From contig CM026422.1 in NCBI GenBank assembly GCA_014871385.1, positions 20,264,177 to 20,328,176 of the forward strand: DNA of 64,000 nt, written 5' to 3'. The translations under genes were made by a program, and so were the position numbers. This document shows positions 1 to 64,000 of the stretch, piece by piece (the first letter of the stretch is position 1; each line of letters starts with the position of its first letter). Origin of the DNA: Ceratodon purpureus (Eukaryota > Streptophyta > Bryopsida > Pseudoditrichales > Ditrichaceae). The notes beneath the pieces are model-generated. The model ran no database searches and had not been told where the DNA came from. It worked only from the letters and a program-made list of their open reading frames with translations.

Positions 1-1346
1 AACATTGTAGAATACCAATTTCTACGTGACTTCTTTATTTCATGGAAAATATGTAGATTGTAAATACATCTCTTGGTTGTTGAGTGATTAATTATTAAGC
101 CATGTTTTTGTTGTCTACATTTATTTTTTAAATAAACGATTAGTGTAACATTTGATGCTTATAGATGAGGTAGCGGTTCAAAATGCTTTTACCTTATTTT
201 AGCAATGAAGAGGATTACATTTTTAAAAGTGGATTGAAATAAAAATTGTTTTATGGGATTTATTCTTTTATTCTTAAAAAAACGAATTTCACTTTTATTG
301 TATCGACTCTCAAACAAGTAGTAGGATATTTGCAACACAAATATTATCATTAAGAATATAATTATTGACATTACGGATGTTGACGGTAAAATGTAAAGCC
401 ACTAAAGTAGCCATTAAATGGCATTTTTATAGTAGCAACTAAATAATAGTGCGCAAAAGGCTGGATTACCACTACTTCAAACTATTGTGGAGAAGGCTCA
501 TGTGGAAGCATTTGCAAAGTGAACCAAATTATTGCAAATTTGATACCCATGAATGCAAGGCTTGAAGATTCATAATTAGTTGGGATTTTGTAGGATGAAA
601 CTTACAAGAAAATGAATCATATGTTATTCGTATTATACAAAGTCATGCAAAAACATTAAAAATAGGTATTGTAATGAAGTTATGTGTGTTTTAAAGAATT
701 GAAGAAAATGTTGAAATGGAAAAGTAATTGATGGACAATTAAAAAAAATTGCACAAAATCCTTCAAATTATCTATATTCTTACTTTTTAATTCTTTGTGA
801 TGGAACATTTTCTTATATAAATTTTATTGCCTTAAGAATTATGATTCAAAATTCAGCATGAGTGAGTCAAGAGTTAGTCTTATTATTGAAGAGAATAAAC
901 AAAAGTAATGTTTCTTAAAATTTAAATAAGATAACAACAGTTTATTATTAAAATGTTAAATATTTGGATTTATTTTGTAAAAAAAAAATAAGTTGCATAA
1001 GAATATTCTTCCTAACTTCACAAATAGAATGTATTCATTTTTTAACTTAAAAATATTGAAAAGTTTTAGTTCTTTTTCTTTTAAAAATAAAATAAAATTT
1101 CTAACGTACATTTCTCAATACAAAATTTGGATAGTGAAACGGTCTAAGTTTTGAATGTGTCTATTCATCTCATTTATTAAAAATATTCATTCTTACATCT
1201 ACAAAATATTTTTAGCTAAATTGTATCATTTCATTTTGCAATTCTTCCTAATTCAAAGACCATCTTACATATTACATTTTATTTTAAAAATTGCAAGTTT
1301 TATACACTACCAATCTATTAGTAAGACACTATTATTATAGAAAAAA
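1..1346. other. AT-rich sequence without recognised gene
   Basis: Very AT-rich DNA with short frames only and no protein motif, repeat array or RNA gene that I could recognise. It may hold upstream exons or the promoter of the gene that starts at 1347, but nothing in the sequence proves this. Confidence 0.5.
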
Positions 1347-3522
1347 ATGAAAAATCTAGAAATCGATAACTATGGAACTTCGACGGGATCAAGTTACATA
1401 AAAGAAATTGATATTCCAAAGCCACTAGGATTTGATGTGGGTTATTGGGGAATGCCATCCTGTTTGGGCCAAGGATTGAAGGTCCTTGAAGAAATTCCAA
1501 AATACGGAAAGAAGTGTGCTGCATGGTTGGTATTATTTACTTTCATAGAATCATGTTGAATATAAATTCAAAATTGATGCTATCTTTTTAGCCATTGGAG
1601 AAATGATTAAACATTCTAATTATAAGATACTTCTTGACAAAAAAATTAATACATAAAGAGTTAAATTGTTTTACAAGTCAAGTACTCTTTGTCGTGGTAC
1701 AATATTCTCTTTGATGTGTGTAAGGTACTTCTCTCTTGGTACCAGTATACGTTTCATTTTCAAAATTTGAATATAATTAAAGTTATGAAACGATTTTTCT
1801 TCTTCATTTAATCAAATCTGAAATGAATCTCTAATATGAATTTATTTATAAAAATACGAAATAGTCAAATTTTCATTACAAAATAATCCAGATTTTTTAT
1901 GTTTATAAGTAATTGCTTCATAAAAAAAGAAATATCAGATGTAAAAATCATAATCACATCTTTAATGAAATATCATTTGTAAAATATCCTTATTTCAATA
2001 CCTGTATTTTTAAATTCGTTTTTTTTTATAAGATCCTAGGGAAGAACAAAAGTCAAACTATGATCCAATAACTGGGAATCATAATTCAAAACCTCTGGTT
2101 TTGGATCTTAATGGAGAAAAGAAATCAATGTGTCAATATAAGTAAGTTTCTCATTTGGAACTTTGGATGATCTATGTTTCATGTTTTTAACTAGCTACTA
2201 GATTCAGTCCTAAAAACTGATCTTATTAATAGCCCTCTATGTTTCAATAAAATGTCGATATAATTTAGAATAAAACAGTCATAATTATTTCATATTTAAT
2301 TGTTATTTTTTAACATAAGTTGAAAAATTACTTGGAAAATTTTGTTCAAGGGATGATGTTTTATAATACCAGACATACTGTAATTCTTCTTTTGAAAGAG
2401 ATTCTTTAAAAGATTGCATCATCATTTCATGGTTGAATTTTCTGTTTTTTAATTTCTTAAATTTTTATGGAAATGGGATTTCATTTCATAATTATGTAAT
2501 CAAACTAGTTCTATTCTAATAAAAAAAATTATAACTTAGATGAATGTGAGATTTTGAAGCTCATGTAGTAAAAAATAAAATCTAATAAAACTGGTTCAGA
2601 ACATATCTATACTTTAAGTAAGAAAATCCTTCTATCTTTGAAAGAATATTACAATTTAAATTGAGTAAATGTCTGGTATTTTGTACTAAATAAAGCTTAG
2701 ATTCCATAAATTAGTTATTTAGAAATGTTGGGAAAACAACAAGAAGAGGAACGTCTCCAAAGACACAATCAATTTGGATACTTTTCAAATAGCTCTGATA
2801 ATTCCTATAGCAACTTAAACAATAAATCACCTTGGATACCAAACAACAAAGTCTCATTAGCATCTACAAATCTAAAACATAGAGTTACGTGGAGTCAGGT
2901 ATCTTCAAAGTAAATTAAGTCTTGCATAAAATATACGATTGGTCTTTTGGGCATTCTAAAATTTATTGAAATTTTATATAATGTCATTTTTTATTTTTTT
3001 GTTAATTTTATTTTAAATTGGTACTAATTGTTGCCTTGAATATTTGACTAATAGGATACAAGACCTTGTGATGATGTGTAAGAGCCATTTTTACTTTTGT
3101 GTTTAATTAAATTATTTTAGTAAGGATTTTAAAATATGTAAAGATACACTTTAATTGTTAACTCAAGTAATAAAAACTATTTTTATTTATTTATGATAAA
3201 AATAAAACCAAACTTCAAAGTTTGAACATTGAATTAATGTACAATTTTAGATTTAAAAATTGTTGTATTCAAGTAAGAATTTTTTAATTTATTTTTTAAC
3301 AAAAATAAGAATTATATGACTGTAAGTTTCAGATTATCAACTCCAAAATATACTTTAAGTGGAAGTCAAGTGAAGAAAAAGTCAAAAATTCAAATACCTA
3401 AGACAGCCTTCAATAGACCATTGTTAACTCATAAAAAACTTAATAGACCTTTTATATCTGAAAATGTTCAAAGTGCTAATGAGGCTCGAAAACATGATAA
3501 AGAAATTGTTAAAAATCTCTAA
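1347..3522 (+). CDS. Unrecognised multi-exon gene in the AT-rich block
   Basis: I do not recognise this protein. Five exon-like pieces have matching GT/AG sites: 1347-1525, 2040-2141, about 2723-2898, 3055-3077 and 3333-3522 (stop TAA). The join 1525/2040 restores a Trp codon, 2898/3055 is phase 0, and 3077/3333 is phase 2, all in frame. The join 2141 to about 2723 does not keep frame with the visible acceptor, so a small exon may be missing there or the third exon starts elsewhere. The product would be about 200 residues, hydrophilic and basic towards the C-terminus, rich in Asn, Ser and Lys. It has no signal peptide, membrane segment or catalytic motif. An early stretch GYWGMPSCLGQG and a late NEARKHDKEIVKNL are the most distinctive parts. 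Upstream exons are possible. Codon use is as AT-rich as the surrounding block. Confidence 0.45.
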
Positions 3523-5050
3523 GTATCTATTTAGAATAGTAAAAATATCCAGAAAATAAAATATATTTTATTATTAATCATAAAATAATTTGATGCCAAT
3601 TAATTAATATAAAATGTATGCCATATTTTTAGGCAAGCAAATTTATGTTTGAAAACCTATAATGATTAGTATGATAAAAAATAATTCAATTTACATCTAA
3701 AAATCATTGAGTCTATAAAAAGAATTCAAATATAATTTAATGAAAAATTAAAAATAGTCTAGAATCTACTTTATTTTAGACATTAATCTATACTTAAAAA
3801 ATGGTGTCTGTTTGTTTGTGAGTCTCAAGCCAATTTTGCAAAAAAACCTTTTATTAAACCTTATTAATGTGTTTCCAAAATACAAACTTTTTTATTACTT
3901 AAAAGGTTCTTCATGTGTACATTAAGATTCTTCAATCATTTTGAATGTCCCTTTGAACACAATCCTCTTATTAAATGCTTTAATGCTTTGGTATATCTTC
4001 ACAAAATGTACAATATCAACGCATATATAATTCATTTCCTTTAAATTTAAAAAATTGAAGATAAAATATCAAATGAAATATTATATATCGTACGATTGGG
4101 GTATCCAAAAAAGTTGTCCTATAAATAATTGCACTCTATGACGATGTCTCAAACAAATCCATTAATTAATTATAATAAAGTAACACCTGATTAGATGTGG
4201 TTTTAGTTTTCTATACTTATGACGTATCAAGAATAGAAATTTAAAACTTAATCAAAGATTTTTAAGTAATTTTATTTGATTTTTAGGTTGAAAAAGTAAG
4301 TTATGTCCCACTTACCTAGAATCTATAAAATCAAGCAAATGAAATATAAAAAAAGTATCATATTTTAACATTTGTTTTGAATATGACCTACATCTAATTG
4401 TATAGAGTACAAAATAATTTATTGTATGGTTAAAAAATTGATTAGTTGTGCACTATTATACTTGCAAATTCCAAAATTCAGCATTTTCTTCCTCATTTAT
4501 GAATGGATCCAAAAAATTTATATTTCTTAAAAAAACATCTTTATGCATATACATTTTGATTTCATTGAGGTATAGGATTTTTTATTTTTTATTTTAGGGT
4601 TTTTTTACTTGATTAGAATGAACAAATTAGATAAATTTGGAGGTTTTAAACAAAAATAACCTAATTAATGTGTCCAAAAAGTGGTACGCCAAGCTTGCCG
4701 TTGCCATTTAAAAAATTAAAAAATTAGAACCTTAAACTAACAGTCATATGGTTTTTTTTTGACACAATATAATTTTTTATACATTCATGTTTGAATCATG
4801 ACAAAATGTACATTTTAATATGAACTTGTTTTTTAAAATCTTAATCATAGAATTTTTTTATATCAAATACAATAGTATTTTTTTTTTAATAATTTTACTA
4901 CAATGTAAATTACTTGAATTATATAACCACTTTGACAATAAAAAAAATATCTCAAAAGAATGGATGTATAAATTCTTTTTGTTGTTTTTTTTTCTTTACA
5001 ACGGATGAACCTCACCGGTGCTATTAGAATCCGTTCAACGTTTACTCTTA
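3523..5050. other. AT-rich intergenic sequence
   Basis: AT-rich DNA with homopolymer runs and no supported gene. A hydrophobic frame at 4820-5008 is Phe/Leu/Ile-rich purely because of T-runs and is not taken as a gene. The AT-rich block ends close to 5030. Confidence 0.5.
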
Positions 5051-5352
5051 GGGCCAGTTTATACTTAGGGCCGGATTGAGGGCTGGCCCAAATTTTTCAA
5101 ATTTCAACCAATAGGATTTCTTGATTTTTTCAAATCGGGCCCAAGGGCTTTACACAAGGTCCGGACCATAACATCAATTTTTCTAAAGTGACATTCTATG
5201 TGACACGGTTTTAGTGCCAAAATGTTTTGGCCTCAATGCTGCAATTTGGACAAGATTTCCCTTGGCCAGAATTCAGGGCCAGATTGGAGGCTGAACAGAT
5301 GATCAATCCGGCTCACCCTCCGGCCAGCCGGAGAGTGTGTGTAAACTGGGCC
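5051..5352. mobile_element. Tourist/Harbinger-like MITE
   Basis: A 302-bp non-coding element bounded by imperfect inverted repeats. The left end reads GGGCCAGTTTATAC and the right end, read inward, GGCCCAGTTTACAC (12 of 14 identical). The flanks are TTA on the left and TCA on the right, close to the 3-bp TWA duplication of PIF/Harbinger elements. There is no coding capacity. The interior has further short GGCC-rich inverted motifs. Length, ends and target site fit a Tourist-type MITE mobilised in trans. The single TSD mismatch suggests an old insertion. Confidence 0.6.
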
Positions 5353-8274
5353 TCACTGTCGGGATTCTGCACTTGATCCCCGCAAAAGCCACTTCATTGC
5401 ATGGTTTCCTTCAACAGGGCTTCGTCGGAGCGACTTCAGAGTTGGGTTTGTTCCTGGGAGTTGCAGGGTTTTAAGGTTTCACATGGCCTTCGTTTTCTAG
5501 AGCTTGGGCAGGTTCAATGAGGGACTAGAGTGGCGAGACTTGGGGCGATCGAAGGCCGGCTGCCGGATGGATGTCTGATTTGTGTCATTTTGTTGGGGAG
5601 GCTAGAGTTTTATTGGAATTTTGGTTTCATCGAGGTAGATTGTTGATTGTGTGTTTGTAGGAGCTCTTCACGAACTGCGTCCTGTAGCTCGGTAAGTGCT
5701 TGATGTCAGCTCCATGTTAATTGAGACGAAGTTTTGGTGTTACTAATTGCAGACATGAACAGTTGAACGTGATCTAGGGTTAGTATTGACAAATGAGGTT
5801 ATGGTTGCAGGATGTTATCGAACACTTGATTTAAGCTGATTTAGTGGGTGGAAGTTCAGTTTTTTGAACTCTCGGCCGCTGCTTTCAGGTTCGTCGTATA
5901 ACCTAAACTGAAGGAAACATCTGCTTGGATTTCTAAAATTTGTTGGATTTGATTCTGTATCTGAGAGGCTATGATTGCTGAGAGTTGTTTCTCATCAATG
6001 TCGCATGCATTGAGGCTGTACATAGAGTTTTACTTGCTGCTTCAGGTTTCATTACCAATCACCTTATACTTTGTTGGTTGCAAATCTTCGTGGATATCTC
6101 CCAGGTGAGTTAACAGATCATGTACGGTTGATATGAAAATTCTCAAGACATAAATTCAGCTATGAAGCCCTTTTCTGATGGATCCATGCCTTCGGAGATC
6201 AACTTGATTGTGCCTGCAAGGTATTGCCTGATTTCGCACTTAACAACTTTACATCCTCTACGACTTGTCAGCACAGCGTCACTAACACTTATTGGGCTGC
6301 TTTGAATTCCAGAAATCTAGCGTGATACTTGCTGATGCGTTTTATTCTACCTTCCCGAGCTTTGGGAAGTGATAGCTGGCACCAATACTTGTAAGAGCGT
6401 ATCGAATACTATATATGTCAGAAGCATTGTGGAAATTTGTTTGGCTGTTTACGAGCACTTATTTGGGGCGTTGATTTCGAGTGTTTCGTCCCTATACTGC
6501 CTTCTGAATGTTCAGTCACTATCAGTTACCGAACATAATTAAGATGGAACAAAGGGTGTCTTGCTAGGTTCTGATGTGAGCTTTAACGACAATGCTGTGC
6601 AGGATTGCGATAACTTGTGCTACAATACCATGCCATTCTTCAGTTACATGATGAAGAGCTATTGACTAATGTCATATTTGGTGATTGCAGACCATTATGG
6701 ACTACTGGACTTCTGCTTGATGCTTTCTTGCTCAAATGGGCGCAACATCAGTTTCTGGACATTCAGTAGCTATCTCGGGGTCCGTTACATACCCCAAAAT
6801 GAAAGGAAACATTAATCAGTTTGGTTATCTTGTTGAATTTGATTCAGTATCTGGTAGGTTCTGGCTTCAACTAACAGAGTCACAGATGCCTGATTGATAA
6901 CTTGCTTTTTCTAACAGTTATGTAGAAGCTTGTAGTACATGCACTATAATGTTCAATCCCGGAGCACCTTCCTTGCTGCATTTTGTTACTCTACTACTTA
7001 GAGTTTGTTAATTCAGGATCTTCGTGCCGATCTCCTATGTCATGGATCGAGTTGTCAAACTCGCAGTTTACCATTCGATTCTGTCAAGACATAAATGCAT
7101 CACTATGTGTAAGGAGGCGTAAGCGTTGCACATTTACCGATGACTCCGAATTTAGCAAAAGGCTCCGATTGCCGCATCCGAGGACGAGGATGACGATCCC
7201 CCGGAGGCAAAGAAGCGAGGTCGTGCCAATGCTTTTACGCGCGCTGCTCCGTCATGTTACTGCAGTAATATTCTCGAATCTTAGGTTGAACTGAAGCATC
7301 ATCAACACGTTTCAGCCGGTAATGATAAAATGATCACTCAACCAACAACACGACGGGATGGTTCGATCCAAAATGCACAATCCAAAGCACAAGTCTAATA
7401 ACTGGATTCTCATGACATGTTCCAGAGATTCAGCTCTTAATTAGAACCCCATCCTCGTTGCCAGTGCGGATGCTCAGACTTTCAAGCTCACCCTAATTTC
7501 TATCCTCTCAGAGCTCTGTTATAAGGATGTCTAAAATCCTACAAATTGAGATATGCCAGCTGATCCAATCTTATACAACTGATCCTAATCATGAATGAAC
7601 TTGTGGAGAATTCACTATAATTATCAATGTCGATGTGTCGACAATATGCATCAATCAGTGCCTCTCCTCCAGCTTCAAAACATCATCAAAACAGATGGAC
7701 TGCAGCAGTTGCATCCCATGGCTGATTCTATCCCACAGAAGGAGTCGCGGCACTGGATCAAACTGAACGTCAAACAAGAGGTCCCAAACTGATGACCAAA
7801 AGTTATCTCAAGTCGATGCTTCACTTCAAATGAACAGACAGCAAGTTAACATGTCGACAATATATGCCAACAAAATCAAGTCGAATTCTGAAAGTGGCCA
7901 AATGACCGAAAAAAATACTCGAGATGGAATCCTCGCTCTGCTGTGCAATGTGCTTCATGCACAAGCTCTAGCGTGGTTGAATCTGGTGAGGAACCACACA
8001 ACTTGAAAAGATTCGACATCCTTGCAATGCAAAATCCACATTGTGTTATTGCAATGTGAACTTCTTTGAATTACAAGGTTGTCCAGTGCATACCCTGAAA
8101 AGAAAAGCCAGAAACATGCAACGCTGACTTGTTCATGTTTTCAATTCCCTCAAATACAACCTCATCGAAGATTGCCAAACTCCAAGATTCATGAATCATG
8201 AACACCTAAGTACGCAGTCAAATCCACAACCCTCTCAAACAATCCTCCAGCAAACGATGAGTGTATTAAGCTCC
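5353..8274. other. Region with no firm gene; possible spliced transcript or gene relic
   Basis: GC content rises sharply compared with 1-5050. The top strand at about 5400-6700 is GT-rich with several plausible splice signals, so a spliced transcript running right is possible. The only coding-like piece is 7162-7284, which reads an acidic run (SEDEDDDPPEAKKRGRA) followed by a basic patch and a TAG stop. It resembles the acidic/basic part of a nuclear protein, but no domain can be named. 7300-8274 shows nothing further; its right end should be the 3' UTR of the NLR gene on the minus strand. Confidence 0.35.
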
Positions 8275-11200
8275 TTAATGACGAATGCACAAGTTGACCA
8301 AGTTGTCAATGGAGGGTGGTAAAGATGTCAATGACTCACACCCATCAAGATCAAGGCTAGATAACTTGACTAAGTTGCCAATGGATGGTGGTAAAGATGT
8401 CAATGACCCACACCCACGAAGATCAAGGCTTGATAAGTTGACCAAGTTGCCAATGCACGGTGGTAAGGATGTTAATGACTTACACCATTCAAGACCAAGG
8501 CTTGATAAGTTGACCAAGTTGCCAATGGATGGTGGTAAAGATGTCAATGACCCACACCCACGAAGATCAAGGCTTGATAAGTTGACCAAGTTGCCGACCA
8601 GGGGTGGTAAAGATGTGAATGACTCACACCCACCAAGACGAAGGCTGGATATCTTGACCAAGTTGCCAATGGATGGTGGTAAAGATGTCAATGACCCACA
8701 CCCACGAAGATCAAGGCTTGATAAGTTGACCAAGTTGCCGACCAGGAGTGGTAAAGATGTCAATGACCCACACCCACGAAGATCAAGGCTTGATAAGTTG
8801 ACCAAGTTGTCAATGGAGGGTGGTAAAGATGTCAATGACTCACACCCACCAAGATGAAGGCTAGATAACTTGACCAAGTTGCCAATGGATGGTGGTAAAG
8901 ATGTCAATGACTCACACCCACCAAGATGAAGGCTGGATAACTTGACCAAGTTGCCAATGGATGGTGGTAAAGATGTCAATGACCCACACCCACGAAGATC
9001 AAGGCTTGATAAGTTGACCAAGTTGCCAATGCAGGGTGGTAAGGATGTTAATGACTTACACCATTCAAGACTAAGGCTTGATAAGTTGACCAAGTTGCGG
9101 ACCAGGGGTGGTAAAGATGTCAATGACGTACACTCAACAAGATCAAGGCTGGATAACTTGACCAAGTTGCCAATGGATGGTGGTAAAGATGTCAATGACC
9201 CACACCCACGAAGATCAAGGCTTGATAAGTTGACCAAGTTGCCGACCAGGGGTGGTAAAGATGTCAATGACGTACACTCAACAAGATCAAGGCTTGATAA
9301 GTTGACCAAGTTGCCAACAGATGGTGGTAAAGATGTCAATGACAAACATCTACTAAGATCAAGGCTTGATAAGTTGACCAAGTTGCCGACCAGGGGTGGT
9401 AAAGATGTCAATGACATACACCCATCAAGATCAAGGCTTGATAAGTTGACCAAGTTGCCAATGGATGGAGGTAAAGATGTCAATGATGTACACCCAATAA
9501 GATCAAGGCTTGATAAGTTGACCAAGTTGCCAATGGATGGTGGTAAAGATGTCAATGACTCACACCCACCAAGATGAAGGCTGGATAACTTGACCAAGTT
9601 GCTAATGGATGGTGGTAAAGATGTCAATGACCCACACCCACGAAGATCAAGGCTTGATAAGTTGACCAAGTTGCCAATGCAGGGTGGTAAGGATGTTAAT
9701 GACTTACACCATTCAAGACTAAGGCTTGATAAGTTGACCAAGTTGCCGACCAGGGGTGGTAAAGATGTCAATGACGTACACTCAACAAGATCAAGGCTGG
9801 ATAACTTGACCAAGTTGCCAATGGATGGTGGTAAAGATGTCAATGACCCACACCCACGAAGATCAAGGCTTGATAAGTTGACCAAGTTGCCGACCAGGGG
9901 TGGTAAAGATGTCAATGACGTACACTCAACAAGATCAAGGCTTGATAAGTTGACCAAGTTGCCAACAGATGGTGGTAAAGATGTCAATGACAAACATCTA
10001 CTAAGATCAAGGCTTGATAAGTTGACCAAGTTGCCGACCAGGGGTGGTAAAGATGTCAATGACATACACCCATCAAGATCAAGGCTTGATAAGTTGACCA
10101 AGTTGCCAATGGATGGAGGTAAAGATGTCAATGATGTACACCCAATAAGATCAAGGCTTGATAAGTTGACCAAGTTGCCAATGGATGGTGGTAAAGATGT
10201 CAATGACTCACACCCACCAAGATGAAGGCTGGATAACTTGACCAAGTTGCTAATGGATGGTGGTAAAGATGTCAATGACCTACATTCACCAAGAATTAGG
10301 CTTGATAAGTTGACCAAGTTGCCAATGGAGTTTGGTAAACTTTGTAGATCTTTACAATATCTTAGATTGAGCTCCAAAAGCTGGACCAAGTTCCCAACAA
10401 ACTCCGAAAGTTCCTTCAAATCTTTACAACCATCGAGGTCCAATGCATAAAGATGTATACATTTCGAGACAAACTTGGGCACTTTGGTGATGTTCCCTCC
10501 CCGCAAACATATCCAATGCACCCATGATGAATCCTCCATAACAATGGTTGCACAAATGTTGCCTTGGACTTCACGAAGGTCAAATAACCTCAAATTCGGA
10601 CAGTTCAGTTCCATAGGCTTATCCCTCCTGAACTTACTAAATAGAATCTCCCACCAATTTGAAGTCTCCTGTGCTTTCCCTCTCATGATAGCCTCTGATG
10701 CTTTGTTCCAATCACCCAATGACAAACCCACTGTTGCTCTTGACTGTCAATTAAACATCAGGCAAATGATTAGAACCCAAGCACAGAAGGTCTCCACTTG
10801 AATTACAGCAAACATGGATATTAATAAAAATGACATCAACTTACCTCCTTACTTTGCAGGACCCTTCTCACATCCGGGTCCGTCCAAACTCTACTCATAC
10901 ATTCCCCATCACCTCTGACAATACTCCGTCCCATATCACGCAACTGGTCGTGCATGGTCACTATTCCATCTTCAATGTTGACCTTGAACAAACATCTGTC
11001 TTGTAGATTTTTCAAGTCCATGAAATCTGAAGCCTTTCCTCCCCAAATCCGCAGCAAAGAGCGATAATCATATCTTAACGATCCACAAAAGAAACATGCA
11101 ACATCCAAAAACTTCTCTTGTAAGCTCGGCCCTAGATCATCATAGCTTATTCGTAATGACTTCCAAAGCCTTTCATTCCCAGCTGCTGCCCCGTCCAAAG

Positions 11201-12964
11201 CCTCTGCATTCCTGAATTGCTGTAACGCCCCTCTCCACAGTTCCAAACAGTCCCCCGACGATACACCACAATCCCTGAGGTAACTTCCAATGCAGCTGCC
11301 CATCACTTCCAGGCTTAGTGGTAGACCAGCACAAGCATCCACAATATCGATGAACACACTTTCAAAGTCACCGATCAGAGTCCCTGATGCATCCCGAGAT
11401 AAATATTCTTGCAGGAACTCTCTCCTCTGCACTTCACTCTTGGCTCCCTTATATACATGATGTGAGAAAAGCTCAATATCCAGGCCTAATCCGTTCAGAA
11501 GCTTCATCTCATACTTCCCAACCAATGGTGCATGTTTACTCAGCAATTGCCACTCTCGACATGTGACGATCATTCTGGAATCCTCTCTCCCATTTATGAA
11601 ATCCATGCATGCTAGTAAATGACTGAAGTTTTCTTCAGAACCAACATCGTCCACAACCACCAGTACCTTGTGCTCCTTCACAAAAGCCTTCAAGTCCTTG
11701 AGGTACATTTCTTTTGAATCCTGAAAGTCGCTTAGTTGTGCCTCACCACCCGTCTTTCCATTCCTGATTCCAAACTGTCTTAACAATGTTAACAACACTT
11801 CATCTAACGTACCTTTCGATTTCACATCGTCCAGATAACTGCTTCTCTCGAAGTCGTTACAGATAGATTTGTAGACAACTTTTGCCAATGTGGTTTTCCC
11901 ACTTCCGCCCATACCAATCAAACCCACAATTCGAAATTCTTTTAGCATGCCTTGGACAATCTCCTCTTGTTTCTGAAACCTGACAAGGCTTTCCAACGCA
12001 AGGCTCTCTATTGCGAACGGAAGAGAAACCACATTTCTGTCCAGAACCTCCTTCAATCGCGTAGTCAAACATTGGTAGCTGGAATCCTTCTCAGACCTTG
12101 GCTTGCAAATATCCATATAGCTCGCATTCAAGGTCATGTGAGTTGCATTTGCGTACCTTGAAGACGCCTCTGCCACTACCAATTCACGAAACTGTCCAAG
12201 GTGACAAAGTTTCCAATGCCTAATTAGTACATGCTGTGGAAGAATGGAAGTTCTCAAGAAAAACACAACTTAATCATGAATATCCGTATATGCATAAGAA
12301 GTTTGAAGCACAGATGGTAACAGATACTGACCTCGGGTATTTCATGTGACTCGGCTACAACATGAAAATGCCATGATGGGCGTTTGAACTGCTCAAACTC
12401 CTGATTGAGCCGACCTGTCTCTTTGTCAAGGACCCCAAAATTCTCCAACAAGGGGCCCTTGGCACCACCGCTAAGATACAATCGGGATTTGGCCAGATGC
12501 GATCCATGGTGGGGTGTGGAATAGAAACAGAATGCATCGATGTTTTGCAATAGATTCTTGACCTTCTGGTTCTGTGAAAACTGAGGCTTGTTTCCACTTA
12601 TCACGATTTGCTTCGCCACCAAGCCACCAAACCCATGGCACACAAACACCACTGGAACACCGTTCTGCCCAATACGCCCAAAATCGACCATTTCTTGTAT
12701 GAGGTTCTCCCCAAGAAGAAACAAATCCATCCTTCCATCGGTGGCAGTCCGCTTAATACTAGCATCATACGAGAGTGCCAGCACTCTTGCAGAGGGGAAC
12801 TCCTTCGGAAGCCATGTCCTTGGCCAGAGATTTTCTGGTATACCATCTCGAGCCCAAGTCTTCCAGTATGCATCTTCACATTTGCCTTGCTCTAATCCAT
12901 GAATAAAGACCACCTCCAGGTGCACTGTTTTAGGTTTGTAGAATTCAAATACCGAGTCACTCAG
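8275..12964 (-). CDS. HNL-type NLR immune receptor (alpha/beta hydrolase-NBS-LRR)
   Basis: Predicted intracellular immune receptor. Three exons join in phase 0: 12964-12332 (hydrolase), 12233-10845 (NBS) and 10743-8275 (LRR), giving about 1,496 residues before any N-terminal extension. The first exon is SERAC1-like (VVFIHGLEQGK, then CHGFGGLVAKQ and FYSTPHHGS). The nucleophile-elbow Ser is replaced by Gly (codon 12632-12634). The NBS exon has P-loop GMGGSGKTTLAK, kinase-2 LVVVDDVGSE, RNBS-B SRMIVTCRE, GLPL CAGLPLSLEVMG, RNBS-D FLDVACFFCG and MHDQLRDMG. The LRR exon has 29 full 24-residue repeats (consensus LVNLSSLDLxGCxSLTSLPP) and stops eight residues into the thirtieth, with no C-terminal cap. 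Established: alpha/beta-hydrolase NLRs occur in liverworts and other non-seed plants. Inferred: this one signals without hydrolysis. Further 5' exons are likely, because the hydrolase exon begins at an acceptor. Confidence 0.88.
8278..10389 (-). repeat. 72-bp LRR-coding tandem array with a 648-bp block duplication
   Basis: Twenty-nine tandem 72-bp units, each coding one 24-residue LRR. A block of nine units at 9598-10245 is followed by an almost identical copy at 8950-9597 (offset exactly 648 bp). The few differences include a Gly/Arg change in the seventh unit and Ser/Gly at the end of the ninth. Such identity points to recent unequal exchange within the exon. The same periodicity creates long open frames on the opposite strand with repeated KLTKLP...GGKDVND, which are a by-product. 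Confidence 0.9.
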
Positions 12965-13149
12965 CTGCATCCCAAAGAACAAAGTAAACACTAGGTCAGA
13001 CCTCAAAGAGACAATGACTACATTGAATGCCTATAATGCAGCAGAATAAGATACCCTGATCGAATACATTTGAAAGCATTCAGATCGTAGTTCGTTAACA
13101 GCAGTATCAGATTCGAGGCTAACCTTTTTATTGAAAGCAAGTGGGTCGA

Positions 13150-15133
13150 TTATTTCACCCATTGTGTAGCATCAGATACAGTGGTCGAGTGCAAGAGCAC
13201 ATCAACATCCTGAAGGTCGGTACCTGCACATCCCAATTCACCCTCGAAGGATATTACTCCATTTTCCCGATACGGCCAGTCCAACAGGGAACCACAACGA
13301 ACAGGTTGCATCCTGACCTGGGGCAGGACCTTAGGCAAATTCCAATAGTGTCCGCATTGTCTACCAGCACTACTAATAGCAAAAGAAAAACACTCGATAA
13401 TTTCGATGAGGACTGCAATAGCGCATGAGATTAGTAAAAATAATGCGGCCTTCTTCAAGAACCTGTAATAAAAAATCTAAACGCGAAACATCTCATCCAA
13501 CTGAAGACTAACATAGGGTTAGACATTCAAGTACTTTGACATGTAGACTCTAGATACTTTCACATGTTCACAGAATCCACAGATCTAAGTGACATGAACT
13601 AGCAAAACAATACGTCGTCTCGCGTTCCTCACAACAATGAAAAACACTTGGCATCCAGGGCTCATTCTCAGTGCGAAACAATGCATCAAAGACGCCACCC
13701 GTCCCCTGCACTACATTAGCGTGCGGTTCACAAGCTACACCAATATATGCTCTAGACACACTGGAACTTCAAAATTCGAAACTCATCCGACATTAACGCT
13801 CTCTTTCAATACACTTACAAGTCCGACTCTACTAGAGATTAGTATGCCACGACTTTGGATGCGCTAGGCACAGAATCTCAGAAGTGTGTCTCGATCCTCC
13901 ACGGGCTCAAAATGGTTCATTTGTCCACTGCCTTCCCAGATGTTAGTTTAGCTGAGAAGAATGAGATGCCGCTAAAGATCCAAATAGACTGGACCTGTGA
14001 CTAATCTAACCATTCAGATGTGAATCACATTGTGCACTAAAAGCCTACTTCCACTCAGCGAACACAACTGACCAACATGTAATTCAATCTGGGTTGAATG
14101 CTTGCAGAAAGACTAATGCACCGCGAAAGTAGCAGTGACGTTTCCACTCAACATGGTTCCTCTAACATGTATCATAGCCAAAACCTAACCAATTCAAACC
14201 AATCACATGAGCGATCAGTGAACATACCCTTCATTTATCAACCAAGCCCGCAATCTTGGGCATGTCCAGAGATTCCTTGGCTTTGTTGTACGAAGCGATA
14301 TACCACCCAGTGGTCACGCAATGGTCGCCCAATAGTCTATATGCAGTCAATAACAGTAACTGCAAACCACAGTCGGTGGAAGACTGAGTGGCTACCACTT
14401 GGTTGATTACTTGCCGACACCAAGCTCCCACGTTTCTCCAAGTAGTATCATTATGTTCGCATATCCACTCTTCCTTCTGCAACCTGCTCATAGAAGACCT
14501 ACATAATGTCAAAACTCGGCGTGTAAAACATGATCCTACACTTCAAAAGTAGAAACCACCATATGATCACCTCGCACATCTAGGCGGCACTCCCCAAACC
14601 AAACTCTTCTACACCCTATACAACTTACCACCAACATCGCCACCAACATAACACACCAACTCATACCGTAGGATGGATTTCACGTCGTGAACCAACCACA
14701 GCAAGCTGCTCTTTGTACTCCTCGTACTCTTCTCTAAGCTGAAACTTCTGTGCGAACACCACGGGACAACCTTCCTTCCAGATCAGACTCCTCTAGCTCT
14801 AGGCAACTTCCGTCCGCGAGATTCAAAGGCAACCACCAGTAACAGATCACAAACCCCAGAGACAAAAGCCAAAGCGTCGATCAGTACTGCAATAACGTGC
14901 ATGCAAGCGCAACCGCAGTGTACTACAGAGTCGAGGATAGATCCCACGGTGGCTGACAAGGTGGGCATGAGTGGAACCTGTGAATATGGATCATGTGCAG
15001 GCGCAGGCCAGGGCAGTGATGGCGCATTGAAGAGGTGATGGGAGTCGCGGGAGTGCAGGAAGACGAAGAACAGTGTCGATGAGGATTCGGCTGTCTGTGT
15101 GTGAGAAAGTCTTCCTCGCATGGGGGAGGCCAC
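13150..15133 (-). CDS. Possible 5' exons of the HNL receptor (uncertain)
   Basis: Several minus-strand pieces upstream of the hydrolase exon look like exons. 13468 to about 13160 begins after a good acceptor (TTTTTTATTACAG) and codes a hydrophobic segment (LFLLISCAIAVLIEI), then a soluble stretch with DLQDVDVLLHS. About 14752-14664 lies between AG and GTATGA and reads LREEYEEYKEQLAVV. 14501 to about 14231 starts after TTATGTAG. 15133 to about 14783 has an ATG and an open frame. Phases cannot all be reconciled by eye: the exon ending near 14231 must end in a different frame from the one that looks best inside it. SERAC1-like proteins often carry an N-terminal membrane or ARM-like part, which would fit. 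Alternatively these belong to a separate short gene. Confidence 0.35.
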
Positions 15134-16297
15134 TCATAGTTTGCAGACACTGTGTTCGAGGACATGCTCGGAGAGCGGGGCCCATGGATTTCCATCGCGG
15201 CATCTCAGCCGTGCGATGCAGATGTCGGTGGGACCGTGTGCGGAGGTGTCAGAATCCGGGTGTATCAGGCTGGATATGGCCAGGGTGGTCTTCCAATAAA
15301 AGTTCCCGGGCCCCTCTCCCCAGTTCGAAGAAGTTCAGGCCAGGGTTATAAAAAATAAAATAAACACAAATCATTGTAACACCTTTGAGGTCATCAATCA
15401 CAGCCTTATGTGCAGAGAAGCACTCAATAAAAAATGATTTGACTAATGTTGAGTCAATAAGACATTTTCCCTTTCACACCTGCACCTGACTCGAGAACCA
15501 ATTCTAAGAACGCCTTGATTCTCAGGATCCAAGTTACTAACACCATTCAGCCACACAAAATTGAAAAACGAAAGTAGCGATGAAAGACTACCCTATAATA
15601 AGAAGCCTCGCAACCGAAGAAAATAAAACAGTCAGATGACCTTCAAGCACAGCTACCAAGTTAGTAAATCCAAATAGAAAGGCAGGAGATACGTTTTGAT
15701 TTTTTTGATTTTTTTGATTCTTTACAAAGCGAAATTCTCAAGAAAATGTTTGAAACGTCATCAGAGAAGCAAGAGCTGCTGTTGGGCCATTGAAGCGTGT
15801 AACGACCATCCTACTATATATAAATAGTCACGCTTCAAGTTACAAAGATGTCGTTCAACATCCTAACGCTAGGAAGAACCTTATAAGACGGCATTAGTAG
15901 TTCCAAGAATAATATCACCCTTTACCGATCCCAACCTGAGGGACGCCGCCTCTGTCTGGTTTTCTCCCTGTGTAGAAGCACGCAGAGCAACGTCAGTTGG
16001 AAGACGCAAATCACAGAATTGGGTCAAAGACAATGAATCGTGAATATCATTTCACTGCTTTGAATACATTACATTTACGGAGTACAGTTGCTGATGAGAG
16101 ATTAATGTATGGTTTTGGACAATGCGTTGTAGTTCACAGAAGGCATACTCTCACTACAACCAGACATGGTCTTAAGACATCCTGAAGTAGTGAATCAAAT
16201 TGGGACTACGGTAAGTACATTTTGAAGGAAACGCATGCACTGCAATAGACGTTTTCAAACGAAGCTTGCCATAAACTGCTAACTCTAGGAGGAAATT
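15134..16297. other. Intergenic region between the NLR and RH24
   Basis: No supported gene. The left part (15134-15350) should be promoter or leader for transcription to the left. The right part should include the 3' UTR of the RH24 gene, which ends at 16298. T-runs and short frames only. Confidence 0.4.
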
Positions 16298-19200
16298 TCA
16301 GACATACCCATCAGGCTGATGACCTTGCTTAGACGCTTCATGGCTACTTGCTTCTCGAGGTTTTTCTTGATTATTCGCACTCTGATCCCGATCCCTGTCC
16401 CACCTTGACCTCTCCCTTCCTCTGTCCCCTGCTCTCTCAGCTCCAGCATTGCCAGCAGCTGGTTGGGAGGATCCTGCGTTCAACGCTACTCCTGAACTTG
16501 GATCTTGCCTTACTGTAGCCTCCCCACTTTGAAAATCCCCTAATGTATGAGCTGAAGAGCTTCCTGAAGTGAAGCCAGACCCAGATTGAGACCCAAAACC
16601 TATACCTGCAACAGACACCGCAATATGAGCCATGCACTAATAAGGTTGATATTTAGAACATGCTCTCGAAACTCAGGCCGCCTAAGCTCTAGAAAAGTGC
16701 CAGAAAAAAAATGGACTGAACAGAAATGCTACTCCAATCTGTTGCTCTTCCAACGCCAGTAATTTCTGAACATGACCATCATGACTCACACATGACAAAA
16801 TTATTAAGCAAAAGTACCTGCAGATACAAAATTTCCTCGGCCCCTCCCGTTAACATTTGGTGGAGCACCGTAAACACGTCCTTGTGGAGTATTAGCTTGA
16901 GGCGGCGTATAGCCTGCAGGGCTGGCCGTATTAGCTGCAACGAAGCTATTCTTAAATCGAGCCATCATTCCTAGTTTCAGAGAATCAACAACGGATCCTC
17001 GTGATTGAACTTCTTCTCTTTTATACTGAACTTTAGGCGCTTTTTCTTGGGGCGCACTAGGCGTTGTATTCGCAGCATCAGCACTGTAACCAATGCCTAA
17101 ACCAAAGTCTACACCTCGAACGTTACGACCTCCGCCTCCGCCCCGGCCACCTTTCCCCTGCCCTCCACCACGACCTCTACCTTTTCCTGCACGTGCAACT
17201 CCCAGGTAAGCGCAACCTAAAGGAATGTTCATAATCTACAAAAACATAGACCAGAACAAGTTATACTGAAAGAAATCAAAGATGAATATTACTAAATACC
17301 AAATCCAATGCTGACTGCATTGAACATTAAAATGCACTGTAAAGCTCTCAGAGACATGAAGCTGCCCAAGAGTTTAGTTTAATGCGTGACAAGGTTTGAA
17401 AAGTTACCTCCACCACCCCCTCCCCCACCTCCACCTCCACCTCCACCTCCACCTCCACCTCCCCCGCCCTTATGTCGTCCTTCGCGTTGAGAACGATAAC
17501 GACCATCCTACAAAATAGGGAAAGAGATGTGTCAATATGTTAAGTTTTAATGTCGACAGCAACTAGACAGAACTTGCGTCTAGACCATCGTGGTAGCATG
17601 TAAAAGCTGTAGCGGTCTGGAAGCACCAGCACAGTTTCAGAGTGAGTCATTTGAATACTCGTCTTCTGTATCAAAAGCAGTGCATTCTTAGGATTTATTT
17701 GAACAAAACGTTCATAACTAAGACCCTACTTATCTACATAGTGAATCGTATCCAAAACCCTTAATTGAGTGCAAGTGAAACCGTACCTCAGTCTAGAAGT
17801 GGAAGCAATTTAGGTGAAACAAAGTGAAAGGAGTAGGCAACTAACCTTCATGGCAAGGTCCATGAGCTCTGTGGGAACATTCTGCCCTGCAGCTATGAGA
17901 CTTGTAACAAGCTCACCAGCAAACCGAGCTTCCTTTCCGGTCACAAGTGTATGAGCTACCCCATCTTTATCACCAGCTCGCCCTGTGCGTCCAATTCGAT
18001 GTACATGGCTGTCCATATCTCTAGCAATATCAACATTCACAACCGTTTTGATGGACTTAATGTCTAAACCACGGGCTGCTACATCTGTTGCCACAAGAAT
18101 GTGATATATTCCATTCTTGAATTTCTGCAAAACTTCCATTCTTGTAGCCTGGTCCTTGTCTCCATGCAGAGCGGCAACTTTGAAGCCCTTCTCTAATAAC
18201 TTTCCTTCTACCTCTTCCACTCTCAACTTCGTTGACGCAAATACTAGAACATCTCCGTCATCTACAAAAGTTTGCAGCCTGTCGAGCAGCCAAGGAGTTT
18301 TCTCGGCATCGGTAGGCAGAACAGTAACGACCTGAGTTTGATGTACAAATTGACATAAGTTAATCAACATATCAGTATCTAGTAAGATCAGTAATATTAG
18401 GTGAACATCGCAGCTAATCTACAAAAAATGATATGACTAAGTAGGTTGTATTTCGTGGTAAGGAAATTCTTGGCAATATTACCAAGAGGACTGATCAACT
18501 ACTAATCTTAGTGAACGTGTAACCGAATTTCATGATTAAGAGCATCCACTTGGCATTGAAAAGCTTAAGGTATGCATAAGATAATCAAACAGGCAGCGAG
18601 CAACTATTTTAAACATAGTATTAGAAGAACTGCTGACCTGAGTAATATCTTCATTTGCGCTTCCGACTTCACCAACTGTGACCCTGATTGGATCGGTCAG
18701 GATCTCTCTAGCAAGACGCTCTACTCGCTTAGGCATCGTTGCAGAAAATAGCAACGTCTGGCGATCAGGCCTGATCTGGCCGACAATGGATCGAATCTGT
18801 GGTTCAAATCCTAAATCAAACATACGATCGGCTTCATCGAGCACAAGATAGGTCGCCCGATGCATTGTCAACGCTTTCATCTTGATCATGTCTATCAAGC
18901 GCCCAGGGGTGGCAACTACTACCTCACATCCAGCCTTCAACTCTTTAAACTGCTCAAACTTGGACATTCCTCCATAAACTCCTGAGATTCTGATACCATA
19001 GGCTTTGGCAAACTTTTTAGCTTCAGAATAGATTTGTTGAGCAAGCTCTCGTGTTGGTGCACAAATAACACCAATAGGACCTTCACCCTTCCCAAGCTCT
19101 GGTTGATCCATGATGTGTACCATCATTGGCAAAACAAAGGCTGCGGTCTTTCCTGACCCTGTCTTGGCAATTCCTATCAAGTCTCGGCCAGACAAAACTA

Positions 19201-20945
19201 TTGGACAAGCCTGACATTGAATCGGAGTCGGTCTTTCGTAACCTTGCTTCGCTATTGCACTCATTAAGGAGGAGTCAAAGCTCAAATCCTCAAAAGTCTT
19301 GACAGGTCTCGCAACGTCAAATCCTGATACTCTGATCGCAAGTGATTTACGATAGGCAGCTACTTCCTCTTCAGTCATACCTGCATTCAAAATAAGAACA
19401 AAAACCGTGAAACAAAAAGGCAAGAAGGGCATTCAATTGTCACAAGAGCAGTTAGGACAACTGTCTAAACGATCGTATCTCAAGTTCCGAATCAGATATT
19501 AACATCTCATGCTTAAACAGTTATGTTACAATAATAAACTCAATTGCATCTCACTATCTGCTAAATTTGGTTCAGAAAGAAGGCAGTTTTATCCAAGTGG
19601 TCTACAGCTGAAATGCCATAAAATTACTGTGGAGTTTCCAATCCTACGAGTTACTGGTGCCAACAGCATCAAAATGAGAATAGCTTACCTGAAATCGAAG
19701 CAGACTCTTCGTAAAAATCCTTGGTAAATCTGTCATAATCAAGATCGTTGTGGTCTAATGGAGCAAGGGACTCAATCTTTTTCTTTTCCAAAGTAACGAC
19801 TGCATTATCATCAGAATCATACTCAATCTGTCCATTGTCAACTGCCTTCGCAGCTGCGTAAACCTCTTCATCACTGTCATAACCAGCATGCAAGGCTTCG
19901 GCAGCTAATGAGAGCCCTGCGTCCCGCCGAGCCTTAATGAAACTCTCCATCGGATCATCCTCAATGTCTTCCAGCTCTTCAACTACAGCTCTGGGCTTCA
20001 CAGGTGCTTTTTTCACCTACAGAATTCAGATCAGAATCTCATGAGTTCTCTCTGCTTTTTAGCTGGTCCATAAACTAGACACTCACACATAGTGAAGTCG
20101 ACTCAGTCACGAAACTCATAATGACATGATAGACTGCTCCAGGAGCAATCAATTCCAAACATCAACTAGAGAGAAGAAAATGTTACTATGACGGGAAAGA
20201 GTCCACATACAAAGTGAACAATTCAAAAAACACTAAAAACTCATGTAAGTATGCAATAGATTAATATTATAATCCTAATGACTGAGGAGCAGAAAGCCAC
20301 GAAGTGAAAACGTGCTGAAGCAAAAATCATCAACCACAATTGATATTCCTGTATTAGATCTCTTGAGTCTCTTAAACTATTAGCCTCACCAATTTTAAAA
20401 TTTCACAATCCTGATCAGTACATCATTGAAATTTAATGCCTGTCAAAAAGGCTGGTTATTACATCGCTCAGAAACTTCACGCTTGTAAATGTGAACTAAA
20501 ACTATTAGTATCGCATACAAGCATGATAGAAAACAATACATACCTCCTCATGAATTCCTTCCATGAAGGCATCCAGCGGATCCACTTCATCATCGTCCAC
20601 CGCAGCGCCACCTCCCGCATTCTTATTGTCATCCTCTTCATCATCACTACCAAACCACGACTCGTCCTTCTTCCCCTTCTCCTTCACAGACCTGCTCGGC
20701 GCTCCCCTCGCACCTTCACTGCTCCTCGAGTCTCTGGACTGTCCCCTACTCATGAAATTCTCGGACTCGCGCTCATCATCCTCATACCCAATGTTATCCA
20801 AATCATTATCCTCTACATTATCAGAGCGCCTGTTCCGTGGAGGCGAAGGTAAATACAACCGCGGCTTCGCAGGTTGCGCCTCAAACTCATAGTTCGGCTT
20901 CTTATTTATCCCGAATCCCTCAAATCCAAACTTCCGCTTCGACAT
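16298..20945 (-). CDS. RH24: DEAD-box ATP-dependent RNA helicase 24
   Basis: RNA-dependent ATPase/helicase of the DDX42/RH24 group, nuclear and linked to RNA processing in the family. Seven exons join in frame: 20945-20544, 20016-19689, 19380-18638, 18331-17846, 17507-17408, 17186-16818 and 16605-16298; 2,736 bp, 911 residues. The start MSKRKFGFEGFGI is the family's characteristic N-terminus; an ATG further upstream in the same frame is ignored. Visible motifs: Q-motif PTPIQCQ; AKTGSGKT (about residue 315); APTRELAQQ; VVVATPGR; LDEADRMFD (about 425); LLFSATMPKR (about 455); ARGLDIKSIK; HRIGRTGRAG. The tail has a poly-Gly exon, then VRGVDFGLGIGYS and an Arg/Asp-rich end as in plant RH24. The acidic N-terminus has several Asp/Glu runs. 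The gene appears intact. Confidence 0.95.
17408..17507 (-). repeat. GGN-repeat exon coding polyglycine in RH24
   Basis: A 100-bp exon that, after DGRYRSQREGRHK, is almost wholly GGN codons (about 20 Gly). It lies at the junction of the helicase core and the RGG-like tail. The family has a Gly-rich stretch at the same place, so the exon is probably real. The CCACCT repeat on the top strand is prone to length change. Confidence 0.75.
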
Positions 20946-21652
20946 CGTTCCAATCCCTGGCAAATCAAAACTCAAATCCTCAGCAACAGAGGTACTAGAT
21001 TAAAAAACACATACAACCCTAACATCACGCAAACCTCGAAACCTCTTCCGCAGCTACCCCGGAACAAACCTGGAGAACAAAAAATAAACAAACAAAAAAT
21101 ACCGCATACCAGAAACCCAAACTCTTCACAATCCACTCTCCAGCACAAAACCAGTCCACAAAACACTTAGGATATCCTCCCCGATCGCTAAAACCTCAAA
21201 ACCCGAAACTGAAACAATTACCCCTAGACGAATTCAAGACTTACTAGAACCAAACAATCAATCAGCTTAGGAAGAATCAAAAACCGGAGAAGGATCACAC
21301 GAAAGCATACCTCTGCAGTTCACCTAAACCCTAATTGAAGTGAAACCGCGCCTCTAGTCTCCGGCAGCCTCGGTGCGAGGCGAAATTCGGTGCTGCTCCT
21401 GATATCAGAAGCGGTGGCCGTCCGCGGACATGGCCTGCGCTGCGAAAGAAGCGAAGCCGGGTGCTAGACCACCATCACTATCGCCATCGCCATCGCCAGA
21501 GCTCGCTGCAATAGCTCATGAGCGCATCATGCAAGCGCGACGTCGTTCGCTACTACGACGATGTATGTTGACTTCGTTCATCATTTCGTTCATTTCGTCA
21601 CGTGATGAGCTTTGAACGATATTCGTCGTCATGTACGTCAGTTGCTGGACTG
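20946..21652. promoter_or_regulatory. RH24 5' leader and promoter region
   Basis: Directly upstream of the RH24 start on the minus strand. The top strand at about 20980-21180 is C/A-rich and T-poor, so the sense (minus) strand is G/T-rich, as is seen in the leaders of other genes here. A leader intron is likely, since splice-like AG and GT sites flank this part. The core promoter should lie near 21300-21450. No clear TATA box was seen. Confidence 0.4.
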
Positions 21653-21806
21653 TGTCCGATGCAGGGTCCGATGCAGGGGTCCGATGCAGGGTCCGATGCA
21701 GGGGTCCGATGCAGGGTCCGATGCAGGGGTCCGATGCAGGGTCCGATGCAGGGTCCGATGCAGGGTCCGATGCAGTGTCGGATGCAGGGTCCGATGTAGG
21801 GTTCCG
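21653..21806. repeat. Minisatellite of 12/13-bp GGGTCCGATGCA units
   Basis: Twelve tandem copies of GGGTCCGATGCA, partly alternating with a 13-bp form that has one extra G, with small changes in the last two copies. It lies about 0.7 kb upstream of the RH24 start. It is open in several frames in both directions only because the unit lacks stops. Confidence 0.9.
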
Positions 21807-23138
21807 TTTTTTCCAATTTAAGAATATACATAATATTACTATTTATTGACTACCTCATAGTGTATAGTAACAAGATTATTAGAACCTCATTTAAAAGTGT
21901 AAGAGTGGAAGAACACTTGGAAAGTTAGTGACAATGAATAGTAACTTTAATCACGAATAAGGCCTACAAAGAGTGATATAATGCATGACTCTCTCATTAT
22001 ACAAAAGTCTCTCTTGTAAAAGGAAAACTCCTCCTAGTTGGGCTTTACGGCCTACGAGGGGTCCTGAAGTGAAGAACAAAGAGTAGCTCGGCCCTAGCCA
22101 AAGGGCCTCTTCTAGGCGGTGAGTAGAAATCAAGAGAGAATCTCCCGGCATAACTCTCCATGGGATTTTTCGTATGATGGGAATTATGCTCAAAACCTAG
22201 GAGGCTCCCAGCCTACCTTACGTTGCAAGAGGTACTCCTCAATATTGTTTTAAAAAAAATCCAATGGAAGTTATGCACTTGATAAGCACTTCTTATTGCG
22301 CACTCTAACAACCTTGTGACAAAAAGTAAGAGAGTAGGAACAATTTCTCAGAAAAGTCGCAGATGTCACTGATGGGCTATTGTAGTGGGCAAATACTTTT
22401 TGGAAGTTTTGGCGTCAAGGCGATGACCTCTTGAGCAAAACTTCGATTGAGCTAAATGCTCAATCCAAATTTTATTTGAGGGGCTGTGGAGTTTTTTTTT
22501 TTTTTGAATATGCACAAGAAGACAAGACAACAAGGCTCTTGGACTTTTAAGGGTTGGTCATGCTACACAAGCCTTCTCATATTCTATCAATTAACCTTTT
22601 GACAATCATTGGCAGTAAACCTATGTTGGTCCAAAATAAGTTGAATTTATAATTAGTCATAACTTTGTTACATTTTGAATGAATTTATTGTTAATATATT
22701 TCTACATCTTCCCCTATTTTTCTAAAAAAAATTCAATTTTCTATAAACTTTCAAACATTTGGATCATAAATCTTAGCCTACTATGGGGCTTTACACTGTA
22801 AACGGCCAAAGTTTTCAAGTGGACTATTTTAGTATATTTTTCTAGCCAAAAAGTTGGGACTCTCAACTTAGTTCCGTCTAGATTTTTGACGGTCAACCTC
22901 TCGACTTGGCCACAGTGTGAAGCGCCTCTGAGTCTGTTACAGTGGTTTTCTTTCCTTTACCATTGTTTGGAGTTGCGTCTTGCACAATTGCATGGCCCAT
23001 TTCTGTACTAGTTACATAGTGGATATCATGTCGTCCCACATGATTCAAGCTCTTGCGTTTAGAGGTATCTGCATTTTGATCGCTTGTAAGTGGGATTTAG
23101 TGGGACCTTACTCAAGAGCTATTCTACTCATCGATCGA
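21807..23138. other. Intergenic region left of the piggyBac element
   Basis: No supported gene. 21990-22240 is more GC-rich, with phrases such as CTCCTAGTTGGGCTTTACGG that look like old repeat sequence, but no matching second copy is in the window. A T-run lies at about 22491-22505. The rest is AT-rich and unremarkable. Confidence 0.4.
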
Positions 23139-23142
23139 TTAA

Positions 23143-23155
23143 CCCTTTAGTGCCC
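23143..23155 (+). repeat. Left terminal inverted repeat of the piggyBac element
   Basis: CCCTTTAGTGCCC directly after TTAA. It matches the reverse complement of the right end at all 13 positions. The sequences just inside the two ends are only loosely alike, so the repeat proper is short. Confidence 0.93.
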
Positions 23156-24029
23156 GGAGAACCAGGAAGTGGTCACTGAGGTAAGGGTTTTCGAAAGTCC
23201 GTTAAGTGTGTTACGAATTTGGGTTCGCGTTCTTCTGGACGGATTGGGGCTCTGTCAAGAGCTCTCCAATGCAAAAAAAAAAATCATCATCGGAGTAGTG
23301 GAACTAACTTTAATACGTGAAAATACGGTACTGTCGTATGAAAGAAAGAACGAAACGGGGGGGAAAGATGGGTTCTCGACGTAGTCGGGTGCAGAAACTG
23401 AGGCAATTGGTTCCAATTCGATCATACGTGTTCCCACGACTGGGAGGGTTGCGTTCTCTGTTTTCGCGAACATGAGTCCCCCATAACTGCCGGGGGTTGC
23501 CCGGGTCGACCCGTGAATTTCCAACGTCCTCACTCGCAGGGAAAACCCCTTCTGCTTCGAGGGTTGACGGAGGTGAGTAGAGGAAGCTGAGGCGACCAGG
23601 GTTTGTCGCATCCAAGGCGTTGTATTTATTTTGGTTGCGTGAGGGGTTTGGAAATGTCAGGGTTTGCAGAAGGATTTTTGGTCCTTACAGTCTCGAGTTC
23701 AGCGATTGGGTCACGGGGGTGCCAGCGATTGGAAGAAGGCACGATGGCGTCGGGGAGATTGCGGCGTAGGTTAATGGATGCGGCAGTCGAGGGCAAGGAG
23801 GTCTGGCCAGCGCATGGACGCGCTTGGGATGAGTGCAGGAGGCGGCCAATTTCTGACCATGGAGATCACGTCGTGGGAAGAGAACTGCTTCAGAGGCGTA
23901 GCATGGTATGTTGCGTGGATTGCAATGTTGTTTTATGCACAATCGTTGTGGTTAATGCTGCCGGCGCTGGCAGAGAGGGGGAGGGAGTAGGTCGTAGGAG
24001 AATTGGAGTAGAGGTTCACGCAATCTGCG

Positions 24030-27000
24030 GTGGGTGGAGATTTGTGGGAAATGCAATGGGAGATGTCACAGATTCGAGGGTCCGTGCTGGTCGCCGTCCC
24101 GTGCGATCAAATACTTGCATGCATTGGCCGCGACCTCCCTCAACGCCATCGCCATTCCCGAATGCGGAGCGTATCCTCGTGGAGTGGGGACAGACGCAGG
24201 GAGTTTGGGGTTACAAATTGGAAGTTCTCCGAGGATTGCTGCACAAGGATTACCTCCTGCGGTTGCCACTTCCGAGGGGTTGCAAGGGATTTGAAAATCT
24301 GCAGGGTTTGGAACCACGTCAATTGCGGTATCTATTCCGCAGGCAGTGTGCGGTGGTTCTTGGGTGGCGCCAGAGAATTGCCGAGGGTGATCCACATGGA
24401 TTCTCGGACGGGCTTAACCGGACCCTCAGAGAAGAGGTTTTCTGTGACCTCTAGGTGTGCACTCGGGGAAGACGAGGGTTTAGGGTTTCAGGAATCAGGG
24501 GGGAATCGGGACCGCGCGCATTGTGGAGAGCGAGCAGGAGAAGCCTCAATTCTGGGCGGGAGCGAAGGGGAGGGCACCTGCATGGGCTCCGAATGGTGTA
24601 AGGGGCCTACGGATTATGCCCATGTACATGTGCCATTGTCGGGACATGCCAATGGAGGGGGCAACGTGGGTTCAGGGAATGTAGCAGGGGCTGGCCCCTC
24701 CCACATGACATCGGTCGAGGTCAAGCAAGAGAAGATACGCGAGGAGGTCGTGCAAGGGGGTCTACTGGTAGCGGGTGCAGCTATGGGAGAGCAAAATGCT
24801 GAAGGGGGATGTGCAGTTGCAAGCAGTCTCCACGACGGCCCTATGCACTTAGAGCGCATGGGAGGTCTGGAGGACCTTCCCCCGGATGGAGTGACGACGG
24901 GTACTTGGAATATGGGAGAGAAGAACCATTTCCCGACCCCTCCTACGGGGTGCACACCAGCCCCTACAGTGCAGGAGGCGGCGCGATCGCTACATGGCAC
25001 GCCAGGTGGAATGGGGGTGAAGATCAGCAAGAGGACCGGTAAGCCAGTCAGAAAATATGAGAGAAAAGCCAAAAAAAAATCGGAAGATGGTACGACTGGG
25101 GAAGGAACGGGCTCATTTGTGGGGCAGGTAACCGCGATGATCGACACAATTACCCGTGGAGTCCAAGAGGAGGTGGAGCGAGGGATCATGGGGGACCATA
25201 TCCCCGAAGACTCTGATGTGCAGCCGATGGGATGTCAGGCGAGTGAGCATGCCAGTAGGGGCAGGGGCAAGCGTAAGCTCACGCAAGGCCCGCGTCAAAG
25301 AGGGACGGCTGGCAGTGGTAACAAGGAGGCATCAGCACGAGAAGTGGCGAACTTCGGAGAGGTGAATGTGAATACCATGTCAACGTCACCGGCAAGGCGG
25401 ATTCGGAAGGGGAAAGCAGTGGCTAAGGAGCGGAGCTCGGACGTCCAGCACGAACGAGAAGTTGGAGAGGAGACGCAGGGGAGAGGGAAGGTGCTGGAGC
25501 CTCAGGGCCCATCAGCCAGGGGAGCAGCCCATCCCACGCATGTCGCACATGAGACGCCGGGGACAAACCTTGGGGACTCAGCGAACGATAACGTGCATAT
25601 CAACGAGCAGGAGGTGCTTGACATGGACTTTGCTCCATACAGTCCACCTGCCACTAGGCGCAGTGTGGGAAGACTTGGTGAGCCTTCACGGGCATTACGG
25701 CGTTGCTTGTTCCAGATGCGGAGCGGCACAATTACGGGGGCTCGCAACACAACATTGGACCGCAATCGTGAGCGCACAGGTACGACTCTGTTGCGTGTTC
25801 AGAGCTGCATGTCACTTATTTCACGAATCATTTCCTTCTTCGTCCATGTCGGAAGTCGTTGCTGAGGGTAACCATATGTCTGTGGTATCGGGGGGGGAGG
25901 GGGGGGGGGTTTGCGAAGGATGTAGTAACGGTTTTTTTTTGGGAATGTTTCACTGTAGGCACACCTTGTCCACATGCCGCGGAGGAGATGGAGCCGCTCC
26001 TCTGCGATATGGAGGGCCAATTTCAAGCTGCTGTTGAGCCAGTACTTAGCACTGCGGGGACAAGGGAGCGACGCCAGGCTTCAGAGGAGGTGTTGCAGGT
26101 GCCACCCAGACGCGGACAGTTGGAGCCCGAATTGCAACCAGATGACTTCCTCGATCCAGCAGCGAGTGTTGCAGAGCCATCCCCGGATCGTCTTGTCATG
26201 GACGACCTAACTGACATGTCCTTAGGAGGTAACGTGCTTAGGAAAGTTGCTGTGAATGTAGTAGACATGCAATGGGGGGGGGAGTCCATTCAGAATCCGT
26301 CTGGTCAGGTCTGCGGGTGTGTGACTGGGATATGCGTTGACGAGGAGGGAGACGCCTGCTTCGAGGTGGATTTCGGTGCATGTTTTGGAGTCCAAAGCAT
26401 TCGGCAGCGGGATTGCATGCCATGGTTGCCAGTTCCAGCGACAGAGGAACACCGACGCGGCTTCCATGGTTTACTGCAGAAGGCTGTGGCAATGCCATGC
26501 ACATCCACGGACATGCAGGCACTGTCTTCAAGGCCAGCTCCAGCGGACTGCCCGCCTACGCAGGGGAGTGCTCGTCCACGTAGAGGCATTCAGAATTCAG
26601 GAGGCAGTGTCGACGGCCAGGACTCCGACCCTGACTGGGTGCCGGAGGGGCCTCTTGCTGGAGCACCTGAGAGTGGTGGCGGGAGCGGAGGGCAGGGGCC
26701 GCGTTGGCCATGCGACTTTTCGAGTGGAGACTCGGAAGAAGACAATAGGAGATGACGTGGAGGCGCTGCTCGGAGACCTCGGCCAATACAGAAGCGGGCC
26801 AAGAAACGAAGAGGACGACCCCTTCGAGGAGAGGTACAAGGAGCAGAACTGGCATGCGAAATCTTGGTCGCTGCTACCTCGGAACGGATTCTGTGGACCG
26901 CACCCTGGCTCAAGGATCGACTACCCCGAACTGATTGGACCGGTGCAGTGTTTCCTGGATATCTGGAATGATCCCATCCAGAGAAAAATTGTAAAGGAAT

Positions 27001-28703
27001 CGAACGCTTATGCCGAATGGACTGATCCCGTGACAGGGAAACGGAAGGGTGGAGAAGAGATACAGGCTAAGATCACGCTAAAGGAGCACAGGAAATTCAT
27101 AGGAATATGTATCCTTATGGCGGTCAGAAACCAGCCACGCGTGCGAGACTACTGGACGGTGCACACCGATGCTATGCATTGCGGGAGTGTGGCGAGCACG
27201 ATGCGAAGGAAGCGTTTCCTGTACTTGTTACAGTGCTTGCATATAGTGTCCAAGGATGCTGTGAGGTACGACCGGGCCGACCCATCCTATGATCCCATTG
27301 CACAGATCCGGTGGCTTCTGGACACCCTCGTCCGGAACTTTCAGTCCCTCTGGAACGCATCGCCATATCTCTGCGTTGATGAGTCCATGGTTCCATACAA
27401 TGGAAGGTACTGCTCATTCAAACAGTACCTTCCATTGAAGCCAATCACACACGGAATCAAGGTGTGGTGCCTCTGTTGCTCCGTCACCAAGTACGTGCTG
27501 AATCTGGAGGTTTATGTGGGCGCTGCAAATGAAGCACATGCTGGTCTGCCTCAGCATGCGTGCGGGTCGGGTGGAGGAGTAGTCTCACGCCTCACTTCAG
27601 GGTGGGAGGGGATGTGGTATACGGTTGTCATGGACAACTATTTCACGAGCCCCATGCTCTTCGAGAATCTGCTAACCCGGGGCTTCTACGCGGTGGGAAC
27701 GGCGCAGCAGAAAAGGGTGGGATTCCCCACAAGTTTACGAGTGCCTGACAAGGTGGCACGGGGGTCGCTGGAGGTCCGTGTACACAGGGATCGAGAAATG
27801 GCAGCAATCCACTGGCAGGACACGAAGGGGGTCAGCTTCTTGTCAACTGCAGCGGACCCAATGCAGCGAGGTGGAACTATGGTCAGCCGACACCATAGCG
27901 GTGGAAAGTCAGAAATTCCGACCAGTCCTATTCAAAAATTATACTCGGCCATGATGCGGGGTGTTGACACGCAGGATCAGTTGCGTGCCAGTTACACAAC
28001 GCAGATATTCACCAAGAAATGGTGGCATAGACTGTTTTTTTTTGGGTTGGACTCTGCCACCACAAACTCTTATCTACGGTACAAGCACATGTGTGCTGAC
28101 GCTGGGAAGAAAGCGGTTGACCACGAGAGGTTTATGCTCCTACTTGCGCACGGATTGATGGAGTGTCCACTAACAGGGGATCCTCCTCCCGCTGCTACCC
28201 CGCGACGATCTGCCATGTCCCGCCAAACTGCCGAGGAGCGCCTCGAGGAGACGCCTCTCGCTGCGGAGGACCCGGAAGCTCCTGGAGCAGAGGAGATATT
28301 TCTTTCTCAAGACTCCGTTAACGGGGCCGCTCCTGAGGGCAACCCCGACCCCCATAGTGGAAACCATTCTCGAGCCGCAGAGCATACTGGGCCACGGAGC
28401 ACCAGCGCCGGAACCTCCGCGAGTGGGGGGGGGAGGCGCAGATACCAGGCGAGGAGTCCGGGTGCAAGAGGTACTCTGCCGACTGGCCCCCCACAACGGC
28501 AATCAAGCAGCGCAGGGGAGAGCTGCAGCCCCGCTCCAAGCCTCGCCAAGCGGTCCATGCCCTGCCACAGCATCAAGGGGACACTTCGCAGAAGATGTCG
28601 GGTGTGCAAGCGCCGCACCTATTGGGTGTGCAGAGCATGTCGAATGTGGTCGATGTGCCCTGGATCTTGTTTTCTCGAGTTCCATGGGAGTACACACATA
28701 TGA
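24030..28703 (+). CDS. piggyBac transposase (DDE_Tnp_1_7) with one frame break
   Basis: Cuts and pastes the element at TTAA sites. The first long exon runs to 25779; GT at 25780 and AG at 25958 define a 179-bp phase-1 intron whose removal joins two open frames exactly (ERT-G-TPCPHAAEEME). The second exon reads an acidic N-terminal region (DSDPDWVPEG, SGDSEED). Its frame stops at 26755, and the catalytic core continues in another frame from about 26740 to 28703. No credible intron links them, so a frameshift or sequence error at about 26740-26900 is likely. Core: GPVQCFLDIW, VDESMVPYNGRY (first Asp), VMDNYFTSPMLF (second Asp), MRGVDTQDQL (third and fourth Asp). The C-terminus has the cysteine-rich CRVCKRRTYWVCRACRMWSM motif, ending CFLEFHGSTHI. 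The true start is unclear; ATG 24582 (MGSEWCKG) is an alternative. The 5' region, up to 600 residues, is unusually long for the family. Confidence 0.85.
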
Positions 28704-29483
28704 CAGCGGTTGTTTTTTTTTTCTCTTTTTTGGCAGAGTGGAAGCGATTATTGGATACCCCTGGGTTTCGCCGCTGGATGCACCGTTGGCGGTAATGTCC
28801 ACCATTCTCGAGCCCCATAGAGTATTTGCTTTCCTGCTCGTACAGTGCTCTCACTAACTCTTCGCTCTTCATGCAGGCAGAAAACTTGGGCGATTTATGA
28901 CGTCTCCGTTGAGAAAGCGCGAAGGGCAGCTGCTTTGCGTTCACCCCCATCGCCATAGTGTGCGGGAGTCGTTGTGGCCTCCATTGTCGGATGCGGGGGC
29001 TCGGTTCTTATTGCCTCAAAAGCCTTTCTTTGTGTTTTTTTTCCTCGCACAGCGTATCCTGTCAAACACAGAGCTTGCTCTATTTTGCTGACGTACACCA
29101 GTCCTGACGTCTTCTTCACTTCAGGTCTGTCCCGTCTGTGCTGTAAATCGTCCTCTCCATTTCTTCGACTGCTTCCCCCATAGTGCCTGTAGCCTCATCT
29201 CGGATTTGATAGAGATGGATCCTAGAGCGTGGTCCCTATCTACCTGGTACGGTCTCATTATATGTAACTTCTCCTAGGAGATTTTCTTAATAAATTCTGA
29301 TCATCTTCATTCAGTTCTCCTTGTCTAACTCCGTAGTGATTGTCATCACTAACCATGTGTAATACCCTAACCCCCATCCGCCTTAGTCCGAGCCTGGGTC
29401 GTGCTTCTGGTTGTCCTGCGCAGGTAGGCCTCAAGGCTCATGGGCCCTGAGAGTGGTGCTACGTCTGGCACAGTGATGTCTCG
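28704..29483. other. piggyBac interior downstream of the transposase
   Basis: No supported gene. Probable 3' UTR of the transposase transcript, including T-runs near 28710 and 29035 and AATAAA-like sequence near 29290. No second terminal repeat lies here, so the cargo to the right belongs to the same element as the transposase. Confidence 0.45.
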
Positions 29484-29702
29484 GAGCAGGCACCTGCTGC
29501 GAAAAAGGAGGAGGTGGCTCCATCGGTTGAGGAGGCACCGTTGGTTGCGGTCCATTCAGCTCCCGTGGTGAAGGAGGCTGCTGCTCCCTCGGAGGAGGCA
29601 TTCATTTCAGAGTAGAGGGCGCTGGCTGCACCTATCGAGGAGGCACCATCTGTTGTTCATGATGCGTCTGTTAGCGCTGTTATGAATCCTGAGGGACCCT
29701 AG
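29484..29702 (+). pseudogene. Pro/Ala/Glu-rich coding relic inside the piggyBac element
   Basis: One frame reads irregular repeats of the type APxxEEAP (for example KKEEVAPSVEEAPLV, then APVVKEAAAPSEEAF). A TAG at 29613-29615 interrupts it; the same frame then continues (APIEEAPSVVHDA) to a second TAG at 29700-29702. No start, splice site or domain can be assigned. Composition and rhythm are those of a low-complexity region of a plant protein, so a captured and broken host exon fits best. No donor gene is in the window. Confidence 0.45.
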
Positions 29703-29756
29703 GTACTTGGAATTTGTAATAGTCACTTGCTCTCACTCATTTTTTTTCAAATGTTC

Positions 29757-30092
29757 ATGATGATAAACTTAGATTCTCTATTTCAGATTTTCCTGATGAT
29801 AAACTTAGATTCTGTTTTTCTAATTTTCATGATGATAAACTTAGATTCTGTTTTTCAAATTTTCGTGATGATAAACTTAGATTCTGTTTTTCAAATTTTC
29901 ATGATGATAAACTTAGATTCTGTTTTTCTAATTTTCATGATGATAAACTTAGATTCTGTTTTTCTAATTTTCATGATGAAAAACTTAGATTCTGTTTTTC
30001 TAATTTTCATGATGATAAACTTAGATTCTGTTTTTCAAATTTTCATGATGATAAACTTAGATTCTGTTTTTCAAATTTTCATGATGAAAAAC
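29757..30092 (+). repeat. 36-bp minisatellite inside the piggyBac element
   Basis: Nine full copies and one partial copy of a 36-bp unit, ATGATGATAAACTTAGATTC followed by a T-rich 16-bp half. Copies differ by single bases. Because 36 is a multiple of three, the top strand is open throughout (MMINLDSVFQIF repeated). There is no sign that this is translated. It lies about 400 bp upstream of the B3 gene and could belong to that gene's promoter or leader. Confidence 0.9.
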
Positions 30093-30489
30093 TGATGATT
30101 GGGCTCGTCACTTCTTGTACCTCCGCAGGCAATGATTGGACTAATTACCCGGCTGTTGTTGATTCTCATCATCAACCCATACTTCATTTTTGGCGACAAA
30201 TCCGATTTCCCGATCCGATTTCCCCTCCCCTGAGACGTCTTGTCCGGTAATGTCTTCACAGACTCCCCTGTCTCGTCAACGCCGACTGCCCCTCATGAAT
30301 GCCGCCGACACAATAAATAAAGGCCGTCTTCGCCTCATAACTGCCGCCTTCTCCGACTCTGAGGTACATACCCCTCACCCTGAAATCTATCTCCCTCCCC
30401 TACACTCTGTACTTTACCTCACACCGCCCCCATACTCCCTCATTTTCCACGTTTTCTATTCCAAGTACGCTGACTCTAAGTGTGGAACC

Positions 30490-31949
30490 ATGGCTGGCGG
30501 AAGTTCGCATGTACATATGCAGGAGCTGGAGGATGTCAAGGCTTGGTACTTCACTGTCCATGTGACCTCGAAGGTTCACCGTGAGCGCCTGGTAAGCGAC
30601 CTCAGTTCCTCCTCCGATTTCCATTGGCCATAGCTGAGAACACGGTGTGTGATGTCAATGAGATTGAGCTCATCTGCGAGTACTGCATGGTCCTTAGAAG
30701 GCAAATTCTTTTCAGCTCCATTGTCTTTGCAGTTGAATGAATTGGAGGCTCTCTTACCGAGCATGTGCTGCTGGATTTCAGGATATTCCGAGTGCCTTTG
30801 GCCGCCGATGTGGTTTTCCCAGCCAAGTGCACTGCAAGCTCATCACGTCCATGAGCAGGCAGCCGGAGTGGCCCGTCATGTTCCGCACCCATGGCGTCAC
30901 TGACCCTAGGGTGTCCGCCTTTTCCATCGGAGATGGCTTCCCGAAATTCATGGAGGACAACAACATACAGCTTGGGACGCTCCTGATCCTCGAAAGGGTG
31001 GACAACGACTTCCTACATGTGACAATCTACCGCCGCCCTGACGAGACGGCCCCGGTCCTAACACCTCCACCGTCCCCACAAACGGACCTCCGCCCTCACT
31101 TCCGCAAGACACTTCGTGCCTGCCATGTCCGGGTTTCCAAATCCACCCGTCTGGTAAGCTCCCTCACTCTGCTACGTTACTGCGTCGATCTGGTCTTTGC
31201 AAATCCGGTTACAAGTCAGTAGGGGCTTTAGAATGCATATGCCTTGATGGGGAAGCATAGACTGTGAATAGGAGAGCCGGAGAGAGAGGACAGAATGTTG
31301 GAAAAGCAGATTGAATTGTGGAGTTTTTTTTTTTTTTTTTGTTTTTCCGGGAGCTTGGTATTTGGGGCTCTTCGGGGTCAATGTCGGTTTCAGAGCAGAC
31401 CATGGAGACCTCGTGGTACTCAGTCCGGAGTGGAATTTGTGAGAGAGCAGCTTCTGAAATTGAATTCATATCACCCGATTCGGCCCTTTAGATGCGGAGT
31501 TCGGGTTCTGGGTAAATAGGTTCTTATGACTCTTGAATTAGCTGCAGTGTGAGGTACGTATGATACACAAAACTCCTTTGATGGATAGCGTTTCCAGTGA
31601 AGAATGTGCGACACCTGTGACTTAGAGCACATTATGAAAGATTCAGTCTCCACGACGGCTGTAGAGATATATCTATTACATACTAATGCCTATTGTCTGA
31701 TCTCAGGACATCCCCACTGCGTTCTGGCGCAGCCTGGCATGGGAGCGCTTCGACGGGCCTTGGTACACCTTGGAGGGGCCGCTTCATACGGTGCTGGTGA
31801 AGTCCGCAGTTTATTGCTCTGCCAAGCAAACCTTCTGCTTCCTCACAAAGGGATGGGTAGACTTCGTCGCCATGAATCGCCTGAATCTGGGGGATACCTT
31901 GGTTTTTACTCTCGTCGGTGTGGCAGAATTCAATGTGGCAACGGTGTGA
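30490..31949 (+). CDS. Two-B3-domain DNA-binding protein carried by the piggyBac element
   Basis: Probable nuclear DNA-binding protein of the plant B3 superfamily (REM-like in having tandem B3 domains). Three exons, 30490-30591, 30782-31153 and 31707-31949, all phase 0, give 238 residues. Start ATG 30490 sits in a good context (AACCATGGC). Exon 1 codes 34 residues ending VHRERL. Exons 2 and 3 each begin exactly with DIP(S/T)AF, the first strand of a B3 domain. The first domain contains QPEWPVMFRTHG and GFPKFMEDNNIQLGTLLILER; the second contains WYTLEGPLH, LTKGWVDFVAMNRLNLGD and TLVFTL. The preceding exons end ERL and TRL at the same GTAAGC donor, so the two domains look like duplicated exon modules. 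No stop or frame break is seen. No EAR or activation motif is visible. Host-gene capture is inference. Confidence 0.85.
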
Positions 31950-33139
31950 GTCAGCGGCCTGAACTGGGACTTTCTGTACAGGATGCGGCGGTTCTAGAGG
32001 TTCTTCTCGTGGACTGAATTTGGGAGTCCGTGCTTGTAGCTGGTGGGAGCAGGGAGTGGAGCCATTTTGTCTTGACGAATTCTGTATGTAGGTTCTACTT
32101 ACCCCTTGCTAATAGTTACATGTACAGTGCCTGAATTTGGTCTCATTAGCTTCGGAGATAGAGTCCACTCCAAGACTTGGACGACATGCAACACTCTAAT
32201 GTACATGTGTAAATTTTTTGACTCTAATGGCTATCACTTTGCCCCTAAGTTGTCCCATATCTCTGTTATCCCCTTTTGCCGAGCTTCCGAGGGGAGGGCA
32301 ACCGCTTTTGTGTCAGACTTCTGCTGAACGGGACTCGCCTTCCCCAACCGCCTCTACCCGTCCATTCCGCGGGTCCCCTTCACGGCCAGTGTCGTTCCCC
32401 TTGCTGCCGGGTTTTCTGGAGCTGGTCGCTCCCCTCTCTCAGGAGCGGTGCCGTGGTCGCTCCCATGAAGTCTGTTCGCAAGCCCCGTTGATGCCCTCGG
32501 AAAGATGGGACACCTGTCGTCACAGGAGTGGGTTCTCCCCAAACTGAAAGGAAAACTACGGTGCAAGTGCACTGTATGGGTTCTGTTTTGTATTTTGATT
32601 TTTTGCGGGATATTGGTAGTGATTTTCGGGGGTTTTTAGATTTCCACTACACCTACATGGGCTAGGCATGATTCTGACCGCAGGGATTGCAAGAATTCGT
32701 CCCGGAGGTGCTCAAATTCGATGGGTGTGACTCTGCTCTGGACCGTATAGAGGAGGGACTCTTCCACAGAAAAAAATCTATATCAATTCGAAAAAAATTA
32801 ATTTTGCACTTGGGTTTCCTTTCCCTCTTGGTACTCCGTGTTGACATTCCCGTCCAGGGCACAGTCGAATTCCTCCATTTTATCCCACCTCACATGTGTT
32901 GGATAACCGGGAGGCACTCAAACCGTATGACTGTTCTCACACCAGTTTTGCTACTCAAATACACGTTAATTTCTCCGAGTATGTTCAAATTCACTCCGAA
33001 CTAGAATGTCATCATGAAAGCAGATCAAGGTAGCTACCATTTCAAACGGATAGATTTACATTTTGCCTTCACTTGCACCTCCCATCGAACAAGATTCGTC
33101 ACAGTGTCAACAAAAACCGGTTTCCCTCAGAAAGTGCTT
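31950..33139. other. Right part of the piggyBac element, no firm gene
   Basis: Follows the B3 gene up to the right terminal repeat. It contains open stretches (32218-32547 and 32687-33004) without recognisable domains and with plausible splice sites, for example AG before 32680. More captured exons or 3' UTR are possible but cannot be supported. Confidence 0.4.
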
Positions 33140-33152
33140 GGGCACTAAAGGG
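33140..33152 (-). repeat. Right terminal inverted repeat of the piggyBac element
   Basis: GGGCACTAAAGGG followed by TTAA at 33153-33156. It is the perfect inverse of the left end. Confidence 0.93.
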
Positions 33153-33156
33153 TTAA

Positions 33157-34120
33157 CGAATTCTGCGTTGAAGCGGCCGAAAAATTCCTTTCGAGGTGAG
33201 ATCACGGATGGATCTTTCGGTGAGAAGGGTTCAGTTTATGATACAAACTTCATAACTGGATTTGTGGCAGCCAGAGATGGGATTGTTTTTCACGCCACTC
33301 TAAAAGAAACCGGAGGTCTTGATGGGCATTCACATCAAAATGGCAGATAGCTGTTCTTACTACTCGGTGCGTGCATCATTGTCCGTTCGTCTTCGGCACT
33401 TGACAACCTAGACAGATGCACAGTGCTATTTTGCAACCTCTCCTACCTGTTGTTTATTTAGCGGACATTTTCTAGGACGATATTAGAGATCAACTCAAAG
33501 AAGATAAGCTTATCTTCTTCATATTTTGCAAACAATCATTTCATCCTGGAAGGTTAAAAAGAGATCACTTAAATTGAAACCCACAGGGTTGAGCCATTGG
33601 AGCTGATCATTGTTCATGCTTCAAGTGTAAAACTCATTAACCTGTGTATTAAAGCTAGTCCGAGTAGCATTGGTTTCTTGCAATACTGATATCTGGTTCA
33701 CTTCTAGAATCTACCATATACAGGTTTCAGGTCCTTCCAGCATCAACATGTACAAGTTACACCTTGCAATAACACATGCAATTGGAAGCCTCCTACAAAA
33801 ACTCTGCACCTAAACTCTCCATCCACCCTCATTCCACTATCATGATATTCACGCCGATCCAAGACACATTTCTAATCAAGAACACATCGCTTTACTTAAA
33901 AACTTGTGACCTAGAGCCGTCTACCTGGATTTCCTAAGGATAGATTGAATCCACTAATTTCATTGATACACTCCCAGGCTGGAGAAAGGAAAAATCATCA
34001 ATACTCCAGTGAGAACAATCTGTGCTATGCTGCAACAGACAGCTTAAATTCCGGAACCATACAGTATGTACATCATCGTCTAAACAAGAGAGAGATCGAG
34101 AAAGAGAAACAGCGATCACC
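33157..34120. other. Interval between the piggyBac element and PRT1
   Basis: No gene recognised. The right part should be the 3' UTR of the minus-strand PRT1 gene. A short open frame at 33063-33350 crosses the element border and is not supported. Confidence 0.4.
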
Positions 34121-35743
34121 TCACGAATGGAAAACAACGCGGAAAAAATCTATGTCTTCGTCATCGCGGCTGAAAGCCTCAAACTCTTCCTCATCATCGT
34201 GGTCATCAAACTCGCCGTCTTCCCCATGGCTGTGCATAAAAGCCTCGTGATGATCATCGCCGTCTTGCAAAACATATACTTCGTGATGGTCATCGCCATC
34301 TTGGAGAACGTAATCCTCTGCAATCTCCCGAACACCGTCTTCGACAACACCATCGGCAGCACCGTCTGCAGATGGCGCAACTTGAGGGTCCGAGGTTTCC
34401 AAGGTACTCGCGCCATTCCCTTGCGGACTTTCACCGAGGTTGCCAATACGGTGCTGCATCAGCAAGACTTGGAGCGCTTCAGATTCGTTGCAGTCTTCGG
34501 CAATGACCCGAAGATCCATGATGTTGAGGCTCCGATTTGCCATCGCGTCCAGGAACTGCCGGCCCATGCTGCCGCGGCTTGGAAGCCGAACTTCCACCAT
34601 GCGATGCTCGGGAGTGTGCCGCTGATTGAACCTGCCGACGACGCAACCTGTTTCGTGGCATTTCTGACACAAGTCGAAGCCGATGGCCTCGGGGCAGTCC
34701 TGGCACTGGAAACGCTTGCCAACGATCGGCATCATACCGCAGCCGTCGCAACCGACTGCACGGTGGACTGGTCCCGGGAGGCTTTTTCTTATGCGGCTCT
34801 TCAGAAATAAGTCTTGTGGCTCCGATGGCGGTAGCTGCGGTCTGTTGGGCGGCCGATCCCTTTCTTCAGCGGCGACTTGGAGAGATCGTTGCGCATACTC
34901 AAGTGGGAAAATTCTGTCTATGTAATGATGAAGCTCTAAGCATACCTGAGGGAACATCCCCGGATGCTCAGCTTTGCACGATGGACAGCTGACTGATTCG
35001 TCATCACCGACCACCACGCAATGCTCGCAAAACATGTGACCGCAATTCAACACCACCGGCCGGTACAAAAGGTTACCGCAATGCAAGCAGGCCAGGTCCA
35101 GAGTCGTCACTGTAAGGTCCGTCAAATCAGGCAGTAAGATGTCCAGATTCTCGGTTTTCCCAAGCAATTCTTGACCTCCAGGAAGTGTTTCTTCTCCTTC
35201 ATCAGGCATGGGAGCCTTACCTTTGAAAGAACCCATAACGTCCGCCTCTTTTGAAGGATTAGGGTTAGGGTCATCGCTGTTGCTGCTGGCAGAATTCGAG
35301 AGGCAAACACTTCCACGCTCGGAGCACGGGTTGGAAGAAGAAACAGTCTCGGTCGCAATAGAGGAGGCTTCCTCCGAAGTGTTCTCTGGAGGGGTATCCT
35401 CCATCGCAATGTCGAGAGGCATATTTCTAATGCGAGGCGGTTGGGGATTAATCTCAGGGGAGAAGATGCCTCCCTGCGCTTCCTCCTCCTGTACCTCTTT
35501 GGCTCGAGTGAGATACTTGTCGTGCACAGCTTTGAGCAGGACAAAATGAAGCTGTTCACATATTCGAGGGAAATGCATGTAGGGTCGGCGGCAGAGAGGG
35601 CAGAGATTCTTGTAGGCGCCGTCCATGGCCCTGTGTACACACCAGAAACAGAACAGGTGGCCACATGCGTGCACTATTGGCTTGTAAACGAGCTCCAAAC
35701 AGATAATGCATTGAAACTGCTCCGCATCGTCGTGCGTCTCCAT
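34121..35743 (-). CDS. PRT1: E3 ubiquitin ligase PRT1 (N-degron pathway)
   Basis: RING-type ubiquitin ligase that in Arabidopsis recognises proteins with aromatic N-terminal residues. Single coding exon, 540 residues. RING 1 has Cys12/15, Cys27, His29, Cys32/35 and Cys48/51. RING 2 has Cys219/222, Cys234, His236, Cys239/242 and Cys253/256. A ZZ zinc finger starts at Cys332/335 and includes Cys347/350, Cys359/362 and His376/His380. The order RING-RING-ZZ is specific to PRT1. The linker between the RINGs is Ser/Pro/Glu-rich. The C-terminus is very acidic and contains a duplicated decapeptide (VLQDGDDHHE). All zinc ligands are intact. The start METHDDAEQF, eleven residues before the first RING Cys, is the only ATG that gives the expected spacing. 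An intron-containing 5' leader probably extends right towards 37500. Confidence 0.93.
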   Translation of the reverse strand: METHDDAEQFQCIICLELVYKPIVHACGHLFCFWCVHRAMDGAYKNLCPLCRRPYMHFPRICEQLHFVLLKAVHDKYLTRAKEVQEEEAQGGIFSPEINPQPPRIRNMPLDIAMEDTPPENTSEEASSIATETVSSSNPCSERGSVCLSNSASSNSDDPNPNPSKEADVMGSFKGKAPMPDEGEETLPGGQELLGKTENLDILLPDLTDLTVTTLDLACLHCGNLLYRPVVLNCGHMFCEHCVVVGDDESVSCPSCKAEHPGMFPQVCLELHHYIDRIFPLEYAQRSLQVAAEERDRPPNRPQLPPSEPQDLFLKSRIRKSLPGPVHRAVGCDGCGMMPIVGKRFQCQDCPEAIGFDLCQKCHETGCVVGRFNQRHTPEHRMVEVRLPSRGSMGRQFLDAMANRSLNIMDLRVIAEDCNESEALQVLLMQHRIGNLGESPQGNGASTLETSDPQVAPSADGAADGVVEDGVREIAEDYVLQDGDDHHEVYVLQDGDDHHEAFMHSHGEDGEFDDHDDEEEFEAFSRDDEDIDFFRVVFHS

Positions 35744-37540
35744 TGTACAAAACTGATTCTACTACCCCAGCAAAGCGGTAAGTCACGCAAGAGAGTTCTC
35801 TGCTTCAGCTATTGTCAACAGTCTAGACGTCAATCTCCTTCTCTGCAGAAAATGTTAAACAGATTTAGCAAATTGTTGTCTCCACAGAAAGTCTGTCGTG
35901 TAAATCATGCAAAGATTACAACACTAATCAGGACTGCCACTTCACAATCAAGATCTTGAACGATGGAATTTAAAACAAATCAAGCTTAAGAAATGAGTTG
36001 AGAGGCATACATGGTACTTCTGAGGAGGACGCCTAAGAAGTAAAGAAATCGTAGCAGAACCCATGAAATTGTGAATAATCCACACGCAATCTAGGCCGCG
36101 GTTCTTATTATCAGAAATGCATCACTCGCGTAGTCCACAGCTAGTATTATGTACTTGCAAGCTGCCGCATACAGAGTGACAGTGAGTCTAAAAACGAAGT
36201 ACAAGTACTCTGAGCCAAAGACTCCTGAAATTCTTGGAAACCCTATATGGACTACTAACGATTTTAAGGCCAAAACGTTCTGAGTACTCTCTGGGATACA
36301 TAGGGAATGACTTTCCTTGACCCGCAAGAAAAATTTCAAGGATGCAGAAAAATTGACCGCCCCCAAACTCTCTAGAGTGTTCTAGAAGCATCCTAAAAAC
36401 TGTAACAAACCTTCCACAACTAAGCCATGCTTTATCAGACAAGGCAGACAGATCGCTCGAGAATGAATGCTTGAATTAAGATTATTCAAAACAGGCCCTC
36501 TCACCATAATCTTCACTCAACTGCCATGGAAAAGAACACTTACTCTGTCCGACTGTAGCTAGAGCCCAAAAAATTCTTACCTCTTATGAAGCCAGAGAAC
36601 TGGTACAAATTTCAATATCCCATAATTATCTGAATTCCGCTTCGATACAACTAGTCAACTAAATTATGCCAACGCCATCGCCTAATTAAGCCCCGAGCAG
36701 AGCATCAAACGACCTGCGGAAGCAACAACACATCAGAAACAGAAAAGGAAGAAAGAATTCAAATCCAACATCAATAGAGAAAAGAATTGCAAAAGTTGAG
36801 CTGTAACAACACTCCAGCTTAGAGATCAAAACACGAAAATCACCGTGAACGATCTTGCAGGCAAGGCCAAAACTCCAGCATCCAAACAGGCAACAACAGG
36901 GACAAAGCCCAAGCGGTGAACCAAATTCCAGGCCCCAAGTTCACACGCAACAAGACTACAACACTCGTGCACTACTTCACCTACCCAACCACCCCAACAA
37001 CAAACTCAACCCAAACTCACCACAACCCTAAAAAACGAAGCACAATCAATCAAACCTCTCACACTCCAGCAACACCTCCAAAACTCATCCACACTACCCA
37101 TCTCTCCCAAACAAGCACACGCCCCACCTCACCAACACCCTCCATCCCACACCACCACCAATCCATCCATGATCCCACAAAATCCAGCACCATGACCTAA
37201 TCCTCACGAATAAGCATCAAACACCAAGAGAATCCAAATACCATACCTCCCATATCACACATAAAAAAACCTCATCCTCCACCTCACAACACAGCAGCAA
37301 ACTCATCCCACACGTGCAAACCTCGACCCAAATGATCATCACACCACCAACATAAAGTACCTCCCCATGGTAAGCACCCAAATGGCGTCGCCCCTCTCCC
37401 CCCCTGGCTCACGAGCGCTGACGGACACGTTGATCTGAGAATCAATGGAATGCGGGCGGAATAACCGAGGCTGCAAAAACACTGGGCCCTGCAAAACACT
37501 TCCGTGCAATCTGCCCACTGCCTTCTCTCTCTTGAGCCCT
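35744..37540 (-). promoter_or_regulatory. PRT1 leader and upstream region with C/A-rich top strand
   Basis: No coding sequence recognised. From about 36880 to 37300 the top strand is strongly C/A-rich with little G or T (the PRT1 sense strand is G/T-rich). It gives Thr/Pro-rich translations that are composition effects. This is most simply the 5' UTR and first intron of PRT1, with transcription starting near 37300-37500. Confidence 0.45.
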
Positions 37541-37547
37541 CTCTCTC

Positions 37548-37554
37548 TATATAA
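37548..37554 (+). promoter_or_regulatory. Possible TATA box of a rightward transcript
   Basis: TATATAA embedded in a pyrimidine-rich tract (CTCTCTCTC before it, ACTCTCTGTG after it), a usual plant core-promoter setting. To its right, up to about 38260, the top strand is GT-rich, the mirror image of the sequence to its left. No coding gene follows, so a non-coding divergent transcript is one option. Confidence 0.35.
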
Positions 37555-37947
37555 CTCTCTGTGACTCCCTATGACTCTCTATGATTCTCTATGATTCGCT
37601 ATGGCTCTCTTTTGTCTCTCTGGAGTCTGGAGGGGAGTGATAATGGATATGCCTCATTGCCTATCTCTTTCTATGCACTGGTTCCTGTGTTGTCTCTGTT
37701 TGTGTGTTCCAAGTGGTGAGGCTCCTTTAGTTTGTTGGAGAATGATGAGTGTACTACTACGTTCGACATTCTACTGGTAACTTGTTATTGGGGCTCCAGT
37801 TGTGTGACGACGGTGGAGTGAGTTGTTGCTATGATGCAGCTGCAATTGGGGTGGAGTCACATATTTCTATGGCTGGTGCTGTGGAGCTTGGCAGTGATTT
37901 GTTTGAGAGTTTGTCCAGGGTGGAGGTGAATTTTGGGTTAGTGACTT

Positions 37948-37996
37948 TTTTTTTTCTTTTTTTTTTCTTTTTTTTTTTTTCTTTTTTTTTTTTTTT
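37948..37996 (+). repeat. T-rich tract
   Basis: About 50 bases of T interrupted only by four C. It lies within the GT-rich stretch right of the divergent promoter. A source of spurious Phe-rich or Lys-rich frames. Confidence 0.9.
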
Positions 37997-38399
37997 GGGA
38001 TTGTGGGTGTTCGGAGGGGTCAAGGTAGAGTGTGTCGGTGGTTCTCGTGGGGTGGTGTGTTTGTGTGAGCATAGAATTGGGGGTTTGTCAGGTTTGATGG
38101 AGTTGGCACTGACGGTGGACTATGGGATGGGGCCATGATCAATGACAAGGTTTCTGGTGTGGTTGGGACAACGGAGTGACAGGCTGTCAGATTGAGGTGG
38201 TGATTGGGGGCTTGTTGATGAGCGCATTGGCTTGGAAAGGGCCCTTTTTGCATGCGGAAAATTGTACCCAAGTGTATTGAAGGATTTGGTCTTTGATGTA
38301 ATAGAGTTAAGGTAAACCAACCTATTTTGGTCTTTTTAAGGGATTTTGGAGGGTCACTAATAACTTTGATATTGTAGGCTTTGTCCCTTTGACATAACA

Positions 38400-39241
38400 T
38401 ATTCTATGAATTAGTTGCATGTTATCAAATAAAAAGATTATATAAAAGCAATAATTAAATATGAAGTTTGAGTAAAACTTTAATTAATTTTACATGGACC
38501 ATTCAAAATTTTCAAATGGATTGTTTAAAGATTCATACAGATCTTACAGAAATCTTATAATGATCTTGTATTGACTTTCTATGAACCTTGGATTTGACTT
38601 TAAACAAACTTTTAATGGATCTTATATGGAATTTATGTAACTACAAGTGGTCTTTCTATAAACTTTTTATAGACTTTATATGAACGTTATATACTTAGTA
38701 AATATTGTAGCAACGAGCTTGACTTGTATGAATTAAATTAGCATAACTGACTTTAATACAAAGATTTAACTTAGATATTCAAAAAATTCAAGTGTTCTCA
38801 AGCTTCAAAAAAAATTGAAATTGAAAAATTAAATAATTTGATATTGTAAATTGATTAAAAAACAAAAAAATTGTACTACAATTCTTCAGGGCGGTTTACA
38901 CTATATACCAAGAATTCATTCCATGAAGATATAAAATTTGTAATTGGCTTCATCAACTTGTCTTAAGATGACTTGGATTTGTACTACCAGCAAAAAAAAT
39001 GACCAAAGCAGTTAAGGTCCTTAAAAGGCCTAAAAATAGGCCTAGTAGATAATGTTGAAGGATCTTTTGGATGTTGTAATGAAAATAAGAAGAAAAAAAA
39101 TAAGAATAATAATTCCGTCGACAAGGAACTCGAAAAGGATTTTACCCCAAAATAATATGAAGAAAAATCAGCACCGTGACCGCCGCCGTCGTCGTCGTGA
39201 CTTTTGATAATCTTTGGTATTAATGATCCTATATGGTTGTG

Positions 39242-39281
<40 letters not shown>

Positions 39282-40740
39282 TTGAAGTTGGAGTTGGAAA
39301 CTTTAAAGGTTGTTTGAAAGGTTATATAGATTATAAAGATGGCTATTCAAAAGGTTATTGCAAAAAAAAAATTCAAACAATATTTAAAAATCAATTAACA
39401 TGTTTTAAAAACAAAAGCAAAGCTCAACTTCATTCATTTTTTGTGTAAATTTTATTTTATTTCATTTTTATATGAACACTTTTCATTTCTTGCTTGTTAG
39501 TTTTGATTTTTTTTGGAATATTTTTCACAAAGTGGTCTTCAAGCAATTTTCAAATTTACACACTACAAACCATCATTCAAAAACGAGTATTCTATTTTTT
39601 AACTTTACTTTAATTTCGTCGACGATGTACTCGGAAAGGGTTTTTACCCAATAAAATTAGTCGGGGTCGGTGTGGTCATGATTGTCATGAACCTTCCAGC
39701 GCTTGCAAGTTCCTATATATACATTTATTTATTTATTTCCTAAATGTGAGACTTCACACTTCTCTCATAACTGCCGCAATAGATACTTCATTGTGAAATA
39801 TTTTAATTTATTTTCAAATTAAAAAAATCTAGAGTTTATATCAAAAGACATGATAGGTTATGATTTTTGTCAACGGTTGTGCGTAGCATTGCGTAGCCCT
39901 AGTATAATTATTCTATAAAATAGAAAGTTAAAAAAAAGGATATAAATTTGTTTATTTTTTTTTCTTTTGCACTATAAAACAATGTTTGGTCTGATTTTTT
40001 TATAACCATACAACACTTTACTTAAGGCCTCAGAATTTTTTAAGAAAATATCTATACTTAAAAGTAAAATTCCTTGCCAATATGGCATATATACATCCCA
40101 ATTGATGTCTTGCGTAACTTCTTGCTTGACACTTACGTTTTTGCCAACATCTATGCATTTCTACGCTAAGATCTTGTATTTGTAAGTTAAAATCTCTACG
40201 TTTTTTTACTAACATCTCATTTTTTTGACAACATCTAGTCAATTTTGATGTTATAAAAAAAGGACGTTCAAAATGCCAAAAGTGATGTTCATTTAGAGGT
40301 CACTTTTCAAACCGCCAATGTTTAGCGGAACGCCTACATTTTTTGAAAACAATCTAAAAACATGGGTTTCTCATAGTGCTTTAAGTACCATGGCCAAACA
40401 TGTATCTGATTGGGTAGTTGTAAATTCAAAACTTTGGTATTGCACTAAGTCTTTAAAGAGTAATGAGTAAACCAGTGGAAAAGAGATTAATCATACATAG
40501 TATATTTGGAAGATTTGAGCAAAGTTAGAATTTAGTGTTAATGCAAAGAAGCAAAAATTAACCTCTGATGCTTGTCTAAATGTAAATATTTGGAACCTAA
40601 AAAATTTAATCAATGCAAAGCTACATCAATATATTAATAAATTATGTATATTCAATATATTTGAATATTTATTTTCAAACAATGTAATTAATGGATTTAT
40701 GGTTTATTTCCTAATTAAATTTTAGATTTATCGTAAAATG
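38400..40740. other. AT-rich intergenic block with A38 run and a diverged direct repeat
   Basis: GC content falls abruptly near 38400. No gene was recognised. A pure run of 38 A lies at 39242-39279. A similar phrase occurs twice about 500 bp apart: CGTCGACAAGGAACTCGAAA at 39116 and CGTCGACGATGTACTCGGAA at 39618, each followed by a TTTTACCC motif. These could be the ends of a very short LTR-type element, but no primer-binding site was identified. Confidence 0.4.
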
Positions 40741-40743
40741 GAT

Positions 40744-41079
40744 TTATGCACGATAGGTGCCAGTACCATTTCTACAGTGCCAGAAAAAATCAATAAGCTG
40801 ATTGATGGAACTTATCGGTGCGTCATCGGGAAGATACGCCATAACCGCGGCTTCTACAGGACTAGGACTGCCTCCGGCGTCCACGTCTAAATGTACATGG
40901 TCTGGCATCATGTTGGGGGTGTTTGGCGAGTAAGAAGACTCAGCTCCTCCGGAGCCTGGAGTGCCTCTCATGCTTGCCCTCGTTGCCATGTCAGCTTCTA
41001 CGGCCTGATCCACCGATGGCAAGACTGTTGCGACTCGGTTCACTTTGGTTCCAGATTCTGCAGTCTCGCCTTGAGACAT
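40744..41079 (-). CDS. Hypothetical 111-residue ORF in a GC-rich island
   Basis: Not recognised. A GC-rich patch of about 450 bp inside the AT-rich block holds an open frame with start MSQGETAESG, ending DFFWHCRNGTGTYRA. The middle is Ser/Pro/Gly-rich (SSYSPNTPNMMP), and PDDAPISSINQLIDFF precedes the end. The composition differs from the flanking DNA and the LEA gene, so an inserted fragment of another gene or a transposon ORF is likely. No terminal repeats were found around it. Confidence 0.35.
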   Translation of the reverse strand: MSQGETAESGTKVNRVATVLPSVDQAVEADMATRASMRGTPGSGGAESSYSPNTPNMMPDHVHLDVDAGGSPSPVEAAVMAYLPDDAPISSINQLIDFFWHCRNGTGTYRA

Positions 41080-41542
41080 AGAATCAGCTTGTGTGTTGTA
41101 CCATTTCTACAAGTCCATATAAATCTTAATAAATACAAGATGCATACATCAACTGTATCACAATACTTTTCCATTAAGAAAGTAACTGCAGCCCGGATAA
41201 CTTAAAGAGACTTAAAAGTTTTTTTCAAATCTAAATTAAAAATTTATTTAATTTTTCTTTATTTAAAAAAAACAATTACACTTTTCAGTTTTTGGTTTAA
41301 TCTTTCATTCATTGAATATGAACCTTTCTAATTTATAAAAGGAAGTTTTATAAGTTATAGTTGATGTAATTTAATTGATTTTTATTATACAATGAAATCA
41401 AAATACCTTTTAAAAATGCAAAAATTCCATAATTTTGTTGTTGGTGATATTTCATATGAAAAAAAATGCAAGATTGAATTATAATGAACTGTTTGAGAAG
41501 AGATTTTAGGTCTAAAAATAAAAAATAGAATTCAAAAAAATA

Positions 41543-44137
41543 ATGATGAATATAATAGCATTGACAATGTTATTTTCTTCATTGGGCTTAGTTATGGTAA
41601 TGTTACCAGAATCTATTCTTGTGATGTCATCGTTTGATGAAGAGAATGCAACACCTGAAGCTTCAACAATAAATAATATTCAAGAAAAGATAGAAGGGTC
41701 AACCAAAGACACGTTAGTGAAAGGTGTAGATATTGTTGCAAAACCAATTGAAAAAACTGTGGGTTGGTTTAGAAAAAAACCAAAGCCAGTGGATCATCTT
41801 AATGTTGCTAAAGAAAAAATTGTTATTGCTAAAGAAAAAATTGTTGTTGCTAAAGAAGCCATGCAAGATGCTAGCATAGAATTGAAAGATGCAGGCATAG
41901 AATTGAAAGATGCAACAATCGAAAAACTAAATTCTATTGCAATCGATGCCAAGGAAACAGCTACTAATGCATATCATGCAATTGGTAAATCCTTTTTCTC
42001 AAATGTGCAAATAAATTATTTATATGATCTTGCGTACATCTATATTTTTGCATTCTTTAATGTTATTTTGTTAGAGATTGCCATTTCTATATATTATAGA
42101 TTATGTCATGATGTTATAGAAGATTTTTTTAAAGTATCTCTAGGTGGCAATCTGCTCATTTTGTAGAAGATTATGTGGATGAAAAAAAGTCACAAGCGTC
42201 AAAAGCTACAAAAAATGTAATAGATAAAACCAAAGAATTGACAACACATGAAATTCATAGTATATATGATAATGCAAAAGTTTTAAGTGATTCAACCTAT
42301 AATTTGGCTATTGCTGGTAAAGAAAAATCTGAATCTCAAATACGTAGGGTAAGTTTTTTTTTTACTATTTATATCCTTAGAATGATTTTAAATATTATAG
42401 TATCATTAGAAGATTGCCATTCATTGTAAGAATTTTTAATTTTTTTGAAAATTCATTTAAAATTGTTCCAAACAACTATCAAAAAACTTTTGTTATTAAA
42501 TATGTTTGAAAATCTATAATATTTATTAAGACGTAACGTTCACAATTTTACACATGATTTTATACAAATTACTTATAGTGCAGATTGAATCAAGAGTAGA
42601 GGACATAGCAGAAGATGTATACAATTCTGCAATTCATACATTTGGATCAACAAAAGATAAAACATATGAAATAGCTGAGGGAGCACAAAATACACTTTCA
42701 GATGCAACTGGATATATGAAGGAAAAATTTCAAGACATTGTTGTACCTAAATTCAAAGATGAAGCATATGAAGGTATCATGAGGTCTAAAGAAGTCATGG
42801 ATGACAATGCGCAAGTAAGACCAGAAAATAACTACAAAGTTGATGATGATGCATTTGAAGAAAAAATGATGATTGAAGACGGTTTTGATTTAAACATTAA
42901 AAAGGTTGGTCGTGAAATTTTAGAAAAAACAAAAATGGTTGCTTGTGAAACAATGGAATGTTTACAAGCAAAAGCGCATGACTACAAAGCCAATTCGAAC
43001 AATGAAATTGAACATATATACAACCGTAAAATGCCAAATAATGGTGATGATATAGAAACCTCAAAAGGAAATACCATTAATTTTAATGAAAACATAGATT
43101 TGATGGACAAAAATGAGAAGACACGGATAGAAAATGGTGTAAATAAAGTCATAAAACCTGAAAACTTCAATGATGAAATGGATAACATAGATGATTATTA
43201 TTATCAAGAATCAGAAAAAGGTCATATCAAACCTGAGTATACTAGGGATAAAATTCAAGATTCACATTTGGAGGTGGGACAACACAAAAAAGATATCAGA
43301 GATTATTATCGCCAATCACACAATCATGATTATGTAAACATCGACAAAGATGATGATGATAATTTTCTACAATCTAAACAAGGTGAATTTAGAAAAATGA
43401 CTCAACAACAATTTTCAAGATTTATGAAATATGAAGAAGATAATGAAGTGGAGGAAGTTGGTTTTTGGAAAGCCTTTTTCTCTAAAAGACCTAAAGGTGT
43501 TTTTCTCTCTGTAATTCGAGCACTACACCTCTTCACTTTTTCAATGGTGTATGGATCATCTTTCTGGATGACTTTTGTTTCGGGCATCATCTTATCAAAG
43601 CATATGCCTCAACAACAATTTGGATATGTACAAAGCAGGATGTTTCCCATATACTTAAGGATTTTGGCCATAGGACAAAGCATTTTATTTGTTTTACAAT
43701 TTATTATGCATCCATGGTTCTCAGCCGATAGTATTGAAAGATGTCAACTATCCAACTTTGGATTAATGATTGTATCAACGTTAATCAATGCTTATATTCT
43801 TGAACCTCAAGCTACAAAAGTACGTATCTCATCAATTGTCAAAAGTACAACATCTATATAACTATTTTTTTATATCATATTCACACATTTTATTAATATT
43901 TAAATTGAACAGGTCATGTTTGAGCGGTTGAAAGTGGAGAAGGAAGAAGGACGAGGTTTAGAAAGTACATTGTCGCCAATAGATGCAAGAATATTGATGG
44001 AAGAACACAAAAATAACCTCAGAAGTATCAATCAACAATTTCAATCATTACATGGCTATTCATCAGCACTCAATTTGATTAGCTTAGGAGGATTGACTTG
44101 CCATTTATGGCACTTGGCACATTGTCTTGTCATTTAG
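41543..44137 (+). CDS. LEA-like protein with C-terminal TMEM205 (DUF4149) domain
   Basis: Membrane protein of the plant family that fuses a late-embryogenesis-abundant-like coiled region to a TMEM205 domain; Arabidopsis members are annotated as LEA-domain proteins. Precise role unknown; desiccation or membrane stress is inference. Four exons join in frame: 41543-41984 (phase 1), 42167-42348, 42584-43819 and 43913-44137, giving 694 residues. The N-terminus has a hydrophobic segment after MMNIIALTMLFSS (signal peptide or anchor). Next come alternating Lys/Glu/Ala helices with repeats such as VAKEKIVIAKEKIVVAKEA and ELKDAGIELKDA, then a long acidic linker with Asp and Asn runs. The last part has four hydrophobic helices starting VIRALHLFTFSMVYGSSFW and the family signature VMFERLKVEKEEGRG, then LNLISLGGL. 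There is no frame break, although codons are as AT-rich as the surroundings. The start MM could be 41543 or 41546. Confidence 0.85.
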
Positions 44138-44784
44138 ATTTTTTTTTATTCATGTAAAATGTAATAAAAAATGATTTTGAACCATAAGTGCTTAATTGCA
44201 AAAAAACCATGGCAATTGTTTTTTCAAATCAAATTTCTAAGTACTTTTTTTGTTATTAAATATTTGAAGTAATGACCAAAATACCAAATTCTTATTTTTA
44301 AGCAATTTTTTTTTTGTAATTTTTTTTATTATATGATTTTTATATACATAGGAACTTAGTACTTGACACGACTAAAATGATCATATATACTGTAAAACAA
44401 ATGTCATTTGTGTAATACAAGTTTTTCCATGCAATTACAAACATTTATAATTTCATCATGACTCCATGTTAAGAAAAAATAAATCTTTTTACACACCATT
44501 ATATTTTGTCAAATAACTTAAAAGTTGAAAAAATAAAATAAAATTCTTCTTTATTTTTATGGCAAGCATGAATAATGTATATTTCCATCAAGTACATTGT
44601 ATCATTGTCTATATAATTAAAAACAATCAAAGGATATAAAACTTATGCAATGCACATGTCAAATCCTAGATTGAACTCAAATTACTCATGTGGTGTCAAA
44701 AGTTGATTGCTTTTCAAATTCTTCATATACAAGAATAAGATGAATTTGCAAATTATTAAATTTAATATTCTACTATTGCAATGT
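44138..44784. other. AT-rich spacer between the LEA gene and the subtilase relic
   Basis: 3' UTR of the LEA-TMEM205 gene (AATAAAA near 44161) followed by AT-rich sequence with no recognisable feature. Confidence 0.45.
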
Positions 44785-45554
44785 TGTGAATGATGCATTT
44801 GCAGCAACTACTTTTATTCTCATGTAATGTAAAATATTTACAATAATAAAATAATATACACTTATATGATTGCAAAACTTCTTATTATTATTCTTTGTGT
44901 GGAACTTCAACACACTTGGAGTTACGGTGATCTTTACATCTGAAAGAGCTATAATCTGAGAAGAATAAGTGGACTTCGCGCTTCCAGTTACATTTTTAAA
45001 CGTCCTTTTCATCTTCATGGATATGTATCAACAAGAAAGACGTTCCTTGTAAATCGCTCAGAATGAGGGATAATTCATGTTTTCTACTCCCACATATTTT
45101 CTTGGGACATTTAAGCTTTTTATTATAATTTACAAAAATCTTCATATCCTCAGCTGTGATGTTAAACGCACACAAAAAATCCACATAATCCTGAAGACCC
45201 ATGTCATACACCAAACCTCGATTCAACGCTTTCTCCAATTGCACTTGACCAGCTTCATTCTAAAAGGGAGTTGCCTTAGCCATTGTAACAACATTAGCCA
45301 TATATCTTCCATCCCATGTTGTCAATTCTTAAGGCAGTGGTCATCATGGCCAACTTGATAGCTGCAGGACTCCAATCCGGTTGGGCAGCCTTTAACAAGG
45401 CTACTAATCTTGTAATGAGCGGACATGCCATGGACGTACTAGAGACGATGTTGAAGGCTACAAACATGGGGTCAGATCTCATCTTGGTTATGCTGAGATT
45501 TGGATTCCAAGTTGCAAGGATTTTCACTACAGAGGCATAGATGTTTGGCTTCAA
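44785..45554 (-). pseudogene. Subtilisin-like serine protease (S8A) relic
   Basis: C-terminal part of a plant subtilase, broken. Reading leftwards: the catalytic Ser box STSMACPLITRLVALLK followed by AAQPDWSPAAIKLAMMTTA; after a stop and frame change, ALNRGLVYDMGLQDYVDFLC; then NVTGSAKSTYSSQI and VKITVTPSVLKFHTKN, which match the Fn3-like C-terminal domain. The protease-associated domain, Asp and His boxes and prodomain are missing. The usual GTSM is STSM, and the PNLNYPSF-type segment is scrambled. The right side (45555 onwards) shows no more of the gene. Non-functional. Confidence 0.8.
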
Positions 45555-47950
45555 AATCTATGGTTTCAAAGAATTAGGTCCTATAATTATCAGATTGTGT
45601 TGTGTTTATCAACCACTGCAAATCATTAGGGCCTATAATGCAAATTTATAACCACTAACATAAGCCATTGTAAATATACATAGTAAAAAAATTATACATC
45701 CACTTTATCAAGGAAGTTTTATTCAAAAAAAATAGTTATAATTTCCAAATATTTTATGTTGTAATTAAAATTGATTTTGAAATGTTTTTTAATTTAATTT
45801 TAAAGTTCATATGAATTTTTTTAATGAAGAAAAAATACAAATATTAGTTGAAAGATACATTTTGTAAAAATATATAAAAAAGATATATATATTAAACTAA
45901 AGTACTTTTATTTTTTTGTTTGTGGTCTAAATCTATATTTAAAAATATGCAATACAGAGTCAGTTTTATTTTTATGACTTTCAATTTTTTTTACAAAGAG
46001 ACCGTACATGCATTCGTCACATGAATTTTGTAAGAACAGACATAAATATAATAAGTGCATGGAATTGAATTGTTTAATGCTCTTGTTGTTTTTATATTGT
46101 TTTGTTTTTACAATTGTTCATTCTACGCATATTGTTGTGGGCATGTAGCTATGTAGTTTAAAATCATTTGTTTGGGGGGTTGTCATTGTTTTTTTTGTGC
46201 TATGGTTGTAGCTAGATGTGCGTGAATCCTTTTTGCTATAGTGTGGTCACAATTTTTAAGGCACAAGGATTTATTACAGTGATTTATATATCCATTCTAC
46301 TAAGGCATTCTACAACAACAAAATACTAATAGCTTCCTAAAAGTTTACATTATAATAGCATTAATAGCATAATTTTATTATTAATTTTAATTTTTAATAT
46401 TTTACTTAAAATATTTTATGACTACAAAAAAACTTGAACGCACATTAAAGTGTAAATATCATGAATATCTACAAAAAAAAATATAAGATTATTATGATAG
46501 ACTAGATTTATTTTGCATTGGATTCAAACTTTACAAGTTTATAAAAAATTGTGAAATTCAAAAAACTTATAAATTTATTTCTACAAGGCATTTGTAAAAC
46601 AATACAATTTAAAAATACTATACACTTATTTCATTGAGGTGTTTTTGAATAACCAAGAAATTAATTTATTCCAAAAAATTAATATTGTAATAAAATAATA
46701 TAACTTTTTGTTCTATTTATTTGATATAGAAATATATGTGATATATTAGGAAACATGAATGCATGTCAAATAAATACTTTGTGAAAATAAACATATAAAC
46801 ATGTAAAAAGTCCACAATTTACCAAAAAAAATTGCATTGACTATTAATTATAATTAAAATTTTATATTTAAAAAAATTAAAAACATTAGTTAATATTCCA
46901 ATACTGATTTCTTTAAAGATTTAAACTTAACAAATTACGAATACGTTAATATTGTAGATTATGTAAAGATATACACAAGCATGTAATAAGAGGATTGTGT
47001 TAAAATTGACATTGAAAATATTGAAGAATGTTAAACAACGCATAAATAACCCTTTAAATAATAAAAAAAGGTTGCATGTTTTAAAAAAATCACATAAACT
47101 AGGTTTTGAGCAAAGATTTTTTAGAACCTACATACGAATCGACAAACCAAAAAAAAACCTATCTTGTCTCATACTATAAGTATTTTAATTAATATTTTAA
47201 AAATTAAGATTATACAATAATTCAATTATTATCTTTTGATGCAATTTTTATTTTGAAAAGAGTTTTTTATGGGAATAATTTTATCTAATAGAAAGCATTT
47301 TGTATAACGGATAAGATTTCAATCAATTTATATGGTAAATTTAAATACATTTAAAGTCAAAATTTATACATCTTAACACTTGTATAAACCATACATATTT
47401 ATGCCCCTCAACAAGACTCGGTTTGCGAAAGCCCTTTGCACACAACCCGACTCCACCGTTGACCTTGGCCTCAAGATCCCTCCCAACTCGTGAGCCCCGA
47501 TGGGGGCTCGTGTTGCACAAATGAAATAGCATATACTTTATAATATTATCACGTAATGGTAAAAATATCATCCAATATTATTTTCTGAGGCTGCCCAAAT
47601 ACTTGTAGAACTCCAGTGCAAGTAAATTACCGTAGCTTACTAACACCTTTGTACAAAAATAAATCTAAATATAGGAAACAAAAAATTTAGAAAATTATGA
47701 AGTCAAAAAATCGAAATTAGAATAAATTAGTTTTTGCAATATTTTGTTGGTTCTAAGCCATTTCAAGTCATTTTTACTGATTTTTGGCTAAAAAACAAAA
47801 ATTGAGAAATTCATTTTGGAGGTGTCGAACATCATTTTTTCAAAATAATTAAATATTTGACGGAGCATGGTTGAAGCTGCTAGTAGGCTACGGTATGCAT
47901 GAGTACTCCTTTCATAATTAGCATTAAAATTACGTACAACATGTAGAATC
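45555..47950. other. AT-rich intergenic block
   Basis: Mostly very AT-rich with no gene recognised. A GC-richer patch of about 120 bp at 47400-47520 (GCCCCTCAACAAGACTCGG onwards) resembles an old repeat fragment but has no partner in the window. The composition changes to moderate GC close to 47950. Confidence 0.45.
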
Positions 47951-49715
47951 ATGATGAACAGCAGTTGATGCCCGGTACCCCAACCAGCGTACAAAAGGCA
48001 CAATTCACACAGATGATTTTCATGACCCTCTTAGAGCAAGTACATTCATCACTCTCAGTCAATTCCGCCCGTGCCACTAGACTCTGTAAATCCGTCGCTT
48101 CGAGTAGACAGCCTCGCATCCTAACTCCCACACTCATCAAAATCTGATACAATATCTCAAAATAGTAGATCCTAGATTCAAAAATCAATGAAGAAGCTAA
48201 ACCATGTTGGATCCAAGTTACTGGTGGGATTAGGCATCTCGCCTACCAAGGGAGGCAAGTAAGACTATTGGCTTCTAAATCCCACAGTCACGAAACTCCA
48301 CCACTTTCATAGATCCCAAACTGACTCCCAGTATACAAATCTAATAAACTCGTAGATTAAACTCGCATTAAACGACTGCCGGAATCAGACTTGTCTCACT
48401 ACGGGCGATAATTCCGACAGTTTACAAAATCCACAGTTCTTAGAATCAAAATCAGCAGAAATCCTTGATCTTATCACTTTAAAGTAACTTCCTAACAAAA
48501 GGCGTCTGGCCTCGGCAGAGGAGACAAGAAAGGTTCGCCTCCTAATTCCCACATCCATAAAAATCGGACAAAACCGACAGAACTTGTAGATCTGTGAATG
48601 TAAATGAACAACACACGTACATCATATCCGATTGGGACCCTAATGGAATTTTGTGCTTTGGCGTGTAACGCGAGCATGACTTGTTCGGAGAGACAAGCAG
48701 ACAGGAGGGAAACGCTGGAGGAAGCAACGATGATGGCGGTGATGGAGAATCGCCATCACTCGTGAGGCACGACGGAATCGGTGTGGCCATGCTTGTGAAG
48801 ATACCACTGAAATCGTTGAGTGTTTCGTGTGGAATGGTGGCTATGGAGTGTGCAGATCGAGCTCACAGGTGGGATACCTGATGCTGCACAGCTCATTGAT
48901 GTGCACATGATCTTAGTCATGTGGGTTCACCTCTTTGATCGTGTCTGTATGTTGGTGAGATGATGGCGAGGTCGAGAGGGAAGAGAGAAACAGAGAGAGA
49001 CAGAGACAGAGGTAGACAGAGTGAGTGCCCGGTGCAGCTTGAATTCAGTTATGTGCGTCAGTTGCGGAGCGCGAGTTTGTTGACGTCTCTGTTTTGGTTG
49101 CCGATCGCACTCGGGTTATGTTGAGCTATGTGTTTCGGGATGTTGGTGTGGGTAGGTTGTTATGCAAGGGGTGTGTGTATGTGTGGAGGTGAGTGGTGAT
49201 GTTGGGGTTATGTTGGTGGATGGTGTATTGAAAACACTTGGGTAACGGAAGCTGATGGAGTGATGGAGTGATGGAGTGAGTGGGTGAGTGAGTTGCAGCT
49301 GTTTTGAGTAATGTGGTGGAGTAAGAATGTATTGCAGCTTGTGTTGAGGAGGTGGACTGTGGTGTCGTGATCAGGGCTATGGTGTGAAGATGATTTGAAA
49401 CAGTTGTTATGGTGGTTTGTGGTTCAGGTTCATGTGGGTTGGTGTGAGCTTCTCGAGATTTTAGTTGTTTGAGCAAGCTCTGGACGCGAGGATTTCTGTT
49501 CGTCGGCTTGGTTGCGAATCGAGGACAATCTGCGATTATTGGGGGGTTATGTTGGCGGTATTGGGATTTAGCATTGGATGGGTTTCTTAGACGAAGCATT
49601 TGTGCGTCGAGCGCCTTTAGTTATGCTCGGACAGTATGTAGAGGGAATGGGAGCTTGAGTCGGTAGGTTCTGGGATTACGGGATTTTCTGGAGTTGGGTG
49701 GTGAAGGTGCTACTA
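47951..49715. other. Diverged repeats and leader of the TRPC4AP-like gene
   Basis: 48100-48560 holds three loosely similar phrases of the type CCTAAnTCCCACA (at about 48119, 48275 and 48541), suggesting a decayed repeat. A minus-strand frame at 48050-48180 is Cys-rich, with no domain. From about 49100 to 49480 the top strand is GT-rich, including GATGGAGT repeats at 49255-49280. This stretch looks like the 5' leader and first intron of the gene that begins at 49716. Confidence 0.4.
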
Positions 49716-52700
49716 ATGGGGTCTGAGCAACCGTGCGGTTATGGCTCTCGAATTGATGATGAGGGTGGCACTGGAAATGGGTTGCAACAGGTTAGTAATA
49801 AGGCTATGCTGAAAGTGTTGTTTAGGGCGCAAATTACAGGAAAAGGGTCCAGGAGTTTGCGGCAATTGCCGTCTGCTGTTTATGGTAGACTGGAGAGCAG
49901 GGCGCCTGATATTGCTCCTCTGTGCATTGAGCTAGAGAGCGCCGTGGTGGCGTATGATGTGGATTCTTGTCAAGAGGTGATGTCAAAAGTGGCTCAAAGC
50001 CTATGTGAGTGGAACAATGATGGATATCAGCTGAACCGGGAATCTTTCGTGCTTTTTGGAGGGGATATAATGCTCCTTAGAGCTCTCTTCTGCAAGTTTC
50101 CGTCTCCGGATAATGCTGAGAAGCTGAGGTTTACGGTGAAGGTGCTGTACATCCGGAATGAATGTCTGAGTATATTGCGTGAGCTGTGTTCCACGTTGCA
50201 TTTGACCGTCATCGAGCATTTGGCCGCAGATAAGAAGTTCTTGGTTAAGCTATTTGGCATGATGCGCTTTCACAATACGTTCAATAATGGTGAGTGCGTA
50301 ACTACTAATCTGTGAGAGTCATCATCTACTATGTTCCCCTACTTGGTATTGCAGAAGCTTTGCTTTGCTTTCCCAATTCAAAGGTACATCAATTTAGTGA
50401 ATGTTGAGCACCTCGATATCTTATCCGATTGTGAATTGAAATAGTGTTGATCCGAATTTAAAAAATAAAATTAGGTCAGCATTTGTACACAGGTGTAAGG
50501 GACTTGATATTTAATCTCATTCCAATTACGATGATATTTGACTAAGCTCGTTATCTTCGTTGATCGTGGATCTTAGCTTTGTATTTCAACTTGATCTCTA
50601 CGGCATGAAACTGCAAGCAGTTCTGAAGATTTGTATGACCTTACAGAACAGCTGATCTTACGAGCGCTTTTATTTGTATTATTTGTACAGCAGCCAGGAA
50701 TAATATATTTACAACATCACGGTCGTTTCTCTTCTGTTGCTGTTGCATTTTCAGTGTGTGCTTCCTCATATTCGTTCACGGCGATTTGAGTGGTTTGGAA
50801 GTAATGAGTAAGTTATTTACTTGAGACTAACAGCTGATATTGGCTATGAGTTTTCGGTGCAGCTGTTAATCTTGCAGAAGAAGTTCTGGCAACACGACAA
50901 GACACATGGCTAGTGCAGGATGTGCCGAACTTTACAAGCCTTGTCTCCAATTTCTCCTCAAGGCAGCTGGCTTCATTCTGCCGTGTACTTGCGGTGGTGG
51001 TCTTTGAACCCGAGGTACTGCATGATGATGTAATGTGCAGTGGTTGTGTGTATGGATGTATAGGCAAGACGATATTCGAAAAATGAACATTCATATGTTA
51101 CCATTCACCACGTAACCATGCTACTAGTGGCAGCCAACTTTCAATGAACTTGATCCTAAATGCATGACTTCGTATTACAGGGCAGGCTCACACTTGAAAA
51201 CGTAATGGATCACGTTGATAATATGATTTGACATGTGTTCACCCTATCGTTGGATATTTTCTCATGTCTGAATCATGTGCTAGTGGGAGGTATAGAGGAA
51301 ATCCTGCTGGTGGATTAGACTACTCAAATGTGTAGTGTGGCTTTTGTTATTGGTTTCCAAAGGCAGGGAATACATGGTTGGGCCAGGACCGGAGTACAGA
51401 TAGTTGTGTCCAACAACAGAAGGCAAGGTTTGAGGAGGCAGAATGGACGGCGGCTGACAAAAACCATGAGGCTGTTCTATTTATACCCGACATTCTTTCA
51501 CGCCTGGTGAAACTCCTCACATTGGACAAAGTTTCTTTTAATCGTGAGGTGAGGCAACCGACCATCTTCAAAACTCTTGCACATGTTCTTCGGCTAGTTG
51601 AACACACGCTTTTAGGTCGAAGATCTGGAAGCCTAGCTTTCTCCGACATTTGTTTTTGATCCCACCAAATCGATGTTTGCAGTTGAATGTTGGTACTTTA
51701 AATGACATAATTAAGTTGTGGGCCGCAATCGTGAAAACTTAGATATGCATGCACTTCATTGCGTTATGTGTGATGTAACAATCCAGTTGTGGTCGGAGTG
51801 GCTGCAGGGTAGTCCGTCATCTGAGCTTTCTGAGCTTACGGCAGCCTTGTCCATGCGGGGTACATTAGAAAGGATGTATCACGCTTTCCGTGTGACTCGA
51901 GCTCAACTTCTTGACGAGACAGGGGCTGTGATTTCGCAACTGGCAGGTCGACAAAGATCCGATCCTGTCCCTCATCTCCAACAAGAAAGGGCAGGCCTAA
52001 GTTTATCGGATGAGAGGATTTTAGATTGGAACATCATAACCTTTCTGGATCGTACTGCTCTCTCCACCGGCGTGGTACACCTGGCCGCTTCTGTAAGATA
52101 CTTGTGGGATTGTATTTGATGATTTTTCTTCTGACCGTGTGAAATTAATAGATTGATTTGCGTCAGCAAAAAGTACAACGCGACATCGTGTACTGTAGCA
52201 CGAATGAACCCTGTTTTCTCGTGCATTCTATAAAGAAATAAGGCGAGGTGTCTTTCATGAATGATGCAATTTTAGAAAACAGAAGGTGGTTCACTTAGAG
52301 AGATTTATTATTTGCTTATCTCGAACTGTAGAATGCATTCAACCCTGAGGCTTTTTCTTTGATGCGATTGTTTTAATCAGACTAGGTCGTGAATTCCGTT
52401 GTGTAAGTGTGATTCTGTTGATCCTTGATGTTTGACTTGTGGGATGCAGCATCACGTCGAAGTGCTCTTTGTATTATGTGCCTTGTGCGGCGGTAAGAGA
52501 AGAGAGCAGGTATATTCTTAGCATAGTTCTCAGTCCTGGTTATTGATTTTACAGTCATGTGTCAGTGTTCTGTTTTGAAAATTTATTTTAGACGGAGAAT
52601 GTCTTTATTGCTATGAGTGTACAAGTTTAATTACACCAGTCATGCAACATAAGATATGAAGAGGGAAAGTCAACTACAGGTGCAGAATTCGCTGGCAGAG

Positions 52701-55321
52701 CTGGGGCTGATTAATGTGCTCAACGACATGTTCGACAAGCTAGACTGGGTGCCAACACCGTCACGTGCTCACTCTCGAGGAATCCATGGCCTTGGTTGTG
52801 TGTGCAATCCGAAGTCGGTAAGAACTTCAGGCCCTTACTCATGATCATGGTATGCTTAAGCTCTCGAAAGCAAATAGCGTGTAAGATGGTAGTCGTTCTG
52901 GATGAATTGGAACAGAATTTGGCAGTTTTTGTTTGCTACATAAGAAGGTTTGAAGCATTTATGCCGCTTTCTTGTATGAGTTTTAAAACATATTTGCTAG
53001 AGTAAGCCCTGGTTGCTATAGGAACATGGTAATTTCAACTTTCTTTTCGATATTACATGTGTCCCCTTCTTTTCGGAGTCGAAGAGATTGGAAGTTCGTT
53101 CCGATGTTTTTTCATCTTCCCCTCTGTAGTGCTTGTGCTTGTCAAATATGCAGGTAATATATGTGGGTGGGATCTTGACTGTATTTCCCTTGCAGGCTCT
53201 CAAGATCCAATATCTAAGGTTAATTCATAACTTTTGCGATCGTGACAGCTGCAATCGTACTAACAAGCAGCTATTGCTGGTTCCGAGTGTTTCCAAGGTA
53301 CCCTTGCGAGACCACGACCAGTATTCCTCAATTGCAGTTATGTACTCTATTGTAACAAACAAGAGATCCAGCCCTGACTGCCTCACTAGTTTCGTGCTTC
53401 TTTGTTAATGCCTCGCTACTATTGAAGTATTTGGATGCGTGGTTGTGATCAGGAGAGCTTCTCCTTCTGGAGCAAAAACAATGAGGGAAAGGAATCAGAT
53501 GGCCTTATGGTGAAGATTCTGAAGATACTAGTTAAAGAACCCAGTGACTCTCTTTATCGGTACGCACGTTTCTGAAGACTGCGTTATATTGTCTTGCTTT
53601 TTAATGTTTGTGCTTGGCAGCGATTGTCAGGTCTTACAATTAACAGAACAACTCTTGCAGATTCTGGCTTGCTTCATGTGTGGAAGCCTTTCTGCGGGGT
53701 GCAGATCATAAGGATCAAGTACGGACCTTGCTCTCAGACTTGAAGTCAGTTCAATGCCATATTTGAGGAAAACGTTATATTTAATATGAAGTCTACATTT
53801 TATTTTGGATGTTGCTGGGTATTGATGATGGATTCCGTGAATAACTTGACCGACTGACTTGTCATTTCCAACGTTACTTCGTTGGATGGAGTAGGAAGTT
53901 GTAGCATCGACGGGTTTGATGGAACATCTCCTACAAGAGATTCTGCAGGGAGGATTTCGATGTGCTACTTCTCTACAGGTGTGTGAGGTTACGTTACTCT
54001 TTGCACGAATGTGCTTCGTTTCTCTCCGGAGGCTTCAAAACACTCTGACCCTTTAACCTCAGACTTTCCCGTTTCTGGTTTTGGTTAGATCAACTTTGAC
54101 CTTCTTGGGGAGCTCATCAAGTTCAACAAATCATTGTTTCAGCGTCTTGACAGACTTTTGACTGGGGCTAAGTTTGACCAGTTCGTAGAGGTACGTTTTG
54201 AATCCACTTTTGTGTCAATACATCGTCTTTATTGGAAGAAAAGTACTCTTCATTAGAAATACGAGCCACCCATGCACATTAGATACTGAAATTGAATCAG
54301 TAAAGCTTTCGATGAGGTGTGTATTTAATAAGCAGACCGCAAACTGATTTGCTTTTGATGCATGAATTCCAGGTCTTGGTTACAAATCTGGTGGACTCAA
54401 ATGTATTCATTCGGTCTGTTGTGCTGTCTCTGGATTACTTCAAGAGATCCCAAGTGCACACAACAGGCCTTGGTTCAAGCCCACATGGGTGCTTTTTGAA
54501 GGAGACTAGCATGAGGAAAGATGACCACGGGTTTGGATTTAGGGAGGACGTGGATTACTGTAAGATTGCTACCTTCGTTTCGCACAATACCTTACGGTTG
54601 CTGAAAAATCTCATGTGTGCCGTGCGGCTCGATGACATCAACCAGGTGCTTTTTCACTGCTTTGCTACCAAGTAAATTAGTCCTCCAAGTTAATTAGTCT
54701 GTTTTTAGTCACTTGGACCACTTGTTCTTGCAATCTTAGGTGCCTGAGTAGACTGCTTATCTGAAACGGACAATATCTAGTACTAACATTCATTACAAAT
54801 GTTTGGGGTGTGTTTCTAGTTTGTCATAGATTCTGTGAATATTTCTTAATGTAGCCAGTTTAGGTGGATTACCTTACTCTTTGCACTTAGCAACATGCTC
54901 AATTCAGTGGTGGCATCTTCTTTCGACTGCTGATTCACTTGATTGGTTGCAAGAAATCCTGCTTACAAGCTGGATAATACATGTGCAGGATAATATATGT
55001 GTTCTGAATACGGCTCTCATCATTTTCATATTTTTGGAGAGAAACGGAGAGCTTCAGATATACCTTCAAGCATTGAGGTCAGATGATGTGAGGGTTCTTC
55101 AAACCTTCCGATCTCTTCTTGAGTTCTGGCGCAGCTATTATCTGAGGAAACGAGGGCGTGAAGGCGTGTCCCTCCAATACTCAACCCAGCTACCATTTTC
55201 AGACTGGCTTCATATTGTGGACTTGCTCTGTTCCCACCCCGACTCCCCCTGTTCCCTCCTCTATGGTTCCTCAGCTAATCTTCAGCATGACCTATGTGAC
55301 TCCATGTGGACTCCCGCTTAG
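49716..55321 (+). CDS. TRPC4AP/TRUSS-family protein (DUF3689), CUL4 ligase adaptor-like
   Basis: Homologue of animal TRPC4-associated protein, which acts as a substrate receptor of CUL4-DDB1 ubiquitin ligases; the plant role is inferred. Helical-repeat protein, many exons. Clear exons: 49716-50289 (start MGSEQPCGYG; includes LRFTVKVLYIRNECLSILREL), 50355-50383, about 50864-51014, about 51357-51546, about 51790-52092, 52450-52509 (HHVEVLFVLCALCGGKRREQ), 52680-52817 (LNDMFDKLDWVPTP), 53196-53297 (ALKIQYLRLIHNFCDRDSCN), 53453-53559, about 53661-53743, about 53895-53979, 54089-54190 (INFDLLGELIKFNKSLFQRL), 54373-54645 (NLVDSNVFIRSVVLSLDYF) and 54989-55321 (LNTALIIFIFLERNGELQIY, LLEFWRSYYLRKRG). 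These follow the animal protein in order. Joins around 50384-50864 and 51546-51790 are unresolved; short exons may be missing. No frame break was seen inside the clear exons. A GTG-started extension to 49698 is ignored. Confidence 0.85.
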
Positions 55322-56369
55322 ACACATGCTAAAATTTCGGTTACTGTTGTATATTATTTTGTAATAGTATGTGCCGATTAGCATCTTAATTATAATTCAA
55401 TTATATTTTGAGATCAATCCTGGTTAGATATTATGCCAGTAAGAACAAAACCCTCGGAACTAAGAGGTTGCCGTAGGCTGCAAGAGAAAATAGGCTAAGA
55501 ATAGGCTACTATCTTTATCTGATATAAGCCTTGTTTGAACAAAGAGTTCTAGGGAAATGGTAATTTCAGGAGTTGCAGCGGTTGTATGGAAAGAGCGGGA
55601 TGATTGTCTACAGATGGACAGCTTGGATGGTCGCTTCCTTTTGATCAACATCAACATTTGTACAAAGCAGTAGAAATGAACTTTAAATTGTCATTATGCA
55701 ATTGTGTCTCAAGTTAGAGTTCATTTCTATGTTTTCATTTCTTCTTGTTCGTTTGAGGTGTTCCCAGAATGCACATTTAAGACAAGCTATGTCTGCGTTT
55801 TGAACATTTGCAGTGTATGTTGCTACGATTTTCTGGGGTGTCGATACATGTAGTGCTTGCGAAGAGCACATACATATTAGAAGTGGTAGCCATGTATTGG
55901 ATATTGAAATTTGAAATAGAGGAAGGTTGTTTCCCATATATATAAGTGTACCTTTGAATTTATGGTGCCTCTAGTACTGGCAATGCAATGAATGCACATG
56001 CGGAAGGCATACATTGTGAAGGCGCTAGAGCTTTGTGTTCCATGGGACGCGATGTGTAACTACTGTGAACTATTGGTGGTACCAGAATGACCATCAAATG
56101 GCCTGCTCTGAATTCCACAATTGGTTGCCGCCCAATTGTTATTTGTCAAAATCCAGAGAGAGAAACTATGATCTCCTCCGGAGACCGAAGTGAATTAAGT
56201 GTCTGTTCGATCCACCCCCAATCCAATGCCCAGAGGACAAAGGTATGGAAGTAAGGGTCTACTCCTCCCTTTCGAGAGTAGACACTTTAGTCACAAAGTA
56301 ACCAATGACAAGTAACAATTAACAAGTAACAAGAAAGAATAATGATTAACTTTTTAAGATTAATTTAAA
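55322..56369. other. 3' flank of the TRPC4AP-like gene
   Basis: 3' UTR and intergenic DNA. No gene, RNA or repeat recognised. Confidence 0.4.
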
Positions 56370-56770
56370 TGTGACTTTCAACACCAAGCCACGAGCTCAT
56401 TGTTGGTTGGAGGTGAGCGTTTGTCTCATTTATCTGGTCCGGGTTCGAACCCTGATGCTTTAGGTCAATCAACGATTATTAGACGCGTTGGGTGACATGA
56501 CGGCCGGTAACCCCGGCCTCCTTGGTTTTTTCCGAGGTTGTTTTAACCGCGGTGCGGATTTAAAAGGTTCGAACCCTGATGGACTCGTTTGAGCGGATGT
56601 GGGGGATGAAGTGGCTTCGTACTGTTGAGTGAGCGATCACATGCAGGAAACGAGTTGTGCCAACCAACAGCCCCCATTGCGAGAAGTGAGAAGAGACTTT
56701 ACACTCGTATGCCAACATTTAAATAAAGTAGCTCTAGGTACTAAAAATTTATTTTTATTTTATTTGTTCT
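56370..56770 (+). mobile_element. Candidate tRNA-derived SINE
   Basis: An A-box-like TGGTTGGAGGTG at about 56403 is followed about 40 bp later by a perfect B-box core GGTTCGAACCCTGAT at 56451. A second GGTTCGAACCCTGATG occurs at about 56567, which could mean a composite or dimeric element. The region ends in an AT-rich tail near 56740-56770. It does not fold as a functional tRNA by eye. No target-site duplication could be fixed. Confidence 0.45.
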
Positions 56771-57310
56771 AAAGTTTTCACTATGGGGGATCCAACGTTT
56801 CAGGTAATGATTGGTGGTTTTCTATTCTTCTTTTATGGAGAAGAATAGACATGGCGTATTGTATGGCAATAGTGTTTATGTTCTTAAAGGTGTTTTTGAT
56901 GGTGTTTTTGATATGTAGCTTCAGAGTGGCAAGGTGTGGTACAATTTAACTATAGTGGTTGTGCAGTGGGAGGACGGTGGCACATGAGTGGCCTAGATTG
57001 TGAAAATTTTCTTTTTATAGTAAAAAAATCGATATTATCACAGAGGCCTGGACACGGTTTTTGTGACAACAGTTAAATTTCAAGAGAAGGAGTATATTCC
57101 GCGGTCATTGAAACATTTTCGACCCTTTTGAAGGCGCCCAGAGCACTGCCCACCTATGCTGCCCCAGAACTACAAAATTCAAACGCATCTACTTAAGTGA
57201 CCGGAACAGTGAACCCCAATGTCATTTCTACTGTATTCCTTTCATTTATACTCTTCTTGCTACGGTGATTCTTCTGCTGGTGAATCTGGCCTGGCGAGTT
57301 GAAGCACGCA

Positions 57311-57399
57311 ATGGCTGACGAGGCCGTCCCCGTCCCTGCAGCGGCTGTACAGCAAAGTAAGTGCTTAGACTCTCACATTTGCAATTATGTCTGTGTTTT

Positions 57400-57430
<31 letters not shown>

Positions 57431-59162
57431 TGTTAAGGAGCTTGTTAGTTTGGAAATAGGAAGTCTACTACGACAAAGTTCTACATTCCTGGTGTTTGAT
57501 GTTACAGTACTCCAAGTATGTAGTGAACACATAGCAGATGAAAAATATGTCACTGTAGAGAATCTCACCTGAGTTGTCGATTGAGGGGGCTTCACTTCAA
57601 GCACCACAGCATGTAGAAACAGACGAGCAAAAAAATCCCATCCCCCTCCGATGGTAAAGCCAGTACTGTGAAAAATTCAGTGTTTGTTTTGCTCCAAGTC
57701 AGATTTTCCATTGCGCAAACAACACAAGTTCGCAGTCAGAGCAACCGAGGAGACCTGTAGTTAGAAATGCAAGAAGAGTTAGAGCAAGGGACAATGAAGT
57801 AGGAACATCATCAAAAAAAAAAAGAGATCCTAATTGGTCCAAAAGTGAGATACTAGGCCTCATTGAAGGAAAAGGCAAGAATACATAGAGGAATTGACAG
57901 TAGAAGACGCTAGAGAGTTAATGTGCCCAAAATTAGGCAAATGGAGGAAGATAGCTCTGAAATTAAATGCAGCAAAGGAATAAAGAAATGTTGACAGGGA
58001 ATCAAGGATAGAGACGCTTGTAAATACAAGTGGAACACTTTGTTATCAGATTAAAAAAATAAAATCTGGGACTTCCACTCTAGCACAGGCAGGAATAGCG
58101 AGGAGTACTTCAAAGAAACCACTGCCGAGGAGAAGAAGCTTCATAAACTGCCGAAGTCATTTTATGTTGTTGCGAACCGGAGTATGGCTAAGTGGTTGAA
58201 GGATAAGGCTTGATTGAACCCTCTTCATGCGAGGGATACAATGGATCCAAATGATGGCAACTACTCTGCCAATATTTCAGATGATGTACCACCAGGCATG
58301 GAATTCTTGGACATCATGGGAGAGGGGGGGGTGGCCGAGTGTTACAGGTCCCCAGCCGCCACCAATTGACTTGACAACATGTGACTCTCCGCAAGTATCC
58401 TCCGCTCAGACTCAAAGGTTTGTATTCGGTCAAGGACTGGGCGCTGATCTCCCCAGCACACCCCTGCACAAAGCGTCAAATGCGGATTTGGGGAGGGTGA
58501 GAAGTAACCTCCCCAGCCCGAGGCAGGGGAATGTAGACATCAACCTTATTGCCCCCCCAAGAGGAGGTACAACCCCTCCGAGAGGAATCCCAGTGACGAG
58601 TCCCATGTCTCGAGCGCCTACAGTAGGTGGTCAGTCACGAGCTTCACTGCCTGCCAGCATTGTCCCTACTGTGTCTGGGCATGGAAGGCGAGCTGAAGAA
58701 GTGCATGTACGGTCTTCCACGGCGACATCCGCATCGGCGGAATTACGGAAGACAATAGGCAGCACAGACTATAGGAAGAAGAGGAGTACCGACACTAGTG
58801 GAATAGCGGAGGGAGTAACTATGAGCGCTGAGAAGATGGTGAAGGCATTGGGAGAGATAAATGAGACACAGAAATCAATAGAGAAAGCAAAATTAGATGT
58901 GCAGACACGATTGTTCAAGCAGAACTTGGAGTACAAAAAGGATAGAGACCGGGTGCAATTAGAAAATGCGCGGATTACGTAGGAGCACACAAGGCTGGGC
59001 CTCATGAACAAGCAGATGGTTGTCCAGGCCATCGTCAATGTCGCCTCTGCCATATCCCGGACAGTGGCTCCTCCAGTGAACCCCTCAACCCGACCTTCCC
59101 CTGCAACTACACCGGAAGGAGTTCCTATCGAAGAGATCCCTGATGACCGTGCATACAACTGA
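57311..59162 (+). pseudogene. Harbinger ORF1, Myb/SANT-like DNA-binding protein, broken
   Basis: Accessory DNA-binding protein of Harbinger elements. A start MADEAVPVPAAAVQQ at 57311 precedes an intron. From about 57810 the Myb-like region reads SKKKRDPNWSKSEILGLIEG, then after a frame change YIEELTVEDARELM and CPKLGKWRKIALKLN, then in another frame DACKYKWNTLLSD. Several one-base changes and stops break it. From 58227 a long frame continues: Pro/Ser/Arg-rich middle, then a coiled-coil part with NETQKSIEKAKLDVQTRLF. A TAG at 58980-58982 interrupts it; the frame resumes to a TGA at 59160-59162, ending IEEIPDDRAYN. Confidence 0.7.
57396..57431 (+). repeat. (ATTT)n microsatellite
   Basis: About eight perfect copies of TTTA within an apparent intron at the 5' end of the Harbinger Myb-like gene. 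Confidence 0.9.
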
Positions 59163-59557
59163 GAGGTATTCAATTAACCTGTTTGGTGTGATAATCTCCA
59201 ACTCAGTAATAAACAAATTTTGTCCTTTTAAACAAGTTGATTAGAACAGGGTAGAGCATACCGTCTATACTGCGTCGGAGACATTCTGTTCGCTCCATCT
59301 CCTTCTTTTCCTCCTACAATATGTCAATTGAAGTAGCCAGTCCAAGTTCAAAGGTAGTTAGAATGAATTCTTTTGTAGCAAAATGAAGGCCGTAATGGCC
59401 TGAAAAAAAAAAAAAAAAAACGTCCACATCCCTCTGTCTAGGCTACGGCCATCACATCTTCTTTTAATAAAACTGTCACACCAAAAACAAATTCGAACTG
59501 AAGCAAAGGGGTTCAGTTATAAGATCACGTGCCTTTAGCTGCTGACTCCGTATGTGT

Positions 59558-60961
59558 TCAAGTTACCCGCCCATCCACACCGAAACATAAGAACAGAGAC
59601 AGACCCAGGACAGAGGCATACAGTCGATGGCAACATCTGAAATCATTCCCGGTCTTGCACCAAGAACCGCGCCAACTGCCCCCTTTTTCGCTCACTATGG
59701 ACCTCATCTTGGGGCCCTCTTTGGCCGGGCGCCCAAGGACAGGGTCCTCGTCCACATCTGGTGCCATGCCTTCACGTTGGAGCATTTCCAGCAAACAATC
59801 CACTTCCTCACTACTCTGCCACGAGAGCATGTTATGGAGTATGCATCAACATACCACGACATCATGTAAGAGTGTAACATGTAAGTCCAACGCACTGTGG
59901 AGCTCTCGAAAACTTTGCTTAAGTATTCCGAAAGCATTCTCCACCATACGGTCCACACTACGGGCTCGTGATAGTTTACGATTGAAAAGTGTCTCTTGAA
60001 CAGAGCAACGACCTCCACCATCCTTGTAGGGAGTTATCAGCCAGGGCATGATCAGATACCCCTTGTCTCCTACAAGGTAGGATGTGAATCCCTCAATTGC
60101 GTCTACTGGATCGAAGAGATTAGTCGTTGTGGCCCTCTGATACAGCATAGACCGACGAAACTGCCTGGCGTCATTTGTGGATCCGAGCATGCCTACGGAT
60201 ATGTCTATAAACTTTCTACTTCTATCAACCACGGCCTGACATTGCATTGTAAAGCCACCACTTTTAAAATAAAAATAATCCTCGGGCTATCGTTAGATTT
60301 TTAAATGTGAAAATGCGTACTGTCAATTGCCCCCACGATTGCTGGGAGGCTCGAGAACTCCCTAAACTGCGCCATGATCAATTGAAGTCTGTTACCTATA
60401 GGCCACAAAATCTCACTCCGGAGCTCCACGTTCACAGCCTTTACCACGTCCCGGATAATTCCAGATGCGGTGCTTGTCCCAATTGCAAAGAATTCTGAGC
60501 ACCTGACAAAGCTTGAATAGTGTGCAGACCACCCTCACGATCGGAGGAATGGCGAGCCTGTAATGCGTGATCTTCAGTTTGATATGGGGCCTTAGCAAAT
60601 TGGTTAGACTGAAAACGTTGGATTTGATCATCCGAAAGTTCTCAAACCACGGGTTGTCGTCATATTCCTGAAGCACAAACCGGGATCATTAAGAAGTTGA
60701 CCACGGCAACACCCACCACCTCAACTCCTGATCAAGCAGAGTTGTGGCGTGGATGATGCGGAAGTCGTGCAGGATTGAGGCGATAATTGAGTTTATCTTT
60801 ACTAATGTGTCATGAACGCGGCCAATTTCACTTGAGCCATCAACCTCATTTGGGGGAATTCCCTCCTCTGGTTGGAACATGGCATCAACCACATTTTGGA
60901 GCAACAAAACCAACGACGGGAGGAAGAACGCTACATTCTGTGGATCAATCCTTCTATCCAT
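59558..60961 (-). pseudogene. PIF/Harbinger DDE transposase (DDE_Tnp_4), broken
   Basis: Nuclease of the Harbinger element, read from 60961 (MDRRIDPQNVAFF) leftwards. Visible blocks: ELRWWVLPWSTS then a stop; EYDDNPWFENFRMIKSNVF with THYRLAIPPIVRVV; in a second frame, IGTSTASGIIRDVVKAVNVE; AIVGAIDSTHFH with the first catalytic Asp; KSGGFTMQCQAVVDRSRKF; GSTNDARQFRRS with the second Asp; YLVGDKGYLIMPWLITPY; and FNRKLSRARSV leading to ENAFGILKQSFREL. A TGA at 59846-59848 interrupts VVC-CILHNM, and the same frame continues to a TGA at 59558. Several frame changes lie between 60300 and 60700. The catalytic residues survive, so decay is moderate. Confidence 0.82.
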
Positions 60962-61745
60962 GACACTAAACCCTTATGCATTAGGAGCAGTTTGGGGTCT
61001 CCAACGGGCCTTTTCCATGCTTTCCGTGCCAAAGTTTTGGGCATGCCCGTGCACTTTACCTGCTGGCACCAACTGTGCCAGCAGGTCGCCAAAAGCGAGC
61101 CAAATCGCGAATGGGGGGGTCCGGCCAATGGTCGCGCAGGAAGGCTTCCCTCCCCCGCGCGTGTAGTCCCGCAGGTCGAGAACGGAGCCTCTTCGCGCAC
61201 GGAATTCGAGCATTGCAGAAGGGTGTCAGCGGTGGTGGGCTTTATGAACGCCTGCGAAACTGACTCCACAGGCCACCTACCGAAATCGAATTGCCGCTCC
61301 CCCTTTGAGATGCAACGTGCACAAGGTGTTGATGTCGAAATGCTGCCAACGGTCATTCCGAACCTCATGCGTTCCCCTGAGAGAGTTGTCGTTGTTGCGT
61401 TGTCAAGCAGGATGGAGCGGTGGAGGCCTCCAAAGGCTGGGCGAAGTTGTTCGATTTGGGTTGTGGGTGGTCACGCATTGTGCAGTAGAGATTTAGGGTT
61501 TAGCTGTAGTGGTCTTCCAACGCTGCCAGCGGTCTGCCATCCACATAGGTTGGAGAGAGTACCTGAGTTGGGAATTGGGGTTTCGGGATGAGGTTTTAGG
61601 GTAGGTCGTACCTTGGTTGCGAGGCCGTGGACGCAGGTTTCAGCCGTTCGTGATGGCGGAGGGTTTGTTGACAGCGTGTAGTTCTGGCGGATGATGACAG
61701 CGACGACACCATTTGTAAGTTTTTGAGTTCACAGTCGAAAATTTC
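60962..61745. other. Spacer between the Harbinger element and the orphan gene
   Basis: GC-rich, with long but mutually overlapping frames on both strands (60872-61591 plus; 61368-60931 minus) and no domain. It is probably the Harbinger right end plus the promoter and leader of the gene at 61746. A GTAAGT at about 61713 and an AG at 61752 could bound a leader intron. Confidence 0.4.
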
Positions 61746-63084
61746 ATGCATTCTAGTGGTATGGCTTCACGGCCAAACTCCCTCGTACAGAGTGTCATTC
61801 TGCATAATACTCAAGACTTGGAGGGCAACTGGATCCCCATGAAGGTGGATCGTGATTCATGGGTTATGCTGCAACCAGCTTCGGATGGGCCTTGGGGTAG
61901 AGAGGCAAGGCGACATGGTGGAGAAAATTTTTGGGGGGCCTTCAAAGCGCAGATCAGAGATTTCTCTTGGATCTCCACGGAGCATGGAGCATGCGACCTC
62001 GATAAGGTGCTTGTGCAACATGCATATCAACCAAGGCATCTGCGCTTGGATCCTGCGGAGGCAGCAACCAAATTGGGAATGGCAAACTACCTGTACGCGT
62101 CGGTTTCGGAGGATTGGGTACATCCCGCATCTATCCTTGGTCCCATTCTTGTGCTCCATGTTGAGATTGGGGAGGCAACACGGAATCGACAGAGCCACGC
62201 GGAGTTGCTGGACATAGGTACATTCTTCCTTGGTGGTCTGTATTTGCCTCCAACAGGTGACACGCTGTACGGGAAGGTTGAAGCACTCCCGCTTCCAGGG
62301 TTCAACGATGTGGAGTGGCCTTTGCCAGACATGCACACATCTGAGGCGTTTAGAACAAAGCTCACTCTCGATTTTGCAAATGCTATGAAAGCAACAACTG
62401 GTAGCAGCTTCGTCCACCAGCAATGGTTTATGCCAATCCATGTTATGGTTGATTTGTTTGCGGTAGCTGCTGACAGCATTAGGCGGACACCTACATTGTT
62501 TGTTTTGAGTAGTCCATCCGAGGCTCTGCTGAGCAGTCTAATGAACCCAGGGTGGAACGAGAAGTTCCACATTGGCCAAGATGTCATCAAGTGCGTTGCC
62601 AACAGGACCAGCATTGTTTTCCGCTATCACGTGGGAAGACAAACATTATACACCAGGTTCATGTATACAAGGTATAGGGGGGCTGCGAACAGTCAGTGGG
62701 AAGCCTTGGATCACCTACCAGAGGAGGTGATGGTGGAAGTGTCTTGTATGTTTAGGGGGAACTTGCTGCCAACATTCGAAGTTGGCAAGGGTTGGCCAGT
62801 ATCCCACCTGCGGCACGAAATTGCAATGGCACTTGGAGATGACGTACCTGGGCAGTACAACCTGGTTTTGATAGAGGCCAACGGTGTTCGTGAGAAAAAG
62901 GTACGAGTCTAGCCGAATTCATGTAGTCGTTTTGATGTGTTGGGAATTGGCTGTTCAGAGCTCCTTGCTGCCAGCAAACGAAAATGACAGGATTTGTTGG
63001 ATGCAGATCAACCAGCGCCATGAGAGACACCTTACAGCTGCGGATGTCACGGTTCCCAAAAGGATGAAGATTGTGGAGCTGTAG
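61746..63084 (+). CDS. Two-exon orphan gene with a possible ubiquitin-like C-terminal tail
   Basis: Not recognised. Exon 61746-62900 joins at phase 0 to 63007-63084 (AAAAAG/GTACGA and TTGGATGCAG); 410 residues. Starts MHSSGMASRPNS at 61746 or MASRPNS at 61761 are both possible. No signal peptide or clear membrane helix. The body has Trp-rich stretches (GENFWGAFKAQIRDFSW) and hydrophobic strands (ASILGPILVLHVEIG; PTLFVLSSPSEALL). The last 75 residues (from LLPTFEVGKGWPVSHLRHEI through YNLVLIEANGV to RMKIVEL) have the strand-helix-strand rhythm of a ubiquitin-like fold, with hydrophobic positions spaced as in that fold; this is inference. Domain and transposon origin are both open. The gene lies next to a dead Harbinger element but is itself unbroken. 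Confidence 0.6.
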
Positions 63085-63960
63085 GAAAAGTGATTTCGGG
63101 GATGGGTAGTCACAGTATGTGGGAAGTCATTAGGTTCTTCGCGAAGTCGTTAGCGAGTTCAGGTAGTGGTTTTGCTTACCATTCAGGACTTTCTGTGGGA
63201 CATCCTGTATTAACGTGTTATATGGAGGCAAATTTGTGATTACCCTTGATCTTCGTGCTGCCAGCGGAAATAGAAAAGAAAAACAGTTACAATTACCAGT
63301 GGTGAATCCTAGGGTGCAAAATGAAAAATAGAATAAAATACAAGAAGTCTGAAGAATGGCCGGGGTTTCAGAGGGCCTGGGTCTGAATCGCAAAATTGCT
63401 TCGAACTTGTGGTGGCGCCATTGACGGTGGAGCCTGCTGCCAGCGCAAAATAAGAAAAGAAAAACAATTGCATACAATAGAGCACATGACCCTTCAGAGG
63501 CACAAAATGGAGTTTGGCACTTGACAAATATGAAGTAATTAGGAAGGAATGTAAAGTTTGTTACTTCCTCCGAAGAGGCTGGCTCCTTCGTGAACCTGGT
63601 GCTCTGAACTGGCAACGGCGGGCACAATGCAGCTCTTGGTGCCAACAAAGACGAAAAAATGAAGGTTGCAAATAAAAAAAGAACCACGCTCGATTCTAAT
63701 AGAACAAGATAAAAATAAAAAACAGTTGTACATAAGAGATGAAGTAGGTCGCAGATGGTAAATAACAACAATGGCCAAAATTGAAAGGGACCATGGTGGC
63801 GAATAATGAAAGAAGAAAAAAAAAATGGCGGCTAAAGAGCAGCCCTTGCTGTCAGCAGTCCACAATAAAGAAGAAATACAGTTGCGAATAAAAAGGAAGG
63901 GTTACAAGAATGCCATATCTTTCAAAGAGACATGGCAGTCCAGAGGCAAATTGTTTTCAA
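62960..63960 (+). repeat. Diverged tandem repeat of about 180-210 bp
   Basis: A motif of the form CTGCCAGC followed by an AAAATAAGAAAAGAAAAACA-like stretch and then GTTGC/GTTAC recurs at about 63254, 63433, 63636 and 63847, spacings of about 180, 203 and 211 bp. A truncated form lies at 62971. Copies are only moderately similar. Minus-strand frames here are Phe/Leu-rich because of the A-runs and are not taken as genes. Confidence 0.5.
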
Positions 63961-64000
63961 GTTCGGAAAAGTTTAAGAAAGGTGGCCCATAAAAGTCCGG

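Follow-up and report, generated by a model that had tools for sequence, protein, structure and literature searches.

A piggyBac element with a two-B3-domain gene in the moss Ceratodon purpureus

Structure of the element and its genes

The DNA analysed here, a 64-kb window of the Ceratodon purpureus genome, contains at positions 23139-33156 a transposable element of 10,018 bp, both TTAA copies counted, that encodes a piggyBac transposase and, downstream on the same strand, a protein with two B3 domains. Within the window, the motif TTAACCCTTTAGTGCCC was matched with at most three mismatches only at 23139-23155 (+) and 33140-33156 (-), two matches where 0.13 are expected, and none of 100 shuffled sequences yielded two or more. 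The left match comprises one copy of the TTAA target duplication (23139-23142) followed by a 13-bp terminal inverted repeat, and the right match comprises the opposing 13-bp repeat followed by TTAA at 33153-33156. These terminal repeats, CCCTTTAGTGCCC, begin with CCC and agree at all 13 positions. The first-pass annotation had described exactly inverse ends beside TTAA enclosing a transposase and a B3 gene, and this arrangement was borne out, with two end matches in 64 kb and both genes on the + strand. The TTAA target-site duplication, the CCC-starting ends, a DDE_Tnp_1_7 domain with its conserved aspartates and a C-terminal cysteine-rich domain identify the element as a piggyBac. Subterminal internal repeats are known at both ends of piggyBac itself and are not universal; none was common to both ends of this element, its two 600-bp ends having no similarity above the shuffled level beyond the 13-bp repeats. 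The GC content changes sharply at places within the window.

The transposase core and C-terminal cysteine-rich domain are encoded by an open reading frame at 26325-28703 (+). The Pfam DDE_Tnp_1_7 match (E 3.9e-76) spans about 26940-28073, with three conserved aspartate codons at 27378, 27633 and 27966 that we take to specify the catalytic residues, and the cysteine-rich stretch lies at 28596-28688, its cysteine pattern being common to the relatives that reach that end. The N-terminal part of the transposase (25959-26755, +) is homologous to P0002/P0003/P0007. It contains a weakly predicted Tudor/chromobarrel-like stretch at about 26240-26422 (Tudor matches are weak, the best at E 0.013), and its structure prediction has a mean pLDDT of 49, reaching moderate confidence only at residues about 95-155. 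In the window copy this N-terminal part, in a frame that ends at 26755, and the catalytic part lie in different frames, a break that may be a sequence error; in a copy on contig C3 both are read in a single 955-aa frame, the only one among six uninterrupted copies that runs from the N-terminal part through the cysteine-rich end. The full transposase of the earlier description is thus a slight overstatement for this copy, which has the core, aspartates and cysteine-rich end but the N-terminal part out of frame. Further upstream, a long reading frame of 617 aa (24012-25779, +; open to 25865) probably serves the transposase gene as a 5' exon, the putative exon end at 25779 being placed at a GT donor. 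This frame has no Pfam match, and its counterparts are reading frames of 521-633 aa in all six uninterrupted copies and of 615 aa in a related element on contig C13. A protein search with the transposase returned seven relatives, and two relatives with solved structures were identified by sequence, piggyBat 9c0f and the transposase 6x67; among viral contigs, neither a transposase relative nor the exact end motif was found.

The B3 gene consists of three exons on the + strand, separated by GT-AG introns, and encodes 238 aa. In this gene model, exon 1 lies at 30490-30591, exon 2 (30782-31153) encodes most of the first B3 domain and the start of the second, and exon 3 (31707-31949) carries the second B3 domain to the stop codon. 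Two B3 stretches match PF02362 (E 8.9e-16; 58.1 bits against a cut-off of 30.1), which upholds the earlier claim of an intact two-B3-domain gene on the transposase strand. B3 is a plant-type domain, and B3 proteins form a large family of plant transcription factors. The B3 proteins encoded by copies on C11 and at 15.36 Mb on C5 contain the Ceratodon purpureus protein KC19_5G156000 (P0008) without difference, the window's protein differs from it at 1 of 181 positions, and in Ceratodon several B3 copies carry the annotation of hypothetical protein. Matches of the B3 protein to solved structures comprised only TAL effectors and similar proteins, with no stretch passing alone, and were set aside. 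Upstream of the gene lies a 36-bp tandem repeat array (29743-30093, +) of 9.8 copies; the array has 7.8 copies in the C11 element and 4.8 in the C5 15.36 Mb element, and none was reported in the V 37.07 Mb or C3 copies. The B3 gene and this array belong to a block at 28940-32732 (+), its limits approximate, for which blastn finds no match in the C13 element, a related element of full length that lacks B3.

Copies of the element and constraint on its genes

The left 262 bp of the element matches 16 places in the genome, one of them partially, and the right 300 bp matches 22, several of them partially; both counts include the element itself. A search with the end and subterminal sequences thus revealed further copies. 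In eight copies both ends are present and the B3 coding sequence is intact; insertions split two of these eight. This end-to-end structure occurs at eight places on seven contigs. TTAA is present at both ends of all six uninterrupted copies, and the flanks of these six, the copies compared, differ from one another. The end-to-end arrangement is found again in other copies, which shows that the two ends come from a single insertion and rules out the alternative of two different ones. The earlier proposal of a gene-carrying piggyBac moved as a unit in a plant genome is likewise supported by the eight copies with the same ends and intact B3, six of them in different flanks. As to whether other copies hold the B3 gene, all of these eight have it, and the copy at 63.6 Mb on C6 has lost it. 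Pairs of ends lying 31, 53.5 and 61 kb from each other were considered as giant piggyBacs and rejected, since alignment shows in each the same element, interrupted by other insertions; for the split copies on C7 and C6 the alignment draws on the outer parts only.

Across 28 pairs, dN/dS of the B3 gene ranges from 0 to 0.44. Between the window and C3 copies, 44.5 nonsynonymous changes are found against 62.1 in neutral simulations, which were run for 9 of the 28 pairs, and none of 2000 simulations for this pair gave a value as low. The B3 gene is under purifying selection between the two subfamilies. The transposase core is also constrained, with dN/dS of 0.12-0.19 in the three pairs computed. 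In its recurrence among elements of this type and its constraint, the B3 gene behaves as would be expected of an element-encoded accessory gene with a VANC-like role. Pack-type elements, in turn, carry a host gene fragment and lack their own transposase, whereas the gene described here is a complete, constrained gene of three exons that adjoins a transposase.

Linkage of B3 genes to piggyBac transposases

The association of B3 genes with piggyBacs extends far beyond this family. Among scored candidates (99 of 1054 and 93 of 1101 for the transposase, 150 of 340 for B3), 147 B3 loci were found with exon 2, of which 55 have a scored piggyBac transposase no more than 8 kb away. The B3 gene is downstream of the transposase in all 55 and on the same strand in 49. 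Random placement gave a mean of 1.24 linked loci and a maximum of 6 in 1000 runs; the placement controls used estimated sizes for contigs C4 and C9 (and for C12 in the piggyBac-linkage control) and 40 kb for small contigs. A second piggyBac lineage is involved in 49 of the 55 linked loci, and linked B3 genes occur in lineages whose transposases are about 35-43% identical. Of the 147 loci, a further 79 have no element assigned to them and 13 more accompany a different dispersed reading frame, a linkage evaluated with rows of at least 54% identity only, weaker and short rows being dropped.

The histories of the two genes probably differ. Since only part of the candidates was scored, absence of B3 near a transposase denotes absence of a scored B3; in this sense, B3 within 12 kb accompanies 0 of 54 transposase rows that share 70-90% identity with the window's (fragments included), 0 of 14 rows at 50-70%, and 12 of 25 rows at 30-50%. 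Among the loci opened, the closest B3 gene outside the window family that adjoins its own transposase belongs to an element on C8; it shares 76% identity with the window gene in exon 2, although the two transposases are only 35% identical. Inside the C8 lineage, divergence is faster in B3 than in the transposase, the element at 3.6 Mb on C8 retaining 78% identity in the transposase and 49% in B3. In a B3 tree built from a short alignment of 124 columns, the window family and C8 are grouped with support of 88/99; of the 12 inner branches 3 are starred, the fork between the window family and C8 not being one of them. The B3 gene at 47.84 Mb on C6 also groups with those of the window family, and a C8-type element lies 21 kb away from it. 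Within the window family itself, the copy at 0.84 Mb on C5 is a visible recombinant between a transposase half and a B3 half.

Origin and possible role of the B3 gene

The linkage of B3 to piggyBacs, the conflict between B3 and transposase identities and the recombinant copy together suggest that B3 is probably an exchangeable second gene passed between piggyBac lineages; its recurrence in other copies and in distant piggyBacs gives it the look of a working, exchangeable part rather than a chance passenger. We consider it likely that the window holds a mobile piggyBac copy with a B3 module that serves the element and that is shared with, and was acquired from, a distant lineage. The 10-kb unit would move at TTAA sites by means of its own transposase or that of a sister copy, with a two-B3 DNA-binding protein as the usual second gene of the family. 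The module, which a distant piggyBac lineage in this genome also has, was most likely gained from that lineage by recombination between elements, and the transposase and B3 halves have recombined within the window family as well. The B3 protein, in turn, most likely binds element DNA and aids the element, whether by driving transcription, countering silencing or assisting end recognition.

The earlier annotation had proposed that the element itself captured plant coding DNA, which would make the gene passive cargo. The plant-type nature of B3, reflected in its Pfam name, and the related full-length C13 element without it fit such a capture, and the B3 genes of these elements presumably derive ultimately from a plant B3 gene. 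Direct capture by this family is nonetheless improbable and not the best account, given that B3 is intact in eight copies with both ends and under purifying selection between subfamilies, that 55 of 147 scored B3 loci lie downstream of piggyBacs, and that, among the loci opened, the nearest B3 outside the family that adjoins its own transposase sits beside the 35%-identical transposase of another lineage, with no scored B3 near the 54 rows at 70-90%; another piggyBac lineage is the most likely source of the gene. Vertical inheritance from an ancestor of all these piggyBacs, with loss in the close relatives of the window family, would account for linkage across lineages so far diverged in their transposases, but we regard it as distinctly unlikely in view of the 76% B3 and 35% transposase identities between window and C8 (even though B3 diverges faster within the C8 lineage), the lack of a scored B3 within 12 kb in all 54 and all 14 rows of intermediate identity, and the recombinant copy.

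The intact state of B3 where transposase frames are broken, only C3 of the six uninterrupted copies having an unbroken one, could instead mean that host selection keeps the gene, in which case transposons would have spread a host family of transcription factors that is now partly domesticated, and the annotation of several copies as Ceratodon hypothetical proteins agrees with this. The high copy number, the dispersal with element ends, the loss of B3 from the C6 63.6 Mb copy and the parallel constraint on the transposase core make it an unlikely explanation overall. That the pairing of the two genes is an assembly artefact, as the sharp GC changes might hint, is barely credible, because the structure is repeated at eight places on seven contigs, the six copies compared having differing flanks, and distant elements show this gene order too.

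Compared with known systems, the element has the TTAA target, CCC-starting ends, DDE_Tnp_1_7 transposase and cysteine-rich end of the piggyBac superfamily (piggyBac, piggyBat), but differs from these in its 10-kb size, long extra 5' reading frame and intron-containing two-B3 gene downstream. VANDAL elements have a transposase of the Mutator-like superfamily, different from that of the window element. In Arabidopsis they encode VANC anti-silencing proteins that bind DNA sequence-specifically, with targets that reportedly are often tandem repeats (PMC5735166); the window element similarly encodes a second, predicted DNA-binding protein and has a 36-bp array of variable copy number, although VANC is not termed a B3 protein in the available portions of that source. 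Pack-MULEs, which are packed with gene fragments and depend on transposase supplied in trans (PMC6431247), are also plant DNA transposons with host-type coding sequence, but the window element differs from them in the completeness and constraint of its gene and in the adjoining transposase. Teratorn, a piggyBac-herpesvirus fusion in fish (PMC5601938; review PMC6431247), is likewise a piggyBac with extra genes moving along; it is reported to measure 180 kb and to derive largely from virus, whereas the window element carries in 10 kb one plant-type DNA-binding gene that is common across piggyBac lineages. A piggyBac-B3 pairing was not among the matches listed in one open-access library, where the one paper matching piggyBac, B3 domain and transposon in combination concerns GPCRs; in the available text of PMC10619864, a match to Ceratodon and piggyBac, the term occurs only as 'expression piggybacking'.

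We tentatively extend the preferred reading, that of an element-serving B3 module, to moss piggyBacs at large: the two-B3-domain protein might be an essential, swappable regulatory module that recognises element DNA, such as arrays of the 36-bp type, activates or de-silences the element, and is swapped between piggyBac lineages and even with a second kind of dispersed element unrelated to them. Much of the B3 family of this moss would then be transposon equipment. If even part of the family is carried and exchanged by piggyBacs, this bears on the expansion of regulatory families, on the annotation of moss genes, several of them listed as hypothetical proteins, and on the ways in which DNA transposons acquire helper genes that act sequence-specifically. 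That some of these related elements have B3 and others lack it, within a single genome, constitutes a natural experiment.

Ends, genes and copies of the element

The first-pass annotation had claimed an unusual piggyBac element in this region, and the element is real: a 17-bp end motif that occurs exactly twice in the 64-kb window forms an inverted pair bounding 23139-33156. Between these ends, the + strand encodes the transposase (Pfam DDE_Tnp_1_7, E 3.9e-76; its relatives of solved structure are piggyBat, 9c0f, and the 6x67 transposase), preceded on its 5' side by another long reading frame. A tandem array of 36-bp units and a gene of three exons with two B3 stretches come after it, also on the + strand. 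The B3 gene has two introns, both in phase 0, that interrupt each B3 domain at the identical point (RL|DIP), which suggests that the two domains arose by internal duplication. A 12-13 bp tandem array, GTCCGATGCAGGG, occupies window positions 21654-21806.

The window corresponds to C2:20264177-20328176 of a 362.5-Mb assembly, whose contigs are designated here by C numbers, and the left 262 bp of the element has 16 matches in this assembly. Six are full-length, uninterrupted copies with B3 (the window, C11 3.26, C5 15.36, C6 37.07, C5 0.84, and C3 3.08 Mb), all six bordered by TTAA on both sides and set in flanking sequences unlike one another. Large insertions split two further copies with B3, at C1 0.81 Mb (780711-811681; insert of ~20.6 kb) and C7 4.70 Mb (4637112-4698525), and one copy without B3 at C6 63.6 Mb (63575639-63629136); the C7 and C6 inserts are larger and have sequence in common over parts. 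The right end of the copy at C6 53.2 Mb was not found; in the 53.17 Mb region (stretches L026 and L044) a tandem array of ~128-bp period adjoins the left part of the element. The same ends bound a related 8,925-bp element without B3 at C13 0.81 Mb and five short non-autonomous elements of 928-953 bp (C2:13.97, C5:19.84, C3:18.18, C2:7.27, and C5:11.30 Mb); both ends are recognisable in all five, with one end base altered in two. Members of the piggyBac superfamily move by cut-and-paste at TTAA, and this element would be mobilized in the same manner by a transposase acting in trans. The assembly is taken here to be that of isolate R40, to which the KC19 names would belong, and contig C6 (110.5 Mb) would accordingly be the V sex chromosome.

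All named protein matches of the window B3 protein are from Ceratodon purpureus. One of these, P0008 (KC19_5G156000, 181 aa), is contained unchanged in the B3 proteins of the C11 and C5 15.36 Mb copies and shows one difference from the window protein over 181 aa. Since P0009, from chromosome 3 of a second Ceratodon genome (M758), is unlike the B3 protein of the C3 copy at 1 of 181 positions, the C3 insertion may be common to both isolates.

Coding constraint on the transposase and B3 genes

The N-terminal part and core of the transposase are united in a single protein in its relatives P0002 and P0003, and occupy one ORF in the C3 copy (955 aa) and the C13 element (925 aa). The window copy differs from these: its N-terminal ORF stops at 26755, and its core is read in a different frame. 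This copy may be disabled, or one base may have been misread. The frame is also broken in the C11, C6 37.07, C5 15.36, and C5 0.84 Mb copies. Part of the N-terminal portion is weakly predicted to form a Tudor-like barrel, and the core has a dN/dS of 0.12-0.19 in the three pairs that were computable.

An open 717-nt coding sequence with GT-AG splice sites is present in all eight B3 genes, and dN/dS is 0-0.44 over 28 pairs, nine of which were compared with 2000 neutral simulations each. Between subfamilies (window versus C3, C5 0.84 Mb, C1, and C7), none of the 2000 runs had so few amino-acid changes. Within the C3 group, 2 (C3-C5 0.84 Mb), 6 (C3-C7), and 103 (C3-C1) runs were as low, and for the closest copies, where the test is weak, 109 (window-C11) and 212 (window-C6 37.07 Mb).

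The B3 protein may act on the DNA of the element itself. VANC targets in VANDAL elements reportedly occur in many cases as tandem repeats differing between related elements (PMC5735166), and the variable 36-bp array upstream of B3 recalls these targets, although the likeness is weakened by the array not being reported in the C6 37.07 Mb and C3 copies.

Recurrent gene order and recombination

Genome-wide, the best 150 of 340 candidates for B3 exon 2 were scored (147 loci after merging), together with the best 99 of 1054 and best 93 of 1101 candidates from two transposase queries (172 distinct loci after merging). Fifty-five of the 147 scored B3 loci lie within 8 kb of a scored transposase locus, versus a mean of 1.24 and a maximum of 6 in 1000 random placements, and 52 of the 172 scored transposase loci have a linked B3. 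All 55 are downstream of the transposase; 49 share its strand and 6 are oppositely oriented, and in three of these six a further B3 on the strand of the transposase comes next. The window family contributes 6 of the 55, and 49 belong to a distant lineage found with a query from C8. Two loci chosen on B3 similarity alone, C8 14.98 and C10 2.46 Mb, both have a same-strand piggyBac transposase upstream, ~35% identical to that of the window. At C1:3.91, C1:21.19, and C6:6.46 Mb, piggyBac transposases are followed by two oppositely oriented B3 genes.

The first-pass annotation had proposed that the element captured plant coding DNA, but a single capture is not the better account of these data. When the scored rows from one of the two transposase queries were binned by identity to the window transposase, a scored B3 row lay within 8 kb in 6 of 8 at ≥90% (the other two being the split C1 and C7 copies, which carry B3), and within 12 kb in 0 of 54 at 70-90% (28 of these rows are at least 1.2 kb, and the bin includes C13 and the B3-less C6 63.6 Mb copy), in 0 of 14 at 50-70%, and in 12 of 25 at 30-50%. 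A direct search of the C13 element with B3 variants gave no match at E <0.05. In the B3 tree, the window family and C6 47.84 Mb join the B3 of C8, among those of C8-type elements, with a support for the window-C8 grouping (88/99) that is under the tree tool's strong-support mark. Window and C8 are 76% identical in B3 and 35% in transposase, which is unexpected under joint descent because B3 diverges faster than transposase within the C8 lineage (C8 3.6 Mb: B3 49%, transposase 78%). Members of the family have also recombined with one another, as the C5 0.84 Mb copy shows: it resembles the window subfamily over element positions 1-6500 (0.84-0.96) and the C3 subfamily over positions 7001-9500 (0.92-0.95), and the switch falls around the 36-bp array. 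Over the final 500 bp, it is the window and C3 copies that are most alike (0.94), and thus exchange occurred there as well. The data are better explained by a piggyBac family whose B3 gene is conserved and exchangeable.

A second B3 carrier and other features of the window

At C7 5.96 Mb (B3 ~38-41%), no piggyBac transposase match was found in the ~5.3 kb upstream of B3 or the next 5.1 kb. This locus instead has a 263-aa, coiled-coil, weakly RING-like ORF (835-1626 of stretch L056) of a very abundant dispersed family; none of the genes of this carrier reached the Pfam cut-off. The best 145 of 1301 candidates for this family were scored, and those with ≥54% identity make up 102 loci. Thirteen of the 147 scored B3 loci lie downstream of one of these ORFs at a distance of up to 8 kb, each in the same orientation as the ORF (random placement, 0.67; maximum 4 in 500 runs). 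None of the 13 is among the 55 piggyBac-linked loci, and 79 of the 147 are tied to neither.

Elsewhere in the window, GC content drops sharply at 1-5000 and ~38500-48000 (0.19-0.40 in 500-bp steps, mostly <0.33, versus mostly 0.40-0.60), and the two tracts have in common a ~140-bp inverted repeat (79%). A DUF4149 gene at 42530-43861, in the second tract, has a GC3 of 0.25, versus at least 0.40 in nine other measured reading frames. A disease-resistance-like gene at 8275-13030 on the - strand combines a DUF676 hydrolase-like part, NB-ARC, and a leucine-rich part of 29 in-register copies at 72-bp spacing, a layout reminiscent of a bryophyte hydrolase-NBS-LRR class.
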